Assembly: GCF_009912395.1 (NCBI RefSeq)
Contig: NZ_WNDO01000004.1
Coordinates: 62,001 to 126,000, forward strand
DNA from: Luteibacter sp.
GTDB lineage: Bacteria > Pseudomonadota > Gammaproteobacteria > Xanthomonadales > Rhodanobacteraceae
Reading direction: 5' to 3'
DNA: 64,000 bases
The first letter of the stretch is position 1. Each line of letters begins with the position of its first letter. A program made the position numbers and the translations under genes. Positions 1-64,000 of this stretch are shown here, one piece after another. The notes under the pieces were generated by a model. It worked only from the letters and a program-made list of their open reading frames with translations. It had not been told where the DNA came from and did no database searches.

Positions 1-1
1 C

Positions 2-3000
2 GTCGGCGGCGTGGCGGTCGATGCCAGCGGCAATCCGCTGATCACCAACGGCGGCGTGCCGGTGGATACCGGCGCGACGAGCGCGGGTGTCGGCGGTACG
101 GCAGTGGGCGCGAGCTCGCAGGCTGGCGGTTTCGCCGCGTCGTCGCTGGGTGTCGGCGCGTATGCGTCGGGCGCGCAGTCGACGGCGGTGGGTGCTGTGG
201 CGAACGCCACGGGCGATCTTTCCACGGCGGTGGGCACGCAGTCGGTCGCGGCCGGCGCGCAGTCGCTTGCGGCGGGCGTGGGTGCCACGGCGTCGAGCGC
301 GAACACGACAGCGTTGGGTGCGGGTACGAGCGCCGCTGGCGCGGGCAGCATCGCCATCGGCAGCGGCGCGGAGACGGGCTTCGGTCTGTTGGGCATCGAA
401 AGCGCGAACGCGATCGCGGTAGGCACGGGTAGCTGGGCGCTGGGCGCGAACGCGACGGCGCTGGGTGCGAACGCCTGGGCGACGGCGGCCAATTCGGTGG
501 CGCTTGGCGCGGGTTCGCAGGCGACACGTGCGAATACGGTGTCGGTGGGCGACAAGGGCAAGGAGCGTCAGGTCGTCAACGTGGCGGCGGGCACGACGAG
601 CACCGACGCGGTGAACAAGGGTCAGCTCGACGCGGTGGCCAGCAGCGTCAGCGACGCGAGCCATTACTTCAAGGCCAACGGCAATGGCGACGGCACGGAC
701 GACGCGCAGGCCAGCGGCAAGTACGCCACGGCGGCCGGTTCCGGCGCGTATGCCGGAGCGGAAGGCGCCACGGCCACCGGTAGTGGTGCGGTGGCGACGG
801 GTAGCCACGCCACGGCCAGCGGCTATGGCGCGGTGGCGACCGGACAGAACAGCGCGGCCTACGGTGCGGGCGCGCAGGCCGACGGCCCCGGCAGCATCGC
901 CGTCGGCGGCGTCGCGGTGGACGAAAACGGCAATCCGCTGATCACCAACGGTGGCGTGCCGGTCGATACCGGCGCCACGACGGCCGGTGTGGGTGGCACG
1001 GCTGTCGGCGCCAGTGCACAGGCCAGTGGCTTCGCGTCGTCGTCGCTCGGCGTCGGCGCCTATGCGTCGGGTGCGCAGGCGACGGCGGTCGGTGCTGTCG
1101 CGAACGCCATCGGCGACCTGTCGACGGCGGTGGGTACGCAGAGTGCCGCGACCGGTGCCAGCAGCGTTGCCGTCGGTGAAAGCGCGCAGGCCACGGGTGC
1201 GGAAAGCGTCGCGGTGGGCGGCAGCACGTTCTTCGGCTTCATCCCGGCGCAGGCCACGGGGACCGGTGCGGCGGCGTTCGGCGCCGGCGCCTGGGCCACG
1301 GCCGACTACGCCACGGCCCTGGGCTGGAATTCCTATGCCAGCGCGGTGAACAGCACGGCCGTCGGCCAGTCGGCGACCGCCAAGGCGGCCAACAGCGTGG
1401 CCCTTGGCGCGGGCTCGCAGGCGACTCGTGAAAACACGGTCTCCGTCGGTGACAAGGGGGCAGAGCGCCAGGTGAGCAACGTCGCCGCCGGCACCGAGAA
1501 CACCGATGCGGTGAACAAGGGCCAGTTGGACGCCGTGGCGAGCAGCGTCAGCGACGCGAGCCACTACTTCAAGGCGAACGGCAACGGAGACGGCTCGGAC
1601 GACGCCGAGGCCAGCGGTCAGTACGCCACGGCGGCAGGCTCCGGTGCGTATGCCGGTGCCGAAGGCGCCACGGCGACGGGTAGCGGTGCGGTCGCGACCG
1701 GTAGCCATGCCACGGCCAGTGGTTACGGTGCCGTGGCGACCGGCCAGAACAGCGCGGCGTATGGCGCGGGTTCGCAGGCGAACGGTCCGGGCAGCGTGGC
1801 GGTAGGCGGCGTCGCCGTCGATGCCGACGGCAAGCCGTTCATCACCAGTGGTGGCGCTCCAGTGGATACCGGTGCGACCACGGCGGGCGTGGGCGGTACG
1901 GCCGTGGGCGCCAGCGCCTCGGCCAACGGCTTCGCCGCCACGTCGGTCGGCGTCGGTGCCTATGCGTCCGGGTCGCAGTCGACCGCGCTGGGCGCGGTCG
2001 CCAACGCCACCGGCGATAACGCCACGGCGGTCGGTACGTCCACGACGGCTTCCGGTAATGGCTCGGTCGCGGTGGGTGGCCCGGCCGACCTCGGCGGCCT
2101 TCAGGTGTATACCGGCGCCACGGGCGCCAGCTCGGCGGCCTTCGGTGCGGGTGCGCAAGCCACGGCGGACTATGCCACCGCCCTCGGCGGCATCACGGGC
2201 GCCGAAGGCGTCGGCAGCACGGCCGTGGGTTACTTCGCCTACGCGCCGGGCACCAACGCGACGGCGCTGGGCATCAATAGCTGGGCATCGGGTGCCAGCA
2301 GCGTTGCGGTGGGCGACAACTCGACGGCACGCGGGGCCAATAGCGTCGCGCTGGGTTCCAACTCCCTGGCCACCCGTGCCAACACCGTGTCCGTGGGCGA
2401 CAAGGGCAGCGAACGCCAGGTGACCAATGTTGCCGCCGGCACGCAGGGCACCGACGCGACCAACGTGAACCAGCTCAACGCGCTGTCCGACAGCGTCAGC
2501 GCGGCGAAGCACTACGTCGCGGCGACGGGCGCGGGCGACGGCTCCGACGACGCGAAGGCCGCCGGCGGCTTCGCGACGGCGACCGGTGCGGGCAGCAGCG
2601 CCGCCGGCGACCTGTCCACGGCGGTAGGTGCGCTGGCGTCGGCGAGCAAGGAATCGACCACGGCTATCGGCGCATCGGCGAACGCCGCCGCGGCGAGCGC
2701 CACCGCCATCGGCGACAGCGCGCGTGCGCTGGCGGCCAATTCGGTGGCTCTCGGTGCGGGTTCGACCGCCACCCGCGCCAATACGGTGTCGGTAGGCAGC
2801 GCGGGCAACAACCGGCAGATCACCAATGTCGCGGCCGGTAGCCAGAACACCGACGCCGTGAACCTGGGCCAGCTCAACACCGCCCTGTCCAGCGCGTTCG
2901 CGGGATCGTCCAACGCCGCGGGCAACGCGGTGGCGATGGCGCTCGGTGGCGGTGCGACGATGGGCGCCAACGGTTTCGTGGGCCCGGTCTACCGGGTGCA

Positions 3001-3955
3001 GGGCGGCAGTTACCAGACGGTGGGCGACGCGGTGGGCGCGCTCGACGGGGCCTTGAGCTCGCTCAACAACCGCGTCGGCAGCCTCGAGTCGAAGTCGTCG
3101 GGTGGCACTAGCCTGCCGGGCACCGGTCCGGTGCGTCGCAACGCGGTCGTCACGCCGATGGCGGCCAGCGCCGCCGCGGTCGGTGCCTCGTCGGCGGTGG
3201 CCGAGGCGGCACCGGTGGCTCAGGGGACGCCGACCGCCGCCGGAGCGCCGGTCGCGGTCAGTCCGCAGGCCATCGTCGAGGGTACCGGCAACGGCACGGC
3301 GATCGGCTCGGGCAGCTATGCCAAGGACACCACCGATCTCGCCATCGGCAACAACGCCAGCGTGGGCGCCGACAGCAGCACGGCGGTGGGCACCGGAGCG
3401 ACGGTGACCGCCACGGCGACGAACGGTGTCGCGCTGGGTGCCGGTTCGGTTGCCGACCAGGCGAATACGGTGTCGGTGGGCAACGCCACGGCCCAGCGCC
3501 GGATCACCAACGTCGCCGCCGGCACCGCTCCCAGCGATGCCGCCACGGTCAGCCAGGTGGATCAGGCGGTGGTCACGGCGCAGTCGTACGCCGATCAGGG
3601 CGATGCCCGCACGTTGCAGAGTGCCAAGGCCTATACCGACCAGAAGTTCGGCGATGTGGTGAGCGGTGGTGCGTTCGACGAGTACAAGCGAACGGTTGAT
3701 CATCGCTTCAATAACCTCAACGACCGCCTCAACAAGGTGGGCGCGATGGGCGCGGCCATGTCGCAGATGGCCTTCAGCACCCAGGGCGTCAACGGCGATA
3801 ACCGCCTGGGCGTGGGCGTCGGCGGGTACAAGGGGCAGGGTGCCCTGTCGGTGGGTTACTCGCGGGCGCTGTCGTCGCACGCCAGCCTGACCTTCGGTGC
3901 CGCCGTCAGCGGCAGCGAAACCTCGGGTGGTGTCGGTGTAGGCGTAGGCTGGTAA
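2..3955 (+). CDS. Trimeric autotransporter adhesin (YadA/Hia type), 5' end outside window
   Basis: The reading frame is already open at base 2, so the N-terminus (signal peptide and upstream head) lies outside the window. The visible part, about 1317 residues, is built of YadA-like head motifs of the form A-x-G-x-x-A/S-x-A-x-G, alternating with neck or connector motifs (NTVSVGDKG...NVAAGT...TDAVNKGQL). A coiled-coil stalk follows, around the last 150 residues (DEYKRTVDHRFNNLNDRLN). The protein ends in a glycine-rich YadA anchor finishing in V-G-W, the expected beta-barrel terminus. Proteins of this family trimerise in the outer membrane and mediate attachment to surfaces, matrix or hosts. Three modules repeat with a 900-nt period. 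A T/P/A-rich segment near 3105-3290 separates head from stalk. The family assignment is secure; the ligand cannot be inferred. Confidence 0.93.
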   Translation, partial: VGGVAVDASGNPLITNGGVPVDTGATSAGVGGTAVGASSQAGGFAASSLGVGAYASGAQSTAVGAVANATGDLSTAVGTQSVAAGAQSLAAGVGATASSANTTALGAGTSAAGAGSIAIGSGAETGFGLLGIESANAIAVGTGSWALGANATALGANAWATAANSVALGAGSQATRANTVSVGDKGKERQVVNVAAGTTSTDAVNKGQLDAVASSVSDASHYFKANGNGDGTDDAQASGKYATAAGSGAYAGAEGATATGSGAVATGSHATASGYGAVATGQNSAAYGAGAQADGPGSIAVGGVAVDENGNPLITNGGVPVDTGATTAGVGGTAVGASAQASGFASSSLGVGAYASGAQATAVGAVANAIGDLSTAVGTQSAATGASSVAVGESAQATGAESVAVGGSTFFGFIPAQATGTGAAAFGAGAWATADYATALGWNSYASAVNSTAVGQSATAKAANSVALGAGSQATRENTVSVGDKGAERQVSNVAAGTENTDAVNKGQLDAVASSVSDASHYFKANGNGDGSDDAEASGQYATAAGSGAYAGAEGATATGSGAVATGSHATASGYGAVATGQNSAAYGAGSQANGPGSVAVGGVAVDADGKPFITSGGAPVDTGATTAGVGGTAVGASASANGFAATSVGVGAYASGSQSTALGAVANATGDNATAVGTSTTASGNGSVAVGGPADLGGLQVYTGATGASSAAFGAGAQATADYATALGGITGAEGVGSTAVGYFAYAPGTNATALGINSWASGASSVAVGDNSTARGANSVALGSNSLATRANTVSVGDKGSERQVTNVAAGTQGTDATNVNQLNALSDSVSAAKHYVAATGAGDGSDDAKAAGGFATATGAGSSAAGDLSTAVGALASASKESTTAIGASANAAAASATAIGDSARALAANSVALGAGSTATRANTVSVGSAGNNRQITNVAAGSQNTDAVNLGQLNTALSSAFAGSSNAAGNAVAMALGGGATMGANGFVGPVYRVQGGSYQTVGDAVGALDGALSSLNNRVGSLESKSSGGTSLPGTGPVRRNAVVTPMAASAAAVGASSAVAEAAPVAQGTPTAAGAPVAVSPQAIVEGTGNGTAIGSGSYAKDTTDLAIGNNASVGADSSTAVGTGATVTATATNGVALGAGSVADQANTVSVGNATAQRRITNVAAGTAPSDAATVSQVDQAVVTAQSYADQGDARTLQSAKAYTDQKFGDVVSGGAFDEYKRTVDHRFNNLNDRLNKVGAMGAAMSQMAFSTQGVNGDNRLGVGVGGYKGQGALSVGYSRALSSHASLTFGAAVSGSETSGGVGVGVGW
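11..2520 (+). repeat. Three long in-frame head modules with 900-nt period
   Basis: The module beginning with codons for V-A-V-D starts at 11, again at 911 and again at 1811, so the period is exactly 900 nt (300 residues) twice. Long stretches of copies 1 and 2 are nearly identical at nucleotide level, for example 661-900 against 1561-1800. Copy 3 diverges and shortens after about 2080. Each copy contains head repeats followed by a neck-like element. Such repeats can gain or lose units by recombination and may be collapsed in assemblies. Confidence 0.85.
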
Positions 3956-3965
3956 TCGTGTAGGC

Positions 3966-3983
3966 GGCGGCCTCATGGCCGCC
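3966..3983 (+). terminator. Short perfect hairpin after the adhesin gene
   Basis: GGCGGCC and GGCCGCC form a perfect 7-bp stem around a TCAT loop, 10 nt after the adhesin stop codon. No U-rich tract follows, so intrinsic termination is uncertain. The rest of the 198-nt gap before the secretion operon shows no other gene. Confidence 0.35.
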
Positions 3984-4153
3984 ACCGCTTACGGGCTTTG
4001 TCCAGGACGGGCGCGGCTTGGACGGTTCCTGCGTCCTCTTCAGGAACGTGACGGCCGCGGTCGCCCTCGACGCACGGTATGTGCTACCAATAGCGGCCCG
4101 CGTGGTCAGGAACGAACACGCGACCCAATGCACTAACGGACCGTGAGGATGGC

Positions 4154-5878
4154 ATGTCTGCGATGACCGAGCATAAGGACATGCTTACCGGGGAACCCGG
4201 TGAAGCCCAGGTGTGTGCGCACCTGGTGGCACATGGGAGGTTGAAGGATACCGACCTGGCGCGGGCGCGCCGTCTCCACGACGAAACGCCCGAAGGCACG
4301 CTCACCGCGCTCATGGCGCGGCTGGGGCTGGTATCCGAACGCGACCTCGCCGACGCGTGGGCCGATCTGCTCGGTCTGCCGCTGCTTGCCGCCAAGGACG
4401 CCCCCGACCTGCCGCCGGCGGATACCGAGCTTTCGCTACGTTTTCTCAAGCAGTACCACGTGGTCCCCGTCCGCGAGGGCGAGGAGGGCGTGGCCCTGCT
4501 GGTCTCCGACCCGGCCGATCCTTATCCGCTCCAGGCGGTACGCCTGGCCACCGGGCGCGATGTCCAGCTGCGTGTCGGACTGCGCTCGGAAATCGACGAC
4601 CTGATCGAGCGCTACTTCGGTCAGGGGCGCTCGGCCATGGGCAGCATCGTGGAAAGCCTGGATGGCAACGCCGCCGTCGAGGACGACGTTGAGCATCTTC
4701 GCGACCTCGCGTCCGAGGCGCCGGTGATCCGCCTGGTGAACCTGATCCTCCAGCGTGCGGTCGAGCAGCGCGCGTCCGACGTGCATATCGAACCCTTCGA
4801 GAACCGGCTCAAGGTGCGCTACCGCATCGACGGCGTGTTGCACGAGGTGGAGGCGCCGCCTTCCAGCTCCACCGCGGCGGTGATCTCCCGCGTGAAGATC
4901 ATGGCGCGCCTGAACATCGCCGAGCGCCGCCTTCCGCAGGACGGCCGCATCCAGTTGCGCGTGCAAGGCAAGGAACTCGACCTGCGCGTCTCCACCGTGC
5001 CGACCAGCTTCGGCGAATCCGTGGTGATGCGTATCCTCGACCGCGAGTCGGTCGTGTTCGACTTCGAGTCGCTGGGCTTCACCGACAATTTCCGCGACCG
5101 CTTCGTCGAGGTGCTCGATCGGCCGCACGGCATTCTCCTGGTCACCGGCCCCACCGGTTCGGGCAAGACCACCACGCTCTATACGGCGCTTTCGCAGATC
5201 AACACGCCGGACGTGAAGATCATCACGGTCGAGGACCCGGTCGAATACCAGATCGAGGGCATCAACCAGATCCAGGTCAAGCCGCAGATCGGCCTCGACT
5301 TCACTGGCGCGCTGCGCTCGATCGTCCGACAGGATCCCGACGTGATCATGATCGGCGAAATGCGCGACCTGGAGACATGCCGCATCGCGATCCAGTCGGC
5401 GCTTACGGGCCATCTCGTCTTGTCGACGTTGCATACCAACAGCGCGGCAGGCGGTATCACCCGATTGCTCGACATGGGCGTGGAGGATTATCTGCTCGGT
5501 TCCACCGTCAACGGCATCCTCGCCCAGCGCCTTGTGCGCCGGCTCGATCCGGAGACCGCGATCCCCTACGAGGCCATGCCCGAGGTGATCGAGCAGTTCC
5601 AGCTCGACAAATACACCGACGAGCGCCCCATCCGCCTGTGGAAGCCGGGCTCCAGCGCGATCAATCCCACGGGCTACCGTGGTCGTCGCGCGATCATGGA
5701 ATTCCTGGTGATGAGCGATCCGCTGCGACGCCTCGTCATGCAGCGTGCCGACGCCGGCGAAATCGAAAGACAGGCGCGTGCCGAGGGCATGCGCACGATG
5801 TACGAGGACGGTCTCGCCAAGGCGGTCATGGGCGTAACCACCATCGAGGAGGTCCTGCGCGTCACGCAGGATTCCTGA
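4154..5878 (+). CDS. gspE: Type II secretion ATPase GspE (XpsE)
   Basis: This is the cytoplasmic hexameric ATPase that powers pseudopilus assembly in the type II secretion system. The 574-residue protein has an N-terminal MshEN-type domain (about 1-170) that contacts GspL. A RecA-like ATPase core follows, with Walker A GPTGSGKTT near residue 332, the Asp-box TVEDPVEY, the Walker B region QDPDVIMIGEMRD and the His-box STLHTN. It is the first gene of an eleven-gene operon in the Xanthomonas xps order, and gspF starts 4 nt after its stop. The usual cysteine-rich zinc loop between the His-box and the C-terminal segment is absent: no cysteine occurs from RLVRRLDPE to GYRGRRAIMEF. The start is the ATG at 4154; the ATG at 4163 is an alternative. 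Confidence 0.95.
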   Translation: MSAMTEHKDMLTGEPGEAQVCAHLVAHGRLKDTDLARARRLHDETPEGTLTALMARLGLVSERDLADAWADLLGLPLLAAKDAPDLPPADTELSLRFLKQYHVVPVREGEEGVALLVSDPADPYPLQAVRLATGRDVQLRVGLRSEIDDLIERYFGQGRSAMGSIVESLDGNAAVEDDVEHLRDLASEAPVIRLVNLILQRAVEQRASDVHIEPFENRLKVRYRIDGVLHEVEAPPSSSTAAVISRVKIMARLNIAERRLPQDGRIQLRVQGKELDLRVSTVPTSFGESVVMRILDRESVVFDFESLGFTDNFRDRFVEVLDRPHGILLVTGPTGSGKTTTLYTALSQINTPDVKIITVEDPVEYQIEGINQIQVKPQIGLDFTGALRSIVRQDPDVIMIGEMRDLETCRIAIQSALTGHLVLSTLHTNSAAGGITRLLDMGVEDYLLGSTVNGILAQRLVRRLDPETAIPYEAMPEVIEQFQLDKYTDERPIRLWKPGSSAINPTGYRGRRAIMEFLVMSDPLRRLVMQRADAGEIERQARAEGMRTMYEDGLAKAVMGVTTIEEVLRVTQDS

Positions 5879-5882
5879 CACC

Positions 5883-7100
5883 ATGAGCCAGTTCCGTTAT
5901 CGAGCGATCAGCGCCGTGGGCGAAGTGCTCACCGGCCGCATGGAGGCGGCCTCGGTCGAGGACGTGGTCGCTCGCCTGCAGGACCAGGGGCATACCCCGC
6001 TCGAAGCGGCGCCGGCCGACGGCGATTCCTCGGGCGGCGGACTCGCCGCACTGTTCCGCAAGGGGCCGTTCACGGGCGACCAGCTGGCCCAGTTCACCCA
6101 TCAGCTCGCCACGTTGCTTGGCGCAGGGCAGCCGCTGGATCGCGCGCTGGGTATCCTTCTCGACCTGCCCGAGGGCGAGCGTGCGAAGAAACTCGTGGAG
6201 CGCATCCGCGATTGCGTTCGCGGAGGCACCACGCTCTCCACCGCGTTGGACGAAGAAAACGGCGTATTTCCACGGCTCTACATAAGCCTCGTCCGCGCGG
6301 GTGAAGCCGGCGGTTCGCTGGATGACACGCTGCGTCGCCTCGCCGACTACCTGGAGCGTTCGCAGGCCCTGCGCGGCAGCATCATCAACGCCCTGATCTA
6401 TCCCGCCTTCCTCATGGTCGGCGTGCTGGGTTCGCTTGTGCTGTTGCTTGCCTACGTCGTGCCGCAGTTCGTGCCGATCTTCGCGGACATGCAGGTGCCG
6501 ATCCCGGTGATCACCCAGGTGGTGCTCGCGATGGGTACCGTCATCAGCGACTGGTGGTGGGCGATGGCGCTCGTGTTCGTCGTGTTGGGCGTGCTTCTGA
6601 ACCTGCGCCTGCGCGATCCGGAACACAAGCTGGCCTTTCATGCGCGCATGCTCACCATGCGGGTCGCGGGCCCGCTTTTGCTCAAGGTCGAGACCGCGCG
6701 CATCGCGCGCACCCTGGGGACCCTGCTCAAGAACGGTGTGCCGCTGCTGTCGGCGCTCTCCATCGCGCGCCAGGTCACCGGCAACCGCGCACTCGACCAG
6801 GCGCTGGAGCAGGCGGCCGAACGCGTCAAAGGTGGTACAGGACTCGGTAGCGCGCTAGGCCAGACCGAGCGCTTTCCGCGCCTCGCCCTACAGATGATTC
6901 AGGTCGGCGAGGAGGCGGGTGCGCTCGACACCATGCTGCTCAAGGTCGCCGACACCTTCGATGTGGAAGCCAAGCGCGCCATCGACCGCCTGCTGGCGGC
7001 GCTGGTGCCTGCGCTGACCATCGTCATGACCGTCATGGTCGCTTTCATCATGGCGGCGATTCTTCTGCCGCTGCTCAGCCTCACCAGCAACATCAACTGA
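5883..7100 (+). CDS. gspF: Type II secretion inner-membrane platform protein GspF (XpsF)
   Basis: GspF is the polytopic platform protein of the type II secretion system. It sits at the centre of the inner-membrane complex and couples the GspE ATPase to pseudopilin assembly. The 405-residue protein shows the duplicated T2SSF domain layout: two cytoplasmic helical domains (about 65-185 and 265-385), a central membrane hairpin (about 175-240) and a C-terminal membrane segment (ALVPALTIVMTVMVAFIMAAILLPLL). Length is typical for the family. It follows gspE by 4 nt and precedes the major pseudopilin gene. Confidence 0.95.
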   Translation: MSQFRYRAISAVGEVLTGRMEAASVEDVVARLQDQGHTPLEAAPADGDSSGGGLAALFRKGPFTGDQLAQFTHQLATLLGAGQPLDRALGILLDLPEGERAKKLVERIRDCVRGGTTLSTALDEENGVFPRLYISLVRAGEAGGSLDDTLRRLADYLERSQALRGSIINALIYPAFLMVGVLGSLVLLLAYVVPQFVPIFADMQVPIPVITQVVLAMGTVISDWWWAMALVFVVLGVLLNLRLRDPEHKLAFHARMLTMRVAGPLLLKVETARIARTLGTLLKNGVPLLSALSIARQVTGNRALDQALEQAAERVKGGTGLGSALGQTERFPRLALQMIQVGEEAGALDTMLLKVADTFDVEAKRAIDRLLAALVPALTIVMTVMVAFIMAAILLPLLSLTSNIN

Positions 7101-7127
7101 TCAAACCGTTCCAAGGAGAGCTTGCCC

Positions 7128-7553
7128 ATGCGTACGACACGTACCCTCCGACACAGCCACGCCCGCGGCTTCACGCTGCTGGAAATGCTCGCCGTGATCG
7201 TCCTGATCGGCATCATCGGCGCCATCGTGGTGACCCAGGTCGGCAAGAACGTCGACAAGGGCAAGTACGGCGCGGGCAAGGCGCAGCTCACCACGCTCAG
7301 CCAGAAGATCGAGAACTACGCCCTCGACAACGGCACGCCGCCGCATGAACTGGGCGATCTGGTGGCCAAGCCCGCCGACGCTTCCAACTGGCAGGGCCCG
7401 TATGCCAAGGAATCCGACCTGAAGGATCCGTGGGGCCATGCGTTTGGCTATCGCTATCCGGGCGAGCACGGCAATTTCGACCTGGTCTTCTATGGCCAGG
7501 ACGGCAAGGCCGGCGGCGAAGGCTACTCCGCCGACGTCGGCAACTGGCAGTAA
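7128..7553 (+). CDS. gspG: Major pseudopilin GspG (XpsG)
   Basis: GspG is the main subunit of the type II secretion pseudopilus. The 141-residue protein has a short basic leader ending in G before F-T-L-L-E-M, the class III prepilin peptidase site with Glu at +5, and then a hydrophobic helix. The C-terminal half has the family pattern DPWGHAFGYRYPGEHG...FYGQDGKAGGEG, which holds the structural calcium site. I chose the ATG at 7128 because AAGGAGA ends 8 nt upstream; an upstream in-frame TTG at 7122 would sit almost on the Shine-Dalgarno sequence. No prepilin peptidase gene is present here, so processing probably relies on a PilD-type peptidase encoded elsewhere. Confidence 0.95.
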   Translation: MRTTRTLRHSHARGFTLLEMLAVIVLIGIIGAIVVTQVGKNVDKGKYGAGKAQLTTLSQKIENYALDNGTPPHELGDLVAKPADASNWQGPYAKESDLKDPWGHAFGYRYPGEHGNFDLVFYGQDGKAGGEGYSADVGNWQ

Positions 7554-7577
7554 TTCGTAAGGACGGCAAGCACGGCC

Positions 7578-8018
7578 ATGCGCGCGCGCGGTTTCACGCT
7601 GTTCGAAATGCTGGCCGTGATCCTCCTGATCGGGATCGCGGCCGCCGCCGTGTCCATTCCCATCAGCCAGGGGCTGGCCAGTGCGCGCGTGAATGCTGCC
7701 AGTGGTGAACTGGCGGCGGCGTTGCGCTGGACGCGCGCGCAGTCGATCGTGAAAGGACAGAGCCTCGCGCTCGAGGTGGACACCTCGGCGGCGACGTATC
7801 GCGCGCCGGGCAAGAGCGACGTGAGGCTACCCAGGGATATGCGCGTGTCGATCACCAGCGCGCGCGAAGACCAGGCCAATGCCACCACCGATCGCATCCG
7901 TTTCTTTCCCGACGGTAGTTCCACCGGGGGCCGGGTAACCCTCAAGCGGGGGCAGCGCGAGTGGCATGTCAACGTGGCATGGCTCACCGGCGCGGTCAGC
8001 GTGGTGGATACCAAATGA
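7578..8018 (+). CDS. gspH: Minor pseudopilin GspH (XpsH)
   Basis: This is a minor pseudopilin of the type II secretion system, expected near the tip of the pseudopilus. The 146-residue protein begins MRARG followed by F-T-L-F-E-M, giving a very short leader and a prepilin peptidase site with Glu at +5, and continues with a hydrophobic N-terminal helix of about 20 residues. The globular part is the usual variable GspH beta-domain. Its stop codon overlaps the start of gspI (ATGA at 8015-8018), so the two are probably translationally coupled. Confidence 0.9.
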   Translation: MRARGFTLFEMLAVILLIGIAAAAVSIPISQGLASARVNAASGELAAALRWTRAQSIVKGQSLALEVDTSAATYRAPGKSDVRLPRDMRVSITSAREDQANATTDRIRFFPDGSSTGGRVTLKRGQREWHVNVAWLTGAVSVVDTK

Positions 8019-8458
8019 GGCGCGCATCCAGGGCGCCGACGATCAACAGGGGGATAGGTTCGCGGCAGCAAGGCTTCAGCCTCCTTGAAGTGATCGCCGC
8101 GATCGCGGTGCTCGCCATCGCCTTCGCCGCGCTCATGCAGGTCGCCGGCAGTTCATTGAGCCTGACGGCCCGCGCCAACGAGCGCACGCAAGCGGCTTTG
8201 CGCGCCCACACGCTGCTCGACAGCGCGTTCGTCATGGACCCCGTCCAAGAGGGCGAAACCGAAGGGCGCTTCGACGACACCTATCGCTGGCGCATGAACG
8301 TGTCGCGCTACCAGCTGCCAGACGTACGTCCGGCGGACGACGGCGTATCCAGCCCGATCTATCGTCTCGACCTGGACGTCATCTGGGGGCGTGACGACAC
8401 CGAGCGCCATGCACGCTTCTCGACCCTGCGCATGGGTTCGGCGGGAGGTGGCGGATGA
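8015..8458 (+). CDS. gspI: Minor pseudopilin GspI (XpsI)
   Basis: This minor pseudopilin initiates the tip complex with GspJ and GspK. The 147-residue protein has an 18-residue basic leader, then G before F-S-L-L-E-V as the prepilin peptidase site, and a hydrophobic helix (AAIAVLAIAFAALMQVAG). I chose the ATG at 8015, which overlaps the gspH stop in an ATGA arrangement. A longer in-frame reading from 7961 would run far into gspH and add a non-leader-like stretch. The stop also overlaps the gspJ start. Confidence 0.92.
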   Translation: MRRASRAPTINRGIGSRQQGFSLLEVIAAIAVLAIAFAALMQVAGSSLSLTARANERTQAALRAHTLLDSAFVMDPVQEGETEGRFDDTYRWRMNVSRYQLPDVRPADDGVSSPIYRLDLDVIWGRDDTERHARFSTLRMGSAGGGG

Positions 8459-9132
8459 AGACCTCCCGCGGCTTCAGCCTGATGGAAGTGCTGGCGGCGC
8501 TGGCGCTGCTTTCCATCGTGCTGCTCGGTGTCTATTCCGGCATCAGCACGGCGACGCGTATCGTGCGCAGTGGTGACGACGCGATCCAGCGCATGGACGA
8601 AATCCGCTCCGCGCAGACCTTTATACGCGAAGAGCTGGCTCAGGCCCTGGTCATTCCGTTCGGTGAAACCGACGACGGCGATCCGCTCATCTTCACGGGC
8701 GACGCGACCACCGTCCGTTTCGTCGCCCCCTTGCCGGGCTACCTGTCGCGCATGGGCGCGCAGCTCATCACGTTGCGTCTGGTGGACGACGACGATCGCG
8801 GCGATCACCGGGGGCGCAAGCGCCTCGAGGTCCAGTTGTCCTTGCTGCCGCCCGACGGCGACGATCCCAAGCCACTCGGTGATCCCGAGGTGCTGCTCAA
8901 GGGCATCGGCAAGGGTAGCTTCACCTATCGCGGCCTCGACGAACAGAATCGCCCCACGGACTGGCAGGACGAGTGGGGCGACAAGCGGCGCACACCGTCC
9001 CTGGTGCGCGTACACCTGGAGGTCGAGGGCGGCGTGGCGTTCCCTGATCTCATCGCGCCGATCCGCATCGATCCGTCGGCGTCGCGCAATGGCTTCTTCT
9101 CGTCGCGTTCGCACGGGCAGGCACTGCGATGA
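8455..9132 (+). CDS. gspJ: Minor pseudopilin GspJ (XpsJ)
   Basis: This is a minor pseudopilin of the type II secretion tip complex. The 225-residue protein starts MKTSRG and is followed by F-S-L-M-E-V, a prepilin peptidase site with Glu at +5, and a hydrophobic helix (LAALALLSIVLLGVYSG). Length and the later beta-rich domain fit GspJ. It overlaps gspI at its 5' end and gspK at its 3' end by 4 nt each, consistent with coupled synthesis of the tip proteins. Confidence 0.92.
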   Translation: MKTSRGFSLMEVLAALALLSIVLLGVYSGISTATRIVRSGDDAIQRMDEIRSAQTFIREELAQALVIPFGETDDGDPLIFTGDATTVRFVAPLPGYLSRMGAQLITLRLVDDDDRGDHRGRKRLEVQLSLLPPDGDDPKPLGDPEVLLKGIGKGSFTYRGLDEQNRPTDWQDEWGDKRRTPSLVRVHLEVEGGVAFPDLIAPIRIDPSASRNGFFSSRSHGQALR

Positions 9133-9983
9133 GGTGGCGGCAGCAGCGGGGCGTGGCCCTGCTCATCGTCCTTTGGGGCTGCACGCTGCTGGCGATCATG
9201 CTCGGCGGTTTCGCCGCGCTGGCCCGCACCGAAGGCCTGCAGGCGCGATACCAGTTCTCGCAGGCCCAGGCGCATTACGCCGCCGAGGCGGGACTCGTCC
9301 GTGCGGTCGCGGGGTTGCAGAGTCCGGACATCGATTCGCGCTGGATCGCCGACGGGCGCGTCTACAGCTTCGTTTTCGACAACGCGAAAGTGAGCGTCAC
9401 GATCACCGACGAAGATGGCAAGATCGACCTCAATGCGGCATCCGATGACGTCCTGACCGGCCTGTTCAAGGCGGTCGGCCTGCCTGACGACCGGGCCAAG
9501 CATCTTTCGGCGGCAATCCAGGACTGGCGCCGCCCGGGCGACGCGGCATCGCCCAATGGTGCGAAAAAAGCGCAATACGATGCCGCCGGACTCGGGTATG
9601 GTCCTCGCAACGGACCGTTCGCCACGGTGGAGGAAGGGCGCATGGTCCTGGGCATGGACCAGGAGCTATGGACCAAGATTGCGCCGGTTCTCACGATCTG
9701 GTCCGGTCGCGAACGGCCCAATACGGAACACGCCCCGCCGCTGGCGCTCGCCGCCATTCCCGGGCTGGGCTCCGCCGGCGTGCAGGCGATCCTCTCGCAG
9801 AGGGCGCAGGCCAACGGTGCGGCCGTATCCGGTGGCAACGGTGTCACGCACACGATACGAACGGAAGCGATCCTTGAAGACGGGACGAGAAGTTCCCTGA
9901 CATCAACGATCCGGCTACGTGGGATAAGATCGGGAAACCAGCCCTACGCCATACTGCGTTGGCGCGAAGGAGATGCAGAATGA
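9129..9983 (+). CDS. gspK: Minor pseudopilin GspK (XpsK)
   Basis: GspK caps the pseudopilus tip in the type II secretion system. The 284-residue protein has the GspK-type N-terminus (basic leader, then G-V-A-L-L-I-V-L-W and a hydrophobic helix). It lacks the Glu at +5 that other pseudopilins carry, as is usual for GspK. The large globular domain contains the helix-hairpin-helix-like stretch DGKIDLNAASDDVLTGLF and a second copy (LALAAIPGLGSAGVQAIL). Its stop overlaps the gspL start at 9980. Confidence 0.92.
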   Translation: MRWRQQRGVALLIVLWGCTLLAIMLGGFAALARTEGLQARYQFSQAQAHYAAEAGLVRAVAGLQSPDIDSRWIADGRVYSFVFDNAKVSVTITDEDGKIDLNAASDDVLTGLFKAVGLPDDRAKHLSAAIQDWRRPGDAASPNGAKKAQYDAAGLGYGPRNGPFATVEEGRMVLGMDQELWTKIAPVLTIWSGRERPNTEHAPPLALAAIPGLGSAGVQAILSQRAQANGAAVSGGNGVTHTIRTEAILEDGTRSSLTSTIRLRGIRSGNQPYAILRWREGDAE

Positions 9984-11323
9984 CCGCCCTGCAGGACGCC
10001 TCACAGCTGCAGCTTGAACGCTTGCGCCGCGCATGGCGAGGCAGTCCGTTGCCCGGCTTTTTTCGTTGGTGGGGAGGCGAATTGTCGGCCCTGGTGCCGG
10101 TGCGCTGGCGCCATGCCTTCGGTGGCGGTCAACGCTGGTATGCCGTCGAGCGCAAGGAAGACGCCTGGGTATTGCGTCGGGTAGGCGAATCGCTGCCCCT
10201 GGCCACGGCCGACGACATCGATGGGGCCGAGCATCGCCAGGCCTTGCTGTCCCGCGCGCTCGCGGAAGCCGATCCCGCCGATCGCCGAGTGGCTCTGCTG
10301 TTACCTGCGGGGCAGGTGCTTCGCCGTCGACTCGTGTTGCCGGTGGCCGCGCGCGACAACCTGCGTCAGGTCGTCGGTTTCGACCTCGACCGGCAGACGC
10401 CTTTCCGTACCGAAGACATCCATTTCGGCGTGCGTGAACTCGGCGAAGGTGGCCCGGAAGGGCGCTTCGTCGCCGAACTTGCCGCGACACCACGCCAGTC
10501 CCTCGATGTCCAGCTTGATGAACTGGCCGGGCTTGGTATCGCGCCCGATCGCGTTGACGTTCCCCAGGGCTACGGCCTGGCCGGCATCGACCTGCTGCCA
10601 CCGGCGCGCGCCCCCCGTCGCGTGGATCGACGCAAGCGCCTGAACATGGCGCTGATCTTCGCCATCGTCGTCCTGTTGTTCGGTGCCATGGCGATGTGGT
10701 TGCACAACCGCAACCAGGCGTTGGAAACCATGCGTGCGGAGGTCGAGTCGCTGCGTACCGACGCGCAACGCGTGAAGGGCTTGCGCCAGCGGTTGACGGA
10801 AAGTGCGGGTGCGTCGGGTTTCCTCGCACGTCGCAAGACCGAATCGCCGTCGATTCTTCCCATCCTTACCGAACTCACTCAGCGCCTGTCCGACGACACC
10901 TGGCTGGAGCGGTTCACCGTGAACGCGACGGGGCAGATCGGCTTCCAGGGGCAAAGTCCCCAGGCCGCGCGCCTCATCGATGCGCTCAAGGGGGCGAGCG
11001 CCATCGGCGAACCCAGCTTCCAGGGCACGATCCAGACCGATCCCACATCGGGCAAGGAGCGTTTCTACATGCAGGCCAAGGCGCTGATTCCAAAGCCTGG
11101 CGCACCGGCCCACTCCGCGGCGAAGCCTGCACCTGCAAAGGCAGCAAGCGCACCGGCTCCCGGATCTAGTGCGGCGCCGAAGGCTGCAAACGCCGCACCT
11201 GCGAAGGCATCCACGGTGGCTACGCGGCCGTCACCCACCGCAGCGGCACCCGCAAGAGCCGCCACGGTCGCAGCGCCTGCCACCAAGGCCAAGGAGAACG
11301 CCGGTGCGCATGAAGCCAAATGA
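9980..11323 (+). CDS. gspL: Type II secretion assembly protein GspL (XpsL)
   Basis: GspL recruits the GspE ATPase to the inner membrane. The 447-residue protein has an actin-like cytoplasmic domain (about 1-215), one transmembrane segment (MALIFAIVVLLFGAMAMWL, about 223-241) and a periplasmic ferredoxin-like domain. The last roughly 75 residues are an Ala/Pro/Lys/Thr-rich low-complexity tail, which makes this protein longer than I expect for GspL. I chose the ATG at 9980, which overlaps the gspK stop (ATGA), over an in-frame TTG at 9959. The adjacent gspM encodes the usual partner that stabilises GspL. Confidence 0.92.
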   Translation: MTALQDASQLQLERLRRAWRGSPLPGFFRWWGGELSALVPVRWRHAFGGGQRWYAVERKEDAWVLRRVGESLPLATADDIDGAEHRQALLSRALAEADPADRRVALLLPAGQVLRRRLVLPVAARDNLRQVVGFDLDRQTPFRTEDIHFGVRELGEGGPEGRFVAELAATPRQSLDVQLDELAGLGIAPDRVDVPQGYGLAGIDLLPPARAPRRVDRRKRLNMALIFAIVVLLFGAMAMWLHNRNQALETMRAEVESLRTDAQRVKGLRQRLTESAGASGFLARRKTESPSILPILTELTQRLSDDTWLERFTVNATGQIGFQGQSPQAARLIDALKGASAIGEPSFQGTIQTDPTSGKERFYMQAKALIPKPGAPAHSAAKPAPAKAASAPAPGSSAAPKAANAAPAKASTVATRPSPTAAAPARAATVAAPATKAKENAGAHEAK

Positions 11324-11909
11324 ATCGCGGATCGCTGCGATCCTCCTGCTTATCGTCGTGATCGTGGTCGGTTACTTCGCGCTGGTCCATTGGTGGTTCG
11401 TCGCGCCTCAGCTGGCGATCGCCGACGAGATGACCGATCTACGCGATACCCAGCGTCGTTTCGCGGCCGCCATTGCCGAACGTCCGCAGCTTGAAAAGCG
11501 CCTGGCGTCGCTGGAACAGGGTCAATCCAGCAGCGACGCTTTCCTTGCCGGCGATGACACCAACGCCGCGGCGGCGGGACTCATGCAGCGTATCGTCGAT
11601 GTCGCCGCCGCGCACCATGAGAACGGGGCGTGTGATGTCGTGCAGAAAATGCCCGTGCCCAGCCAGGAAAAAGCCGGCGAGCCGTATCGCAAGGTCACCG
11701 TCAACATCAGCCTGCGTTGCCAGATGCAGCCGATGACGGCGGTGCTCCACGATATCGAGGAAGCCACGCCGTATCTGTTCATCGAAGACTTCAGCATTTA
11801 TCGCAATCCCGTGGCTGCCCGCGCGGGAGGCGCGGCACCGATGGAAGTGCAGTTCACTGTCTCCGGTTACATTCATGCCGCGCGTGCGCCGGCCAAGGCG
11901 GCATCATGA
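11304..11909 (+). CDS. gspM: Type II secretion assembly protein GspM (XpsM)
   Basis: GspM is a bitopic inner-membrane partner of GspL. The protein has a short cytoplasmic start (RMKPNESR), one transmembrane helix (IAAILLLIVVIVVGYFALVHWWF) and a periplasmic region with coiled coil (about 30-75) followed by a ferredoxin-like domain. I chose the GTG at 11304 because AAGGAG lies 7 nt upstream. The ATG at 11310 is a near-equivalent alternative (199 instead of 201 residues). Both overlap the end of gspL. The gene ends in an ATGA overlap with the next gene. Confidence 0.9.
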   Translation: MRMKPNESRIAAILLLIVVIVVGYFALVHWWFVAPQLAIADEMTDLRDTQRRFAAAIAERPQLEKRLASLEQGQSSSDAFLAGDDTNAAAAGLMQRIVDVAAAHHENGACDVVQKMPVPSQEKAGEPYRKVTVNISLRCQMQPMTAVLHDIEEATPYLFIEDFSIYRNPVAARAGGAAPMEVQFTVSGYIHAARAPAKAAS

Positions 11910-12679
11910 ACGCGGCCGATCAACGACGCCTGACCCCGATCCTCGGCGGTGTGGCACTCGCGCTGGCCGTCGTCTTTGGTGTGTTCGCCATGGGTGTGGG
12001 CCGTGGCGTGCATTGGGACGATCCCTCGCCGCCGGAAGCGCTGCCGCCCCTGCGCGCAGCGGCGATGCCGACGCCAACACCGATCGCCCAGTTCGTCGAC
12101 GTCTGGCAGCGCCCGTTGTTCATGTCGGATCGCAAGCCGGTGGCAGCGGCCGATGGCGACGACTCGGCCAGCAACATCGGCGATCTCGAATTGACCGGCA
12201 TCATCATGACCGCAGGCCTGCGCATTGCGCTCCTGCACGACAAGGGCAAGGACCTCACGGTGCGCGTCAAGGAGGGCACGCCGCTCGGCGATGGCCACTG
12301 GACGCTCGCGACGCTCAAGCCGCGTAGCGCCGTGTTCGACAACGGTGGCGATCATCGCGAGCTTACGTTGAAAGTGGCCGCACCCGATCCGTTGGCCAAT
12401 GCGCAGCAGGGTCAGAAGGTTCCGCCCATGCCGGGCCAGCCGCCGACGCCTCCCCGCCAACCGTCGCCGCAGCAGGACAACGGTATCCATATCGAGCAGC
12501 AGCCAGCATCGGGTATCGCCGGTCCCGTGCCGCCGCAGCCAGCATCGTCCGGTACGCGCCAGGCACCCCCGCGCCAGGATGACCAGGCCTTGCAGCAGGC
12601 GCGCATCGAGGCGCTCAAGCAGGCCGTGCAGCGTCGTCGCGCCGAACAGCAGAGCCAGCAACACCAGGATTCGCAGTAA
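11906..12679 (+). CDS. xpsN: Type II secretion protein XpsN, likely the GspC equivalent
   Basis: The 257-residue protein has a cytoplasmic N-terminus, one membrane segment (PILGGVALALAVVFGVFAMGV) and a periplasmic homology-region-like domain (FVDVWQRPLFMSDRKPV, then GDLELTGIIMTAGLRIALL). It ends in a Pro/Gln-rich, helical tail with no PDZ domain. In the Xanthomonas operon this position, between gspM and gspD, is held by xpsN, which links the inner-membrane platform to the secretin as GspC does elsewhere. No other gspC candidate exists in the operon. The start ATG overlaps the gspM stop (ATGA). Confidence 0.85.
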   Translation: MNAADQRRLTPILGGVALALAVVFGVFAMGVGRGVHWDDPSPPEALPPLRAAAMPTPTPIAQFVDVWQRPLFMSDRKPVAAADGDDSASNIGDLELTGIIMTAGLRIALLHDKGKDLTVRVKEGTPLGDGHWTLATLKPRSAVFDNGGDHRELTLKVAAPDPLANAQQGQKVPPMPGQPPTPPRQPSPQQDNGIHIEQQPASGIAGPVPPQPASSGTRQAPPRQDDQALQQARIEALKQAVQRRRAEQQSQQHQDSQ

Positions 12680-12727
12680 TAAGGAACGGCGCCTTGTGCG
12701 CCGTCATGGATGACAAAGGAGTACACC

Positions 12728-14914
12728 ATGCAACGTCGCACCCTCGGTGTGGCCGTGCTTTCGGCCATCTTGGCGACGGCCTGCGCGCCCCAGGCGCCCC
12801 GCCCCTATGACAGCAGCCTCGAGCGCGAAGCGCTCGCCGGTACCGAGCGCCCCGTACCCAAGCCGCTGCCGCTGGCTGACGCCGACGCCACGAACGACAC
12901 CGCATCTGCCCTATCCCCCGCTACGCTGCGCGGCACTGGCCGCTTCGTCCAGCCGCGAGGCCTGGAGAAGCCGCGCGCCAGCATCGGCGGTGAAGGGGCG
13001 GTAACACTCAACTTCGAGAACCAGCCGGTCGAAGCCGTCGTCAAGGCGATCCTCGGCGACCTTCTCGACATGAACTATTCCATCGCGCCGGGTGTGATGG
13101 GTTCCGTCTCGTTTTCCACGTCCAAGCCGGTACGCAAGGAGGACGTGCTTTCCATCCTTGAAACGTTGCTTGGCTGGACCGGTAACGCACTGGTCGAAGA
13201 CAAGGGGCGTTACGCGGTCATGCCGTCCTCCTACGCTGTTGCGGGTCGCGTCGTGCCACGGCTGAAGGCTTCGTCATCTCGCGCGGGCATGAGCGCGAGG
13301 TTGTATCCCCTGCGCTATGTGGCGGCACCGGAAATGACGAAGCTGCTGCAGCCTTTCGTTACACCCGAGTCCATCCTTTTGACCGATCCCGCGCGCAACG
13401 TGCTCGTACTGTCGGGTACGCCCGAACAGCTCGCCAACTATGGCGAAACCATCGATACCTTTGATGTGGATTGGGTCAAGGGCATGTCCGTCGGCGTATT
13501 CAGCCTGGACAACGCCGGCGTCGGTGAAGTGATGCCGGCGCTGGATTCCGTGTTTGGCCAAAAGAGTGGTGCGCCGGTCGCCGGTCTCGTCCGTTTCATT
13601 CCCATCCAGCGGACCAACGCCATCGTCGCGATCGCCACGCGTGCCGAGTTTCTGGATCAGGTCGGCGAATGGATCGATCGCATCGATCACGGCGGAGGTA
13701 GTGAACCGCGCTTGTTCGTCTACGACGTGCGCAACCTGGTGGCGTCGGATCTCGCCCGCTACGTGGGAAATATTTTCGGCGCGTCGGTCGCTGCGGATAG
13801 CCCATCGTCGGCGACGGTCGTACCCGGGTTGTCGTCGGCCACGCTCGATGGCGACGGCGGCGGTCTGGATGCGCCGTCGCAAGGCGAGGACAGCGATCCC
13901 GATTTCTTCAAGCCACCCGAGGAGGTGTCCGCGCCAGCGGCCTCATCGCGTAGCGGTGGCTCGCGATCCTCGGGCATCCGTGTCACGGCGGTGGACGCAA
14001 ACAACCAGCTGATGATCCATGCGCGACCTTCGCAATGGGCGCAGATTCGCCAGGCGATAGAGCGCCTGGATGCCGTGCCGTTGCAGGTGCAGATCGAGAC
14101 ACGAATCCTGGAGGTGACGTTGCGGGATAATTTCCGCTTCGGCGTCCAGTGGTACCTCGAGGGCCTGGCGGGTGGCGATGGCGAAGTAGCCCAACCCGGC
14201 AACAAGCAGCAGTGGGCGCTGGGCAGCGCGACCAAGGACGCACTCCGTCCGGATACGTTCTTCTATTCGTTCGTGAACTCCGATCTGCAGGTGGCGCTGC
14301 GGGCTATGGAACAGAATACGAATACGAAAATCCTTTCCGCGCCATCGCTGGTGGTGGTCAACAATCGTAAGGCGAAGATCCAGGTCGGCGACCAGATTCC
14401 CGTCACGCAGACCTATGTCAACACCGGTGTAGGCAACGGCAACCAGGTAGGTCAGGTGGAGTACAAGGACACGGGCGTAATCCTCGAAGTGCGCCCGCGC
14501 GTCAATCCCGGCGGATTGGTCTACCTCGACGTGGTGCAGGAAGTCAGCCGTGCCGATCTGGTGGGTCCGGGGTCCAATGCGCCCATCGTCAAGCGCAAGC
14601 TGAATACCCAGGTGGCCGTACAGAGCGGACAGACGGTGTTGCTGGGTGGTCTCATCCGAGACATGGATTCGGAACAGCATGCCGGCGTGCCCCTGTTGTC
14701 ACGCATGCCAGTGATCGGACGGTTGTTCGGGGAGCAAAGCAAGGAAGGTATGCGTACGGAACTCCTGGTTCTCATCACGCCGAAAGTCATCACCAGCGGT
14801 GAAGACGCGAAACGTGTTTTCGACGAGTACCGACGCACATTCCGTTCGCTTCGCCCCCTGGATTCGGAAGTGGTCGACCGAGATGTATTGAAGAAGGACG
14901 TTCGGGAGGGATAG
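12728..14914 (+). CDS. gspD: Type II secretion outer-membrane secretin GspD (XpsD)
   Basis: GspD forms the outer-membrane gate of the type II secretion system. The 728-residue protein has a signal sequence ending ILATAC, a weak lipobox. Periplasmic N0-N3 domains follow (for example NFENQPVEAVVKAIL and YPLRYVAAPEMTKLLQPF), with an acidic/Ser linker near residues 355-415 inside N3. The C-terminal secretin domain carries LSAPSLVVVNNRKAKIQVG and the terminal VLLGGLIRD...LLVLITPKVI. I chose the ATG at 12728 because AAAGGAG lies 6 nt upstream; an in-frame ATG at 12710 has no such site. It is the last gene of the operon. Confidence 0.95.
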   Translation: MQRRTLGVAVLSAILATACAPQAPRPYDSSLEREALAGTERPVPKPLPLADADATNDTASALSPATLRGTGRFVQPRGLEKPRASIGGEGAVTLNFENQPVEAVVKAILGDLLDMNYSIAPGVMGSVSFSTSKPVRKEDVLSILETLLGWTGNALVEDKGRYAVMPSSYAVAGRVVPRLKASSSRAGMSARLYPLRYVAAPEMTKLLQPFVTPESILLTDPARNVLVLSGTPEQLANYGETIDTFDVDWVKGMSVGVFSLDNAGVGEVMPALDSVFGQKSGAPVAGLVRFIPIQRTNAIVAIATRAEFLDQVGEWIDRIDHGGGSEPRLFVYDVRNLVASDLARYVGNIFGASVAADSPSSATVVPGLSSATLDGDGGGLDAPSQGEDSDPDFFKPPEEVSAPAASSRSGGSRSSGIRVTAVDANNQLMIHARPSQWAQIRQAIERLDAVPLQVQIETRILEVTLRDNFRFGVQWYLEGLAGGDGEVAQPGNKQQWALGSATKDALRPDTFFYSFVNSDLQVALRAMEQNTNTKILSAPSLVVVNNRKAKIQVGDQIPVTQTYVNTGVGNGNQVGQVEYKDTGVILEVRPRVNPGGLVYLDVVQEVSRADLVGPGSNAPIVKRKLNTQVAVQSGQTVLLGGLIRDMDSEQHAGVPLLSRMPVIGRLFGEQSKEGMRTELLVLITPKVITSGEDAKRVFDEYRRTFRSLRPLDSEVVDRDVLKKDVREG

Positions 14915-14994
14915 ACGTCAGTCAAAGCGAAGGCCCGCGTTCCTGTCGGATGACGGAACGCTGCTGCTTTTTCGCAGTGGACACGTGTGCCGCC

Positions 14995-15055
14995 ACCGAT
15001 ATCCCGTGATCCCCGGCCGAGCTCAAATGGGCGATTGATGCCAAGGGATATCGGT
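14995..15055 (+). promoter_or_regulatory. Inverted repeat covering the ribosome binding site of gene 15058
   Basis: ACCGATATCCC (14995-15005) and GGGATATCGGT (15045-15055) are perfect 11-base inverted repeats separated by 39 nt. The right arm overlaps AAGGGA (15043-15048), the apparent Shine-Dalgarno sequence of the gene starting at 15058. In RNA the arms could pair and hide the site; as DNA each arm also contains the palindrome GATATC and could be an operator half. Which applies is not decidable from sequence. Confidence 0.55.
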
Positions 15056-15057
15056 AT

Positions 15058-16263
15058 ATGACTACGGCTACGCCATCACGGGTGCTTCGATCTTTCGTGG
15101 CGTGCACGGCGCTATGTTTCATGGCCGGTGGGGCGTCAGCGTCGCCCACCGGTGCCAGGTATTACACGCCAGCCAGACCTGGCGATGTGTTCGGGGAGTG
15201 GACGCTTCATCGCATGGCCATGCTGTCGCGAGCCGACCTCGGTAGTGTCTGGCCCTTTCAGCACGATAGCGTCTGGGTGGAGGAGTACCTGGACAGTCCG
15301 GGGTCCATCTACAGTGACCTGCATGTCGGCATGTTCATGTGGCAGCGAGGCGATGGCCCCAGGGGCGAAGCCGTCTTTCCGGAAAAAACATCGCAGAAAG
15401 CGCGTGCGATCGCATGGGACCTGGGCCTGACCAAGGCACTTCCGGGCTGGCAGGCCCTCACGGATGCATCGGCATCCGTGTACACCTATTACGCACCGTA
15501 TCTAGGCGCCAACCTCAGCAAGGCGGGGGTGCTTCCAACGTACTACGAGAAGGCGTACGAACTGTACGGAAACGAGGTCTATGCGATCACGGCGGAGTTG
15601 GCGGTGGCGTTGCAGATACTGCACGAGTGGGTCGAGGCGGTTCCCCCGCAGGATCGCATCGAACAGGGAATCTACGCCGATGTGCTGACGCGGTTTGAAT
15701 CTGCCACATCCATGGATCAGATCCTCGAAGCTGATCTCACCTACTTGGCCGATATCCTGCGTGGGGAGCTCTCGCTGTGGAGAGGCGGTGGGCTTAATAC
15801 CTTCGGCATTCGGGAAATCCCGACGCCCTTGCGCATTGCCCGCGTTGCCGCGGCCTTTGCGACTAGTCAAGGCGGCTTTCGCGCCTGCAAGGCGGATGGC
15901 AGCCATGATCCTCAGTACGCGGGAGCGATTCCGGAGCAGACGCAGACACCGATCTGCCCGACCGATGCGACCGATCGAGCGGTCTATCGCTGGTATCGCG
16001 CGTTGCGCGAGAAGCAACTCCATCGACCGGCATCAGAGATTGACGACATGGCACGGGCTGCTCGCCTGGTCGATGCCTTTGCCGACATCAAGCCGGCGTG
16101 GGCGGGCGCTTTCTCTGGCAAGGCGCTCGATTGGTCCAACCATGCGGAGATCATCGAAGCCCAGGTGGCCGTGGCTGGCGATCCAGCCCGCGATACGGAG
16201 CTGGATTTCTACCGACTCGTCGAGCGAGCCAATCTGATTATTTGCAGGAGTTCGACGCGATGA
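15058..16263 (+). CDS. Exported partner-family protein A1 (unknown function)
   Basis: I do not recognise this 401-residue protein. A Sec signal peptide is visible at the N-terminus (SFVACTALCFMAGGASA, cleavage near residue 29). The mature part looks mainly helical. Two blocks are shared with the proteins at 19839 and 22906: PTPLRIARVAAAF (about residue 255) and a C-x-x-DATDR block ending in W-Y (about residue 300). A looser shared segment (ADVLTRF...YLADILRGELSLW) lies between residues 205 and 240. The gene starts 143 nt after gspD and its stop overlaps the start of the deaminase-fold gene at 16260 (ATGA). It may be a chaperone, co-secreted partner or immunity factor for that neighbour; nothing seen chooses between these. 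Confidence 0.75.
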   Translation: MTTATPSRVLRSFVACTALCFMAGGASASPTGARYYTPARPGDVFGEWTLHRMAMLSRADLGSVWPFQHDSVWVEEYLDSPGSIYSDLHVGMFMWQRGDGPRGEAVFPEKTSQKARAIAWDLGLTKALPGWQALTDASASVYTYYAPYLGANLSKAGVLPTYYEKAYELYGNEVYAITAELAVALQILHEWVEAVPPQDRIEQGIYADVLTRFESATSMDQILEADLTYLADILRGELSLWRGGGLNTFGIREIPTPLRIARVAAAFATSQGGFRACKADGSHDPQYAGAIPEQTQTPICPTDATDRAVYRWYRALREKQLHRPASEIDDMARAARLVDAFADIKPAWAGAFSGKALDWSNHAEIIEAQVAVAGDPARDTELDFYRLVERANLIICRSSTR

Positions 16264-17111
16264 TGAGTGTTATCAAGTCGACAAAAGTCGTGTTTTGCGG
16301 TCTATGCCTGCTGGCTTCCCTGGTAGCGGGCGCTCACCCCGTACTGAAGCGCAAGATCCACGACGATCCGCGAGGAACGGTCACGGCGCGTGTTCTGGCT
16401 GCGTTCACGCCCCATGCCCGTGCAGCGGGCCTCTGGTACTTGGCGGCGTTGGAAGGGCGGCGGGTCGACACGCAGGAGTTCACCGCGTTTTCCCAGCAGT
16501 TTGAATCGGCGACCTTCGTGAGCGCCACATACCAGTACGAGATCGACGGGACGTCATATCGTCGCGTATACCACGCACGATCGGGATGGAACGAGCCGCG
16601 GCTGGGTATTCCCGGTCTACGTGCGGTGCGCGACTACAGCGCTTATTTCGAGGCCTCCACCGATGTCATTGCATGGGACCGGACTCCGCCTCGTCATAGT
16701 ACGGTGACGGCGAGGCCCCTGGACGACGGACGCGCCGCCAACGCGCGGGATCGCGATGCGGAACTCAAGATTGCCCGACAGATCGAGCGGGACATCCGCA
16801 ATGGGAGAGTCCGCGCCGGTGGCTATCTGGCCGTGTACTCAAGCCAGGAGCCCTGTGCATCATGCGAGCCCGCGTTGCAGGCGCTATCGGACGCGAGGGG
16901 TATCCGGGTGCATGTGGCGTTTCTCGGTCGGCAAAGTCCCGCGTATCGCACGTTCGATCGCCTTCGCCACCAACATATGACGACGATTGAAGTCTCCGTC
17001 AACGGGGGGCAGATCCATGTGCTGAACCACAATGCGGCGGTGATGGACCAGGTACCGGCACCGGTCGATTGCATGGAACCGGAGAACCACGAGGATCTGA
17101 ACGAAGTTTGA
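16260..17111 (+). CDS. Exported deaminase-fold protein B1
   Basis: This 283-residue protein carries an N-terminal signal sequence (VVFCGLCLLASLVAGAHP). Its C-terminal half has the layout of nucleotide/nucleic-acid deaminases: a beta-hairpin (SATYQYEIDGTSYRRVYHARSG), a helix with D166-A-E168-L-K, then a strand leading into P-C199-A-S-C202. D-x-E with C-x-x-C resembles polymorphic-toxin deaminases of the BURPS668_1122 type, where these residues bind zinc and activate water. A later S-P-A-Y-R motif is shared with B2. I chose the ATG at 16260 (AGGAG 9 nt upstream), overlapping the stop of A1. Target (DNA, RNA or free nucleotide) and activity are unknown. Confidence 0.72.
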   Translation: MMSVIKSTKVVFCGLCLLASLVAGAHPVLKRKIHDDPRGTVTARVLAAFTPHARAAGLWYLAALEGRRVDTQEFTAFSQQFESATFVSATYQYEIDGTSYRRVYHARSGWNEPRLGIPGLRAVRDYSAYFEASTDVIAWDRTPPRHSTVTARPLDDGRAANARDRDAELKIARQIERDIRNGRVRAGGYLAVYSSQEPCASCEPALQALSDARGIRVHVAFLGRQSPAYRTFDRLRHQHMTTIEVSVNGGQIHVLNHNAAVMDQVPAPVDCMEPENHEDLNEV

Positions 17112-17176
17112 TATCGCGGTACCCGCAGGACGGCGAAGGAGCGATCGGGCGCCGCCTTGCGTAACATAGCGGTCCT

Positions 17177-19687
17177 ATGACCGCCGTCTTTCCCATTACC
17201 CCGCTGCTACCCGACATCCTCACCTCGTTGCACGACCATCCGCGGCTCGTGCTCGAGGCGCCGCCGGGCGCGGGCAAGACGACCCAGGTACCCCTGGCCC
17301 TGCTCGACGCACCCTGGCTGTCGGGGCAGCGGATCGTAATGCTGGAGCCTCGTCGTATCGCCGCGCGTGCCGCCGCCTCCTTCATGGCGGCGCAACTGGG
17401 CGAGGGGGTTGGCGAGACGGTCGGTTACCGCATCCGCTTCGAATCGCGAGTGGGGCCGCGTACGCGGATCGAGGTCGTGACCGAAGGCATCCTGGGCCGG
17501 ATGATCCAGGACGACCCTTCTCTGGAGGGTATCGGTGCGATCCTGTTCGATGAATTTCATGAGCGTCACCTTCCCGGCGACCTGGCGGCGGCGCTGACGC
17601 TGGATGTGCAGGCCAACCTTCGCCCCGAGCTGCGTATCGTGGTGATGTCGGCGACGCTCGACGGTGAACGCATCGCGCAATGGCTGGGTGCGCCGAGGCT
17701 GACCAGCCCCGGTCGCAGTTATCCGGTGACGATGACTTATCCACCCGCACGGGCCCAGGAGAGCACCGAGCAGCAGACCACGCGCGGCGTACTCCAGGCA
17801 TTGCGCGAGACGACAGGCGATGTACTGGTCTTCCTGCCGGGACGGCGCGAGATCGAGCGCACCCGTAGTCTGCTGGAGCATCAGGCCGACGATGTCGACG
17901 TCGTCGCGTTGCATGGCGAACTGTCCATGGCGGAACAGCAACTGGCGTTGACGCCAGGCGACGAAGGCGTGCGCCGTGTCGTGCTGGCGACCAACGTGGC
18001 GGAATCCAGCGTGACGTTGCCGGGTATCCGCGCGGTGGTGGACTCGGGTCAGGCACGCGAGCCGCGCTTCGATCCGGCATCGGGCTTTTCCCGACTGGAA
18101 ACCGTGATGATCTCGCAGGCTTCGGCCGACCAGCGTGCGGGTCGCGCGGGGCGCGTGGCGGAAGGCACGGCGTATCGTCTCTGGCCGGAGAGCCGGCGGC
18201 TGGAGCCATCCCGTATTGCGGAGATCGAGCAGGCCGAACTGTCGGGTCTCGCCCTGGACCTGGCGGGGTGGGGTAGCGATGATCTCCCTTGGCTCGATGC
18301 GCCGCCGGTCGGCGCGATGAACCAGGCGCGCGATCTGCTGCGCCGCCTGGGTGCCATGGACGACGGTGGCACCATCACGTCGCTGGGCCGCGACATGCTG
18401 GCGCTGGGCGCCACACCGAGACTGGCCGCGGCCGCCCTGCGCGCCCCGGTGGAGCGACGCGCGCTCGTAGCCGATCTGCTGGCCCTCGTGGAGGCCCGCT
18501 CGCCGTTGCGCGGCGAACAGGGGCGCACGGACGATTTCCGGCAACGCGTGGCCGCGCTCCATCTCTGGCGCGACGCCGGCGCGCGTGGTGCGCGCAACGC
18601 GTCAGCCGATGTGGGCGCCCTCGCGGCGATCGACAAAGCCTCGGCCGGTTGGCGACGGCGTCTGGAAGCGCGTACGGCGGCGAGCGGCGTGCCTGATTCG
18701 CATGCCGTGGGCGATCTGCTGGCCCATGCGTTCCCGGACCGTGTCGCTCGTCGTGACGACAATCAACCGTCGCGTTACCAGATGGCCAACGGTCGCGGTG
18801 CGCGCCTGCACGAGAACAGCGCCCTGCATGGCGAACCCTGGATCGTGGTCCTCGATCTGCGCCTCGAAGCCCGTGACAGCCTGATCCACGCCGGTGCTCC
18901 CCTCGATCCGGATTTACTGGCACGGGAGCATCCGGATCGCTTCATCACCCAGCGGGTGCTGCGCTGGGACGACGAACGCGGTATTGCCGAGGCCTTCGAG
19001 GAGCGTCGTTTCGACGCGCTGGTCATATCGCGTAAACCGGTGCCCATGAGTGGTGACGACGCATTGCCGGCGTTGATCGCGGCCATCCGTTCGCGCGGTA
19101 TCGCCTCGTTGCCCTGGACCGACAACGCATCGCGCCTGCGCACGCGCATTGGCGCGCTGAGGGTCTGGCGTCCGGAACTGGGCTTGCCGGATGTGGGCGA
19201 CGAAGCCCTGCTACGGTCGCTGGATACCTGGCTGTCGCCCTATCTCTCGGGCAAGCGACGCCTGGAGGCGCTGCAGCCCTCCGAGCTGTCCGAAGCGCTG
19301 GCGGCGATGCTCGACTACGAACAGCGTCGGGCGCTGGATGCGCATGCACCCGAGGAGCTCACCGTTCCCAGCGGTATGAGTCGCCGCCTGGAATACGGCG
19401 CGCGCGACGACGAGCCCGGTGCGCCTCCCGTGCTGGCGGTGAAGCTGCAAGAGCTGTTCGGCCTTGCGGACACCCCTCGCGTGGGTGATGGACGAGTTCC
19501 CGTGATGCTGCACTTGCTGTCACCGGCAGGACGCCCCATCCAGGTCACGCAGGATCTCTCCGGTTTCTGGAACCGTACCTATCCCGAGGTAAAGAAAGAG
19601 CTGAAGGGACGTTATCCCAAGCATCCCTGGCCCGACGATCCCTGGACGGCGACCGCGACACACAGGGCTAAGCCGCGAGGCACCTGA
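17177..19687 (+). CDS. hrpB: ATP-dependent helicase HrpB
   Basis: This is a DEAH-box-type helicase of the HrpB family, a cytoplasmic RNA-helicase-like ATPase with poorly defined role. The 836-residue protein has Walker A GAGKTTQ near residue 31, the DEFHERH variant of motif II, SAT (VVMSATLDG), and motif VI QRAGRAGR. HA2-like and HrpB C-terminal domains follow (SGFWNRTYPEVKKELKGRYPK.. near the end). Length is typical. It splits the two exported gene pairs A1/B1 and A2/B2 and appears to be a core gene around which accessory genes have accumulated. Confidence 0.95.
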   Translation: MTAVFPITPLLPDILTSLHDHPRLVLEAPPGAGKTTQVPLALLDAPWLSGQRIVMLEPRRIAARAAASFMAAQLGEGVGETVGYRIRFESRVGPRTRIEVVTEGILGRMIQDDPSLEGIGAILFDEFHERHLPGDLAAALTLDVQANLRPELRIVVMSATLDGERIAQWLGAPRLTSPGRSYPVTMTYPPARAQESTEQQTTRGVLQALRETTGDVLVFLPGRREIERTRSLLEHQADDVDVVALHGELSMAEQQLALTPGDEGVRRVVLATNVAESSVTLPGIRAVVDSGQAREPRFDPASGFSRLETVMISQASADQRAGRAGRVAEGTAYRLWPESRRLEPSRIAEIEQAELSGLALDLAGWGSDDLPWLDAPPVGAMNQARDLLRRLGAMDDGGTITSLGRDMLALGATPRLAAAALRAPVERRALVADLLALVEARSPLRGEQGRTDDFRQRVAALHLWRDAGARGARNASADVGALAAIDKASAGWRRRLEARTAASGVPDSHAVGDLLAHAFPDRVARRDDNQPSRYQMANGRGARLHENSALHGEPWIVVLDLRLEARDSLIHAGAPLDPDLLAREHPDRFITQRVLRWDDERGIAEAFEERRFDALVISRKPVPMSGDDALPALIAAIRSRGIASLPWTDNASRLRTRIGALRVWRPELGLPDVGDEALLRSLDTWLSPYLSGKRRLEALQPSELSEALAAMLDYEQRRALDAHAPEELTVPSGMSRRLEYGARDDEPGAPPVLAVKLQELFGLADTPRVGDGRVPVMLHLLSPAGRPIQVTQDLSGFWNRTYPEVKKELKGRYPKHPWPDDPWTATATHRAKPRGT

Positions 19688-19838
19688 ATCGCCGCGCTTT
19701 CGGGCGTCCACCCACATGCGCCGGGCGTGTGCCTTCGCGCATGCATCGGCGTCGCGGATACGCTCGAAGCCGATCTTCCTTTCCAATGCCCTGTCGCCGG
19801 CACCCTGCCGTCGACCATCGCACAAAAAAGGAGGTTCC

Positions 19839-21014
19839 ATGCGATTACATGGATTTGTCGCGCATAGCGCGTTCGTCGCATTCGCGTTCGTCTCTGCCGG
19901 GTCGACGCTTGCCGCACCCCGCGTCGGGCCACCGCCCGGCGACCTGATATCGGCCTGGATCAAGCATCGTCTTGCGGTCGATGCCGATCGCGACCCACTG
20001 ATCGCCGACGCGAGGCTCACGAACGACATTGTGCTTTCGCCGGCGGACATCTACACGCCGGTGCGAAGCGTTCCGTTCTCATTCCGGGGCGTGCTGTGGA
20101 CACACACCTTCGTGGACCTGCTTTCCGACGGCTACCCGTTCAGCCGTTCCACGGCCACCCAGGCGCTTGCCTGGGACCTGGGCATGACCAACGGATATCC
20201 GGGGGCGGTGGATTCCGCCCATCTTGCACCGGATCTCGGCGCCCGCTGGGCGGGTACCCAACTGGCCAAGGCCGGGGTGACCGAAGCCATCGCCCGCAAG
20301 GCGATCGGGCTGGCGGGGCAGGGTGCTTATGCTGTCGCGGCGAACTACGCCGTGGCGGTGCAGATCCTGGTCGACAAGCTCGCTTGCTACGAAGCGTCCG
20401 AATGGCCGAGTCTCGGCTTGCGCGATGACATCGTGCAGCGATTCATGGCGGCGAATGCGCTGGGTGAATTGCGCGATTACGATCTCATCTACCTGATGCG
20501 GATGTTGCAGGCCGAACTCTCCACCTGGCATGCCGGCGAGATGAATATGTACGGTCGCCGCGAGCTTCCCACCGCCCTGCGGGTCGCGCGCGTGGCGGCC
20601 GCTTACCGTGACATGCAGGGGTATGCGCACGATCCCTGCACCCAGGGCGGTCGGCATGACCGCTCGGTAGCTGCCACCCTGCCTACCGACACCACGAAAT
20701 CGATGTGCCTGGTGGATGCGACCGATCGCTCGGTGCTTGCCTGGTACCTCACCACGTTCGACGCCCAGACGAATCCGGAGCACACCAATTTCGTCGTCGC
20801 GCCTGCGATGCGCATGACTCGCCTGGTGCGACCGGTTCGTCCTTTGTGGCTGGGGGTGTTCGGTAATGAATTGCAGGCCCATTCCGTCAATCTGGAAGTG
20901 GTGGAGTCCCTGGTCGCCGACCAGCTGGCGACGGACGACGCCTCGGAAGCCAAGGCGGAACGCTATACCATGCGTCGCGCCGTGTTCCTGTGTGCCAAGG
21001 AGATCGGCGCATGA
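19839..21014 (+). CDS. Exported partner-family protein A2 (unknown function)
   Basis: This paralogue of the protein at 15058 has 391 residues with an N-terminal signal sequence (HSAFVAFAFVSAGSTLAAP). Shared blocks are PTALRVARVAAAY (about residue 245), CLVDATDRSVLAWY (about 290), and LRDDIVQRFMAAN with YLMRMLQAELSTW between them. I chose the ATG at 19839 because a strong AAAAGGAGG lies 4 nt upstream; an in-frame extension to 19716 would bury the signal peptide. The stop codon overlaps the start of the deaminase-fold gene at 21011, as in the first pair. Function is unknown. Confidence 0.75.
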   Translation: MRLHGFVAHSAFVAFAFVSAGSTLAAPRVGPPPGDLISAWIKHRLAVDADRDPLIADARLTNDIVLSPADIYTPVRSVPFSFRGVLWTHTFVDLLSDGYPFSRSTATQALAWDLGMTNGYPGAVDSAHLAPDLGARWAGTQLAKAGVTEAIARKAIGLAGQGAYAVAANYAVAVQILVDKLACYEASEWPSLGLRDDIVQRFMAANALGELRDYDLIYLMRMLQAELSTWHAGEMNMYGRRELPTALRVARVAAAYRDMQGYAHDPCTQGGRHDRSVAATLPTDTTKSMCLVDATDRSVLAWYLTTFDAQTNPEHTNFVVAPAMRMTRLVRPVRPLWLGVFGNELQAHSVNLEVVESLVADQLATDDASEAKAERYTMRRAVFLCAKEIGA

Positions 21015-21808
21015 AGACACGTCATGTCGGGATGATGCTCGTCGGCCTGCTTCTCGCCGCACCCGCTTCGGCCGAGAGCTGGCGGGCCACCGGGTTTGCG
21101 GAAGACGACCGGAACATCGTCACAGGAGCGTTGATCGACGCCTTTCGCTTCCATGCGGAAGCGGCCGCCACGTGGTACCTGAATCAGCTGGAAGGGAACC
21201 TGGTATCGCAAAAGACCTTCAGTCAGTTCAGTCATGCGATGGTGTCCGCGACATACGGAGCCTTCGAATACACCTATACGAAAGACGGCGTGCGGAATAC
21301 CCGCATCTACTACGCGATGTCGGGTCGCGACGATCCGCCGACGGGCCTTCCCTCCGGGCACACGCCCATGGCGAACTTCATCGCCCAGGACAGCACGCGC
21401 ATCCACGCATACATCGGAGCTAACGACCAGAGCGCGATCCGCTGGACCGAAATCGAGACCGATGCCATTCCGGATCAGCATCGTCGCGATGCGGAACTGA
21501 AAGCCGTGCGGACCATCGAGCGCGATATCCGCTCGGGCGTGGTCACGCGGGGTGGCCGGCTCCAGGCCTTCGTCAGCCAGCCCATGTGCGACTCCTGCGA
21601 GCATGTGATGCACGAATTCGAGCGCATCTATGGCGCGGACATCCAAGTGAACTACCTGGAAGGCAATCTTAGTCCCGCTTACCGTCGATTCCGCCGCTTG
21701 ATCAACGGCTTCATGAATACCGTGCTGGTCTTGGTGCAGCGGCCCAGCAGATCGAACCATCCAACGCCGCCGTCGGGTGGCGCATGCGGTAGCATTTTCG
21801 TTCAGTGA
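21011..21808 (+). CDS. Exported deaminase-fold protein B2
   Basis: This 265-residue paralogue of B1 has a clear signal peptide (VGMMLVGLLLAAPASAES). The deaminase-type elements are a hairpin (FEYTYTKDGVRNTRIYYAMSG), D160-A-E162-L-K with the following helix VRTIERDIRSG, and C193-D-S-C196 preceded by M rather than P. S-P-A-Y-R follows about 35 residues later. The start ATG overlaps the A2 stop (ATGA) with AAGGAG 8 nt upstream, so the pair is likely co-translated. It is probably a zinc-dependent deaminase in an exported form; substrate unknown. Confidence 0.72.
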   Translation: MKTRHVGMMLVGLLLAAPASAESWRATGFAEDDRNIVTGALIDAFRFHAEAAATWYLNQLEGNLVSQKTFSQFSHAMVSATYGAFEYTYTKDGVRNTRIYYAMSGRDDPPTGLPSGHTPMANFIAQDSTRIHAYIGANDQSAIRWTEIETDAIPDQHRRDAELKAVRTIERDIRSGVVTRGGRLQAFVSQPMCDSCEHVMHEFERIYGADIQVNYLEGNLSPAYRRFRRLINGFMNTVLVLVQRPSRSNHPTPPSGGACGSIFVQ

Positions 21809-21820
21809 TGCATCGGTTGG

Positions 21821-21848
21821 CCGGAACGACGCCAAGCCGTCGTTCCGG
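21821..21848 (+). terminator. Strong 11-bp hairpin after the A2/B2 pair
   Basis: CCGGAACGACG and CGTCGTTCCGG form a perfect 11-bp stem around a 6-nt loop, 12 nt after the stop of B2. The downstream sequence is G-rich rather than U-rich, so this may mark transcript end or protect the 3' end instead of acting as a classical terminator. It isolates the next gene as a separate transcription unit. Confidence 0.45.
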
Positions 21849-21983
21849 TCAGGGGGGCATCCTGTGGACTGTCCATCGTGGGTGGGGTGACCTATGATCC
21901 GCGGCCCGCGGGCCCGACGTTTTCGGGCGACGCAAAGACAGGCAAGGAACGCCTCATGATGTGTAAGGAAAAGGACAGTCGCC

Positions 21984-22778
21984 GTGCGTGATGGCGATGG
22001 GGGGAGGAATGCGCGTCTCAGGCGTGGCGTCCGCGTTGTGTTCATGGCACTAGCTTTTTTCCAGGCTCCTGGGGCTGGGGCCGTGGACATGGTCGATATC
22101 GTCGACGATATCGAGGGAGTCACGGTGGGCATGCTTCGTGGTGCCTACGATTACCACCTGGAATCCGCCGGTCGCATGATCGGCGCGATGGACACCGACG
22201 GTTTGACCTCGGCGGACCTGGACCGCCTGGCCCATCGTTGGTCCACGGCGACGGTGGCGCGATTCGAATACACCTATGTGCAGCGAGGGCGACCGCGCAC
22301 GGTGGTGTACCACGCGATCTCAGGGCAGGAGGCAAATCATATCCTCGGTCTGTCCGTGCCGGACATGACTTCCTACTATCCCGTTTCCGTGATGGATCGC
22401 CGAGCGATGATCACCGCCGCGGCGGGGAGTCGCCTGGCACCTCCTGAGGTCGGCCACGTCATGGATGCCGAGATCAAGGGTTTTCGTTCGATCGAGAAAG
22501 ACATCGTCTCCGGCAAACTACTCAGGGGAGGGCGGTTGAACATATGGGTGAGCCAGCCGGCCTGTGCATCGTGTCGTCGCGTGGCTTCGTCCTTCGAAGA
22601 CGGCTACGGTGTGAGGACAACGATCCATCAATGGATGAAGAGGGAAACCCCTGGAGACTCTCCGTTTCGTCAGCTCTCCACCCATCGCCGCCGAGGTGGC
22701 ACACGATTGCGACACTGGAGGAAGCAGGCCAGTTCGCTGACGAGCGTCCGCGTCCTGATCGCAGGATGCCTACCTTGA
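21984..22778 (+). CDS. Exported deaminase-fold protein B3, without a partner gene
   Basis: This 264-residue paralogue of B1, B2 and B4 reads from GTG 21984 and has a signal sequence (RRGVRVVFMALAFFQAPGAGA). The fold markers are FEYTYVQRGRPRTVVYHAISG, D161-A-E163-I-K with FRSIEKDIVSG, and C194-A-S-C197 in VSQPACASC. After this the sequence becomes basic and unlike its relatives (THRRRGGTRLRHWRKQ), so the C-terminus may be altered. Unlike the others it has no partner-family gene directly upstream; 175 nt of non-coding DNA with a hairpin precede it. The GTG start is the best in-frame choice but is not backed by a strong ribosome binding site. Confidence 0.65.
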   Translation: MRDGDGGRNARLRRGVRVVFMALAFFQAPGAGAVDMVDIVDDIEGVTVGMLRGAYDYHLESAGRMIGAMDTDGLTSADLDRLAHRWSTATVARFEYTYVQRGRPRTVVYHAISGQEANHILGLSVPDMTSYYPVSVMDRRAMITAAAGSRLAPPEVGHVMDAEIKGFRSIEKDIVSGKLLRGGRLNIWVSQPACASCRRVASSFEDGYGVRTTIHQWMKRETPGDSPFRQLSTHRRRGGTRLRHWRKQASSLTSVRVLIAGCLP

Positions 22779-22905
22779 GGAAGCGGTTCCGGGGATTTCG
22801 CCTACGAGAAGGTCGGCAGTATTCCTATCGAGTGTAGGTGTAGGGATGTGGTCTCATAAGACCGGGCACCAGGACGTGTCCTTCGTTCCCTACCTGTAAC
22901 CGAAC

Positions 22906-24033
22906 ATGGATGGTTCTTCATGCGATTACGCTTACACGGCTTGGCGCTCGCCCTGGCCGTCTACCTGGGCCCCCCCCGGTGTCCACGCCGGCGAAGCTCC
23001 TTTAGCGGATTTTCCCGAACGCCTCATGCAAAGCATCGTCGAGAAGGAAGGCGACGAGACGGATCGCTTCAATGACGAACATGCCCGATCCTTCCTTCTC
23101 GTCGACCCGTCCTCGGCATACAGCGATCTGCGGGTCATCGCTTCGGAGGATCTCGACGAGAGCTGGCACGATGCGCTTGCGCGTTCCGGTCTGGATGCCG
23201 ACGTGGGTATCGAGGTCTATGCACGTCGCATGGGCCTGACGAAGGCGCGGCCCCAGGTCGACATCGTCGTGGATCCCGCCTACGATCATTACGATCCGTT
23301 GATCGGAGCCCAAGCCACCAAGGCGGCGATGGACGAGGACATATTCCGTCAGGCCGTGAACTACACGGGCTATCACAACTCCGCCCTCGCGGCGAATTAC
23401 GCCGTGGGTGCACAGATCTTGCGCGACAAGTTGCACCGTGTTCCGGTCGACAAACACGATGACTACAACCTTCGTTCGGATGTGCTGGAACGCTTCATGC
23501 ACCTCGCTACGAAGGATGTCATCGACGACTACGACGGTGATTATTTGCAGCGATTGCTCAAGAGCGAAATGGTGGAATTTCGCCCGGGCACCTCGCCATC
23601 GCTTGGTGTTCAGTACATTCCAGCGCAGTTCCGGGTGGCACGCGTCGCGGCGGCCTATCACGACCAGACGGGCTACTTCGGCGGGTATCCCTGCCTTCCG
23701 TCGGGAAGATACAACCCATCGTTTGCGGGTACGGGCAAGGAAGGCGATTCGCGTGCATTGTGTTTCGTAGATGCGACCGATCAGGACACGTACGCCTGGT
23801 ATCAGAAACAGCTGGCGGATCAAATCGAGGGAATAAAGCGCTATCCGGACAACATCAAGGAATCCGGTCTGGTGAAGCTTCTAAGGCCTATCGCCATCAT
23901 CAGTGAAGCAGCCGGTATCGGCTCCTTCATTCACTTCAGTACCGGCCTTCGCGCGTGGGGGAAGGGCATGATTCGTCCCCGTCCGGTAAAGAATATTTAT
24001 CAGAAGATCAACACACGGATGTGCAAAGCCTGA
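22906..24033 (+). CDS. Partner-family protein A3, signal peptide out of frame at a poly-C tract
   Basis: This third member of the partner family has 375 residues in the open frame from 22906. It shares PAQFRVARVAAAY (about residue 239) and CFVDATDQDTYAWY (about 286) with A1 and A2, plus LRSDVLERFMHLA. In this frame the N-terminus is not a signal peptide. A good one (MRLRLHGLALALAVYLGPP) begins at ATG 22920, with GGATGG 6 nt upstream, in another frame. It would join the main frame at GVHA-GEAP if the run of eight C at 22970-22977 were seven. As written, the 22920 frame stops after about 60 codons. The defect is a real frameshift, a phase-variable switch or a sequencing error. Confidence 0.65.
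   Translation: MDGSSCDYAYTAWRSPWPSTWAPPGVHAGEAPLADFPERLMQSIVEKEGDETDRFNDEHARSFLLVDPSSAYSDLRVIASEDLDESWHDALARSGLDADVGIEVYARRMGLTKARPQVDIVVDPAYDHYDPLIGAQATKAAMDEDIFRQAVNYTGYHNSALAANYAVGAQILRDKLHRVPVDKHDDYNLRSDVLERFMHLATKDVIDDYDGDYLQRLLKSEMVEFRPGTSPSLGVQYIPAQFRVARVAAAYHDQTGYFGGYPCLPSGRYNPSFAGTGKEGDSRALCFVDATDQDTYAWYQKQLADQIEGIKRYPDNIKESGLVKLLRPIAIISEAAGIGSFIHFSTGLRAWGKGMIRPRPVKNIYQKINTRMCKA
22970..22977 (+). repeat. Homopolymer of eight C that decides the reading frame of A3
   Basis: Eight consecutive C follow GGG. With seven C the signal peptide begun at 22920 reads into the body of A3; with eight it does not. It is the point where the two frames of the gene meet. Confidence 0.8.
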
Positions 24034-24034
24034 T

Positions 24035-24850
24035 ATGAAATTTCACATGGAATCGTCGTATCGGCGTATCTCTGCGCGATTGCTGTCGGCATTCGCACTG
24101 CTCGTGGCTGGCCCGGCATGGGCTAAACTGGATATCGCGGAATTGCCCGAGGGTGAGGGGAGCGAGGTGGCCATCGATGCCATGAGGCGTTCAGTTGAAA
24201 TCCACACGGATCAGGTACTGAACTATCGCGATTCGGCCGAAGGTGGCCCGGGCGCTTTCAGCAAGCAAGACATGAAGACCCAGATGGCGAAGGGGAGGCG
24301 GGCGACATACGCATCGGCCGAGTACGAGGTGAACGGAAAAACCTATACATATGTCGCGAAGTCAGGCGAAGATCTGATTGGGGCCGTGCCTCACTCGGAC
24401 GGTATGCTTCCCGACCATAAGCCGTTCGGTGAAACGCGTGTAGCCCGGGTTTCTTTTAAGAATCCCACCCATTCTGGCGGTGACTTCACATCGAAATTCC
24501 ATGCGAGTATCCCGATGCAGGCGTTCGATGCTGAAATGAAGTTGGTTCGCACCATCGAGTACGAGTTCGAAGTAAACAAGCTGCCGCAGGGAGGCAAGCT
24601 CACCATGTGGGTAAGCAAGGAACCATGTGCTTCATGCAGTCCCGTGCTGAAGCAGTTTCATGACGAATACTTTTCGAGCAGCAACCTGAAAGTCCGCTTC
24701 GTGCCCGATAACACCGCAAAGCTGCAAGATGCTCTTTCGGCTCGTTTCCATCAGAAACGATTGACGGGTCTCGCTCCGCTTGGCAGCCCTGAGATCAAGG
24801 GCTCGTGGTATCGATCGCGCTCATCATCGCCGGACAGCTTCTGCCCTTGA
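24035..24850 (+). CDS. Exported deaminase-fold protein B4
   Basis: This 271-residue protein is the most typical deaminase-motif protein of the four. It has a signal sequence (RLLSAFALLVAGPAWA), a hairpin (SAEYEVNGKTYTYVAKSG), D165-A-E167-M-K with LVRTIEYEFE, then GGKLTMWVSKEPC198-A-S-C201 and PVLKQFHDEYF. This closely follows the order seen in toxin deaminases (D-x-E-x-K, G-x-L...P-C-x-S-C, V-I-x-Q-F). It starts 2 nt after the stop of A3; ATG 24047 is an alternative start. The gene is visibly more AT-rich than its neighbours, suggesting acquisition. Substrate and recipient are unknown. Confidence 0.75.
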   Translation: MKFHMESSYRRISARLLSAFALLVAGPAWAKLDIAELPEGEGSEVAIDAMRRSVEIHTDQVLNYRDSAEGGPGAFSKQDMKTQMAKGRRATYASAEYEVNGKTYTYVAKSGEDLIGAVPHSDGMLPDHKPFGETRVARVSFKNPTHSGGDFTSKFHASIPMQAFDAEMKLVRTIEYEFEVNKLPQGGKLTMWVSKEPCASCSPVLKQFHDEYFSSSNLKVRFVPDNTAKLQDALSARFHQKRLTGLAPLGSPEIKGSWYRSRSSSPDSFCP

Positions 24851-24855
24851 GCGAA

Positions 24856-24892
24856 AAGAACGCAGACGTGCGTCACGCATGCCTGCGTTCTT
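24856..24892 (+). terminator. Hairpin between convergent genes B4 and rluF
   Basis: AAGAACGCAG (24856-24865) pairs perfectly with CTGCGTTCTT (24883-24892), and the loop can form a second short stem. It lies in the 75-nt gap between convergent genes, so it can end transcription from both sides. Confidence 0.6.
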
Positions 24893-24925
24893 GCCCTCGC
24901 GTAGATATCGCCGGCGCCGGAGTCG

Positions 24926-25645
24926 CTACCAGCGTGTACGCTCCGGCAGCAATCCCTTCAACTCGACTTCGGTCAGGTTGCGCCACTGCCCCGGCTTCAG
25001 ATGGCCGAGCTTGACGTTGATGATACGGACGCGGCGCAACTGTGTGACGCGGTAGCCGAAGGCGGCGGCCATCAGGCGGATCTGCCGGTTCAGGCCCTGC
25101 GTGAGGATGATGGCGAAACCGTACTTCGCGATCCGCCGCACCTTGCAGGGCTTGGTCATCTGCCCGTGGATACGCACGCCACGGGCCATGCCGGTCAGGA
25201 ACTCGTCGGTCACCGCCTTGTTCACCGCCACGAGGTATTCCTTCTCGTGGTGGTTCTCGGCGCGGAGGATCTCGTTGACGATGTCGCCGTTGCTGGTCAG
25301 CAGGATCAAGCCCTCGGAGTCTTTGTCGAGACGACCGATGGGGAAGATCCGTTGCGCATGATCGACGAAGTCGACGATATTGCCGTCCACCGTGGTGTCG
25401 GTGGTGCAGGTGATGCCGACGGGCTTGTTCAGGGCGATGTAGACCCCCCGATTCTTTGACGACTCCGGCGCCATGGTGCGAGCGACGACGACGTCGCCAT
25501 CGACCTTCACCACGTCGCCGTCGAGCGCCTTGGCACCCATGCCGACCGTTTCGTCGTTGATGGTGACACGACCGGCCACGAGCAGTTCGTCCGCCTCGCG
25601 GCGGGAGCAGAGCCCGGATTCGCTGATGTACTTGTTGACGCGCAT
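24926..25645 (-). CDS. rluF: 23S rRNA pseudouridine synthase RluF
   Basis: RluF makes pseudouridine at position 2604 of 23S rRNA. The 239-residue protein has an N-terminal S4 RNA-binding domain (MRVNKYISESGLCSRREADELL) and the RsuA/RluF catalytic core with GRLDKDSEGL, whose Asp is the catalytic residue. The conserved KEYLVAVNK and QGLNRQIRLM follow. The match to E. coli RluF runs along most of its length, including ILRAENHHEKEYLV and YRVTQLRRVRIINV, though the C-terminus is shorter. It is transcribed leftward together with the ABC transporter genes upstream, 4 nt after them. Confidence 0.93.
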   Translation of the reverse strand: MRVNKYISESGLCSRREADELLVAGRVTINDETVGMGAKALDGDVVKVDGDVVVARTMAPESSKNRGVYIALNKPVGITCTTDTTVDGNIVDFVDHAQRIFPIGRLDKDSEGLILLTSNGDIVNEILRAENHHEKEYLVAVNKAVTDEFLTGMARGVRIHGQMTKPCKVRRIAKYGFAIILTQGLNRQIRLMAAAFGYRVTQLRRVRIINVKLGHLKPGQWRNLTEVELKGLLPERTRW

Positions 25646-25649
25646 CGGA

Positions 25650-26420
25650 TCAGGAGCGCATGCCGACGCCGCGCTTCAGCAGGTGCAGCGCCACGGCCGA
25701 CAGGCCCACGACGAAGACCAGCATGACCACGAAAGCGGTGACGATGGGCACGTCGCTGACGCCGAGCACGCCGAAGCGGAAGGCGTTGACCATGTACAGG
25801 ATGGGGTTCACCAGCGAGATGCTGTGCCACGGCTCGCTGAGCAGATCCACCGAGTAGAACACGCCGCCCAGGTAGGTCAGCGGGGTGAGCACGAAGGTAG
25901 GCACCAAGGCGATGTCGTCGAACTTCTTGGCGAACACCGCGTTGACGAAGCCCGCCAGCGAGAACACGGTGGCACCCAGCAGCACCGAGAAGAACGTGGT
26001 GAACGGATGCGCCACGTGCAGGTCGGTGAAGAACAGCGCGATGACCAGCACCAGGGCACCGACGATCACGCCGCGCGTGACCGCGCCGGTGACATAGCCG
26101 AGCAGAATCACCCAGTTGGGTATCGGCGAGACCAGCATTTCCTCGACGAAGCGGCCGAACTTCGCGCCGAAGAACGACGAGGAGATATTGCCGTAGCTGT
26201 TCGTGATGATGCTCATCATGACGAGGCCCGGCACGATGTACTGCATGTAGGTGAAGCCGTGCATCTCACCGATGCGGCTGCCGATCAGCTTGCCGAAGAT
26301 CACGAAGTACAGGGTCATCGTGATGGCGGGCGGGATCAGCGTCTGCGTCCAGATGCGCATGATGCGCACGATCTCGCGACGGACGATGGTACCCAGGGCG
26401 ACGAGATGGTTGCCGCTCAT
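25650..26420 (-). CDS. yadH: ABC-2 type transporter permease YadH
   Basis: This is the inner-membrane permease of an ABC exporter. The 256 residues match E. coli YadH in length and closely in sequence, for example QTLIPPAITMTLYFVIFGKLIGSRIG shortened to its shared parts TMTLYFVIFG and GSRIGEMHGF, and VPTFVLTPLTYLGGVFYS. Six transmembrane helices are visible. I chose the ATG at 26420 (MSGNHLV) because it overlaps the stop of the ATPase gene by 4 nt. The substrate is unknown, as for E. coli YadGH. Confidence 0.93.
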   Translation of the reverse strand: MSGNHLVALGTIVRREIVRIMRIWTQTLIPPAITMTLYFVIFGKLIGSRIGEMHGFTYMQYIVPGLVMMSIITNSYGNISSSFFGAKFGRFVEEMLVSPIPNWVILLGYVTGAVTRGVIVGALVLVIALFFTDLHVAHPFTTFFSVLLGATVFSLAGFVNAVFAKKFDDIALVPTFVLTPLTYLGGVFYSVDLLSEPWHSISLVNPILYMVNAFRFGVLGVSDVPIVTAFVVMLVFVVGLSAVALHLLKRGVGMRS

Positions 26421-27349
26421 GCCACGTTCTCCCGGCCGTGTTCCACGAGTCTCACGAACAGCTCCTCGAGGCGGTTGGCCTTGTTGCGCATGGAGGTGAC
26501 GGTGACGCCGTGCGCCGACAGCGCCGCGAACAGGGAGTTGAGGTCGTGCGCGCGGGACATCTCGGCTTCGATGGTGTGATCGTCCAGTGTGCGCAGGGTC
26601 ACGCCGGGCAGGGTGGGCAGTTCGCCGGGGATGGCGTTGACGTCGAGCACGAAGGTTTCCACGTCCAGCGTCGACAGCAGGCTCTTCATCGTGGTGTTCT
26701 GCACGATGCGGCCCTGGTCGATGATGGCGATGTTGCGGCAGAGCTGTTCGGCTTCCTCGAGATAATGCGTGGTGAGGATGACGGTGGTGCCAGCGGCGTT
26801 GATACCGCTGACGAACTGCCACATGGAGCGCCGGATCTCGATGTCGACGCCCGCGGTGGGCTCGTCAAGGATCAGCAGCTTCGGCTCATTCATCATCGCG
26901 CGGGCGATCATGAGGCGGCGCTTCATGCCGCCGGAGAGCATGCGGGCCTGGTGGTGCGCCTTGTCCCACAGGCGTAGTTCCTTCAGGTACTTCTCCGCGC
27001 GCACGGAGGCTTCCGCACGGCCGATGCCGTAGAAGCCCGCCTGGTTCACACAGATGTCGAAGGGCTTCTCGAACTGGTTGAAGTTGATTTCCTGCGGGAC
27101 GAGGCCGATCAGGCGCATCGCGTCGCTACGACGCTTGTGGATCGACACGCCGAATATCTCGGCGTCGCCGGAGCTGGCGTTCACGAGCGAGGAGAGGATG
27201 CCGATCAGGGTGGACTTGCCTGCGCCGTTCGGGCCGAGCAGGGCGAAGAAATCGCCCGGCTGCACGGTGAGCGAGATGCCCTTGAGGGCCTCGACGCCGT
27301 TGCCGTAGGTCTTGCGGAGGTCTTTGACGTGAAGTGCGGGAGTGGTCAT
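26417..27349 (-). CDS. yadG: ABC transporter ATPase YadG
   Basis: This is the cytoplasmic ATPase subunit partnering YadH. The 310-residue protein has Walker A GPNGAGKST (about residue 40), the signature LSGGMKRR, Walker B LLILDEPTAGVD and the His-switch TTHYLEEAE. It matches E. coli YadG along its length, including LVPQEINFN and the C-terminal SMRNKANRLEELFV. The gene starts the leftward operon yadG-yadH-rluF and is divergent from the reductase gene at 27432, with 82 nt between them. Confidence 0.94.
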   Translation of the reverse strand: MTTPALHVKDLRKTYGNGVEALKGISLTVQPGDFFALLGPNGAGKSTLIGILSSLVNASSGDAEIFGVSIHKRRSDAMRLIGLVPQEINFNQFEKPFDICVNQAGFYGIGRAEASVRAEKYLKELRLWDKAHHQARMLSGGMKRRLMIARAMMNEPKLLILDEPTAGVDIEIRRSMWQFVSGINAAGTTVILTTHYLEEAEQLCRNIAIIDQGRIVQNTTMKSLLSTLDVETFVLDVNAIPGELPTLPGVTLRTLDDHTIEAEMSRAHDLNSLFAALSAHGVTVTSMRNKANRLEELFVRLVEHGRENVA

Positions 27350-27431
27350 GGGCTGCGCCGGGATGCCAAGCCGCCTATTATACCGGGCTTTGCCGGGGTC
27401 CCCTGTTCCCGGACGTCAAGAGAGACTTTCC

Positions 27432-28178
27432 ATGGCCGAACAATTCCAGCTGCGCCTCGCCGACAGCTTCATGCTCGCCCCGACGGTGCGGCACCTGGCC
27501 TTCGAGCGGGTGGACGGCCAGCCCCTGGCCTTCGTGCCGGGGCAGTTTCTTCAAGTCCACTTCAACTACGACGACGGCAAGCCGACCAAGCGCAGCTACT
27601 CGGTGGGCACGGTCGGTGACGGCAGCGGCCCGGTCCAGCGGATCGAGATCGCCGTGAGCTACGTCGAGGGCGGTGCGGCCACCAAGCTGCTGGGCGGCCT
27701 GGAGCACGGCCAGACCATCGACGCCAGTGGCCCCTACGGACGGTTCTGCCTGATGGACGGCGACCAGAACAGGCGCTACATCCTCATCGCCACGGGCACG
27801 GGCGTCACCCCGTACCGGGCCATGCTGCCCCAGATCGAGGCCTTGATGACCAGTCGGGGCTGCCGTTTCACCTTGCTGTACGGCGCCCGCAACGAGGGTG
27901 AGCTGCTTTATGGGGAGGAGTTCGACGCCTTCGCCCGCAAGCACGAGGGGTTCACCTTCCACCCCTGCTTCAGCCGGGGCGCCCGTCCCAACCCGCGTCC
28001 GCACGACCGCCTGGGCTACGCCCAGGACATGCTGGCCGAGCTGGAGCCCAAGGCCGACGAGGACATTGCCTACCTTTGCGGCAACCCGAACATGGTCGAT
28101 GCCGCCTTTGCCGCCCTGAAGGAGCACGGCCTGGCCATGCAGCACATCCGCCGCGAGAAATACATCAGCTCGCGCTAG
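27432..28178 (+). CDS. fpr: Ferredoxin/flavodoxin-NADP+ reductase
   Basis: This FAD enzyme exchanges electrons between NADPH and ferredoxin or flavodoxin in the cytoplasm. The 248-residue protein has the FAD-binding motif RSYSVG, a GGAATKLL phosphate-binding segment, the nucleotide-binding motif IATGTGVTPYRAML, the LLYGARNEGELLY segment, and YLCGNPNMVDAAF near the C-terminus. I chose the ATG at 27432 (MAEQFQ); an upstream in-frame start would add unrelated residues. The gene name is by family; paralogues may exist in the genome. Confidence 0.88.
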   Translation: MAEQFQLRLADSFMLAPTVRHLAFERVDGQPLAFVPGQFLQVHFNYDDGKPTKRSYSVGTVGDGSGPVQRIEIAVSYVEGGAATKLLGGLEHGQTIDASGPYGRFCLMDGDQNRRYILIATGTGVTPYRAMLPQIEALMTSRGCRFTLLYGARNEGELLYGEEFDAFARKHEGFTFHPCFSRGARPNPRPHDRLGYAQDMLAELEPKADEDIAYLCGNPNMVDAAFAALKEHGLAMQHIRREKYISSR

Positions 28179-28189
28179 GGCACGCCGGA

Positions 28190-28209
28190 TCGCGCGCAAG
28201 CGCGCTCCT
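28190..28209 (+). repeat. REP-type palindromic unit
   Basis: TCGCGCGCAAGCGCGCTCCT is a single copy of the REP core that also occurs as inverted pairs at 35992-36076 and 38997-39057. It lies between the reductase gene and the DUF1704 gene and is flanked by CCGGA/TCCGG. Confidence 0.75.
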
Positions 28210-28252
28210 CCGGTGCAAGGCTGGCCGGGCGGCTGGGCTTATACTCCGGCCC

Positions 28253-29533
28253 ATGCACGCCAAGGTCGAACCCGCCTCCCTTCCCGCCGACATGCGCCGC
28301 TTCGCGGTCCTGGACCAGCGCCTGCTGGCGGCCGTCCGCAACATCCGCATCCTGCCCACGGTGTCGTGGCCGGCCTCGGTGGAAGAACGCCTGATCGCCG
28401 AATTCGGTCAGGGTCGCCTTTCCATCCCGGAGATCCGCTACCACCGACCCGAGCTGGGCGAAACCCGGGCCGAGCTGGAAGCGATCGAGACGGAGGCCGG
28501 GGAAGACCATCCGATCGCCGAGTACCTGCGCCGCACCGCCGAGTCCTGGCGCATCGCGACCCACATGCTCGACGCCGCCGGCACCGACGGGGTCACCGAC
28601 GCCTCGATCCTGCTCTACGGCCGCCCGGGCGACGCGATCCCCGGCAGCAGCCGCAGCAACCTCGATGCCGCGCGTTACTTTGTCGACCTGGCGGACGAAC
28701 TGGGTGCCGACCTGGAGACCGAGGACGCCACCGGCAATATCCCGGCGGAGACCCTGCAGCGCGACATGGCGAAGGAGCTGGACGCCTTCTTCGCGCCGGG
28801 CACGATCTCGGTCGAGGTCGATGCCGAGCTGACCGCGAAGGCCGCGGCGGGCGCCACCCGTATCCGCCTGCGCGGTGGTGCGCGCTTCACCGAGTACGAC
28901 CGCCACCAGTTGCTCGCCCACGAAGCTTTCGTTCACTCGCTCACGGCCCTTAACGGTCGCGAGCAGCCGGTGCTTGCTTCCCTCGCACGCACCTCGCCGC
29001 GCGTGACCGCCACGCAGGAAGGCCTGGCCGTATTCGCGGAGCTGATGTCCGGCGCTATCGACATCTCCCGCCTCAAGCGCATCAGCCTGCGCATCCTCGC
29101 GATCGACATGGCGCTGAACGGCGCGGATTTCGTGGAAGTGTTCCGTTACTTCCGCGAATGCGGGCAGAGCGTGCCGGACAGCTTCCACTCCGCCCAGCGC
29201 GTATTCCGTGGCGTACCGCTCACCGGCGGCTCCGCGTTCGCGAAGGACAACGTCTACCTATCGGGTCTGCTGGCGGTGCACACGTTCTTCCGCTGGGCGT
29301 TGCGCCAGCGTCGCCTCGACCTGCTGCGCAACCTCTTTGCCGGCAAGCTGGCCTTGCACGACGTGATGAGCCTCGAGGCGCATTTCGTCAACGGCGACAT
29401 CGCGCCGCCGCGCTATCTGCCACCGTGGATGCAGCACGTGCATGGCCTGGCGGGCAAGCTGGCATTCTCGCTGTTCGTGAACCACATCCACATGGCCCGC
29501 GTCGAGGCCGACGAGATCTCGCTCGGCCTCTGA
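28253..29533 (+). CDS. DUF1704 (QEGLA-motif) putative zinc metallopeptidase
   Basis: The protein belongs to the DUF1704 family, usually annotated as flavohemoglobin expression-modulating QEGLA-motif protein. The 426 residues include H223-E-A-F-V-H228 (HExxxH) in LLAHEAFVHSL, followed about 30 residues later by T-Q-E-G-L-A, whose Glu can act as third ligand. The same fold family includes the eukaryotic tubulin tyrosine carboxypeptidase MATCAP, so a metallocarboxypeptidase-like activity is plausible. No signal peptide or membrane segment is seen, so it is probably cytoplasmic. I chose the ATG at 28253 because upstream sequence is REP DNA. Confidence 0.85.
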   Translation: MHAKVEPASLPADMRRFAVLDQRLLAAVRNIRILPTVSWPASVEERLIAEFGQGRLSIPEIRYHRPELGETRAELEAIETEAGEDHPIAEYLRRTAESWRIATHMLDAAGTDGVTDASILLYGRPGDAIPGSSRSNLDAARYFVDLADELGADLETEDATGNIPAETLQRDMAKELDAFFAPGTISVEVDAELTAKAAAGATRIRLRGGARFTEYDRHQLLAHEAFVHSLTALNGREQPVLASLARTSPRVTATQEGLAVFAELMSGAIDISRLKRISLRILAIDMALNGADFVEVFRYFRECGQSVPDSFHSAQRVFRGVPLTGGSAFAKDNVYLSGLLAVHTFFRWALRQRRLDLLRNLFAGKLALHDVMSLEAHFVNGDIAPPRYLPPWMQHVHGLAGKLAFSLFVNHIHMARVEADEISLGL

Positions 29534-29549
29534 AAAGCGTCTCCAGGCT

Positions 29550-31559
29550 TCAGCGGATGCTGAAATGGCCGGATGACATGGCGAAGAACGATTGCGCGGG
29601 GCACGACACCATCAAGCGCGCCGTTTCGGTGGGTGCGAGGTCGGGCGGGATGGCCAGCATGTGCATGCCGCTGTTGGGAACGCTTTGGGCGACGGGATGT
29701 TCGCCGAAGGTTTGCCCATCGTCGATCGACAGGTGGATGTCCACCTTGTCGCACAGGATAGGAGGCCGCGTCGTGCCGGCGACCCGCCATCGGACCTTGC
29801 GGGTGGTGCCCCGTTTGAGCCGCGCGCCCTCGATCGGTAGCAGTACTTCGAAGGCCTTGCCGGTATCCACCACGTTCACCTGTATGTCCGCGCTGGCGAT
29901 GTGCGGACCGGTATCCAGGTTGTCGCGGCCGATGGCGCGAAAATGCAGCGCCCTTTCCATGATGGAAAGCGTGTCGCCAAGGCCCAATGCCTCCCTGCCC
30001 AGCAGGACGTCCATGGACGGAAAACTCTGCCAGCCCGAAGACGAGGGAGCCCGGGAGCGGAACAGCGGACCATTGCCCCTGTCGATCAGTATCGGCGTGT
30101 CCTGGGCCACCCCCGTGTCGATTTGATCGAACGTGTAGGTAGGCCTGGCTTCGGTGGGTGGATCGACGAGGTGGGCGCCCAGACGGAACGGCGTGCCCGC
30201 GGGAATGAACAGGGTGGCCGCCGTTCGCAAGGCCAGCCTGGGCGCGGGTGTCAATGACGCGTCGGATAAGGGGCATTGAGTGCCATGGGTATCCAGATAG
30301 GTTTGGATCTCCTCGATGGTCCTGGCGTGGAGATAAGGATCGGGGAACACCTGTAGTCGTGGTTCGACGGAGCGGGCGTAGCTCATGATCGTCGAGCCGG
30401 CGGCGGGTTCGACGGCGGAGGTTCCGGTGCGTGACCGATGAAGCGCGTTGAACGTATGCAATGCACCGAGTTGGTGACCGATCTCGTGAGCCAGCACATA
30501 GGCAAAGTTGCCCTCGTCGTCATTCGGTGTCCACGCACTGGCGGCGCTCGCCTTCCATGATCCGGTACGGCCGCGGACGGTATAGACCTCATCGCTGCAC
30601 GCCGTGGCGACGGAAGCGAGGCCAGTGACCCTCGGCCCGGTGTGGGCATGGAACAGGTGGCCTAGGTCGAATTCGGTGAGCGGCATGACGCTCGGGATGA
30701 ATGTGGCGTTTCTGTCGACCAGAGCGCCCAAGTCGGTCAGCGTTGCGAACGGGTCGGATACGCCGCTGGCGATCAGTTGGTCCGTAGGGTCGACCAATTC
30801 CAATCGTATGCCCAGCTCCGTTTCATAGACGGCGTTGACGCGGTTCACCGTACGCGCGATGGCGCTCAAGGCAGCTTCGGTCGTGCCGCCATGCGCATCG
30901 ACGAAAGAGCGGTCCGCGGACGCCGCAAGTCGGAGAACATAGCGGCGCCGGGGAGCCTGCGTCTCCGGTACGGGCGGTTCGATGGGGTCACGGCTCAGGC
31001 TGGTGTGAATGTCGTCCCTGTCGCCGGGTGCATCACGATCGGTGGAGGCCGGGCGATCAGCCAGGTGGTAGACGATGTACACCGTGGCTTCGTCGCCGCC
31101 GGCCGGCATCGATAGGGGCCGAAGCGCCCATTCCCCCGAAGGCGTGCGAACCGCCGCGTGAAGCGCGCCGTTCGGGCCGATATCGACGCGCGCGACGCGG
31201 CCGGCGTCGTCATGGCCGACCAGGCTGCGCAACGCAGGAAATCGAGTGGCGAGCGACGGGGGAATCACCTCCGAGTCGCGCAGGCGGAATCGGCTGCTGC
31301 CTCCTTCCGGAAGCGGTAGCACGATCTGTGCGATTTCGTCGGTCTGTCGACGCTGCCTGCGTCCAGGTCTCTGCCGCGCCCATTCCCGTGGATCGAGCAG
31401 GACACTTCGATAAACCGAGGGCCTGCCGGAGGCGGGCGCCTGTGTAGTGCGGTCGTCAGTCCATAGCTCACCTGCCCGGATCGCAGGGGCGAGGGAGGCG
31501 AGGATCAGGGCGGCAAGCGCAGGGCGGAAGGGGAGTAAACGACGCATCGACGAATCCAT
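29550..31559 (-). CDS. Secreted reprolysin-like zinc metalloprotease
   Basis: This 669-residue exported protease of the metzincin (M12B/reprolysin-like) type has a signal peptide (RLLPFRPALAALILASLAPAIRA). An N-terminal prodomain-like region (about 35-230) precedes a catalytic domain with H358-E-I-G-H362-x-x-G-x-x-H368 and a Met-turn (STIMSYARS). A C-terminal beta-rich domain (about 440-669) carries two imperfect repeats. I chose the ATG at 31559 (MDSSMRR); ATG 31547 is possible. It is likely a type II secretion substrate, by analogy with other Sec-exported proteases. A paralogue follows upstream at 31639. Confidence 0.88.
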   Translation of the reverse strand: MDSSMRRLLPFRPALAALILASLAPAIRAGELWTDDRTTQAPASGRPSVYRSVLLDPREWARQRPGRRQRRQTDEIAQIVLPLPEGGSSRFRLRDSEVIPPSLATRFPALRSLVGHDDAGRVARVDIGPNGALHAAVRTPSGEWALRPLSMPAGGDEATVYIVYHLADRPASTDRDAPGDRDDIHTSLSRDPIEPPVPETQAPRRRYVLRLAASADRSFVDAHGGTTEAALSAIARTVNRVNAVYETELGIRLELVDPTDQLIASGVSDPFATLTDLGALVDRNATFIPSVMPLTEFDLGHLFHAHTGPRVTGLASVATACSDEVYTVRGRTGSWKASAASAWTPNDDEGNFAYVLAHEIGHQLGALHTFNALHRSRTGTSAVEPAAGSTIMSYARSVEPRLQVFPDPYLHARTIEEIQTYLDTHGTQCPLSDASLTPAPRLALRTAATLFIPAGTPFRLGAHLVDPPTEARPTYTFDQIDTGVAQDTPILIDRGNGPLFRSRAPSSSGWQSFPSMDVLLGREALGLGDTLSIMERALHFRAIGRDNLDTGPHIASADIQVNVVDTGKAFEVLLPIEGARLKRGTTRKVRWRVAGTTRPPILCDKVDIHLSIDDGQTFGEHPVAQSVPNSGMHMLAIPPDLAPTETARLMVSCPAQSFFAMSSGHFSIR

Positions 31560-31638
31560 TCGTAGGCTCGGTCTATTGAGCCATGCGCCGAGCCTTTCCT
31601 GTATTGGGCGCACGCCGTAGCCTGACGTCATGCTTGCC

Positions 31639-33456
31639 TTACAGAAGGCTAATGCTGAAATCGGCGGGCGACACTGCCAGGAAAGGGCGCCAGTCACAAC
31701 GAATGCGGATGCGTGCCTTGTCCGTCGTGGGAACGTCGGACGGGATCGGTATCAATGCCTCTCCGTCGTTGGGTTCGTCGGTGGCCAGTTGTCGCGACCA
31801 GGTCACGCCGCCATCCGTCGACAGATCCACGTCGAGGAAATGGCAGGAGATGGGCGCTTCGGTGGTGCCCGCCACATCCCAGCGCAAGGCGACCTGTAAG
31901 CCGGCGGTGGCGCGTGTGCCAGCCGATGGCGAGGTCACGGCGAACGGTCGGCCGGTGTCGACCACGCGCAATCGCGTATCGGCATGCGTCGTGGTTGCGT
32001 CGTCGCCACCGTTGTCGCGCACGGTCAGGCGAAACGTCAGCCATCGATCGGTGGTCGGCAACGTTTCACCCGGACCAGGCGATTCGTGTCCGAGTACGGC
32101 GTCGAGACGCGGAAAGATCCGTTCCGATGACGTTGACGGTGGCATCGAACGGAACAGCGGGCCGCGTCCGTCGTCCTTGAGTTCGCGCTTCTGCTCCGGG
32201 CCGGCATCCATCTGTTCCCATGTGTAGGTGAGGTGCCGGCTCGGTTCCGATGGCTGTACGCGGGCATCGAGCAGGAACGGCGTGCGCGCCGGGATGACGG
32301 TTTCTTCGCCCAACGATGTGGGATCGACCCACGGCGCGCTCGCCTTGCCCAGGCGTTTGCGTGCGCAGCGGCCTCCGCGCGATGCCAGCCAGCTACGCAC
32401 CTGGGCGATGTTGATGGCGTGGAAGTATGGATCGGTGCGTGGTTGCAGCCATTGCGCGTCGCCGCCGCAGCGGCCCGCCGCGTAGCTCATGGCGGTGCTG
32501 CCACCGCCGGGTTCCACCGCGCGGTCGTCGAGGGTGAAGCGTGTGCAGCCATTGGGCGTGGCCCAGGCGCCCAGTTGCTGGCCGAGCACGTAGATCATGA
32601 AGCCCTGTGCGTAGGGCTCGTTGTCCGGATGCGCGTGGCCGCTCCATGCCGCCGCCTTGTGGCCAGCGTGGAAGTCGGCGGACATGTCGTCGTTGCACGA
32701 GGTGCCGATCTCGCTTTCGCCGCCGTAGATGTCAGTCAGCGCGTGCCCCATGTCATAGGCGCCCGCGCCGAGCTTGCGATCGATGAAACGCGCGGCGGCG
32801 GGACCGGGTTCGTGGGTTTCGAAGGGATCGCGCTTCGCGTCGGTGAGGAGCAGGCGATCGTTGTGCGCCGCGAGGGTGAAGTGCACGCCCAGGTCGGTCT
32901 CGAAGACTTCGTTGGCCCGGTTCACGGCGTGCGATACGGCGATGAGCCCTCCCTCGACGGTACCGCCGAACATCGCCGTATAACGGCTGGTGGCAGCCAC
33001 TGCGAGACGGAAGTCGTAGCGCACGTTACCGGAGCCTGCGTCGCGCCGCCGGCGCGGAGCCGGCTTGGCGTCGTCGACATGGGCCAACGGTACGGCGAGA
33101 CGCTCGACGGCGGTGTCGAGCGCGGCGTGGCCGTCGTCCTGGTGCATCGTCCATTCGTCCACGCCGTTGCGCACGCTCAGGTGAAGGGCGTTTCGCGAGT
33201 GGTCCAGGCGCGCGGTGCGCCCGCTGTCGTCGTGCCCGCGAAAGCTGCGCAGCCCGGGATGGCGACGAAGCAGGGCGGCAGGCAGTGTGCGCGAATCGAC
33301 CATGTGGAAACGCGAGTGCGTGCCATCGCCGATGGGAAGGTCGATATCGACCCCGCGGGATCCGTCGACGGGCAGGTCGGCCAGGGTGTCGCGCACGCCG
33401 GCGGGGTCGATGGCGGCGGTCAGCGCGGTGGAGAGGGCAAGGGCGAGCAGGGGCAT
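31639..33456 (-). CDS. Metzincin paralogue lacking the zinc site (predicted pseudoprotease)
   Basis: This 605-residue paralogue of the protease at 29550 shows the same order: signal peptide (MPLLALALSTALTAA), N-terminal region with G-x-H-D-D-S-G-R-x-A-R, V-N-R-A-N-E-V-F-E-T-D-L-G helix, Met-turn-like STAMSYAAG and C-terminal beta domain. Where the neighbour reads YVLAHEIGHQLGALH, this protein reads YVLGQQLGAWA (about residues 289-300). The zinc-binding HExxH is therefore gone, with about four residues missing and the third histidine replaced. The reading frame is otherwise intact, so it is probably a non-catalytic relative. I chose the ATG at 33456 because GAGG lies 6 nt upstream. Confidence 0.83.
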   Translation of the reverse strand: MPLLALALSTALTAAIDPAGVRDTLADLPVDGSRGVDIDLPIGDGTHSRFHMVDSRTLPAALLRRHPGLRSFRGHDDSGRTARLDHSRNALHLSVRNGVDEWTMHQDDGHAALDTAVERLAVPLAHVDDAKPAPRRRRDAGSGNVRYDFRLAVAATSRYTAMFGGTVEGGLIAVSHAVNRANEVFETDLGVHFTLAAHNDRLLLTDAKRDPFETHEPGPAAARFIDRKLGAGAYDMGHALTDIYGGESEIGTSCNDDMSADFHAGHKAAAWSGHAHPDNEPYAQGFMIYVLGQQLGAWATPNGCTRFTLDDRAVEPGGGSTAMSYAAGRCGGDAQWLQPRTDPYFHAINIAQVRSWLASRGGRCARKRLGKASAPWVDPTSLGEETVIPARTPFLLDARVQPSEPSRHLTYTWEQMDAGPEQKRELKDDGRGPLFRSMPPSTSSERIFPRLDAVLGHESPGPGETLPTTDRWLTFRLTVRDNGGDDATTTHADTRLRVVDTGRPFAVTSPSAGTRATAGLQVALRWDVAGTTEAPISCHFLDVDLSTDGGVTWSRQLATDEPNDGEALIPIPSDVPTTDKARIRIRCDWRPFLAVSPADFSISLL

Positions 33457-33682
33457 GGGAAACCTCGTTCCGGGAGGGCTTCCGAGCGTACGCACGCGCA
33501 TGGCGGCGCACCGTCCGGGGCGCCTGCGGGGCTACGTGGGTTTTGCCTATCACAGCGTGTCGCAATGCATCACACCCGACCGGAGGAGACCGCCGGGCGC
33601 GGTGCTAACATGGATGCCTATATCGCGCGGCGACGGGCCGCAACCCCACTTTTCCTTTTCCCATTACATCCCGCAGGATCCC

Positions 33683-35974
<2,292 letters not shown>

Positions 35975-35991
35975 AACCAAAGGCTTTTCTT

Positions 35992-36076
35992 GTAGGAGCG
36001 CGCTTGCGCGCGACCGGAGGTGACGGCAGGCTTGAACGGCTGCCGCCAGCCCCATCGCGCGCAAGCGCGCTCCTAC
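35992..36076 (+). repeat. Inverted pair of REP elements
   Basis: A 22-base arm starting GTAGGAGCGCGCTTGCGCG (35992-36013) is repeated in perfect inverted form at 36055-36076. The unit recurs at 38997-39057 and singly at 28190-28209. It lies in the maeB-aceE intergenic gap (234 nt) and can form a long hairpin that could stop or stabilise transcripts. Confidence 0.85.
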
Positions 36077-36208
36077 AGTTAAATCGATACAAACCGGCCG
36101 TACGGCCGCGTATGCCGAAAGCTTGGAGTATCATCGGCAGGTTTCCCGCCACCCCAAGCGGGCTCCTCCAGTCACCATGAGCGCGCGTCATGCGCGAGCG
36201 GAGCATCC

Positions 36209-38902
36209 ATGGACCAGATCGACGATATCCTCAACCAGGACCTCGACCCCACCGAAACCCGTGAATGGGTCGAGTCGCTCAACGCCGTCATCAATCACGA
36301 CGGTACCGAGCGCGCACATTACCTGCTTGAGCGCATGGTCGACTCCACCCGTCGCGCCGGCGGCTACCTGCCGTTCGCGCCGACCACGGAGTACGTCAAC
36401 ACCATCCCGCCGCACATGGAAGCGCGCAGCCCCGGCGATGCCGCCATCGAATGGCGCATCCGCTCGCTGATCCGCTGGAACGCGCTGGCCACCGTCGTGC
36501 GCGCCAACCGCAAGCCCGGCGACCTCGGTGGCCACATTTCCAGCTTCGCCTCGTCGGCCACCCTGTACGACGTGGGCTTCAACCACTTCTGGCGCGCCCC
36601 CAGCGCCGAGCACCCGGGCGACCTGGTGTTCCACCAGGGCCATTCGGCGCCGGGCGTGTACGCCCGTTCGTTCCTGGAAGGCCGCATCACCGAAGACCAG
36701 CTCGACCTCTTCCGCATGGAAGTGGCCGGCAAGGGCCGTGGCCTGTCCTCGTACCCGCATCCCTGGCTGATGCCGGACTACTGGCAGGTGCCGACCGTCT
36801 CGATGGGCCTCGGCCCGATCCAGGCGATCTACCAGGCCCAGTTCTGGAAGTACCTCGAGCACCGTGGCCTGATGCCGAAGACCGATCGCAAGATCTGGTG
36901 CTTCATGGGCGACGGCGAGTCGGACGAGCCGGAATCGCTGGGTGCGATCTCCCTGGCCGGCCGCGAAGGCCTCGACAACCTGATCTTCGTCATCAACTGC
37001 AACCTCCAGCGCCTCGACGGCCCGGTGCGTGGCAACGGCAAGATCATCCAGGAACTGGAAGGCGTCTTCCGTGGCGCCGGCTGGAACGCCATCAAGGTCG
37101 CCTGGGGCAGCTACTGGGATCCGCTCCTCGCCCGCGACACCTCGGGCAAGCTGCGCCAGCTGATGATGGAAACCGTCGATGGCGAGTACCAGGCCTGCAA
37201 GGCCTTCGGTGGCGCCTATACGCGCGAGAAGTTCTTCGGCAAGTACCCGGAGACCGCCGCGCTGGTCGCCAACATGTCCGACGACGACATCTGGCGCCTC
37301 AACCGTGGCGGCCACGACCCGCACAAGGTCTACGCGGCCTACCACGCGGCCGTGAACACCACGGGCATGCCGACCGTGATCCTCGCCAAGACGGTGAAGG
37401 GCTACGGCATGGGCGCCGCCGGTGAATCGCAGAACCCGGCGCACAACCAGAAGAAGATGGACACCGATGCGATCCGCGCCTTCCGCGATCGCTTCAACAT
37501 CCCGGTGCCCGACGACAAGCTCGACGACGTGCCTTACTACCACCCGGGCAAGGACTCGGAGGAAGTGCAGTACATGCTGGAGCGTCGTCGCGCGCTCGGC
37601 GGTTCGCTGCCGCAGCGTCGTCGCAAGTCCGACCAGTCGTTCCAGGCTCCGTCGCTCGAAGCCTTCGAGCAGATCACCAAGGGCACCGGAGACCGCGAAA
37701 TCTCCACCACCATGGCGCTGGTCCGTGGCATGAACCTCATGCTGCGCGACAAGGAGCTGGGTCCCCGCATCGTGCCGATCGTGGCCGACGAGGCCCGCAC
37801 CTTCGGCATGGAAGGCATGTTCCGCCAGATCGGCATCTACGCGCCGTTCGGCCAGAAGTACCGTCCGCAGGACGCCGACCAGCTGCTTTACTACCGTGAA
37901 GACCAGAAGGGCCAGGTGCTGCAGGAAGGCATCAGCGAAGCCGGCGGCATGAGCGCCTGGCTGGCCGCCGCGACGAGCTACAGCATCAGCAACACGCCGA
38001 TGCTGCCGTTCTTCATCTACTACTCGATGTTCGGCTTCCAGCGCATCGGCGACCTCTGCTGGGCTGCCGGCGACATGCGCGCGCGTGGCTTCCTCATCGG
38101 TGGTACTTCGGGCCGCACCACGCTCAACGGCGAAGGCCTGCAGCACGAAGACGGCCACTCGCACCTGCTCTCCGGCGCGATCCCGAATGTGGTGTCGTAC
38201 GACCCGACCTTCTCCTACGAGCTGGCCGTCATCCTCCAGGATGGCACCCGCCGCATGATGCAGGACCAGGAAGACGTCTACTACTACATCACGGTCATGA
38301 ACGAGAACTATGCCCACCCCGACCTGCCGAAGGGCAGCGAGGAAGGCATCGTCAAGGGCATGTACCTGTTCAAGGACGCCGGCAAGCCGAAGAAGAACGA
38401 GCCGCGCGTGCAGCTCATGGGCGCCGGTACGATCCTGCGCGAAGTGATTGCCGCCGCCGAGCTGCTCGAGAAGGACTTCGGCGTCACCGCCGACATCTGG
38501 TCCGTGCCGAGCTTCTCCGAAGTGCGTCGCGAAGGCTTCGACGCCGAGCGTTGGAACCGTCTGCATCCGGAATCGCCGCAGCGCGTGCCGTACATCACGG
38601 GCCTGCTCGCCGATCGCCAGGGTCCGGCCATCGCCGCCACCGACTATGTCCGCGAACTGGCCGACCAGGTCCGCGCGTTCATGCCGGACGGCATGCGCTA
38701 CACCGTGCTCGGCACCGACGGCTACGGTCGCAGCGACACCCGCGCCAACCTGCGTTCGCACTTCGAGGTCGACCGTTACTGGATCGCCCACGCCGCCCTG
38801 GCCGCCCTCGCGAAGGACGGCAAGGTCAACGCGAAGGACGTCAGCCGTGCGATCAAGGAATACAAGCTCGACATGGACAAGCCGAACCCGATGACGGTCT
38901 GA
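36209..38902 (+). CDS. aceE: Pyruvate dehydrogenase E1 component (homodimeric)
   Basis: AceE is the thiamine-diphosphate enzyme that decarboxylates pyruvate in the pyruvate dehydrogenase complex. The 897-residue protein is of the homodimeric gammaproteobacterial type. The thiamine-binding motif begins MGDGESDEP and ends about 30 residues later in NCN. The conserved N-terminus (ILNQDLDPTETREWVESL) and C-terminal transketolase-like domain are present. No aceF or lpd lies downstream; a strong terminator follows, so the other subunits are encoded elsewhere. Confidence 0.96.
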   Translation: MDQIDDILNQDLDPTETREWVESLNAVINHDGTERAHYLLERMVDSTRRAGGYLPFAPTTEYVNTIPPHMEARSPGDAAIEWRIRSLIRWNALATVVRANRKPGDLGGHISSFASSATLYDVGFNHFWRAPSAEHPGDLVFHQGHSAPGVYARSFLEGRITEDQLDLFRMEVAGKGRGLSSYPHPWLMPDYWQVPTVSMGLGPIQAIYQAQFWKYLEHRGLMPKTDRKIWCFMGDGESDEPESLGAISLAGREGLDNLIFVINCNLQRLDGPVRGNGKIIQELEGVFRGAGWNAIKVAWGSYWDPLLARDTSGKLRQLMMETVDGEYQACKAFGGAYTREKFFGKYPETAALVANMSDDDIWRLNRGGHDPHKVYAAYHAAVNTTGMPTVILAKTVKGYGMGAAGESQNPAHNQKKMDTDAIRAFRDRFNIPVPDDKLDDVPYYHPGKDSEEVQYMLERRRALGGSLPQRRRKSDQSFQAPSLEAFEQITKGTGDREISTTMALVRGMNLMLRDKELGPRIVPIVADEARTFGMEGMFRQIGIYAPFGQKYRPQDADQLLYYREDQKGQVLQEGISEAGGMSAWLAAATSYSISNTPMLPFFIYYSMFGFQRIGDLCWAAGDMRARGFLIGGTSGRTTLNGEGLQHEDGHSHLLSGAIPNVVSYDPTFSYELAVILQDGTRRMMQDQEDVYYYITVMNENYAHPDLPKGSEEGIVKGMYLFKDAGKPKKNEPRVQLMGAGTILREVIAAAELLEKDFGVTADIWSVPSFSEVRREGFDAERWNRLHPESPQRVPYITGLLADRQGPAIAATDYVRELADQVRAFMPDGMRYTVLGTDGYGRSDTRANLRSHFEVDRYWIAHAALAALAKDGKVNAKDVSRAIKEYKLDMDKPNPMTV

Positions 38903-38922
38903 TCCGTCGCTTGGCAAGGTTG

Positions 38923-38952
38923 AAAAGGCCGGGGGAAACCCCGGCCTTTTTT
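38923..38952 (+). terminator. Intrinsic terminator after aceE
   Basis: AAAAGGCCGGGG and CCCCGGCCTTTT form a perfect 12-bp stem on a GAAA tetraloop, followed by further T. It lies 20 nt after the aceE stop codon. Confidence 0.92.
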
Positions 38953-38996
38953 ATTCATGGCGGACGGCTGCGTTATGACCCCGGCACCTCAATGTC

Positions 38997-39057
38997 AGGA
39001 GCGCGCTTGCGCGCGATGGGGCTCGCGGTAACCCCCATCGCGCGCAAGCGCGCTCCT
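38997..39057 (+). repeat. Inverted pair of REP elements with 25-base arms
   Basis: A 25-base arm (38997-39021), starting AGGAGCGCGCTTGCGCGC, is perfectly inverted at 39033-39057 with an 11-nt loop. It shares the REP core with 35992-36076 and 28190-28209. It lies between the aceE terminator and a lipoprotein gene. Confidence 0.88.
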
Positions 39058-39122
39058 ACCTATTGGCGGGGGCGTCACCTGGGGTGTGCTATGTATCAGC
39101 GCAATCGTCCAGGAATCCCGTC

Positions 39123-39470
39123 ATGCGTCTCGCCCTCATCGCCGCCGCCACCCTGTCCCTCGCCGCCTGCGCGACCACTTCCGGCGAACACGGCTCACGC
39201 ACACGCCTGATCTACGTCGCGGCGCAGAAAGCCCCGTGTTCCACGGGTGTCATGAAGACCGAATGCCTGCAGTATCGCGAGCAGCCCAACCAGCCGTGGC
39301 AGCTCAACTATGCGCCGGTCGACAACTTCCAGTGGGAAGCGGGGCATGAGTATCTGCTCAAGATCACGGAGATCGAAGTGAAACATCCGCCGGCCGACGC
39401 ATCCGCCGTTCGCTGGCGCGTCGACAAGGTCGTGGAGCAGCACGCGGTGGACAAACCGCCGACGCCCTAA
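39123..39470 (+). CDS. Small lipoprotein, DUF4377-like
   Basis: The 115-residue precursor has a lipoprotein signal peptide (MRLALIAAATLSLAAC, lipobox L-A-A-C with Cys16), so it is anchored in the envelope. The mature part contains C-S-T-G-V...E-C-L-Q-Y-R and W-E-A-G-H-E-Y-L-L-K-I, the pattern of the DUF4377 family (one domain, function unknown). I chose the ATG at 39123. It converges on the gene at 39544 across a shared terminator. Confidence 0.82.
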   Translation: MRLALIAAATLSLAACATTSGEHGSRTRLIYVAAQKAPCSTGVMKTECLQYREQPNQPWQLNYAPVDNFQWEAGHEYLLKITEIEVKHPPADASAVRWRVDKVVEQHAVDKPPTP

Positions 39471-39489
39471 GTCATCGCCATAGGCATGA

Positions 39490-39517
39490 AAAAGGCCGGG
39501 ATCACCCCCGGCCTTTT
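39490..39517 (+). terminator. Intrinsic terminator, usable in both directions
   Basis: AAAAGGCCGGG pairs with CCCGGCCTTTT around a 6-nt loop in the 73-nt gap between convergent genes ending at 39470 and 39544. A and T tracts flank both sides, so it can serve both strands. Confidence 0.88.
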
Positions 39518-39543
39518 CGTTACACGGACACTGTGTCGTCGAC

Positions 39544-39873
39544 TTAGTCGTCGTCGCGAAGCACATGGCGAATCAGCAGGAAGCTGCCGATCGCGGCGGC
39601 GGCGATACCGAGGGTAAGCCCCGGGTTGCGGCGAACCTGCTTGCGCAGGCGACGGTACTGGTAGGTGGCCTCGTCCGCGAAATCCTCCGCCATGTAGCGA
39701 AGGCGCTGCGCGTTGCCGTTGTTGCGACGGGCGAACTTGCCGGTGACGCGACGGGTACGGTCGAGCAGGTCGTGACCCGCGTCCGTCGCTTCATCGGCGT
39801 AGTGACGGACCCGGCCCGATACGCCGTTGACGGCACTTTCGACCTGACGGGCGAATTCACGGTTTCTGCTCAT
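39544..39873 (-). CDS. Small tail-anchored protein, ElaB/DUF883-like
   Basis: This 109-residue protein has a charged helical N-terminus (FARQVESAVNGVSGRVRHYADEA...) and a C-terminal membrane segment (PGLTLGIAAAAIGSFLLIRHVL). That resembles the DUF883/ElaB group of small inner-membrane proteins, some of which bind ribosomes and respond to stress. I chose the ATG at 39873 because AGGGAG precedes it. The family call is tentative. Confidence 0.7.
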   Translation of the reverse strand: MSRNREFARQVESAVNGVSGRVRHYADEATDAGHDLLDRTRRVTGKFARRNNGNAQRLRYMAEDFADEATYQYRRLRKQVRRNPGLTLGIAAAAIGSFLLIRHVLRDDD

Positions 39874-39971
39874 GGGGCGCTCCCTATGCAAGGCGTTACG
39901 GTTGGGCATCGACTGTGCGATGCCGGCCGTGAGCGCGGTGTAAACAGGCAAGTGGCGGATTGAACAGGGAT

Positions 39972-40655
39972 TCAGCGAGTGGGCCTGGGCGCCAGGTCGT
40001 AGTCGCCGCCGCGCTCAAGGGCTGCCTGATAGGCCGGTCGTGCGTGGATACGTTCCAGGAAGCCCTGGAGACCGGGGCGCGAGGCATCCAGTGCCCCACG
40101 GCTGGCGGCGGCTTCGAGCGGAAAACTCATCTGGATATCCGCCGCGCTGAATGCGTTCCCGGCGAACCAGCCCGTCTTGCCGATTTCGTTTTCGAGGTAA
40201 TCCAGGTGCAGTTTCAGCTGCGGGTCGATGAAGGACTGCTGCGCGCCACGGGCCAGCATGCGCGCCACGGGCTTGGCGAAGAAGGGCACCGGCGCCGACT
40301 CCATGCGAATGAAGACCAGCTTCAGCAGCAGCGGCGGCATCGCCGAGCCTTCGGCATAGTGGAGAAAATAGCTGAAGCGCAGCGCGTCAGGGGTGCCCTC
40401 GGCGGGCTTCAGGCGGCCCTGGCCGTAGCGGGACACCAGGTATTCGACGACCGCGCCGGATTCCGCCACGGTGACATCGCCATCGACCACGATGGGCGAC
40501 TTGCCCAGCGGGTGAATGGCGCGCATTTCCTTCGGGGCCAGCAAGGTCTTCGGGTCGCGCTGGTAGCGCACGATCTCGTAAGGCACGCCCAGTTCCTCGA
40601 GCAGCCAGAGGACGCGCTGCGAGCGCGAATTATTGAGGTGATGGACGACGATCAT
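39972..40655 (-). CDS. Glutathione S-transferase family protein
   Basis: This 227-residue cytoplasmic protein has a thioredoxin-like N-terminal GST domain (about 1-80: VVHHLNNSRSQRVLWLLEELG, then HPLGKSPIVVDGDVTVAESGAVVEYL). The all-helical C-terminal domain follows. The N-terminal Asn-Ser-Arg-Ser segment is in the position of the catalytic Ser/Tyr of GSTs. Substrate cannot be predicted. I chose the ATG at 40655 (MIVVHHL). It is divergent from the small gene at 40763. Confidence 0.88.
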   Translation of the reverse strand: MIVVHHLNNSRSQRVLWLLEELGVPYEIVRYQRDPKTLLAPKEMRAIHPLGKSPIVVDGDVTVAESGAVVEYLVSRYGQGRLKPAEGTPDALRFSYFLHYAEGSAMPPLLLKLVFIRMESAPVPFFAKPVARMLARGAQQSFIDPQLKLHLDYLENEIGKTGWFAGNAFSAADIQMSFPLEAAASRGALDASRPGLQGFLERIHARPAYQAALERGGDYDLAPRPTR

Positions 40656-40762
40656 GGCGATACCGCATGTGTAGGAGAGGCCAGCGTAACAGCGCCCTCT
40701 GTCCACATGCCATCGACGGTGCCGGAGTAGGGTGGAAGGCCAGTCGCAACGAGGGCAAGACC

Positions 40763-41071
40763 ATGAGCCGCGAAGCCGACACCGTCCATACCGATCCCGT
40801 GTCCATCCAACGCCTGGATGCCCTGGTGAAGGATCTTCCCGACAACGCGAAGGTGGTGCTTCACCTGCGAGACGGAGGCCGTGTCGAGGGCATCGTCGCC
40901 GTCATGCCCACTGTGCAGGATTTCGTCGACGATAAAGGCGTGGAGGGCCTCAATGGCGTGGTGAAGCTGATCGACAACGATCGGCCGGCATGGAGTGCCA
41001 CGGTGAAGCTGGACACCATCGTGCGTGTCGAACACTTGGACTCGGTGGTTTACGGCACCTCACAGACCTGA
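40763..41071 (+). CDS. DUF3247 family protein
   Basis: This 102-residue cytoplasmic protein has a compact beta-rich pattern (KVVLHLRDGGRVEGIVAVMPTVQDF...VKLDTIVRVEHLD), which I recognise as DUF3247, a family first defined in Xanthomonas campestris. The fold resembles an Sm-like small barrel, but no function is established. The ATG at 40763 gives the family's usual length. Confidence 0.8.
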   Translation: MSREADTVHTDPVSIQRLDALVKDLPDNAKVVLHLRDGGRVEGIVAVMPTVQDFVDDKGVEGLNGVVKLIDNDRPAWSATVKLDTIVRVEHLDSVVYGTSQT

Positions 41072-41088
41072 CGGTATCGCCGCTAAAG

Positions 41089-41138
41089 CCGCTCCCACCC
41101 CTCCGATAGCGAGCCCGCTACCGGAGGGGTGGGAGCGG
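41089..41138 (+). repeat. Second type of inverted repeat (GCTCCCACCCCTCCG)
   Basis: A 17-base arm (41089-41105, CCGCTCCCACCCCTCCG) is perfectly inverted at 41122-41138 with a 16-nt loop. Outer bases (ATCGCCGC..., ...GTCCGCGAT) extend the symmetry partly. It lies between convergent genes ending at 41071 and 41175 and resembles the REP class seen in Pseudomonas and Xanthomonadales intergenic DNA. Confidence 0.75.
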
Positions 41139-41174
41139 ACCGTGTCCGCGATCGGCGACAGCCGGCCATGGGCA

Positions 41175-42473
41175 TCACGAGTTGAGCGACGCCTGTAATT
41201 TCTTCGTCTGCTCGGGGAACGCCTTGCCCTGCGTGGCCACGGTCTGCGCGACGAGCTTCTTCGCCTCGGCATCGCGATTGAGCGCTTTGAGCGCCTTCAC
41301 GCGATAGGCGGCGACGCTGATCGAGTTTGCACCATAGGCCTTCTTCGCCGCCGCATCGAGATAAGGCAGGCCCTCGGCGGCCTTGCCGCTTTCTACGAGA
41401 CGACGGCCATAGCGATAGTTGTAGACGTAGTCGTCGGGATAGGCGGCGATCAGCTGCTTCTCCAGCGTGTCGAGCTCGTCGGTGGCCTTTGCGCGTACGA
41501 GGTATACGCGCAGGTTGTCGGCGAGGTTGCGATCGCTCTTCAGGTCGCCATGCAGCTTGTCGCGGCTGAGGTCGATGCCCTTGCGCAGCACGGCCTGCTC
41601 GGCATCATGATCGCCCAATGCCGCGTCCAGGTCGGCTGCCGTGAGCACGGCGCTGCGCTGGTCGGCGCAAGCCGGCGACGCCGTGAACACCTGGGTGGCG
41701 AGGTATTGGTCGTAAAGCGCCTTCTGCGGTGCGAGCGCGCTCTTGCGGGAATCGGGGTGACGCGATTCCGTGGCGCCGATGAGCGCGTCGAGCACATAAG
41801 GGCGTTCGCAGCCGATGTCGGCGGCGAGTACCTTGGTGGACGCATCGATGATGCCGGCGTCGTCTTTCTTGTCCTGCGCCTGGAGCAGAAGGAGGCGCTG
41901 CTTGGCGAGGGCCACGCGCTTGTCCTTGTCGGAGACGTTGCGCACCATCGGCGGCAGGGTGTCGAACCAGGCCATGCCATCGGTGCCCTGATAGCGCTGC
42001 TGGTAGGTGTCGAGCACATCGGCCACGGCGGCCAGCGAGCCCTTGGCGGCATCGGCCTTCTGCTTGGACAGGCGCGCGTCGCCGGAGAGCAGGGTGGCGA
42101 CCTCCGGATAGAACTTCTCGCGCGGACGCTCAGCGAGGATGCGGCCCAGTTCCTCGCCATCCGGCCCGATGGCGACATAGGTGGGCAGGAAGTGCACCTT
42201 GAGCTTCTTCATCCAGGCCTGGTCGGCCGGCTTGTCGGCGTCCGCTTCGTAGAAGACGACCTTGCTTTCGAGGTCGTTCCACTCCTTGCCGTTGAGCACA
42301 TGGCTTGCCATGTAATAGCAGGAGTAACACCACACCGCCTGGAAGTCGATCAGCACCGGCTTGTGTTCGCGCTTGGCCTGGGCCAGGGCGGCATCGATGC
42401 TGGACGGACCCTCGTGCGCGGCGAAGGCTGGCGCGGCGAGGGCGACAAGGGTGGCGACGAGCAGGCGCTTCAT
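41175..42473 (-). CDS. Exported thioredoxin-domain protein with TPR-like C-terminus
   Basis: The 432-residue precursor has a signal peptide (MKRLLVATLVALAAPAFA) and a thioredoxin fold with C49-Y-S-C52 in DFQAVWCYSC, followed by THE cis-Pro-type region FLPTYVAIGPDGEELG. Residues about 145-432 are helical and repeat-like (DTYQQRYQGTDGM... YAYRYGRRLVESGKAAEGLPYLDAA), resembling TPR units. It is probably a periplasmic disulfide reductase or DsbD-related helper for envelope proteins. Residue identities in the active site are seen; partner is unknown. Confidence 0.82.
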   Translation of the reverse strand: MKRLLVATLVALAAPAFAAHEGPSSIDAALAQAKREHKPVLIDFQAVWCYSCYYMASHVLNGKEWNDLESKVVFYEADADKPADQAWMKKLKVHFLPTYVAIGPDGEELGRILAERPREKFYPEVATLLSGDARLSKQKADAAKGSLAAVADVLDTYQQRYQGTDGMAWFDTLPPMVRNVSDKDKRVALAKQRLLLLQAQDKKDDAGIIDASTKVLAADIGCERPYVLDALIGATESRHPDSRKSALAPQKALYDQYLATQVFTASPACADQRSAVLTAADLDAALGDHDAEQAVLRKGIDLSRDKLHGDLKSDRNLADNLRVYLVRAKATDELDTLEKQLIAAYPDDYVYNYRYGRRLVESGKAAEGLPYLDAAAKKAYGANSISVAAYRVKALKALNRDAEAKKLVAQTVATQGKAFPEQTKKLQASLNS

Positions 42474-42544
42474 GGCTTACATCCCCTTTTGGCGGTATAG
42501 ACGTCCGAGCCTATACCATTTCACTCGCTACTTGCTATTTCCTG

Positions 42545-43780
42545 CTAGGTCTCCGGGTCGGATACCAGGCGCTGGCGACGGCGCAGCGAGGGGAACCACC
42601 ACATCCACAATCCCACCACCACCAGAGTGCCGATGCCACCAATGACGGTGGCATTCACGGCCCCCACCGCCGCGGCCAGGATGCCCGACTCGAACTCACC
42701 GAGCTGGTTCGAGGTGTTGATGAAGATGGAATTCACCGCGCTGACTCGTCCGCGCATCTCGTCGGGTGTCTCCAATTGCACGAGCGAACCACGGATCACC
42801 ACGCTGACCATGTCGCAGGCGCCCAGGGCGAACAGGGCCGCGATCGACACGGGCAGGGACGTGGACAACGCGAACACCAGCGTGGCGATACCGAAACCGG
42901 CCACCGAGGCGAACATGATCGAACCGACCCGACGCTGCATCGTGTGTCGCGAAAGCCATACCGACATCAGCAGCGCGCCCACGGCCGGCGCCGAACGCAG
43001 CAGGCCCAGGCCCCAGGGGCCGGCATGCAAGACGTCCTTGGCGAAGATCGGCAGCAGCGCGGTGGCACCGCCGAACAGCACGGCGAACAGGTCCAACGAG
43101 ATCACGCCGAGCACGGCTGGCCGATGACGGATGAAGTGCACCCCGGCGAACAGGGTCTTGAGCGTGGCCGGTTCGCGGCGTGGCGGCGTGTGGTCGTAGG
43201 TGATGCGGGACATCAGGACCAGCGCGCCGAGGAAGAGCATGGCGGAGACCGCATAGACGACCGCCGGTCCGGCCACGTAGAGCAGGCCGCCGAGCGCCGG
43301 GCCGACAATCATCGCGGCCTGTCCTGCCGCGCCGGTCGACGCCATCGCCCGTGGCAGTACCGCGGCGGGTACCAGTCCGGGAAGCATCGACTGCATCGCG
43401 GGGGATTCGATGGCCTTGGCGACGCCCACCACGAAGATGAGCGAGAGGATGACCGCTTCGTCCAGATGTCCGCTGAGACTGAAACCGGCCAGCGCGGCGA
43501 TGGCGATCCACTCCACCGTCTGGCACAGCGTGACGATGCGGCGTCGGTCGAACTGGTCGGCGAGGTGGCCGGCGGGAAGGGCCAGGAGGACGGAAGGAAC
43601 GAACTGCACGAGGCCGATAAGGCCGAGGTCGAGCGCGCGACCGGTGATGGCGTAGATCTGCCAGCCCACGGCGACGGACATCATCTGGAAGCCGAAGCTG
43701 GAGAAGTTCCTGGCGAACCAGTACTGCACGAAGACACGGTGGCGGAGCAGGGATGCCGCTCCGGGGTCGGTGGGAGGCAT
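42545..43780 (-). CDS. MFS transporter, EntS/MFS_3-like
   Basis: This 411-residue inner-membrane protein has about twelve hydrophobic segments and the MFS signature loop (GHLADQFDRRRIV, about residues 72-84). The overall pattern (ARNFSSFGFQMMSVAVGWQIY; DEMRGRVSAVNSIFINTSNQLGEFESG) fits the MFS_3 group that includes enterobactin exporters. No siderophore genes are nearby, so the substrate is unknown. It is divergent from the lipoprotein gene at 43881. Confidence 0.85.
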   Translation of the reverse strand: MPPTDPGAASLLRHRVFVQYWFARNFSSFGFQMMSVAVGWQIYAITGRALDLGLIGLVQFVPSVLLALPAGHLADQFDRRRIVTLCQTVEWIAIAALAGFSLSGHLDEAVILSLIFVVGVAKAIESPAMQSMLPGLVPAAVLPRAMASTGAAGQAAMIVGPALGGLLYVAGPAVVYAVSAMLFLGALVLMSRITYDHTPPRREPATLKTLFAGVHFIRHRPAVLGVISLDLFAVLFGGATALLPIFAKDVLHAGPWGLGLLRSAPAVGALLMSVWLSRHTMQRRVGSIMFASVAGFGIATLVFALSTSLPVSIAALFALGACDMVSVVIRGSLVQLETPDEMRGRVSAVNSIFINTSNQLGEFESGILAAAVGAVNATVIGGIGTLVVVGLWMWWFPSLRRRQRLVSDPET

Positions 43781-43880
43781 GGGCGATCCTTGGGGAATGC
43801 GACGATTCTACGCCCGCCTTGCCAGCCGCGCCGTCCCGGGGCCAAGCTTAGGGACACGTTTTTCCAGGGATCCCTACCTC

Positions 43881-44591
43881 ATGCGCCGTATCGCCCCGCT
43901 TTTCGCCGTCCTCGTCCTCGCGGCCTGTTCGTCCTCCCAGGATCAACAGGCGGCCCAGCAGGCGCCCGCCGCGAACACCCAGGCCGACGAGGCGGCGAAG
44001 AAGCTGGAGACCTATCAGCAGCTGCTGAAGCTGCATAACGACGGCCCGGCGGTGCAGCTGGGTCACGAGATTGTGGATCGCTACCCCGATACGCCGGCCG
44101 CCGTCGAGGTGAAGAAGACCCTCGACGACGTAGAGAAGAACTACAAGGAAACCACCGAGAAGAACCGTCTCGCCGCGATGTGGCTCTACCAGGTGTCGCC
44201 GATGCAGGGTGGCACACAGAGCACGGCCACCATCCAGTCGTCGCGTCCTTCCGGCGAGGAGGCTGTCCGCCTCATCCTGCGCCGGCATACCGACTGGGGC
44301 CAGAGCGTGTTTCTCTACGCGGTGGCGGGCAAGGGCTTCGTCTGCAAGGGCGATTGCTCGCTCAAGGCCACGTTCGACGGCAAGGCGAAGATCATCAAGG
44401 CCTTCCGGCCGCCGACCGGCGAACCGGCGCTGTTGTTCCGTAACGACGCCCAGTTCCTGAAGGACCTGGCGAAGACCAAGCGCCTCACCATCGACGTGGT
44501 GACGATCAGCCGTGGCGAGACCACGCTCACCTTCGAAACGGGCGGCTTCGACGATTCGAAGTGGCAGCCGTTGGCGAAGAAGAAAAAGTGA
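43881..44591 (+). CDS. Hypothetical lipoprotein
   Basis: I do not recognise the family of this 236-residue protein. It has a lipoprotein signal (MRRIAPLFAVLVLAAC, L-A-A-C) followed by a Gln/Ala-rich linker and a helical charged region (about 40-90). A C-terminal domain follows with paired cysteines (VCKGDC) and a TFETGGFDDSKW ending. It is envelope-anchored. I chose the ATG at 43881. A 236-nt gap with direct repeats follows. Confidence 0.72.
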   Translation: MRRIAPLFAVLVLAACSSSQDQQAAQQAPAANTQADEAAKKLETYQQLLKLHNDGPAVQLGHEIVDRYPDTPAAVEVKKTLDDVEKNYKETTEKNRLAAMWLYQVSPMQGGTQSTATIQSSRPSGEEAVRLILRRHTDWGQSVFLYAVAGKGFVCKGDCSLKATFDGKAKIIKAFRPPTGEPALLFRNDAQFLKDLAKTKRLTIDVVTISRGETTLTFETGGFDDSKWQPLAKKKK

Positions 44592-44600
44592 TGTGTTGAG

Positions 44601-44670
44601 AGCCGATGCGGCGCCCTCGCCATGCTGGTGAACCGAGACGCTGGGTTCCTGTTTTCACAGGAACGACGAG
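44601..44670 (+). repeat. 70-nt direct repeat, copy 1
   Basis: Positions 44601-44670 (starting AGCCGATGCGGCGCC and ending AGGAACGACGAG) are repeated almost exactly at 44749-44818. The two copies are separated by 78 nt that include a short inverted repeat around 44682-44707. The unit contains the small palindrome CAGGAAC/GTTCCTG. Confidence 0.85.
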
Positions 44671-44748
44671 CTCGCGATCCGTCGTTCCAGCGCACGCTGG
44701 AACCCAGCGCGGTGCAATCGGTTATCGCGTCGCGGCCTCCTACGCAAA

Positions 44749-44818
44749 AGCCGATGCGGCGCCCTCGCCATGCTGGTGAACCGGGGCGCTGGGTTCCTGT
44801 TTTCACAGGAACGACGAG
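44749..44818 (+). repeat. 70-nt direct repeat, copy 2
   Basis: This is the second copy of the unit at 44601-44670, differing at only two or three bases (CCGAGACG against CCGGGGCG). It ends 10 nt before the stop codon of the leftward gene at 44828. Confidence 0.85.
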
Positions 44819-44827
44819 CGGGGGCGA

Positions 44828-45649
44828 TCAGTGCAGGAACAGGCGTTCCGTGATTCGCGTCAGCGGCTTTTCGAGGAAGGTGTTGAGCTTCGGCGGCAGG
44901 TCGAGCGGGCGAAGGAGCATCTTCACCGTCATCTCGGCCGGAATGTGCTTCTTCAGCATGCCTTCGGCGTGCGTGGTGACGCGGCGGAACTCGGCGTCGT
45001 CGTGAGCCTTGTCCGGGTAGCGCGTGTTGAACACGTGGCGCAGCGCGATGTCGCTGTCCTCGTTCTTGATCTCGCTCAAGCGCTTCACTAGCACGCGCAG
45101 CGTGCTGAACCGGCTGATGCGGTCGCGCTCGCGATAGATGCGGAAGGCCTGGTAGAAGTGCTTGTAATGACGAACCTCATCGCTCTTGATGAGGTTGGTC
45201 AGCTCGCGCAGTACCGGTTCGTCGGTGACGTCGTTCAACGCGCGATACAGGCTGGCCGTGCCGGTCTCCACGACGCAGCGAGCCGCAAGTTCGAGACCAC
45301 GGTTGGGCTCCAGCTCTTCGGCGGTGCAGACCGAACCGTAATGCGCGAAGAAGTTCTTGAAACCGGACTCCCAGTCGAACTCGGGCCATACATGACGCAC
45401 ATAGGCGGCGAGCGCGCGACCGTGCTGGAGTTCTTCATGCTCCCAATGGTCGCGCAGCCAACTCTGCAGCTCGTCATCGCCAGCGAAGTGATCGACCAGG
45501 TTGTGCGTGTACAGATCAGAGCCGCTTTCGACGAACGACGAACTGCATAAAAGGAAGAACAGGTCTTCGTTGTCCCTGACCTTGGAGACGTCGATACGCG
45601 TCAGATCGAGCTTCTCAAGCGTCCATGGCAGGCTGGCGGCATAACTCAC
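44828..45649 (-). CDS. Ferritin-like diiron-type protein
   Basis: This 273-residue protein is mostly helical and has metal-ligand-like motifs spaced as in ferritin-like diiron proteins: E-H-E-E-L-Q-H (about residue 93), then E in CVVETGTASLYR and D-E-V-R-H-Y-K-H. This suggests a rubrerythrin, oxidase or desaturase-like fold, but not a specific enzyme. It begins at GTG 45649, with GAGGA 8 nt upstream (VSYAASLPWTLEK). Function is not known. Confidence 0.75.
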   Translation of the reverse strand: MSYAASLPWTLEKLDLTRIDVSKVRDNEDLFFLLCSSSFVESGSDLYTHNLVDHFAGDDELQSWLRDHWEHEELQHGRALAAYVRHVWPEFDWESGFKNFFAHYGSVCTAEELEPNRGLELAARCVVETGTASLYRALNDVTDEPVLRELTNLIKSDEVRHYKHFYQAFRIYRERDRISRFSTLRVLVKRLSEIKNEDSDIALRHVFNTRYPDKAHDDAEFRRVTTHAEGMLKKHIPAEMTVKMLLRPLDLPPKLNTFLEKPLTRITERLFLH

Positions 45650-45756
45650 TGCGGGTGTTCCTCGGCACGAATGTGATCCCGCCCCCTTGGGCGTCTGACC
45701 GAATTGTGACAAATGCCGGGCGGAAATGGCTACGGATCGCCCGGCAGGGGGGGGCG

Positions 45757-46170
45757 TCAGCGGACCACGGTGACCGGCACGTGGGCCTTGGCCAGGACAT
45801 CCGTCGAGGTGGAGCCGAGCAGCCAGCGGGCGAGGGCGCCCCGCTCGGTATGCCCGATCACGATATGGTCGGCCCCGTGCTGGGTCACGTACTTCAACAG
45901 GGCGTCCCCCGGGCTGCCCGGGACCAGCTTGACCGACACCTTCGCCCGGGCCTTCGGGGCGAGCTGGCGCACCTCTTCCTTCAGCCCGTTCTCCCGATCC
46001 GACAGGGAGTCGGTGATCATGGCGGCGGCCATGTCGGTGCCGTTCTCGGTCTGCCAGATGGACACCACCGATACCTCGGCATGGGAGCAATCGGCCAGCT
46101 CCAGGGCGAAGAGGTAGGCCCGGCGGGCGGTCTCGGAGCCGTCGTAGCCAACCAGGATGTGCTTGGGCAT
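45757..46170 (-). CDS. Universal stress protein (UspA family)
   Basis: This 137-residue single-domain USP has HILVGYDGSETARRA at the N-terminus. The ATP-binding loop near the C-terminus reads G-H-T-E-R-G-A-L-A-R-W-L-L-G-S-T, which is the G-2x-G-9x-G-S/T motif. It is probably a cytoplasmic, stress-induced ATP-binding protein. I chose the ATG at 46170. Confidence 0.9.
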   Translation of the reverse strand: MPKHILVGYDGSETARRAYLFALELADCSHAEVSVVSIWQTENGTDMAAAMITDSLSDRENGLKEEVRQLAPKARAKVSVKLVPGSPGDALLKYVTQHGADHIVIGHTERGALARWLLGSTSTDVLAKAHVPVTVVR

Positions 46171-46377
46171 GGGGATTCTCCCTGTGGTTGAGATGCCCCA
46201 TGGTAGGCCTGTGGACCGTCGGCGGGGAGTCGATTCACGACGCTTCAACGATGCCGCGCCTTTCCTGAACGAATTTCCCGGCGCTCCGGATTTCTTCACA
46301 TTCGTGAGTGGAGAATCCTGCGGCCGGACAATTCCGTCCGCAGGTTCCTGCCACTTCCTGCTATGGAGATAACGAAC

Positions 46378-46830
46378 ATGATCAAGCGCATCACGGGTAT
46401 GGCCGTCCTGGCCCTGGCAGCGGCGGGCGCCTTCGCGGCTCAGCCGGCCCGCGCGGCCGAAGCCGAGACCAAGTGCCACATGACCTTCAACACCTCCGGT
46501 TGGGCGGTGATCTACAAGCATGTCGACGGCACGGGCCACGTGCGTTGCGATGACGGCACGAGCGCCAACGTCCGCATCCATATCCGCGGTGGCGGCCTCA
46601 CGGCCGGCAAGTACAGCATCGAGGACGGCAAGGGCGAGTTCACCAAGCTCAAGAGCATCAACGAGATCTACGGCAACTACGCCACCGCCGGCGCCAATGC
46701 CGGTGTCGTGAAGAGCGGCGAGAGCCTGGCCATGACCAAGGGCGAAGTGTCCCTGGCCATCACCGGCACCGGTCGCGGCTTCAACCTCGGCGTCGACGTC
46801 AGCAACTTCGAGATCGTCAAGGTCAAGTAA
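46378..46830 (+). CDS. Exported hypothetical protein
   Basis: This 150-residue precursor has a signal peptide (MIKRITGMAVLALAAAGAFAAQPARA) and a beta-rich mature part with two cysteines (KCHMTFN and HVRCDDG) that could form a disulfide. It ends in repeated glycine-rich strands (SLAITGTGRGFNLGVDVSNFEI). I do not recognise the family. GGAG lies 9 nt before ATG 46378. A strong terminator follows. Confidence 0.75.
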   Translation: MIKRITGMAVLALAAAGAFAAQPARAAEAETKCHMTFNTSGWAVIYKHVDGTGHVRCDDGTSANVRIHIRGGGLTAGKYSIEDGKGEFTKLKSINEIYGNYATAGANAGVVKSGESLAMTKGEVSLAITGTGRGFNLGVDVSNFEIVKVK

Positions 46831-46858
46831 GCACTTGATTCGGCGCGTCGCGTCGACA

Positions 46859-46886
46859 AAAAGGGCGCCCCTTGGGGCGCCCTTTT
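46859..46886 (+). terminator. Intrinsic terminator
   Basis: AAAAGGGCGCCCC pairs with GGGGCGCCCTTTT with a 2-nt centre, 28 nt after the preceding stop, with flanking A and T runs. Confidence 0.9.
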
Positions 46887-46956
46887 CGTTTGTAAGGGAT
46901 TCGCCGCCGACATGGCGAGTACACTCGGACAATTCCCCTTCCTCGAGGTCGTCCCC

Positions 46957-47481
46957 ATGCGTCGTCTCCTGACCCTTATCGCCCTGTGCTTCGCCACGGC
47001 CTCCGCCTGGGCCGCCGGTCCCAACGTGGGCGACCAGGCCCCGGATTTCCACCTCCAGGACCAGAAGGGCGACTGGCACACCCTCGAGACCCACAAGGGC
47101 CAGTGGCTGGTGCTGTACTTCTATCCGAAGGATTTCACCGCCGGCTGCACCACCGAGGTCTGCACCTACCGCGACGACACGGCCAAGCTCCATAAGGCCG
47201 GCGCCGTGGTGTTGGGCGTAAGCCTGGACGACGTGAAGTCGCACAAGGAGTTCGCCGAGAAGTACCACGTGCCGTTCCCGCTGCTGTCCGACGCCGATAG
47301 CGCCGTGGCGGTGAAGTACGACGTGCTGACCACCACCCCGACCGGCCAGAAGTACGCCCGTCGCGAGACCTTCCTGGTCGATCCGTCCGGCAAGATCGTC
47401 AAGGTCTACAAGGACGTCGATCCGGAGAAGAACTCCGGCCAGGTCCTGGCCGATATCGCGTCGCTGAAGAAGGGCGCCTGA
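46957..47481 (+). CDS. Periplasmic peroxiredoxin, PrxQ/Bcp type
   Basis: This 174-residue thiol peroxidase has an N-terminal signal peptide (MRRLLTLIALCFATASAWAA), so it acts outside the cytoplasm, unlike the usual cytoplasmic Bcp. The active site T-A-G-C64-T-T-E-V-C69 contains the peroxidatic and resolving cysteines in the PrxQ spacing, and FLVDPSGKIVKVYKDV is conserved. I chose the ATG at 46957. The membrane gene downstream starts 2 nt after the stop, so they form an operon. Confidence 0.88.
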   Translation: MRRLLTLIALCFATASAWAAGPNVGDQAPDFHLQDQKGDWHTLETHKGQWLVLYFYPKDFTAGCTTEVCTYRDDTAKLHKAGAVVLGVSLDDVKSHKEFAEKYHVPFPLLSDADSAVAVKYDVLTTTPTGQKYARRETFLVDPSGKIVKVYKDVDPEKNSGQVLADIASLKKGA

Positions 47482-47483
47482 GC

Positions 47484-48026
47484 GTGCTGAAGAAGATCAC
47501 GGCCCCGGGCGTGGTGCCAGCGTTCGCGCCCTGGCGCATCGTGGTCTGGCTGGTGATGCTGTTGTCGGCGGTGGGTTTCGTGCTCAACGGGTACGCGGCC
47601 GTCATCTTCGGCAAGGCGGTGGTCGCCCTCACTCCCGAGGCCCTCGCCAACGGTGGGCCCGATCCCCGGATTGGCCTCGCCTGGTCGCTGGGCTACGTGG
47701 TGGGGGCGTTCATCGTGATGGCCCTGGCGCTGGGTACCCTGCGCTGGCGCGAGTGGGGTCGTACCGGCCTGCGCATCGTCGCCGTGGTGCTCCTGCTCTG
47801 GGCCGCGTATACGGCCTGGGTGGCGTTCGACCAGTGGCGGCAGCTCGGTGCGGTGCTGACCCAGCCCGGCTTGCCTGCCGAGTTGCTGGCCATGGGCCAG
47901 AAGCACCGCACGATCCTGCTGCTCGGCCTGTCGCTGAAACTGGTGTCCGTGCCGGTGCTGGGCTGGCTGGCCTGGCGCCTCGGTACGCTGCGCGTCCGCG
48001 AACAGTTCGGCCAGTTCGCGCTGTAA
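47484..48026 (+). CDS. Four-helix membrane protein of unknown function
   Basis: The 180-residue protein starts with GTG 2 nt after the peroxiredoxin stop. Four hydrophobic segments are visible (WLVMLLSAVGFVLNGYAAVI; AWSLGYVVGAFIVMALALG; LRIVAVVLLLWAAYTAWVA; TILLLGLSLKLVSVPVLGWL). I do not recognise a family. Its place behind the periplasmic peroxiredoxin suggests an envelope redox role, which is only a guess. Confidence 0.72.
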   Translation: MLKKITAPGVVPAFAPWRIVVWLVMLLSAVGFVLNGYAAVIFGKAVVALTPEALANGGPDPRIGLAWSLGYVVGAFIVMALALGTLRWREWGRTGLRIVAVVLLLWAAYTAWVAFDQWRQLGAVLTQPGLPAELLAMGQKHRTILLLGLSLKLVSVPVLGWLAWRLGTLRVREQFGQFAL

Positions 48027-48087
48027 GCGGTTCAGCCTCGATTCCCGTCGCGCGGGCTATCGATGGCGCTTTCGGTACGGACCGCCC

Positions 48088-48843
48088 ATGACTCCTCGTG
48101 TCGCCCTCTTCGTGCTCGCCGCCTGCTTCGCAGGTGGCGTTTCGGCCCAGGAGCTGGACCACGCCTGCCGCGTGGCCAGCACCTACGATCTGACGATCCG
48201 TCCGGATGCGCTGGTGTTCGAGCGTCCCCAGGTGGCGCCACGCACCGTGCGCATGCACGACGGCAGCCTGAGCACGGACGGTCGGACGGTCAGCCTGCGG
48301 CCGGATGAGCAGGACCGGGTGGCGCTGTTCGAAAGCCGTCTCCGCGAGCTGGTGCCGAAGGCCAAGGCGATTGCCAGCGACGGCGTGGACCTTGCTGCCC
48401 GAGCCGTTCGCGACGAGGCCGCCAGCGCGGCGCCCGATGCGATCGCCAGCGGTGAGCTGGATCGGGTGTTGAACGCGCGCGTCGCGGATATCAAGCGACG
48501 GATCGCCGCCAGCCAGAGCACTCGCGATTGGCAGGAAGACGCCATGCGTACCTACGCGCAGGAGATCGTGTCGGACATCGCGCCGGTCCTGACCCAGGAC
48601 GTGGGCAGCCAGGCGATGCAGCTGGCGATGAATGGCGACCTGCAAGGCGCGGCGGCGCTGCGCGACCGGGTCGCCAATCTGGCCACCGACGGGCAGGCGC
48701 GGGTGCTGGCGCGGCTGCGCCCGGCCTTGGAGCCACGCGTGAAGGCCCTGTGCCCGGCGGTGCGTCAGTTGCAGGATCTTCAGTCGGGGCTCCGCGATGC
48801 GGATGGACGTGCCCTCGTCCTCCTTGAGAACGACATGGAATGA
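48088..48843 (+). CDS. Exported DUF2884 (YggN-like) protein, copy 1
   Basis: The 251-residue precursor has a signal peptide (RVALFVLAACFAGGVSA) and the DUF2884/YggN pattern: a Cys near the mature N-terminus (HACRVASTYDLTIRP), a central helical region, and a late Cys (ALCPAVRQLQDLQ). YggN is periplasmic and of unknown function. A second paralogue is at 54068. Confidence 0.82.
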   Translation: MTPRVALFVLAACFAGGVSAQELDHACRVASTYDLTIRPDALVFERPQVAPRTVRMHDGSLSTDGRTVSLRPDEQDRVALFESRLRELVPKAKAIASDGVDLAARAVRDEAASAAPDAIASGELDRVLNARVADIKRRIAASQSTRDWQEDAMRTYAQEIVSDIAPVLTQDVGSQAMQLAMNGDLQGAAALRDRVANLATDGQARVLARLRPALEPRVKALCPAVRQLQDLQSGLRDADGRALVLLENDME

Positions 48844-48910
48844 GCGCTGGCTGAGCGACGGCCGGCCGCGTTTAGGACCGGCTAAGTCCCGCGGCGCTAA
48901 CGTGTCGACC

Positions 48911-49345
48911 ATGGAACGCAGCGCCGTACGTGTCGTGAATGGGTTGATCCGCCGGGTCATCGCGGATCGCGACCTGTATCAGCATGCCTCTCATGGCGTG
49001 CGTGAGCCGGGCCTCAAGGCCATCCTCGAGGAGTCGGCCGCGTCGCTGACCACCATCGCGGCGGACCTTCAGCGCGAGGTGAACGCCACGGGTGGCCGCG
49101 CCGCCACGGCGGGCAGCGCCTTCAGCGGCATGCGCCGCACCATGATGGACGCCTCCGTCCGGTTGTCACACGATCCCGATGTCACCTACATCCGCACGCT
49201 GGAGCAGATGGAGCGTCGTTTGCTGGACGCCTTCCTCAAGTTGGAGGCCTCCTCGAAGGATCGTGCGACGGTGGGCCGGCATATCGCCCGGTTGCGCCTG
49301 TTGCATCTGGACATGATCCACCTCGGCGGCGCCACCGGTCGCTGA
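48911..49345 (+). CDS. PA2169-like/DUF2383 four-helix-bundle protein
   Basis: This 144-residue protein is all-helical (VRVVNGLIRRVIADRDLYQHASHGV; GLKAILEESAASLTTIAADLQREV; YIRTLEQMERRLLDAFLK), typical of the DUF2383/PA2169 ferritin-like group. No obvious diiron ligand set is complete. Function is unknown. I chose the ATG at 48911. Confidence 0.7.
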   Translation: MERSAVRVVNGLIRRVIADRDLYQHASHGVREPGLKAILEESAASLTTIAADLQREVNATGGRAATAGSAFSGMRRTMMDASVRLSHDPDVTYIRTLEQMERRLLDAFLKLEASSKDRATVGRHIARLRLLHLDMIHLGGATGR

Positions 49346-49348
49346 TTC

Positions 49349-49570
49349 TCACGCGGCCTTGCGCATCCGGCGAAGCTCGCGATGCAGGTAGACGTCGGCG
49401 GAGACACGCACGGGATGTGCGGCGATCAGGGTCTCCCGGTCCGCGAAATAATTGGCGAATGCGATGGCGTCGGCGGGATCTCTCCGCGAGGCGATCTGTA
49501 CGCCTTCGCGGAAGATTCCCCAGGAACCTTCCATGTCGGCGATGTGGTATTCGATGGTGTGCTGGGGCAT
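49349..49570 (-). CDS. Small DUF2188-like hypothetical protein
   Basis: The 73-residue protein reads MPQHTIEYHIADMEGSWGIF and continues REGVQIASRRDPADAIAFAN, a pattern that resembles DUF2188-type small proteins (H-V-x-x-x-x-x-W-x-V with periodic A-I-A-x-A). The resemblance is loose. Start is the ATG at 49570. Confidence 0.55.
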   Translation of the reverse strand: MPQHTIEYHIADMEGSWGIFREGVQIASRRDPADAIAFANYFADRETLIAAHPVRVSADVYLHRELRRMRKAA

Positions 49571-49677
49571 GGGCCGCGCTCCTCGATAGCCATGGTGGCT
49601 TGCCGCCATCATCCCGGGTGCGGCGGTTGAGGGATATCGGACTAGTCCGAAAATTCGCGACGATTTCGTGACGATGC

Positions 49678-52600
49678 CTACATCACCGCAAGGCGTTCCC
49701 TTGCGCGATGAAGACGCTCGGTCCAGTGAGCGACCGACGCCAGGTAGGTCGGTACGCGGGCCATCGCCGCAGCGTGGTCATCACCGCGTAATTTGCGTTC
49801 GAGTTCTTCACCAAGCGATGCTTCGGGTGACGTGCCGAAAATACGCATGCCGCCCACGATCCGATGGATCGTCGCGGCCATCGCCATGGCATCGGTCAGG
49901 TGCTCGGCCTTGGCCAGGTCGTCGTGCGTGGCGCAGACGAAACGGTCCACCAGCGACGTGAGCACGTCGAGGCTGCCGAAGGTCTCCATGAGCGATGCAT
50001 TGTCCCAGGGCACCGGATCGTCCTTCGTTGGACATCGGTCCAGTGCGCGTCGAAGCGTGTCGACGCGTACCGGCTTGGCAAGGAAATCGTCCATGCCGGC
50101 GGCGAGGCAGCGCTCGTGCTCGTCTTCCATCGCGTTCGCGGTCATCGCCACGATATACAAGGGGTTCCCCGTTTCGCGAAGCGCGTGGGTAAGCACGTAG
50201 CCATCGATGCCGGGCATATGCAGGTCGGTCAATAGCACGTCGAACGATTCGCTACCCACCAGCGCAAGAGCTTCCTCGCCGTTGGCGACGACACGGTGTC
50301 GGTGCCCGAGGCGCTGCAGTTGCGTACGCACCAGTTCCCGGTTGGTCGGATGGTCTTCTGCGACGAGCACATCGAGGATGCGGGTCGTCGCGGGCGCGGG
50401 GGCGATCGCCAAGGTGTTCGGTGCGTCGTCGCTGAGGGGAAGTTCCAGTGTCACGATGACACGGGTTCCCTCGCCGGAACGACTTTCCAGGTCGATCGCG
50501 CCACCCAGCAATTCCACCAGCCGGCGGCTGATCGCCAGACCCAGCCCGCTGCCGCCGAAACGGCGCGTGATGGACGATTCGGCCTGGATGAACGGCGCGA
50601 ACAGTCGGGCGATGTCACTGGCCGCGATCCCGATGCCCGTATCGGCGACGATCACCTGCAGGCGCTGGTGTCCCGCTTTTTCATCGAGCACCACGATATC
50701 GATGTCCACGCCGCCGTCTGGCGTGAACTTGATCGCATTGCTGACGAGGTTGAGGAGTACTTGGCGAAGCCTGACCCCATCGACCACGTGTACGGCCGCG
50801 ACACGCTCATCGACATGGCACGCGAGACGGAGCGATTTGCGTTCGGCCTGCCAGGCGAAAAGATCGACGATGCCGGAGGTCAGGGTGCGTAGATCCACGG
50901 GCGTGGGCTCGATGACCAGGCGGCCGGCCTCGATGCGGGAGAAGTCGAGCACGTCGTCGAGGATCTGCAGCAGGGCCTCGGCGGAATCCTCCGCCGTGCC
51001 CAGCAGGCGGCGCTGCTCGTCGGACAACGGTGTATCGCGAAGCATTTCCAGCATGCCGATCACGCCATGCATCGGCGTGCGGATCTCGTGGCTCATGGCC
51101 GCGAGGAACTGGCTCTTGGCCTGGGTGGCCTGTTCGGCCGCCTCTTTGGCGGCGGCGAGCTGGGTGGATTGCCGATGTTGTTCGGAGACATCGATCCAGT
51201 AGCTGGTGAACTCCACCCGATGGCCGATCCGGCGTGGAATGGCATGCGATGCGATCCATCTCAATGGATCGCTGTCGCGTATGCGGATCTCGGTATGCAC
51301 GGGTGTCAACGTCACCGCGGCGCGAGCGATCAGCGCCTCTAGGGGGCCCTGGTCACGTCGATCGATGCGCGCGAACGCGCTGCGCTCATCATTGAGAAAT
51401 ATCTCTGCACCGACGCCAAAAATAGGCTCCGGGTTGCCGCCCAGATAGGTGAATTCGATACGGCCGTCCTCGTGGTAGAGGTAGCGGTACACCACGGCCG
51501 GGATGTTGCGCGTCACGTCGGCAAGCTGTTCCTCGGTGCGCCGTCTGCGGCGTGTTTCGCGGCGAAGGCTCAGGTGCGCGTGGGCCATGGCGAGGAACAG
51601 TAGCAGCGCGAAGAGTCCGATAGGCCCCATCTTGCGGCCGATTTCGCGCCACGATCCGCCCCAGGTGTATTCCGACCGGAGCCATGTGTTCCGGATGGCT
51701 TCCGCCCTGCGGTCGGGCATGCGCGCGAGCACTCTGTCGATCAGGGGAAGCAGGGGGGCGTAGCGCCGCTGCACGGCCATCGACAGGTCGTCGTGCACGC
51801 CGGTCTGCGCCGTCATCTTCAGGCGGGCGGCGTAATCCCGCCGTAGCAGGTACTCCGTGCTCGCGATATCGCCGATAAAGGCATCGGCCCTTCCCGACAG
51901 CACGGCCTGCAGTCCTTCCTGGGTGGAGCCGACGGAAATCGTCTCGCCGGCGGCGATCGTGGCCGCCGCTTGGGCGACGGCCGGGCGAGCCAGGTTCGCC
52001 GCGACCTTCCGGCCGGCCAAGTCGTCGGTCGAGGCCACCGTCGTGGCATCTTCGCGGGTCACGATCATCACGGGGAAAGTCGTGTACGGCGAGGTGAAGT
52101 CGAACTGTCGTCCCAGGGCGCTGTTGCGCGGGGACGCCGCAGGCAGCAGGTCGATTTCGCCGGATATCGCCCGTCTCAGCGTCTCGTCCCAGTTCGCCGT
52201 GGGCACGGTTTCCGTGCGTAAGCCGAGGGCGTGCACGACGTCGCGCAGGTAGTCGATCGCCATGCCCTCGGCGCGCCCTTCCCGATCGATCAAGGTGAGC
52301 GGCGCCGCGGTGGGATCGATGCCGATGCGCAATGGGGGCAAGGTTGCGAGCCACGCGCGTTCGTCGGCGCTAAGGGGAATGTCGAGGTCTTCGGAGAAAT
52401 GCCCAGGACCATCGTTTGTCCATGCCCGGCGAAGGCGGGCGTGGTCCATGGGATCCAGGCGATTGAGCGCATGGTCCAGCGCGGTAAGCAGTGGCGCGCG
52501 TCCGCGCTCGGTCGCGACAGCAAACGATAACGTGGTGATCGGCAGCGGTGCGGTAGGCCCCAGACGCAACCGTTCGCGCAGGCCTGCGGCGCCCATCGTC

Positions 52601-53202
52601 GCATCGAGTGCGCGGGGATCGCCCAGTACGGCGTCGACTCCGCCGTCGGCCAGCTCCTTCATCGCGGACGCCAGCGTCGCCTCGTGGGTGATGACCGCGT
52701 CTGGCACGTAGCGTTGCAGCATGTCGTCTTCCGCGTGTCCCGTCTGCGTGGCGACACGTCGGTCGTGCAGGTCGCCGAAGTGCGCGATACCGCTTTCTTC
52801 CCGGCGTATGGCGAGCACGGGCGAGGCCTGATAGTAGGGCGCGCCGATCAACAGCTTGCCGTTCCTGTCCGGTGTGGGCGCGACATCCATGAGAACATCC
52901 ACTTCACCGTTCCGGGCGGCGGCCATCGCTGACGGCCAGTCCGGAAACACCTGGAAGCGTACGGCGACGCCAAGTTGTTCCGTGAGCTTGCGCAGGTAGT
53001 CGGCGGCGAGTCCTTCGACGCGTCCGTCGCGGACGATCTCGAAGGGCGGATATCCTTCCGCGTACGTAGCCGCGACAACAACGGGATGCGCCTTCAGCCA
53101 CGCAGCGGACGCAGGTGGCAACGCATCGGTGGACGTTGGAAGGGAAGCGCCGGAGAGCGCAGGAATGGAAAAAAACAGGACTAGCAATTTAAGCAATTTC
53201 AT
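49678..53202 (-). CDS. BvgS/EvgS-like hybrid sensor histidine kinase
   Basis: This 1174-residue phosphorelay sensor has a signal peptide (LKLLVLFFSIPALSG) and two periplasmic substrate-binding-protein type 3 domains (about 35-265 and 285-515). A transmembrane helix (about 525-543) and a PAS-like domain (about 560-680) follow. The kinase domain has H704-type box FLAAMSHEIRTPMHGV, then N-, D- and G-boxes. A receiver domain has the phosphorylated Asp in LLTDLHMPG (about residue 987), and a C-terminal HPt domain has the phospho-accepting His in TIHRIVGG (about 1112). BvgS family sensors phosphorylate a separate LuxR-type regulator; one is encoded divergently at 53314. I chose the ATG at 53202 (AAGGA 8 nt upstream). 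Confidence 0.93.
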   Translation of the reverse strand: MKLLKLLVLFFSIPALSGASLPTSTDALPPASAAWLKAHPVVVAATYAEGYPPFEIVRDGRVEGLAADYLRKLTEQLGVAVRFQVFPDWPSAMAAARNGEVDVLMDVAPTPDRNGKLLIGAPYYQASPVLAIRREESGIAHFGDLHDRRVATQTGHAEDDMLQRYVPDAVITHEATLASAMKELADGGVDAVLGDPRALDATMGAAGLRERLRLGPTAPLPITTLSFAVATERGRAPLLTALDHALNRLDPMDHARLRRAWTNDGPGHFSEDLDIPLSADERAWLATLPPLRIGIDPTAAPLTLIDREGRAEGMAIDYLRDVVHALGLRTETVPTANWDETLRRAISGEIDLLPAASPRNSALGRQFDFTSPYTTFPVMIVTREDATTVASTDDLAGRKVAANLARPAVAQAAATIAAGETISVGSTQEGLQAVLSGRADAFIGDIASTEYLLRRDYAARLKMTAQTGVHDDLSMAVQRRYAPLLPLIDRVLARMPDRRAEAIRNTWLRSEYTWGGSWREIGRKMGPIGLFALLLFLAMAHAHLSLRRETRRRRRTEEQLADVTRNIPAVVYRYLYHEDGRIEFTYLGGNPEPIFGVGAEIFLNDERSAFARIDRRDQGPLEALIARAAVTLTPVHTEIRIRDSDPLRWIASHAIPRRIGHRVEFTSYWIDVSEQHRQSTQLAAAKEAAEQATQAKSQFLAAMSHEIRTPMHGVIGMLEMLRDTPLSDEQRRLLGTAEDSAEALLQILDDVLDFSRIEAGRLVIEPTPVDLRTLTSGIVDLFAWQAERKSLRLACHVDERVAAVHVVDGVRLRQVLLNLVSNAIKFTPDGGVDIDIVVLDEKAGHQRLQVIVADTGIGIAASDIARLFAPFIQAESSITRRFGGSGLGLAISRRLVELLGGAIDLESRSGEGTRVIVTLELPLSDDAPNTLAIAPAPATTRILDVLVAEDHPTNRELVRTQLQRLGHRHRVVANGEEALALVGSESFDVLLTDLHMPGIDGYVLTHALRETGNPLYIVAMTANAMEDEHERCLAAGMDDFLAKPVRVDTLRRALDRCPTKDDPVPWDNASLMETFGSLDVLTSLVDRFVCATHDDLAKAEHLTDAMAMAATIHRIVGGMRIFGTSPEASLGEELERKLRGDDHAAAMARVPTYLASVAHWTERLHRARERLAVM

Positions 53203-53313
53203 GGCGTTCCTTCGACCACGAATGGGGCAATTACGGTAACCTCCGCGGCACCGGAGACCAGTAGCACACATACCGAGGAGCGGCTACACATTAACTGGCA
53301 ACGAGTAAGGCAC

Positions 53314-53949
53314 ATGGTGTTACGCACGATCATCGCCGACGATCATCCGGTCGTACTCATGGGCGCGCGCGCTGCGCTGGAGGCCGGAGGTGACATCGAG
53401 GTGGTCGGCGAAGCGCATGACGGCGATCAGTTGCTCGCCTTGTTGTCCATGCAGCCGTGCGACGTGGTCATAAGCGATTTCTCCATGCCGGGCGGTCGTC
53501 ATGGCGATGGGCTGTTGCTCATCGACCATATCCGACGTCGTCATCCGCGTCTGCCCATCGTGATGCTGACCATGATGAACAACGCTGCCGTGTTGCAGGC
53601 CATGCGCATTCGCGGCGCGATGGGCATCTGCGACAAGCGTGCACCGCTGCGGGAAGTTGCCGTCGCGGCGCGGCATGCGTACTTCGGGCGTCCGTTCTAC
53701 AGCGATTCCATTCGCGCGCAGCTCGATGCGGACGGCCTTCCTGCCGATGCTGCCCATGCCCGACTGTCGCTACGCGAGTTGGAGGTGGTGCGGCTCTATG
53801 TCGGGGGGCAGTCCATCACGGCCATCGCCGAGCGCCTCAACCGCAGCGTCAAGACCGTCAGTCGGCAGAAACGGGACGCCATGCGCAAGCTGGGCCTGGT
53901 CCATGACGGCCAGCTCTCGGAATACGCCCGGGATCGCGGCATCGCCTGA
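53314..53949 (+). CDS. LuxR/NarL-type response regulator, partner of the hybrid kinase
   Basis: The 211-residue protein has a receiver domain with acidic D9-D10 and phosphorylation site D55 (VVISDFSMPG). A LuxR-type helix-turn-helix (about 145-190) follows: LSLRELEVVRLYVGGQSITAIAERL, split here as LSLRELEVV and SITAIAERLNRSVKTVSRQK. It is divergent from the kinase gene with a 111-nt intergenic region, which probably contains both promoters. This matches the BvgA/EvgA arrangement, though the regulon is unknown. Confidence 0.9.
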   Translation: MVLRTIIADDHPVVLMGARAALEAGGDIEVVGEAHDGDQLLALLSMQPCDVVISDFSMPGGRHGDGLLLIDHIRRRHPRLPIVMLTMMNNAAVLQAMRIRGAMGICDKRAPLREVAVAARHAYFGRPFYSDSIRAQLDADGLPADAAHARLSLRELEVVRLYVGGQSITAIAERLNRSVKTVSRQKRDAMRKLGLVHDGQLSEYARDRGIA

Positions 53950-54067
53950 CCCCTGCCGTAAGTCGTGGGTGACCAACCGCCCATGCGGTCCGGTCCGGGA
54001 CGGCGTAAACCTTCTTCCTGCCGGCCGCATCCAAGCCGTATACCTGCGACACCCTGGGGAGGGGACC

Positions 54068-54898
54068 ATGCGCCATCCATTCATTGCCGCCGCGCTAGTC
54101 GTGGCCCTGGCCGCGACGCCGCTGGCCTTGCCTGCGAAAGGCTTCAGTTTCAGCACCGACAGCTGCAAGCACGACTACTCGACCCCCTACGACGTGGACG
54201 TGACCCAGGCCGGGTTGTCGTTTCACCGGACGGACGGCACGCCGTCGCGGGTCTTCCTGCACGATGGTGCCCTCCAGGTCGATGGGCGCGCCGTCGCCGT
54301 ATCGACGACCGACGCGGATGCCCTGCGGCGCTATGAGGCCGGCGTACGCCGCCTGATGCCGCTGGTGGCGTCGGTCGCCCGCGACGCCATCGAGGTCGGC
54401 TATTCGGCCATGACCACGGTGACCATGACCTTCGCCGAGCCGGATCAGCGGTCGCGCATGCTCGAGAAGATCCGCCGCAAGCAAGCCGAGGCCCTGCGCT
54501 CGGTGGACGAGGGCGTCGGCGCGGGGCACTGGTCGTCCGACCGCATGATCGAGACGGCGGCGGGCTCGGTCTCCGACTCCGTGGGCGAGCTGGTCGGCTC
54601 CGTCACTTCCAGCGCGGTGACCGCCGCGTTGTCGGGCGATACCGCCAAGGTCGCGGCTCTGCAAGCCAGGGCTACGTCCCTGAGCAAGGCCCTGGACACC
54701 GAGATGGACAAGCGCTCCAAGGCGCTGGACCAGCGAGCCAATGCGATCTGCCCGCAGGTCAACGAACTCTCCGACATCCAGCAGGGCTGGCACATTCGTC
54801 TGCCCGACGGTTCTCCGCTGCAACTCATGACCATCAAGCCCAAGAACAGCGACAAGGACGCCGACGAGGACGCCTCGAAGAAGGTCGCCCAATCCTGA
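54068..54898 (+). CDS. Exported DUF2884 (YggN-like) protein, copy 2
   Basis: This 276-residue paralogue of the protein at 48088 has a signal sequence (FIAAALVVALAATPLALPA), a Cys near the mature start (STDSCKHDYSTPYDVDV), a shared segment (FLHDGALQVDGRAVAVS against MHDGSLSTDGRTVSL), and a late Cys (NAICPQVNELSDIQ). A charged Lys/Asp/Glu tail ends it. The family is periplasmic with unknown role. I chose the ATG at 54068. Confidence 0.82.
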   Translation: MRHPFIAAALVVALAATPLALPAKGFSFSTDSCKHDYSTPYDVDVTQAGLSFHRTDGTPSRVFLHDGALQVDGRAVAVSTTDADALRRYEAGVRRLMPLVASVARDAIEVGYSAMTTVTMTFAEPDQRSRMLEKIRRKQAEALRSVDEGVGAGHWSSDRMIETAAGSVSDSVGELVGSVTSSAVTAALSGDTAKVAALQARATSLSKALDTEMDKRSKALDQRANAICPQVNELSDIQQGWHIRLPDGSPLQLMTIKPKNSDKDADEDASKKVAQS

Positions 54899-54901
54899 GC
54901 A

Positions 54902-55288
54902 TTACTTGGGCTGGATGAGATCCCAGGCGTTGCCGTAGAGGTCCTCGAACACAGCCACGGTGCCATACGGCTCGTGGCGGGGTTCCTCGCGGAAATGCAC
55001 CCCATGCGCCAGCATGCGGGCGTGGTCACCAGCGAAGTCGTTCGTCTGCAGGAACAGGAACACGCGGCCACCGCCCTGGTGGCCCACATGGGCTCGCTGC
55101 GCGTCGCCGTCCGCGCGGGCAAGCAGCAGGCGCGTCCCCTGCGAATCGCGGGGCGCCACGGTCACCCAGCGCTTGCCCTCGCCACGCGGGGTATCTTCCA
55201 CCAGCGTGAAACCCAGGGCCTGGGTGAAGAAAGCGATCGCCTCGTCATAGTCGTGGACGAGGAAGGCAATGGCGCCGAGGCTCTGCAT
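54902..55288 (-). CDS. VOC/glyoxalase-like protein
   Basis: This 128-residue single-domain protein has the beta-alpha-beta-beta-beta pattern of the vicinal oxygen chelate superfamily (MQSLGAIAFLVHDYDEAIAF, then FLFLQTNDFAGDHARM, and C-terminal VAVFEDLYGNAWDLIQ with the conserved Glu). Members include glyoxalases and bleomycin/antibiotic-binding proteins; the substrate here is unknown. Start is the ATG at 55288. Confidence 0.82.
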   Translation of the reverse strand: MQSLGAIAFLVHDYDEAIAFFTQALGFTLVEDTPRGEGKRWVTVAPRDSQGTRLLLARADGDAQRAHVGHQGGGRVFLFLQTNDFAGDHARMLAHGVHFREEPRHEPYGTVAVFEDLYGNAWDLIQPK

Positions 55289-55345
55289 GGGGCGTTCCTT
55301 GGAAAGGCATGGGACGTGACCGGCCATTAGATCATGCGGGGCAGG

Positions 55346-56899
55346 CTAGCGAGCCCGCTTCACCCACCAGAGGAAGCGCCGCAACCAGGCGCCGGTCGGA
55401 TCGGGATTCCACACGAAGGTCGCCACGCTTTTCGGCGGCATGGCGTAGTCGAACCGGTACGCGCCTTCCGCCACGGCAAGACGGCGATCCACCGTGTCGC
55501 TGTTCACCAGCACGAGCACGACCGAGCCGTCCGACACGTTCTGGAAGGCCACGTTGGCAATGCCCTTGTCGGTATCGGTGGACCCGACACGCAAGGCGTC
55601 GGGAATCACGAAGCGGCTGAAATGCGCGAGTGCGTAGTATTCGTCGTTGCGGCTTACCGCACCGGTACGTGAGTCGACCAGGACCACGCCCTTGCAGGCG
55701 TCGCAGCCGCCGAAGTGCGGGCCATGGTTTTCGTCCAGCGCGAGATTCCAGTAGATCACGCCGCGCGCCCACTGGCGGATGCCGGCGATCAGCAGGTCGC
55801 GCGAAAACCACAGCAGTTCGCCATTCGCGGCGGACGCCCAGTCGCCGCCGGAACATTCGGTGATGTAGACATCCTTGTCCGGATGCGCGCGACGCACGCG
55901 GTTCTGGGCATGCGGACTGCCCTGGTAACAATGCCAGGCTACGCCGTCGACATAGCGTGCCGCGACCGGATCGGAGAGTACTTCCAGTGGTTGTTCGGGC
56001 TGGTTCCAGTTGTGGTCCCAGTCGAGGATCTGCGTACGCGGCGTGCGTTTGGCCAGCTTCGGCCCGAGATACTGGCCGATGATGCGCGCCCGCGTGGCGG
56101 CCGGGACCAGCATGCCGGGATAGGTCAGCGGCTGGAACGCGGGTTCGTTCTGCAGGGTGAGCGCGAAGATGGGAATGCCGTAGCCGCGATAGGCGTCGAG
56201 GTACCTGACCAGGTAATTCGCGTACGTGCTCTCGTACTGCTCCTGGAGTTCGCCGCCCAGCAGGTTCTGATTGGTCTTCATCCATGCCGGCGCGCTCCAT
56301 GGCGAGGCCACGATGCGCAGGTCGGGATTGATCGCCAGGGCTTCCTTCACGCTGGGCACCACGTCGTCCAACGTGGGCGCGACATTGAAGTGCTTCAGGT
56401 CCGGGTCGTCGGCGCCGAAGGGAATATCGTCGAAGGTATAGAGGTTCAGCGAGAAATCCGACGCGCCCATCGTCAGGCGCATCATGCCGAAATTGAGCCC
56501 GGGGGGCGGTCCGTAGATTTCGTGGAGCAGCGCGCTGCGCTGCTGTGCATCCATCCGGTGCTGGAGCAACCACGCGGAGGAGTCGGTCATTGCCGCGCCG
56601 AAGCCGACCATGCTCTGGTAGGTCTTATGGACATCGACAACCACGTCGGCGTCGCCGGTGCCCCGCGCCGTCATTTCGATATCGGGCTGGCGCATCAGTT
56701 TCAGGCGCCGGTCCGCCGTGCTGAGCCACAGCTCGACGGTGGGAATGGTCGAAAGCGTCGCCGGGGTCGCCGGGGCTTTCGCCACCGCAGGTTCGCGACC
56801 TCGCTCGTAGGGCAGGGTGAGGGCCGCGGCCGTGATCAGGGCGATCAGCGCAACGAAGATACCCGTGACCCGGCGGGAACCCGGTGTGGACTCATCCAT
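55346..56899 (-). CDS. Glycoside hydrolase family 30 (glucosylceramidase/beta-glucosidase-like)
   Basis: This 517-residue enzyme has an N-terminal membrane or signal segment (GIFVALIALITAAALTLP) and a GH30 catalytic TIM barrel. The acid/base is Glu in LQNEPAF (about residue 252) and the nucleophile is Glu in YITECSGGDW (about 350). The C-terminal beta-sandwich (about 425-510) is typical of the family. Substrates of GH30 include glucosylceramide and beta-1,6-glucans; which applies is unknown. A palindrome lies 72 nt upstream of the start. Confidence 0.9.
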   Translation of the reverse strand: MDESTPGSRRVTGIFVALIALITAAALTLPYERGREPAVAKAPATPATLSTIPTVELWLSTADRRLKLMRQPDIEMTARGTGDADVVVDVHKTYQSMVGFGAAMTDSSAWLLQHRMDAQQRSALLHEIYGPPPGLNFGMMRLTMGASDFSLNLYTFDDIPFGADDPDLKHFNVAPTLDDVVPSVKEALAINPDLRIVASPWSAPAWMKTNQNLLGGELQEQYESTYANYLVRYLDAYRGYGIPIFALTLQNEPAFQPLTYPGMLVPAATRARIIGQYLGPKLAKRTPRTQILDWDHNWNQPEQPLEVLSDPVAARYVDGVAWHCYQGSPHAQNRVRRAHPDKDVYITECSGGDWASAANGELLWFSRDLLIAGIRQWARGVIYWNLALDENHGPHFGGCDACKGVVLVDSRTGAVSRNDEYYALAHFSRFVIPDALRVGSTDTDKGIANVAFQNVSDGSVVLVLVNSDTVDRRLAVAEGAYRFDYAMPPKSVATFVWNPDPTGAWLRRFLWWVKRAR

Positions 56900-56970
56900 G
56901 GCGTGGGCGGAACCTGCCGTCCATGTTGCTGTTCAGATGGATCACGAAGCTCCCTGCCGTACCGGAACGA

Positions 56971-56988
56971 TTCAAAATGTATTTTGAA
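56971..56988 (-). promoter_or_regulatory. AT-rich palindrome upstream of the GH30 gene
   Basis: TTCAAAATGTATTTTGAA is a perfect palindrome with 8-base arms in otherwise GC-rich DNA, 72 nt before the leftward GH30 gene. Read on the minus strand its core is AAATACATTT, identical to the core of the palindrome at 57933-57946. It is a candidate operator. Confidence 0.6.
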
Positions 56989-57055
56989 ACGCGCCGGCCG
57001 GCGAGGGTTTTCGTTAACTGATTGATTTGAAAGATGCGGCTGTGCCGGTCTTCGG

Positions 57056-57859
57056 TCAGTCCCATGCCGGGGCGAGGCCCGGCGGGTCGACTTCCCGGCC
57101 GTTGCGCTCAAGGGTGGCGATCGCCGCCATGTCGTCGGCGTCCAGGCGCAGGTCGCGAGCGAGCAGGTTGCTGGCGAGGTTCTCGCGCTTGGTCGAGGAC
57201 GGAATGACGGCGTAGCCGAGCTGCAACGCCCAGGCCAGGGCGACCTGCGCGACGGTGGCGTCGTGCTTGGCGGCGATCCGCGCCAGCATCGGGTCTTTGA
57301 GCACCTTGCCGTAGGCCAGGGTCATGTACGAGGTGACGGGGATGCCTTGTTCCTTGAGGAACGCGGTGAGTTGGGGATTCTGAAGGTACGGGCTCAGCTC
57401 GATCTGGTTGGTGGCGATCGCGTCCTTGCCCACCGCCGCGATGGCCTGGCGGGTCAGCTCGATATTGAAGTTGGAGATGCCGATCTGCCGGGTCAGGCCG
57501 AGCGCCTTCGCGTCGGCCAGCGCGGTCATGTATTCGTTCAACGCGACGCCGTTGCCCGGCGCCGGCCAGTGGATCAGCGTGAGATCCACGTGGGACAGGC
57601 GCAGCTTGTCCAGGCTCTCGCGCAGGCTGGGAACCAGGCGTGCCTGGGCGTAGTTCTCGGTCCAGATCTTCGTGGTGACGAACAGTTCGTCACGCGCGAC
57701 GCCGCTTTCGGCGATCGCCTGGCCGACCTCGGCCTCGTTGCCATAGATCTGCGCAGTGTCGACGGCGCGATAGCCGAGCTCGAGCGCGTTGTGCACGGAA
57801 TCGATCACGGTCTGGCCGGTCAGTCGGAACGTGCCGACGCCGAAGGAGGGTAGTGTCAT
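57056..57859 (-). CDS. dkgB: 2,5-diketo-D-gluconate reductase B (aldo/keto reductase)
   Basis: This NADPH-dependent aldo/keto reductase can reduce 2,5-diketo-gluconate and other carbonyls in the cytoplasm. The 267 residues match E. coli DkgB in length and closely in sequence, for example [35 protein letters not shown], and [17 protein letters not shown]. Catalytic Asp-Tyr-Lys-His positions are in [21 protein letters not shown] and [10 protein letters not shown] chose the ATG at 57859. It is divergent from the regulator gene at 58011. Confidence 0.92.
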
Positions 57860-57932
57860 GGGAGCTGTCCTGGGAGGTGACGGAGGACGGCAGTCTGCCT
57901 GCTCGATCCTTGCGGAATAAGCCGGGAATCCT

Positions 57933-57946
57933 GCAAATACATTTGC
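57933..57946 (+). promoter_or_regulatory. Palindrome between dkgB and the GntR-type regulator gene
   Basis: GCAAATACATTTGC is a perfect palindrome with the same core AAATACATTT as the site at 56971-56988. It lies in the 151-nt divergent region between dkgB and the regulator gene, a natural place for autoregulation. Confidence 0.6.
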
Positions 57947-58010
57947 GGTGACGGCAAAGATTCCAGGACGCGCTGGTGTATCCTGCTGGCCTTGTGCAGA
58001 GGAACACCGC

Positions 58011-58730
58011 GTGCCTTCCCGTCCGCCCAAAGCCCCCGACGAACCCGTTGCCACCGATGAATGGGGAAGGGTGGGGCGCAGCCGGCAGTCGCTGAACCAC
58101 GTGGTTGCCGACGAACTGCGAAAAGCCATTCTTGCCGGGCGCTTCAAGCCCGGCGATCGCCTGCCGGAACCGCAGCTGGCCGAGATTTTCGGCGTATCCC
58201 GCAATCCGATCCGCGAAGCCCTCCAGGTGCTCTCCAACGAAGGGCTCGTCGAGATTTCCCGCGGCAGGGGCGCGCGCATCCCCGAAGTCATGCCCGACGA
58301 ATTCCTCGAGATGATCGAGCTGCGCGCCGACCTCGAAGGCCTCAACGCGCGTAACGCGGCACGGCATTGCACGCCGGAAACCCGCTCGCTGATCGAAGGC
58401 CTCCTGGCCGAAGGCAACGCCGCGCTCGCCAGCGACGACATGGCGGCTCTGGAGCGCGCCAACGCGAGGTACCACCGTGAACTGTGGCCGCTGGGACGCA
58501 ATCGCTACCTGACGGAATTCCTCGGCAGCCTGCGTGACCGTACCTTCTGGCTGGTGTCGACCAAGGCCAAGGTGCGCGCCGACGTGTCATGGCGCGAGCA
58601 CGCCAGGGTCCTGGAGGCCATCCTCAGCGGCGATGAGGCGCTGGCCGGGCGACTGGCCACCGAGCACGTCAGCCAGGTCGGCCAGTCGCTGGTCAACGAC
58701 CTCAGCTTCGAGCGCAAAACCTCCGATTGA
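58011..58730 (+). CDS. GntR-family transcription regulator (FadR/FCD subgroup)
   Basis: This 239-residue DNA-binding regulator has a GntR winged helix-turn-helix (about 28-90: [21 protein letters not shown] and [18 protein letters not shown]) and an FCD ligand-binding domain (about 100-225). I chose the GTG at 58011 because AGAGGA lies 7 nt upstream. It is divergent from dkgB and 109 nt upstream of the TonB-dependent receptor gene. The ligand is unknown; the surrounding palindromes are candidate operators. Confidence 0.85.
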
Positions 58731-58778
58731 CCGCTAAGCAGGGCCAAAAAACCTGCCGCCGGATTGTGTTCGGTAAAA

Positions 58779-58788
58779 GTGTATACAC
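58779..58788 (+). promoter_or_regulatory. GTGTATACAC palindrome upstream of the TonB receptor gene
   Basis: GTGTATACAC is a perfect 10-base palindrome 51 nt before the receptor start. Its TGTATACA core resembles operators of FadR-type GntR proteins. Next to it, GTTATAACA with an upstream TGTAAC (58795-58810) resembles a Zur box, so zinc control is an alternative. Neither is proven. Confidence 0.45.
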
Positions 58789-58839
58789 CATGCACTGTAA
58801 CGTTATAACATATTTGGGTCTCTCCTCCCCGGAAGTCCC

Positions 58840-61125
58840 ATGGAACTCTTCAGCGCGCATCCGTGCATGCGCCTGCGTACCCGGCTGCCTGTCGGTCTCG
58901 CGTTTGCCCTCACCTTGTCGGCCGGACCGGCCCTCGCCCAACAAACCCTCGATGCCGTCGTGGTGAAAGCCGCGAGGGAGAAGCCCCTCGACGAACCGCA
59001 GCCTGTGGGGGCCTCCGTCGGTCGCAAGGTGCTCGACCATTCGATGACAGTGACGACCGAGCATGCGATGCGCTACCTGCCCAATATCCAGCTTAGGCAG
59101 CGCTACATCGGCGACATCGGCGGTACCGTGGCCGTGCGTGGCACGAGCGGTTTCCAGTCCGCGCGCATCCTCGTCACCGTCGACGGCATGCCCATCTCCA
59201 ACCTGCTTGGCAGCGGTTATGGCTATGCGCCGCTGTGGGGCCTGGTGTTTCCCGATGAGATCGACCGCGTCGATGTCATGTACGGTCCGTATTCGGCGCG
59301 ATTTTCGGGCAACACACTTGGCGCCGGCATCTTCATCCGCACGCGCATGCCCGACAAGCTCGAAGGTGGCGTCGATGTCAGCTATGGCAACCAGCACTTC
59401 GACACGCTGCAAACGCACGACAGCCTCAATACCCGTCATGCGCAGGCATGGATCGGCGACCGCATCGGTCGTGTCGCGTGGTCGCTGGGTGTCGATCACC
59501 TCGACTCCGACGGCCAGCCGGCCTATATCGCCTTCCTTCCTGCGACCGCCGTTCGCTCCATGGCGGGTACGCCCGTTTCCGGCGCGTTGGATGGCGTCGA
59601 TGCGAGCGGGAAGCGTCGTTATCTGGTCGGCACGTCGGGGCCATCGAGCGCGCTTTCGAACCTGATCAAAGGCAAGGCGCGCGTGGATCTTTCCGATTCC
59701 ACCTCGTTGACGCTGCAAGCGGCCTACCGCGATCTTCACTTCCAAAGCCTGGCACCGGAAAGCTACCTGCGCACACGCGGTGGCGTCCCGTTGCTCACCG
59801 GCCCCGTCAACATCGACGGTAGCGCGTACAACCTGTCGAACACCCTGGGTTTCCGCCAGCAGGACGTGCGCCTGCGGGACGCCATCGCCGGTGCCATGTT
59901 GTCCTCGCAGCTTGCCGACGATCTCCAGGGCCAGTTCAGCGCGTCGGGGTACCGGGTGATCCATGGCGAAACGCGCCAGGCCTACCCGGGCGGCAACGGT
60001 GCACAAGTCACGCCGACGGATCGCCAGGGATGGTTCAACGCGGCCGCGCGCTTCGCCCTGACTCCCGATGGCCTGCCATGGCTCGGAAAGGAGCTGGGCT
60101 TCGGTGTCGACTACGCACGTTACTGGATGCGCACGAGCACGTATGGCTCGCCCGACTGGCGGGGCGGTGCGAGAGGGGCGCTGGCCGAACGCTCGGCGGG
60201 CAAGACCGATCAACTCGGCATGTACGTCGACGACCGCTGGTCCCTCGGGTCCCAGTGGACCGTCATGGCCGGTCTTCGCCACGACCGGTGGCGCGCCTTC
60301 GAAGGTGCGCGGCAGACGGCCGTGGCGTCGATCGACTATCCCCGACGCCACACCAACGGCTGGTCGCCCAACCTGGGCGTGCGCTTCGAGCCCGGCGACG
60401 ACTGGTCGATCGAGCTTCGCGGTGCCCAGGCATGGCGCTTCCCGACCGTGACCGAGCTGTTCCAGTCCTCCCTGACGGGCGGCGTGCTCGTGCAAAGCGA
60501 TCCCAACCTGCGTCCGGAGCATGCGACCACGTTCAACCTCGGGGCCAGCAAAGTGTTCGGCGTAGCCGGCGGTACGCTTCGCCTTACCGCGGATGTCTTC
60601 CAGGAGCGCGTACGCAACACGCTTTTCAGCCAGGCGACGGCGTTCGCCGAGTCATCCTATTACCAGAACATCGGCCTGGTCCGAACGCGTGGTGTCGACC
60701 TGCTCGGGACGGCGCGCGACCTGTTCGATGGCCTGCTCGATGTCGACGCCAGCGTCGCCAGGCAGAAGGGCATCATTCGCCAGAACGATATCCTTCCGGC
60801 CACCGTGGGCAACGAGATGCCGCGCGTTCCCCATTGGCGATGGAGCGTGCTAGCCACGATCCATCCTACGGCGCGTCTGGATGCGAGTCTCGGCGTACGC
60901 CATGAAGGCCTGCAATACAACGATATCGGCAACACGGATGGACGGCGCGGTGGCGTGGGGTACGTCGACGCCTATACCTTCGTCGAAACGCAGGTGGCCT
61001 ATCGACTGACGCCATCGGTGCAGTTGTCGCTGGGCATCGACAACCTGTTCGACAGCATTCGCTACGCTTACCACCCGTATCCCGGGCGGACGACGCTGTT
61101 CTCCGTAAAGTGGAGACCCGAATGA
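58840..61125 (+). CDS. TonB-dependent receptor
   Basis: This outer-membrane transporter has 761 residues: a signal peptide (MRLRTRLPVGLAFALTLSAGPALA), a TonB-box-like start (QTLDAVVVKA), and the plug domain (VAVRGTSGFQSARILVTVDGMPI). A 22-strand barrel follows, ending in a C-terminal aromatic-type strand (RTTLFSVKWRPE). It imports an iron- or metal-chelate, vitamin or carbohydrate using TonB energy; the substrate cannot be assigned. Start is the ATG at 58840; ATG 58867 directly before the signal peptide is an alternative. A pump gene follows 43 nt downstream. Confidence 0.9.
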   Translation: MELFSAHPCMRLRTRLPVGLAFALTLSAGPALAQQTLDAVVVKAAREKPLDEPQPVGASVGRKVLDHSMTVTTEHAMRYLPNIQLRQRYIGDIGGTVAVRGTSGFQSARILVTVDGMPISNLLGSGYGYAPLWGLVFPDEIDRVDVMYGPYSARFSGNTLGAGIFIRTRMPDKLEGGVDVSYGNQHFDTLQTHDSLNTRHAQAWIGDRIGRVAWSLGVDHLDSDGQPAYIAFLPATAVRSMAGTPVSGALDGVDASGKRRYLVGTSGPSSALSNLIKGKARVDLSDSTSLTLQAAYRDLHFQSLAPESYLRTRGGVPLLTGPVNIDGSAYNLSNTLGFRQQDVRLRDAIAGAMLSSQLADDLQGQFSASGYRVIHGETRQAYPGGNGAQVTPTDRQGWFNAAARFALTPDGLPWLGKELGFGVDYARYWMRTSTYGSPDWRGGARGALAERSAGKTDQLGMYVDDRWSLGSQWTVMAGLRHDRWRAFEGARQTAVASIDYPRRHTNGWSPNLGVRFEPGDDWSIELRGAQAWRFPTVTELFQSSLTGGVLVQSDPNLRPEHATTFNLGASKVFGVAGGTLRLTADVFQERVRNTLFSQATAFAESSYYQNIGLVRTRGVDLLGTARDLFDGLLDVDASVARQKGIIRQNDILPATVGNEMPRVPHWRWSVLATIHPTARLDASLGVRHEGLQYNDIGNTDGRRGGVGYVDAYTFVETQVAYRLTPSVQLSLGIDNLFDSIRYAYHPYPGRTTLFSVKWRPE

Positions 61126-61168
61126 CGTGCTGCCGCGTCAACGGCATGGCGAGCCGGGGAGCCGCACG

Positions 61169-64000
61169 ATGAACGGCATCGTCGGCATCGCCCTGCGTCG
61201 GCCGCTCACCATCGTCGCGATGATGGCGGTGATCATGCTGGGCGGCTCCCTGGCGCTGGTCCGGCTACCGGTGGATATCTTCCCGCACATCGGCGTGCCG
61301 GTGGTCGCAGCGGCATGGTAGTACGCGGGCTTGCCGGCCGACGAGATGGCTGGGCGGATCATCACGCCGTACGAGTGCTTGCTGACGAAGTCGGTCAACA
61401 ATATCGAGCACGTCGAAAGCGAGTCGATGCAAGGCCTCGGCATCGTCCGGATACACCTGCAACCCGGAGCCGATGTACGTACCGCCATGGCGCAGCTGAC
61501 CTCGGTGGCGCAGACGGTCATCAAGCAGATGCCACCGGGAACGGCGGCGCCGCTCATCCTCAACCACGATGTCTCGACGGTACCGATCATCCAACTGGCG
61601 GTTTCGGGCGAGGGTATGTCCGAGCAGCAGCTGTTCGACCTTGCGCAGGTGCAGGTACAGCCGCAGCTGGTGACCGTCCCCGGTGCCTCGGTACCGTTTC
61701 CTTCGGGCGGACGGCAACGCCAGTATCAGGTCGATCTCGATCCGACGGCCCTCGCTGCCCATGGTCTTTCGGCGACGGACGTGGCCGCCGCCATCGCCGT
61801 GCAGAACCAGAACAACCCTTCGGGCTTCGTCAAGATCGGGGCCTTCCAGTACGCGGTGCGGCTCAACAGCGCGCCGTCGACCGTCGTCGACCTCAATGCG
61901 CTTCCGGTGAAGGTCGTCGACGGTTCGACCATCTACATGCGCGATGTCGCCCATGTCCGCGATGGTTCGGCACCACAGACCAACGTGGTGCATGTCGATG
62001 GCAAGCGGTCCGTGTCGATCACCGTACTTAAGAACGGTGCCAACTCGACGCTTTCGATCATCCAGGGCGTCAAGGACGCGTTGCCGCGCGTGCTCGCTGG
62101 ATTGCCTGCTGCGCTGAAGCTCACGCCAGTTGGCGACCAGTCCCTGTTCGTCCGCGCGGCGGTCGACGGCGTCGTCCGGGAAGGTGTGCTTGCCGCGGCG
62201 TTGACCAGCCTGATGATCCTGCTCTTCCTGGGCTCCTGGCGATCTACCCTCATCATCTGCCTGTCGATCCCCCTGGCGGTGATGTCGGCGGTCGCGCTCC
62301 TTTACCTCACCGGACAGACGCTCAACGTCATGACCTTGGGCGGCCTCGCCCTGGCCGTGGGTATCCTGGTGGACGAAGGCACCGTCACGATCGAGAACAT
62401 CAACTGGCACCTGGAGCAGGGCAAGCCGACGATCGACGCGATCCTGGATGGTGCCGCGCAGATCGTCCAGCCGGCCTTCGTGTCGATGCTCTGCATCTGC
62501 ATCGTATTCGTTCCGATGTTCTTCCTGCCGGGCGTGGCAGGTTTCCTGTTCGTGCCGATGGCGCTGGCCATCGTCTTCGCCGTGGCGTCGTCCTTCGTCC
62601 TGTCGCGTACCGTCGTCCCCATGCTTGCCCGCTTCCTGCTCAAGCCGCCGGCATCTGGCACGGGCGACGTGCATCTGGCCGGTGGGGGCGACCATGCACT
62701 CACGCGGTTTCAGCATGCCTTCGAGTATCGCTTCGAAAGACTGCGTGCATCGTACGGTGACGTGCTCGCACGGGTGCTCGAACGACCATGGCGTTTCATG
62801 GGAATCTTCATGGCGCTGGTCATCGCGTCGCTAGCGCTCACCCCGTTCGCCGGCGAAGTATTCTTCCCTGACGTGGATTCCGGGCAGCTGAAAATCCATG
62901 TCCGCACACCGGCGGGTACGCGCATCGAGGAAACGGCGCGAACCTTCGCGGCCATCGAACAGCGCATCTCAACGCTGCTGACGGACCCGATTACCTCCAT
63001 CACCGACAACATCGGACTGCCGGTGAGCTCGATCAACGCTACGTACGACAACTCGGGAACGGTGGGGCCGCAGGACGGCGATATCCTGATCACCCTGGGC
63101 GACGGGCATCGCGCGACCGCCGAGCTGACGGCGCTGCTGCGTGAGGCCTTGCCGCGTGAGTTCGCGGGTGTGCAGTTCGCGTTCCTTCCTGCGGATATCA
63201 CCAGCCAGATACTCAACGCTGGCGCACCTGCGCCGATCCATGTGCTGGTGCGTGGCAAGAAGCTGCCGGCCAACGAAGCGTTTGCCCGCAAGATGATGCA
63301 TGCGTTGCGCGCGGTGCCTGGGCTCGTCGACCTGCGCATCCAGGAGCCTGCTGGTTATCCACAGCTCAACGTCGACGTCGATCGGTCGCGCGTGGCGCAG
63401 TACGGCATGACAGAGCAGGATGTGACAGGAAGCGTGGCGAGCCTGCTGGCAGGCACGATCCAGACGGCGCCGGTCTACCTGCTTAACCCGGACAACGGTG
63501 TGTCGTATCCGGTGGTCGCGCAGGCGACGGACTATGCGTTCCCATTGCTCGATGCGCTTGCCCAGGTACCGGTGGCTTCCGCGACCGGCGACACGGCGAT
63601 ACTGGGCGGCCTGGGCCGGGTGTATCGCGGTAACAGCCGTTCCGTGGTGAGCCACTACGACATCCAGCCGGCCATCAATATCTACGGAGCGGTGCAGGGA
63701 CGTGACCTGGGTGCCGTCGCGCGCGATGTACAAGTCGTGATCGACGACACAGGCAAGCAGGCACCCAAGGGCAGCACGGTGTCGCTGACCGGGCAGGCGA
63801 CGGTCATGAACACGGCATTCCATGGATTGGGATGGGGCGTGGTCGGAGCCATCGTCCTCATCTACCTGCTGGTGATGGTCAATTTCCAGAGTCTCATGGA
63901 TCCATTGGTCATCATCGCCGGTTTGCCCGCAGCCGTGGCGGGTGTCGTGTGGACGCTGTTCCTGACAGGAACACCCTGGTCCGTCCCCGCCTTGACCGGC
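61169..64000 (+). pseudogene. RND efflux permease (HAE1 type) with in-frame amber codon, 3' end outside window
   Basis: The reading frame encodes an inner-membrane RND pump: MNGIVGIALRRPLTIVAMM, then after position 61321 GLPADEMAGRI, and typical segments such as GLALAVGILVDEGTVTIENI and TPWSVPALTG at the window end. Codon 51 at 61319-61321 is TAG, where homologous pumps read W-Q-Y-T-G-L, so CAG to TAG is the simplest change. The remaining 893 codons up to the window end contain no other stop. Unless the amber codon is suppressed or is a sequencing error, the gene encodes only about 50 residues. It starts 43 nt after the TonB receptor gene and was probably co-transcribed. Confidence 0.85.

Follow-up and report, generated by a model that had tools for sequence, protein, structure and literature searches.

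Most described deaminase toxins are the tips of large proteins (delivered by CDI, T6SS and the like) and come with a separate immunity protein. In type II toxin-antitoxin systems both partners are cytosolic and the antitoxin binds the toxin there, and two-subunit toxins exist whose disulphide-linked catalytic chain is freed by reduction. DddA belongs to the SCP1.201 deaminase subgroup. DddA, SsdA and BaDTF3 are described as interbacterial deaminase toxins shown to mutate DNA, and SsdA (DYW-like) and BaDTF3 (Pput_2613-like) fall into other deaminase subgroups than the B proteins described below (PMC7901873). The motif of toxin deaminases is given in another paper as [HCD]-x-E plus C-x-x-C (PMC3482391).

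The locus studied here lies in a window of 64,000 nucleotides, the whole stretch of DNA that was analysed, from a strain of Luteibacter, a genus of bacteria associated with soil and fungi. Its seven-gene array encodes deaminases (B) and partner proteins (A) on the forward strand in the order A1-B1, hrpB, A2-B2, B3, A3-B4. The earlier note had described an array with three A-B pairs; the pairs and their order stand, but hrpB lies between A1-B1 and the remaining genes. A1 (401 aa, 15058..16263) is followed by B1 (282 aa, 16263..17111, alternative ATG at 16260), A2 (391 aa, 19839..21014) by B2 (265 aa, 21011..21808, overlapping the A2 stop by 4 nt) and the A3 body (22906..24033) by B4 (271 aa, 24035..24850). 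B3 (21984..22778) has no A of its own, and neither has its closest relative (L066 11057-11809, 54% identity). The intervening forward-strand ORF (17177..19687), taken to be an hrpB-type ATP-dependent helicase, is a housekeeping gene outside the system. The array site is bordered on the right by an rluF-type pseudouridine synthase on the reverse strand (24926..25645; NCBIfam 7e-93, just under the cut-off). GC content falls to 56-58% at A3-B4, and the array as a whole is not marked by GC. Promoter-like sites (1 versus 2.3) and terminator-like sites (8 versus 5.3, sd 2.4) were not clearly above shuffles.

Upstream of A1 lies an xps-type type II secretion (T2SS) operon (4154..14914, forward strand), the probable exporter. 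The genes gspE (4154-5878, GspE 5e-206), gspF (5883-7100, GspF 8e-131), gspD (12710-14914, GspD 5e-131) and gspM (GspM 5e-55) matched their NCBIfam models above cut-off, the minor pseudopilins and an xpsN-like gene (XpsI, GspJ, GspK, XpsN) all matched below it, and an ORF at the place of gspL gave only a weak PilM-like match. A second gspD homologue, 54% identical, was found at G000:C12. Units of A and B were present in all 23 Luteibacter genomes examined. Each genome carries one to five divergent A copies, nearly all with their own B; counted over the relatives' loci and the window, there are 67 A and 71 B ORFs. In 22/22 relatives the main array occupies one site, flanked by hrpB (or gspD) on one side and by rluF on the other; hrpB (78-85% identity, partial in one locus) and rluF were found at the same place in all 22. 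The T2SS gene gspD adjoins the main array in 21/22 of these loci, the contig of the 22nd ending before gspD; gspD and gspN were the T2SS genes sought there. The fixed site beside T2SS genes is well supported. Three A-B pairs sit away from the main site, one of them near T6SS genes. A gene next to or between the array halves in six loci was rejected as cargo, being a DEAD-box RNA helicase of dbpA type, recognised by eye. In two genomes of another genus (L126, L127) the same backbone contained no A or B, and the genes between dbpA and hrpB were judged by eye to be unrelated. Three features go beyond the earlier note: the T2SS genes next door, a site that stays the same throughout the genus, and the terminal cysteines treated below.

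B1-B4 are predicted to be exported, and their membership of the BURPS668_1122 (PF14424) deaminase family is well supported. The PF14424 profile search proposed in the earlier note placed B1 (E 6.6e-7, just above) and B4 (E 4e-8) above the curated Pfam cut-off, B2 below it (E 4.2e-5) and B3 far below (E 0.12); 38 of the 69 aligned B proteins matched at E<=0.01. The D-A-E and C-x-x-C motifs were found where that note had placed them, starting at residues 165/198 in B1, 160/193 in B2, 161/194 in B3 and 165/198 in B4, with codons at 16755 and 16854/16863, 21488 and 21587/21596, 22464 and 22563/22572, and 24527 and 24626/24635, respectively. The paralogy noted earlier was confirmed, B2, B3 and B4 being 38%, 29% and 23% identical to B1. 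An alignment of 69/71 B ORFs, which takes in the window's four and omits a 129-aa fragment and a fused copy, showed the zinc-site D in 68/69 rows and the E and both C in 69/69, beyond what chance would give; it was used for the first-motif counts because a regular expression mis-assigned some rows. The predicted B1 structure (pLDDT 90.3, C-terminal tail of low confidence) contains the expected beta-hairpin ahead of the motif (strands 61-70 and 73-82 of the mature model). Among the 50 PDB matches listed by Foldseek, 49 were AID/APOBEC proteins and one a guanine deaminase; the best had E 2.8e-3 and probability 0.98 with a poor superposition, TM ranging from 0.18 to 0.30 by query length and reaching 0.40 by target length. 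The residues conserved in homologues and the deaminases retrieved by the model, the two observations on which the earlier note had staked its deaminase reading, both favour it. Cross-matches to other subgroups were weak: E 0.42 with SsdA, and 4/69 B proteins matched by the Pput2613-deam profile (best 0.0028).

The A proteins form another family that looks exported, and no convincing relatives of it turned up in the libraries that were searched. A2 and A3 are 32% and 29% identical to A1, in line with the claimed paralogy, and the A1 model is all-helical (pLDDT 89.3, pTM 0.92). A1-A3 had no Pfam match at E<=1, and over the 65 aligned A proteins Pfam matches were scattered and weak, the strongest being DUF6197 at 1e-4 in 2 members; NCBIfam matches of A were likewise scattered and weak. 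The A structure matched nothing in the PDB (best E 0.61; among the 50 matches listed, TM no higher than 0.17 when scaled to query length and 0.19 when scaled to target length) or in BFVD (best E 0.80), and the A profile found none among PDB sequences (best E 0.13). Its fold is possibly new. Outside Luteibacter just two A matches were obtained, both at chance level; no match came from plasmids (queried with A1 and B1), phages (A1) or viral contigs (A), and PADLOC returned nothing convincing on A1, B1, A2 and B2. The A alignment comprised 65/67 ORFs. Both giant proteins were left out of the alignments, as were the 129-aa fragment, the fused copy and the A of L067 14234-15475, which had no called start.

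Export of both families had been read from their N-termini, and signal-like N-termini were seen on nearly all A and B by a home-made score, which was also used to pick the start codons; 1/70 B and 6/66 A (counting A3 of the window and the A of the fusion) scored below 3.0. By this score, the N-termini speak against a type II toxin-antitoxin pair acting in the cytosol. The claim failed for A3: its reading frame encodes no signal peptide, and the signal-like stretch that begins at 22920 is in a different frame. B proteins are 249-362 aa long (fused copy excluded) and consist of a signal-like N-terminus and the deaminase.

The pairing of A and B is well supported, as are the A-B units and their co-evolution, and the companionship of A proposed in the earlier note gains from their tight coupling, their co-evolution and their occurrence as pairs across the genus. 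In 65 A-then-B neighbours, the called start of B falls between -4 and +25 nt relative to the stop of A, with a 4-nt overlap in 31. Distances between A proteins and between B proteins correlate with r 0.81 over 64 pairs, against a mean of 0.19 and a maximum of 0.40 for partners exchanged inside the same locus. The pairs are under purifying selection (dN/dS 0.14-0.30 across 14 close comparisons). The sole exception to the A-upstream order is L078, and one natural B-A fusion occurs, in L083. A joint fold through this fusion was rejected, since B rows in the 106-row alignment were 7-15% identical to it and A rows 21-37%; this was read as misplacement of the B rows, and B1 was therefore folded alone.

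The conserved terminal cysteines of both families are also well supported and are the strongest of the newly found features. The mature part of A1 has cysteines 277, 300 and 396, the last being sixth from the end (codon 16243); the terminal cysteine of A2 is residue 385, seventh from the end (codon 20991), and A3 has cysteines 263, 286 and 373, the last third from the end (codon 24022). The tail cysteines of B1 and B2 are encoded at 17070 and 21785, that of B3, third from the end, at 22767, and that of B4, second from the end, at 24842. A cysteine lies within the last 10 residues in 60/66 A against 11/260 other ORFs of the loci, and within the last 25 in 67/69 B against 36/260, a contrast that is optimistic because the 260 controls contain many orthologous copies and the cut-offs were chosen after looking. 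Both terminal cysteines are present in 58 of 64 pairs and both lost in 2; A's alone is lost in 4 and B's alone in none (p 0.007, optimistic for related pairs and post-hoc cut-offs). Two of the four A proteins without it, similar to each other (L065, L076), also lack a clear signal peptide; their B partners, like those of the other two, keep the tail cysteine. Three complete B proteins without A, B3 included, retain it as well, so that it may serve another purpose, such as B-B dimers.

Compared with the described systems, B resembles the BURPS668_1122 deaminases in profile match, D-x-E plus C-x-x-C and deaminase-type fold. A filamentous-haemagglutinin (CdiA-like) protein of this same genome, a 3,645-aa ORF, ends in a PF14424 domain (E 1.5e-24). 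There the deaminase is the tip of a giant protein, whereas B stands alone as a short protein that looks exported, has a helical piece at its N-terminus and a tail ending in cysteine, and follows a partner that looks exported too; no A was found in the 18 kb around the haemagglutinin gene (L089). With polymorphic toxin-immunity systems (Imm2/Imm3) the array shares a toxin-family enzyme, an all-helical partner and lineage-specific multiplication. In those systems, however, the toxin is a C-terminal domain on a larger protein with a trafficking domain, whereas B has no exchangeable one, and A lies upstream, looks exported, belongs to no known family and has a conserved terminal cysteine; judged by the Pfam scan of A, no known immunity family (Imm2, Imm3, SUKH) stood beside B. 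DddA, SsdA and BaDTF3 share the zinc deaminase fold used as toxin, DddA being delivered by T6SS, unlike the T2SS route proposed for A-B. The covalent bond that we suppose between enzyme and second chain recalls disulphide-linked two-subunit toxins, but A lacks any recognised domain for receptor binding or translocation. In line with the earlier note, our literature search found no description of such an exported deaminase-partner system.

The array appears to encode a two-part toxin of a type not described so far. We tentatively propose, at somewhat less than an even chance and from sequence features, that each unit encodes a disulphide-linked, T2SS-secreted complex in which B deaminates and A carries. 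Both proteins, to judge from their N-termini, would cross the inner membrane by Sec; the two invariant cysteines of A could form an internal disulphide in the oxidising periplasm, and its lone end cysteine, given that both terminal cysteines occur in 58/64 pairs, may pair with the lone cysteine on the flexible tail of B to give a covalent 1:1 heterodimer. The neighbouring T2SS, whose secretion signals are not readable from sequence, would secrete this heterodimer, all-helical A holding and carrying B until the reducing cytosol of a target breaks the bond and releases B, which as a BURPS668_1122-type zinc deaminase would modify nucleic acid or nucleotides. The fuller version, a genus-wide reduction-released binary toxin with a new-fold A, a C-terminal disulphide to the zinc deaminase B, diversified cognate pairs and an additional dedicated T2SS, appears unlikely as a whole.

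We infer that A is a carrier or a restraint of B. As a restraint, it could be an exported immunity protein or chaperone that binds B in the periplasm of the producer or a sibling, keeps it inactive and stays behind, B alone being secreted to kill other bacteria. We consider this unlikely. In its favour, pairing and partner-specific co-evolution are typical of toxin-immunity pairs, and A is all-helical, as are Imm2 and Imm3, which protect against BURPS668_1122 toxins elsewhere according to PMC3482391. Yet A lies upstream rather than downstream of B with one exception, and looks exported whereas deaminase substrates are normally cytosolic; it is also better conserved between paralogues than B (median identity 29% versus 23%), has residues invariant in 65/65 rows and matches no Pfam immunity family, and an inhibitor that is to be reused would not be expected to be bound covalently. 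More doubtful still, and in our view improbable, is action of the pairs in the periplasm of the producer itself, the T2SS neighbourhood being accidental. Such an accident is conceivable because the housekeeping genes hrpB and dbpA share the site, and three pairs lie elsewhere; the periplasm, however, normally contains no nucleic acid, and the main array adjoins gspD in all 21 relatives' loci whose contig reaches that far.

If the A-B complex is secreted as proposed, its target could be eukaryotic (fungi, plants, amoebae) rather than bacterial, which we hold to be fairly improbable. T2SS often serves interactions with eukaryotes, the array has no classical immunity gene, and Luteibacter 9135 and 9143 are endohyphal, as stated in PMC5361626. 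Against this, the presence of arrays in 23/23 Luteibacter genomes shows no tie to one lifestyle, the same deaminase family occurs in the CdiA-like protein, and divergent copies equally suit arms races among bacteria. Least probable is a non-toxic extracellular deaminase whose role would be nutrition or signalling, through changes to free nucleotides or to nucleic acid in the environment: export of B without an injection device would fit it, but B belongs to a toxin-deaminase family, and one to five divergent A per genome, nearly all with their own B, would be unusual for a scavenging enzyme.

The array would supply many natural divergent deaminases of a family for whose substrate our literature search found no description and, if the proposed two-part toxin is real, a partner A of possibly new fold. 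Free, exported pairs of deaminase and partner, diversified and spread through a whole genus next to T2SS genes, would then represent a different delivery logic for deaminase toxins.

In the window, the gene pair A1-B1, coding for an exported partner protein of family A and an exported deaminase-like protein of family B, lies directly 3' of the type II secretion system (T2SS) gene gspD. It is followed by a helicase gene, which we take to be hrpB, and by A2-B2, B3 and A3-B4, all on the + strand. The earlier note had claimed three pairs with A before B, and A1-B1, A2-B2 and A3-B4 have this order. The four B proteins (264-282 aa) also carry the motifs at the matching positions then described: D-A-E begins at residues 160-165, C-x-x-C at residues 193-198. 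The zinc-site residues are conserved in the homologues (D in 68/69, E in 69/69 and both C in 69/69 aligned B rows). The proposed link to the Pfam family PF14424 (BURPS668_1122) stood for B1 and B4, which exceed the Pfam cut-off; B2 matches below the cut-off (4.2e-5) and B3 only at 0.12. This family comprises toxin deaminases, and PMC3482391 describes deaminases among the polymorphic toxins, characterised by [HCD]xE and CxxC motifs. A1-A3 had no Pfam match at E<=1. The body frame of A3 lacks a signal peptide, and just past the first codon another frame contains a signal-like stretch (window positions 22906-23060); as the two are in different frames, A3 is either damaged or mis-sequenced.

The B1 structure predicted from 69 sequences (pLDDT 90.3, pTM 0.84) has the expected order of a deaminase core, namely hairpin, motif helix, strand, C-x-x-C helix, strand and helix. 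Among the best 50 PDB matches listed, 49 were AID/APOBEC proteins and one a guanine deaminase, the best E value being 2.8e-3 and the TM scores not exceeding 0.30 (query length) or 0.40 (target length); with such values, it is the consistency of the matches rather than the superposition that supports the modelled fold. The A1 model, built from 65 sequences, is all-helical (mean pLDDT 89.3, pTM 0.92) and resembled no PDB structure and no viral model, so that the predicted fold of A may be new.

The arrays were compared using 25 stretches from 22 relatives and the window, which contain 67 A and 71 B reading frames when two giant proteins are excluded. One B, a 129-aa fragment next to rluF (L071, 6688-7074), has C-x-x-C without the first motif and is probably a decayed copy. 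In the 65 A-then-B neighbours measured, which omit one A without a called start, B starts between -4 and +25 nt relative to the A stop, with a 4-nt overlap in 31/65. The order is reversed to B-A in one pair (L078), three complete B genes, including B3, have no A, and a B is fused to the next A in a 650-aa ORF on the - strand (L083, 11131-13080), where the terminal cysteine is missing from the fused A and from the B after it. dN/dS was 0.14-0.30 in the 14 comparisons between sufficiently similar genes, indicating that the genes compared are kept by selection.

The A and B distance matrices were correlated (r 0.81, 64 pairs), compared to at most 0.15 in 1,000 random re-pairings. Swapping partners within a locus 1,000 times gave a mean of 0.19 and a maximum of 0.40, so that partner specificity exceeds shared genome history. 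Nearest neighbours of A and B agree in 39/64, and paralogues within a locus are better conserved in A (median identity 29%) than in B (23%).

By estimated signal-peptide cleavage sites, the mature chain has three cysteines in 45/66 A and 59/70 B proteins. Two of those of A, C249 and C272 in mature A1 numbering, are invariant (65/65 rows), and two of those of B are the zinc ligands. The third lies at the very end of the chain in both families, with column C368 of A occupied in 60/65 rows and C246 of B in 68/69, although the aligner may pull a tail cysteine from some distance. The B tail varies in length and sequence and is modelled with low confidence, but still ends in cysteine. A cysteine occurs within the last 10 residues of 60/66 A and the last 25 of 67/69 B proteins. 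The corresponding counts are 11 and 36 among 260 control ORFs from these loci, a set with many orthologous copies. As both proteins are exported and tightly paired and each has one such free cysteine, the sequences suggest an interchain disulphide between A and B. Among 64 pairs, 58 have both terminal cysteines and two have neither; the Fisher p value of 0.007 is optimistic, as the rows are related and the limits were picked after inspection. Against such a bond, four pairs have lost only the cysteine of A (none only that of B), and three B proteins without A retain theirs. Two of these four contain similar A proteins, located at the rluF-proximal end of the array, in which no clear signal peptide is present either (L065, 8167-9189; L076, 9870-10856), while their cognate B proteins keep both signal peptide and terminal cysteine.

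In 22/22 relatives, the neighbours of the main array are hrpB, rluF and an ABC transporter, and gspD is beside it in 21/22, the contig of the 22nd ending before that point; six loci have a DEAD-box helicase gene between the array halves or next to them. In the window, GspE, GspF, GspM and GspD are above the NCBIfam cut-offs, XpsI-, GspJ-, GspK- and XpsN-like proteins are below them, and the ORF product in the gspL position is only weakly PilM-like. Upstream of this operon lies a YadA-type trimeric autotransporter adhesin ORF (window positions 11-3955). Since another gspD homologue is encoded on contig C12 of this genome (54% identical over residues 15-419), the T2SS beside the array looks, from its genes, like an additional one. 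Two genomes of another genus share the gspD-hrpB-dbpA backbone, with other genes replacing the array. Three pairs lie off the main site (L072, L078 and L082); that of L072 (genome G110, 6239-12149) adjoins a CorA gene and the type VI secretion genes for the sheath proteins VipA and VipB and for Hcp.

Profiles of A and B were searched against overlapping genome samples at family, order, class and phylum level. In the family, searched with profiles of the window proteins, A was found in 23/233 genomes, the window's own and 22 others of Luteibacter, and in none of the remaining 210; B occurred in all of these 23 and in a 24th genome, there as the end of a 3,531-aa ORF. The 65-row A profile matched 22/398 order genomes, comprising 20 from Luteibacter and two from elsewhere in the order, the latter two taken as chance matches as their E value was only 0.002, and 1/398 phylum genomes, the window's own. 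The 69-row B profile matched 2/369 class genomes, the window's own and one at E 0.0044. Scanning the genome collection by pattern yielded 10 loci, all titled Luteibacter. Plasmids gave no match to A1 or B1, phages none to A1 and viral contigs none to A. PMC5361626 covers the endohyphal Luteibacter strains 9143 and 9135, and the arrays seem to be carried by fungus-dwelling strains.

According to PMC3482391, BURPS668_1122 toxins have all-helical Imm2 and Imm3 immunity partners, and export by Sec and T2SS via a signal peptide is one polymorphic-toxin route. The window's own genome also has this toxin family by a second route, in which the deaminase is the end of a protein: a 3,645-aa filamentous haemagglutinin ORF of two-partner secretion (Pfam; L089 on contig C9, 3888-14822, - strand) with a C-terminal PF14424 domain (E 1.5e-24). 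Toxins of other deaminase subgroups mutate DNA, as shown in PMC7901873. Among the matches listed, the literature on BURPS668_1122/PF14424, SsdA-type toxins, T2SS or deaminases in Luteibacter, antibacterial T2SS effectors, deaminases with a signal peptide and T2SS, and Imm2/Imm3 gave no account of such pairs.

In the mechanism that we propose, Sec would export A and B, which would fold in the periplasm, where A would form its intramolecular disulphide and be joined to B through the terminal cysteines. The complex would be secreted by the adjacent T2SS, and reduction in the target cytosol would release B to deaminate nucleic acid or nucleotides. The computations support family, active site, pairing, place and cysteine pattern, and we infer the other parts. 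We tentatively favour A as a carrier or restraint over classical immunity, given its conservation, upstream place and export. The enzyme comes from an established toxin family; what appears to be new lies in the partner, the signature of a covalent pair and the setting.
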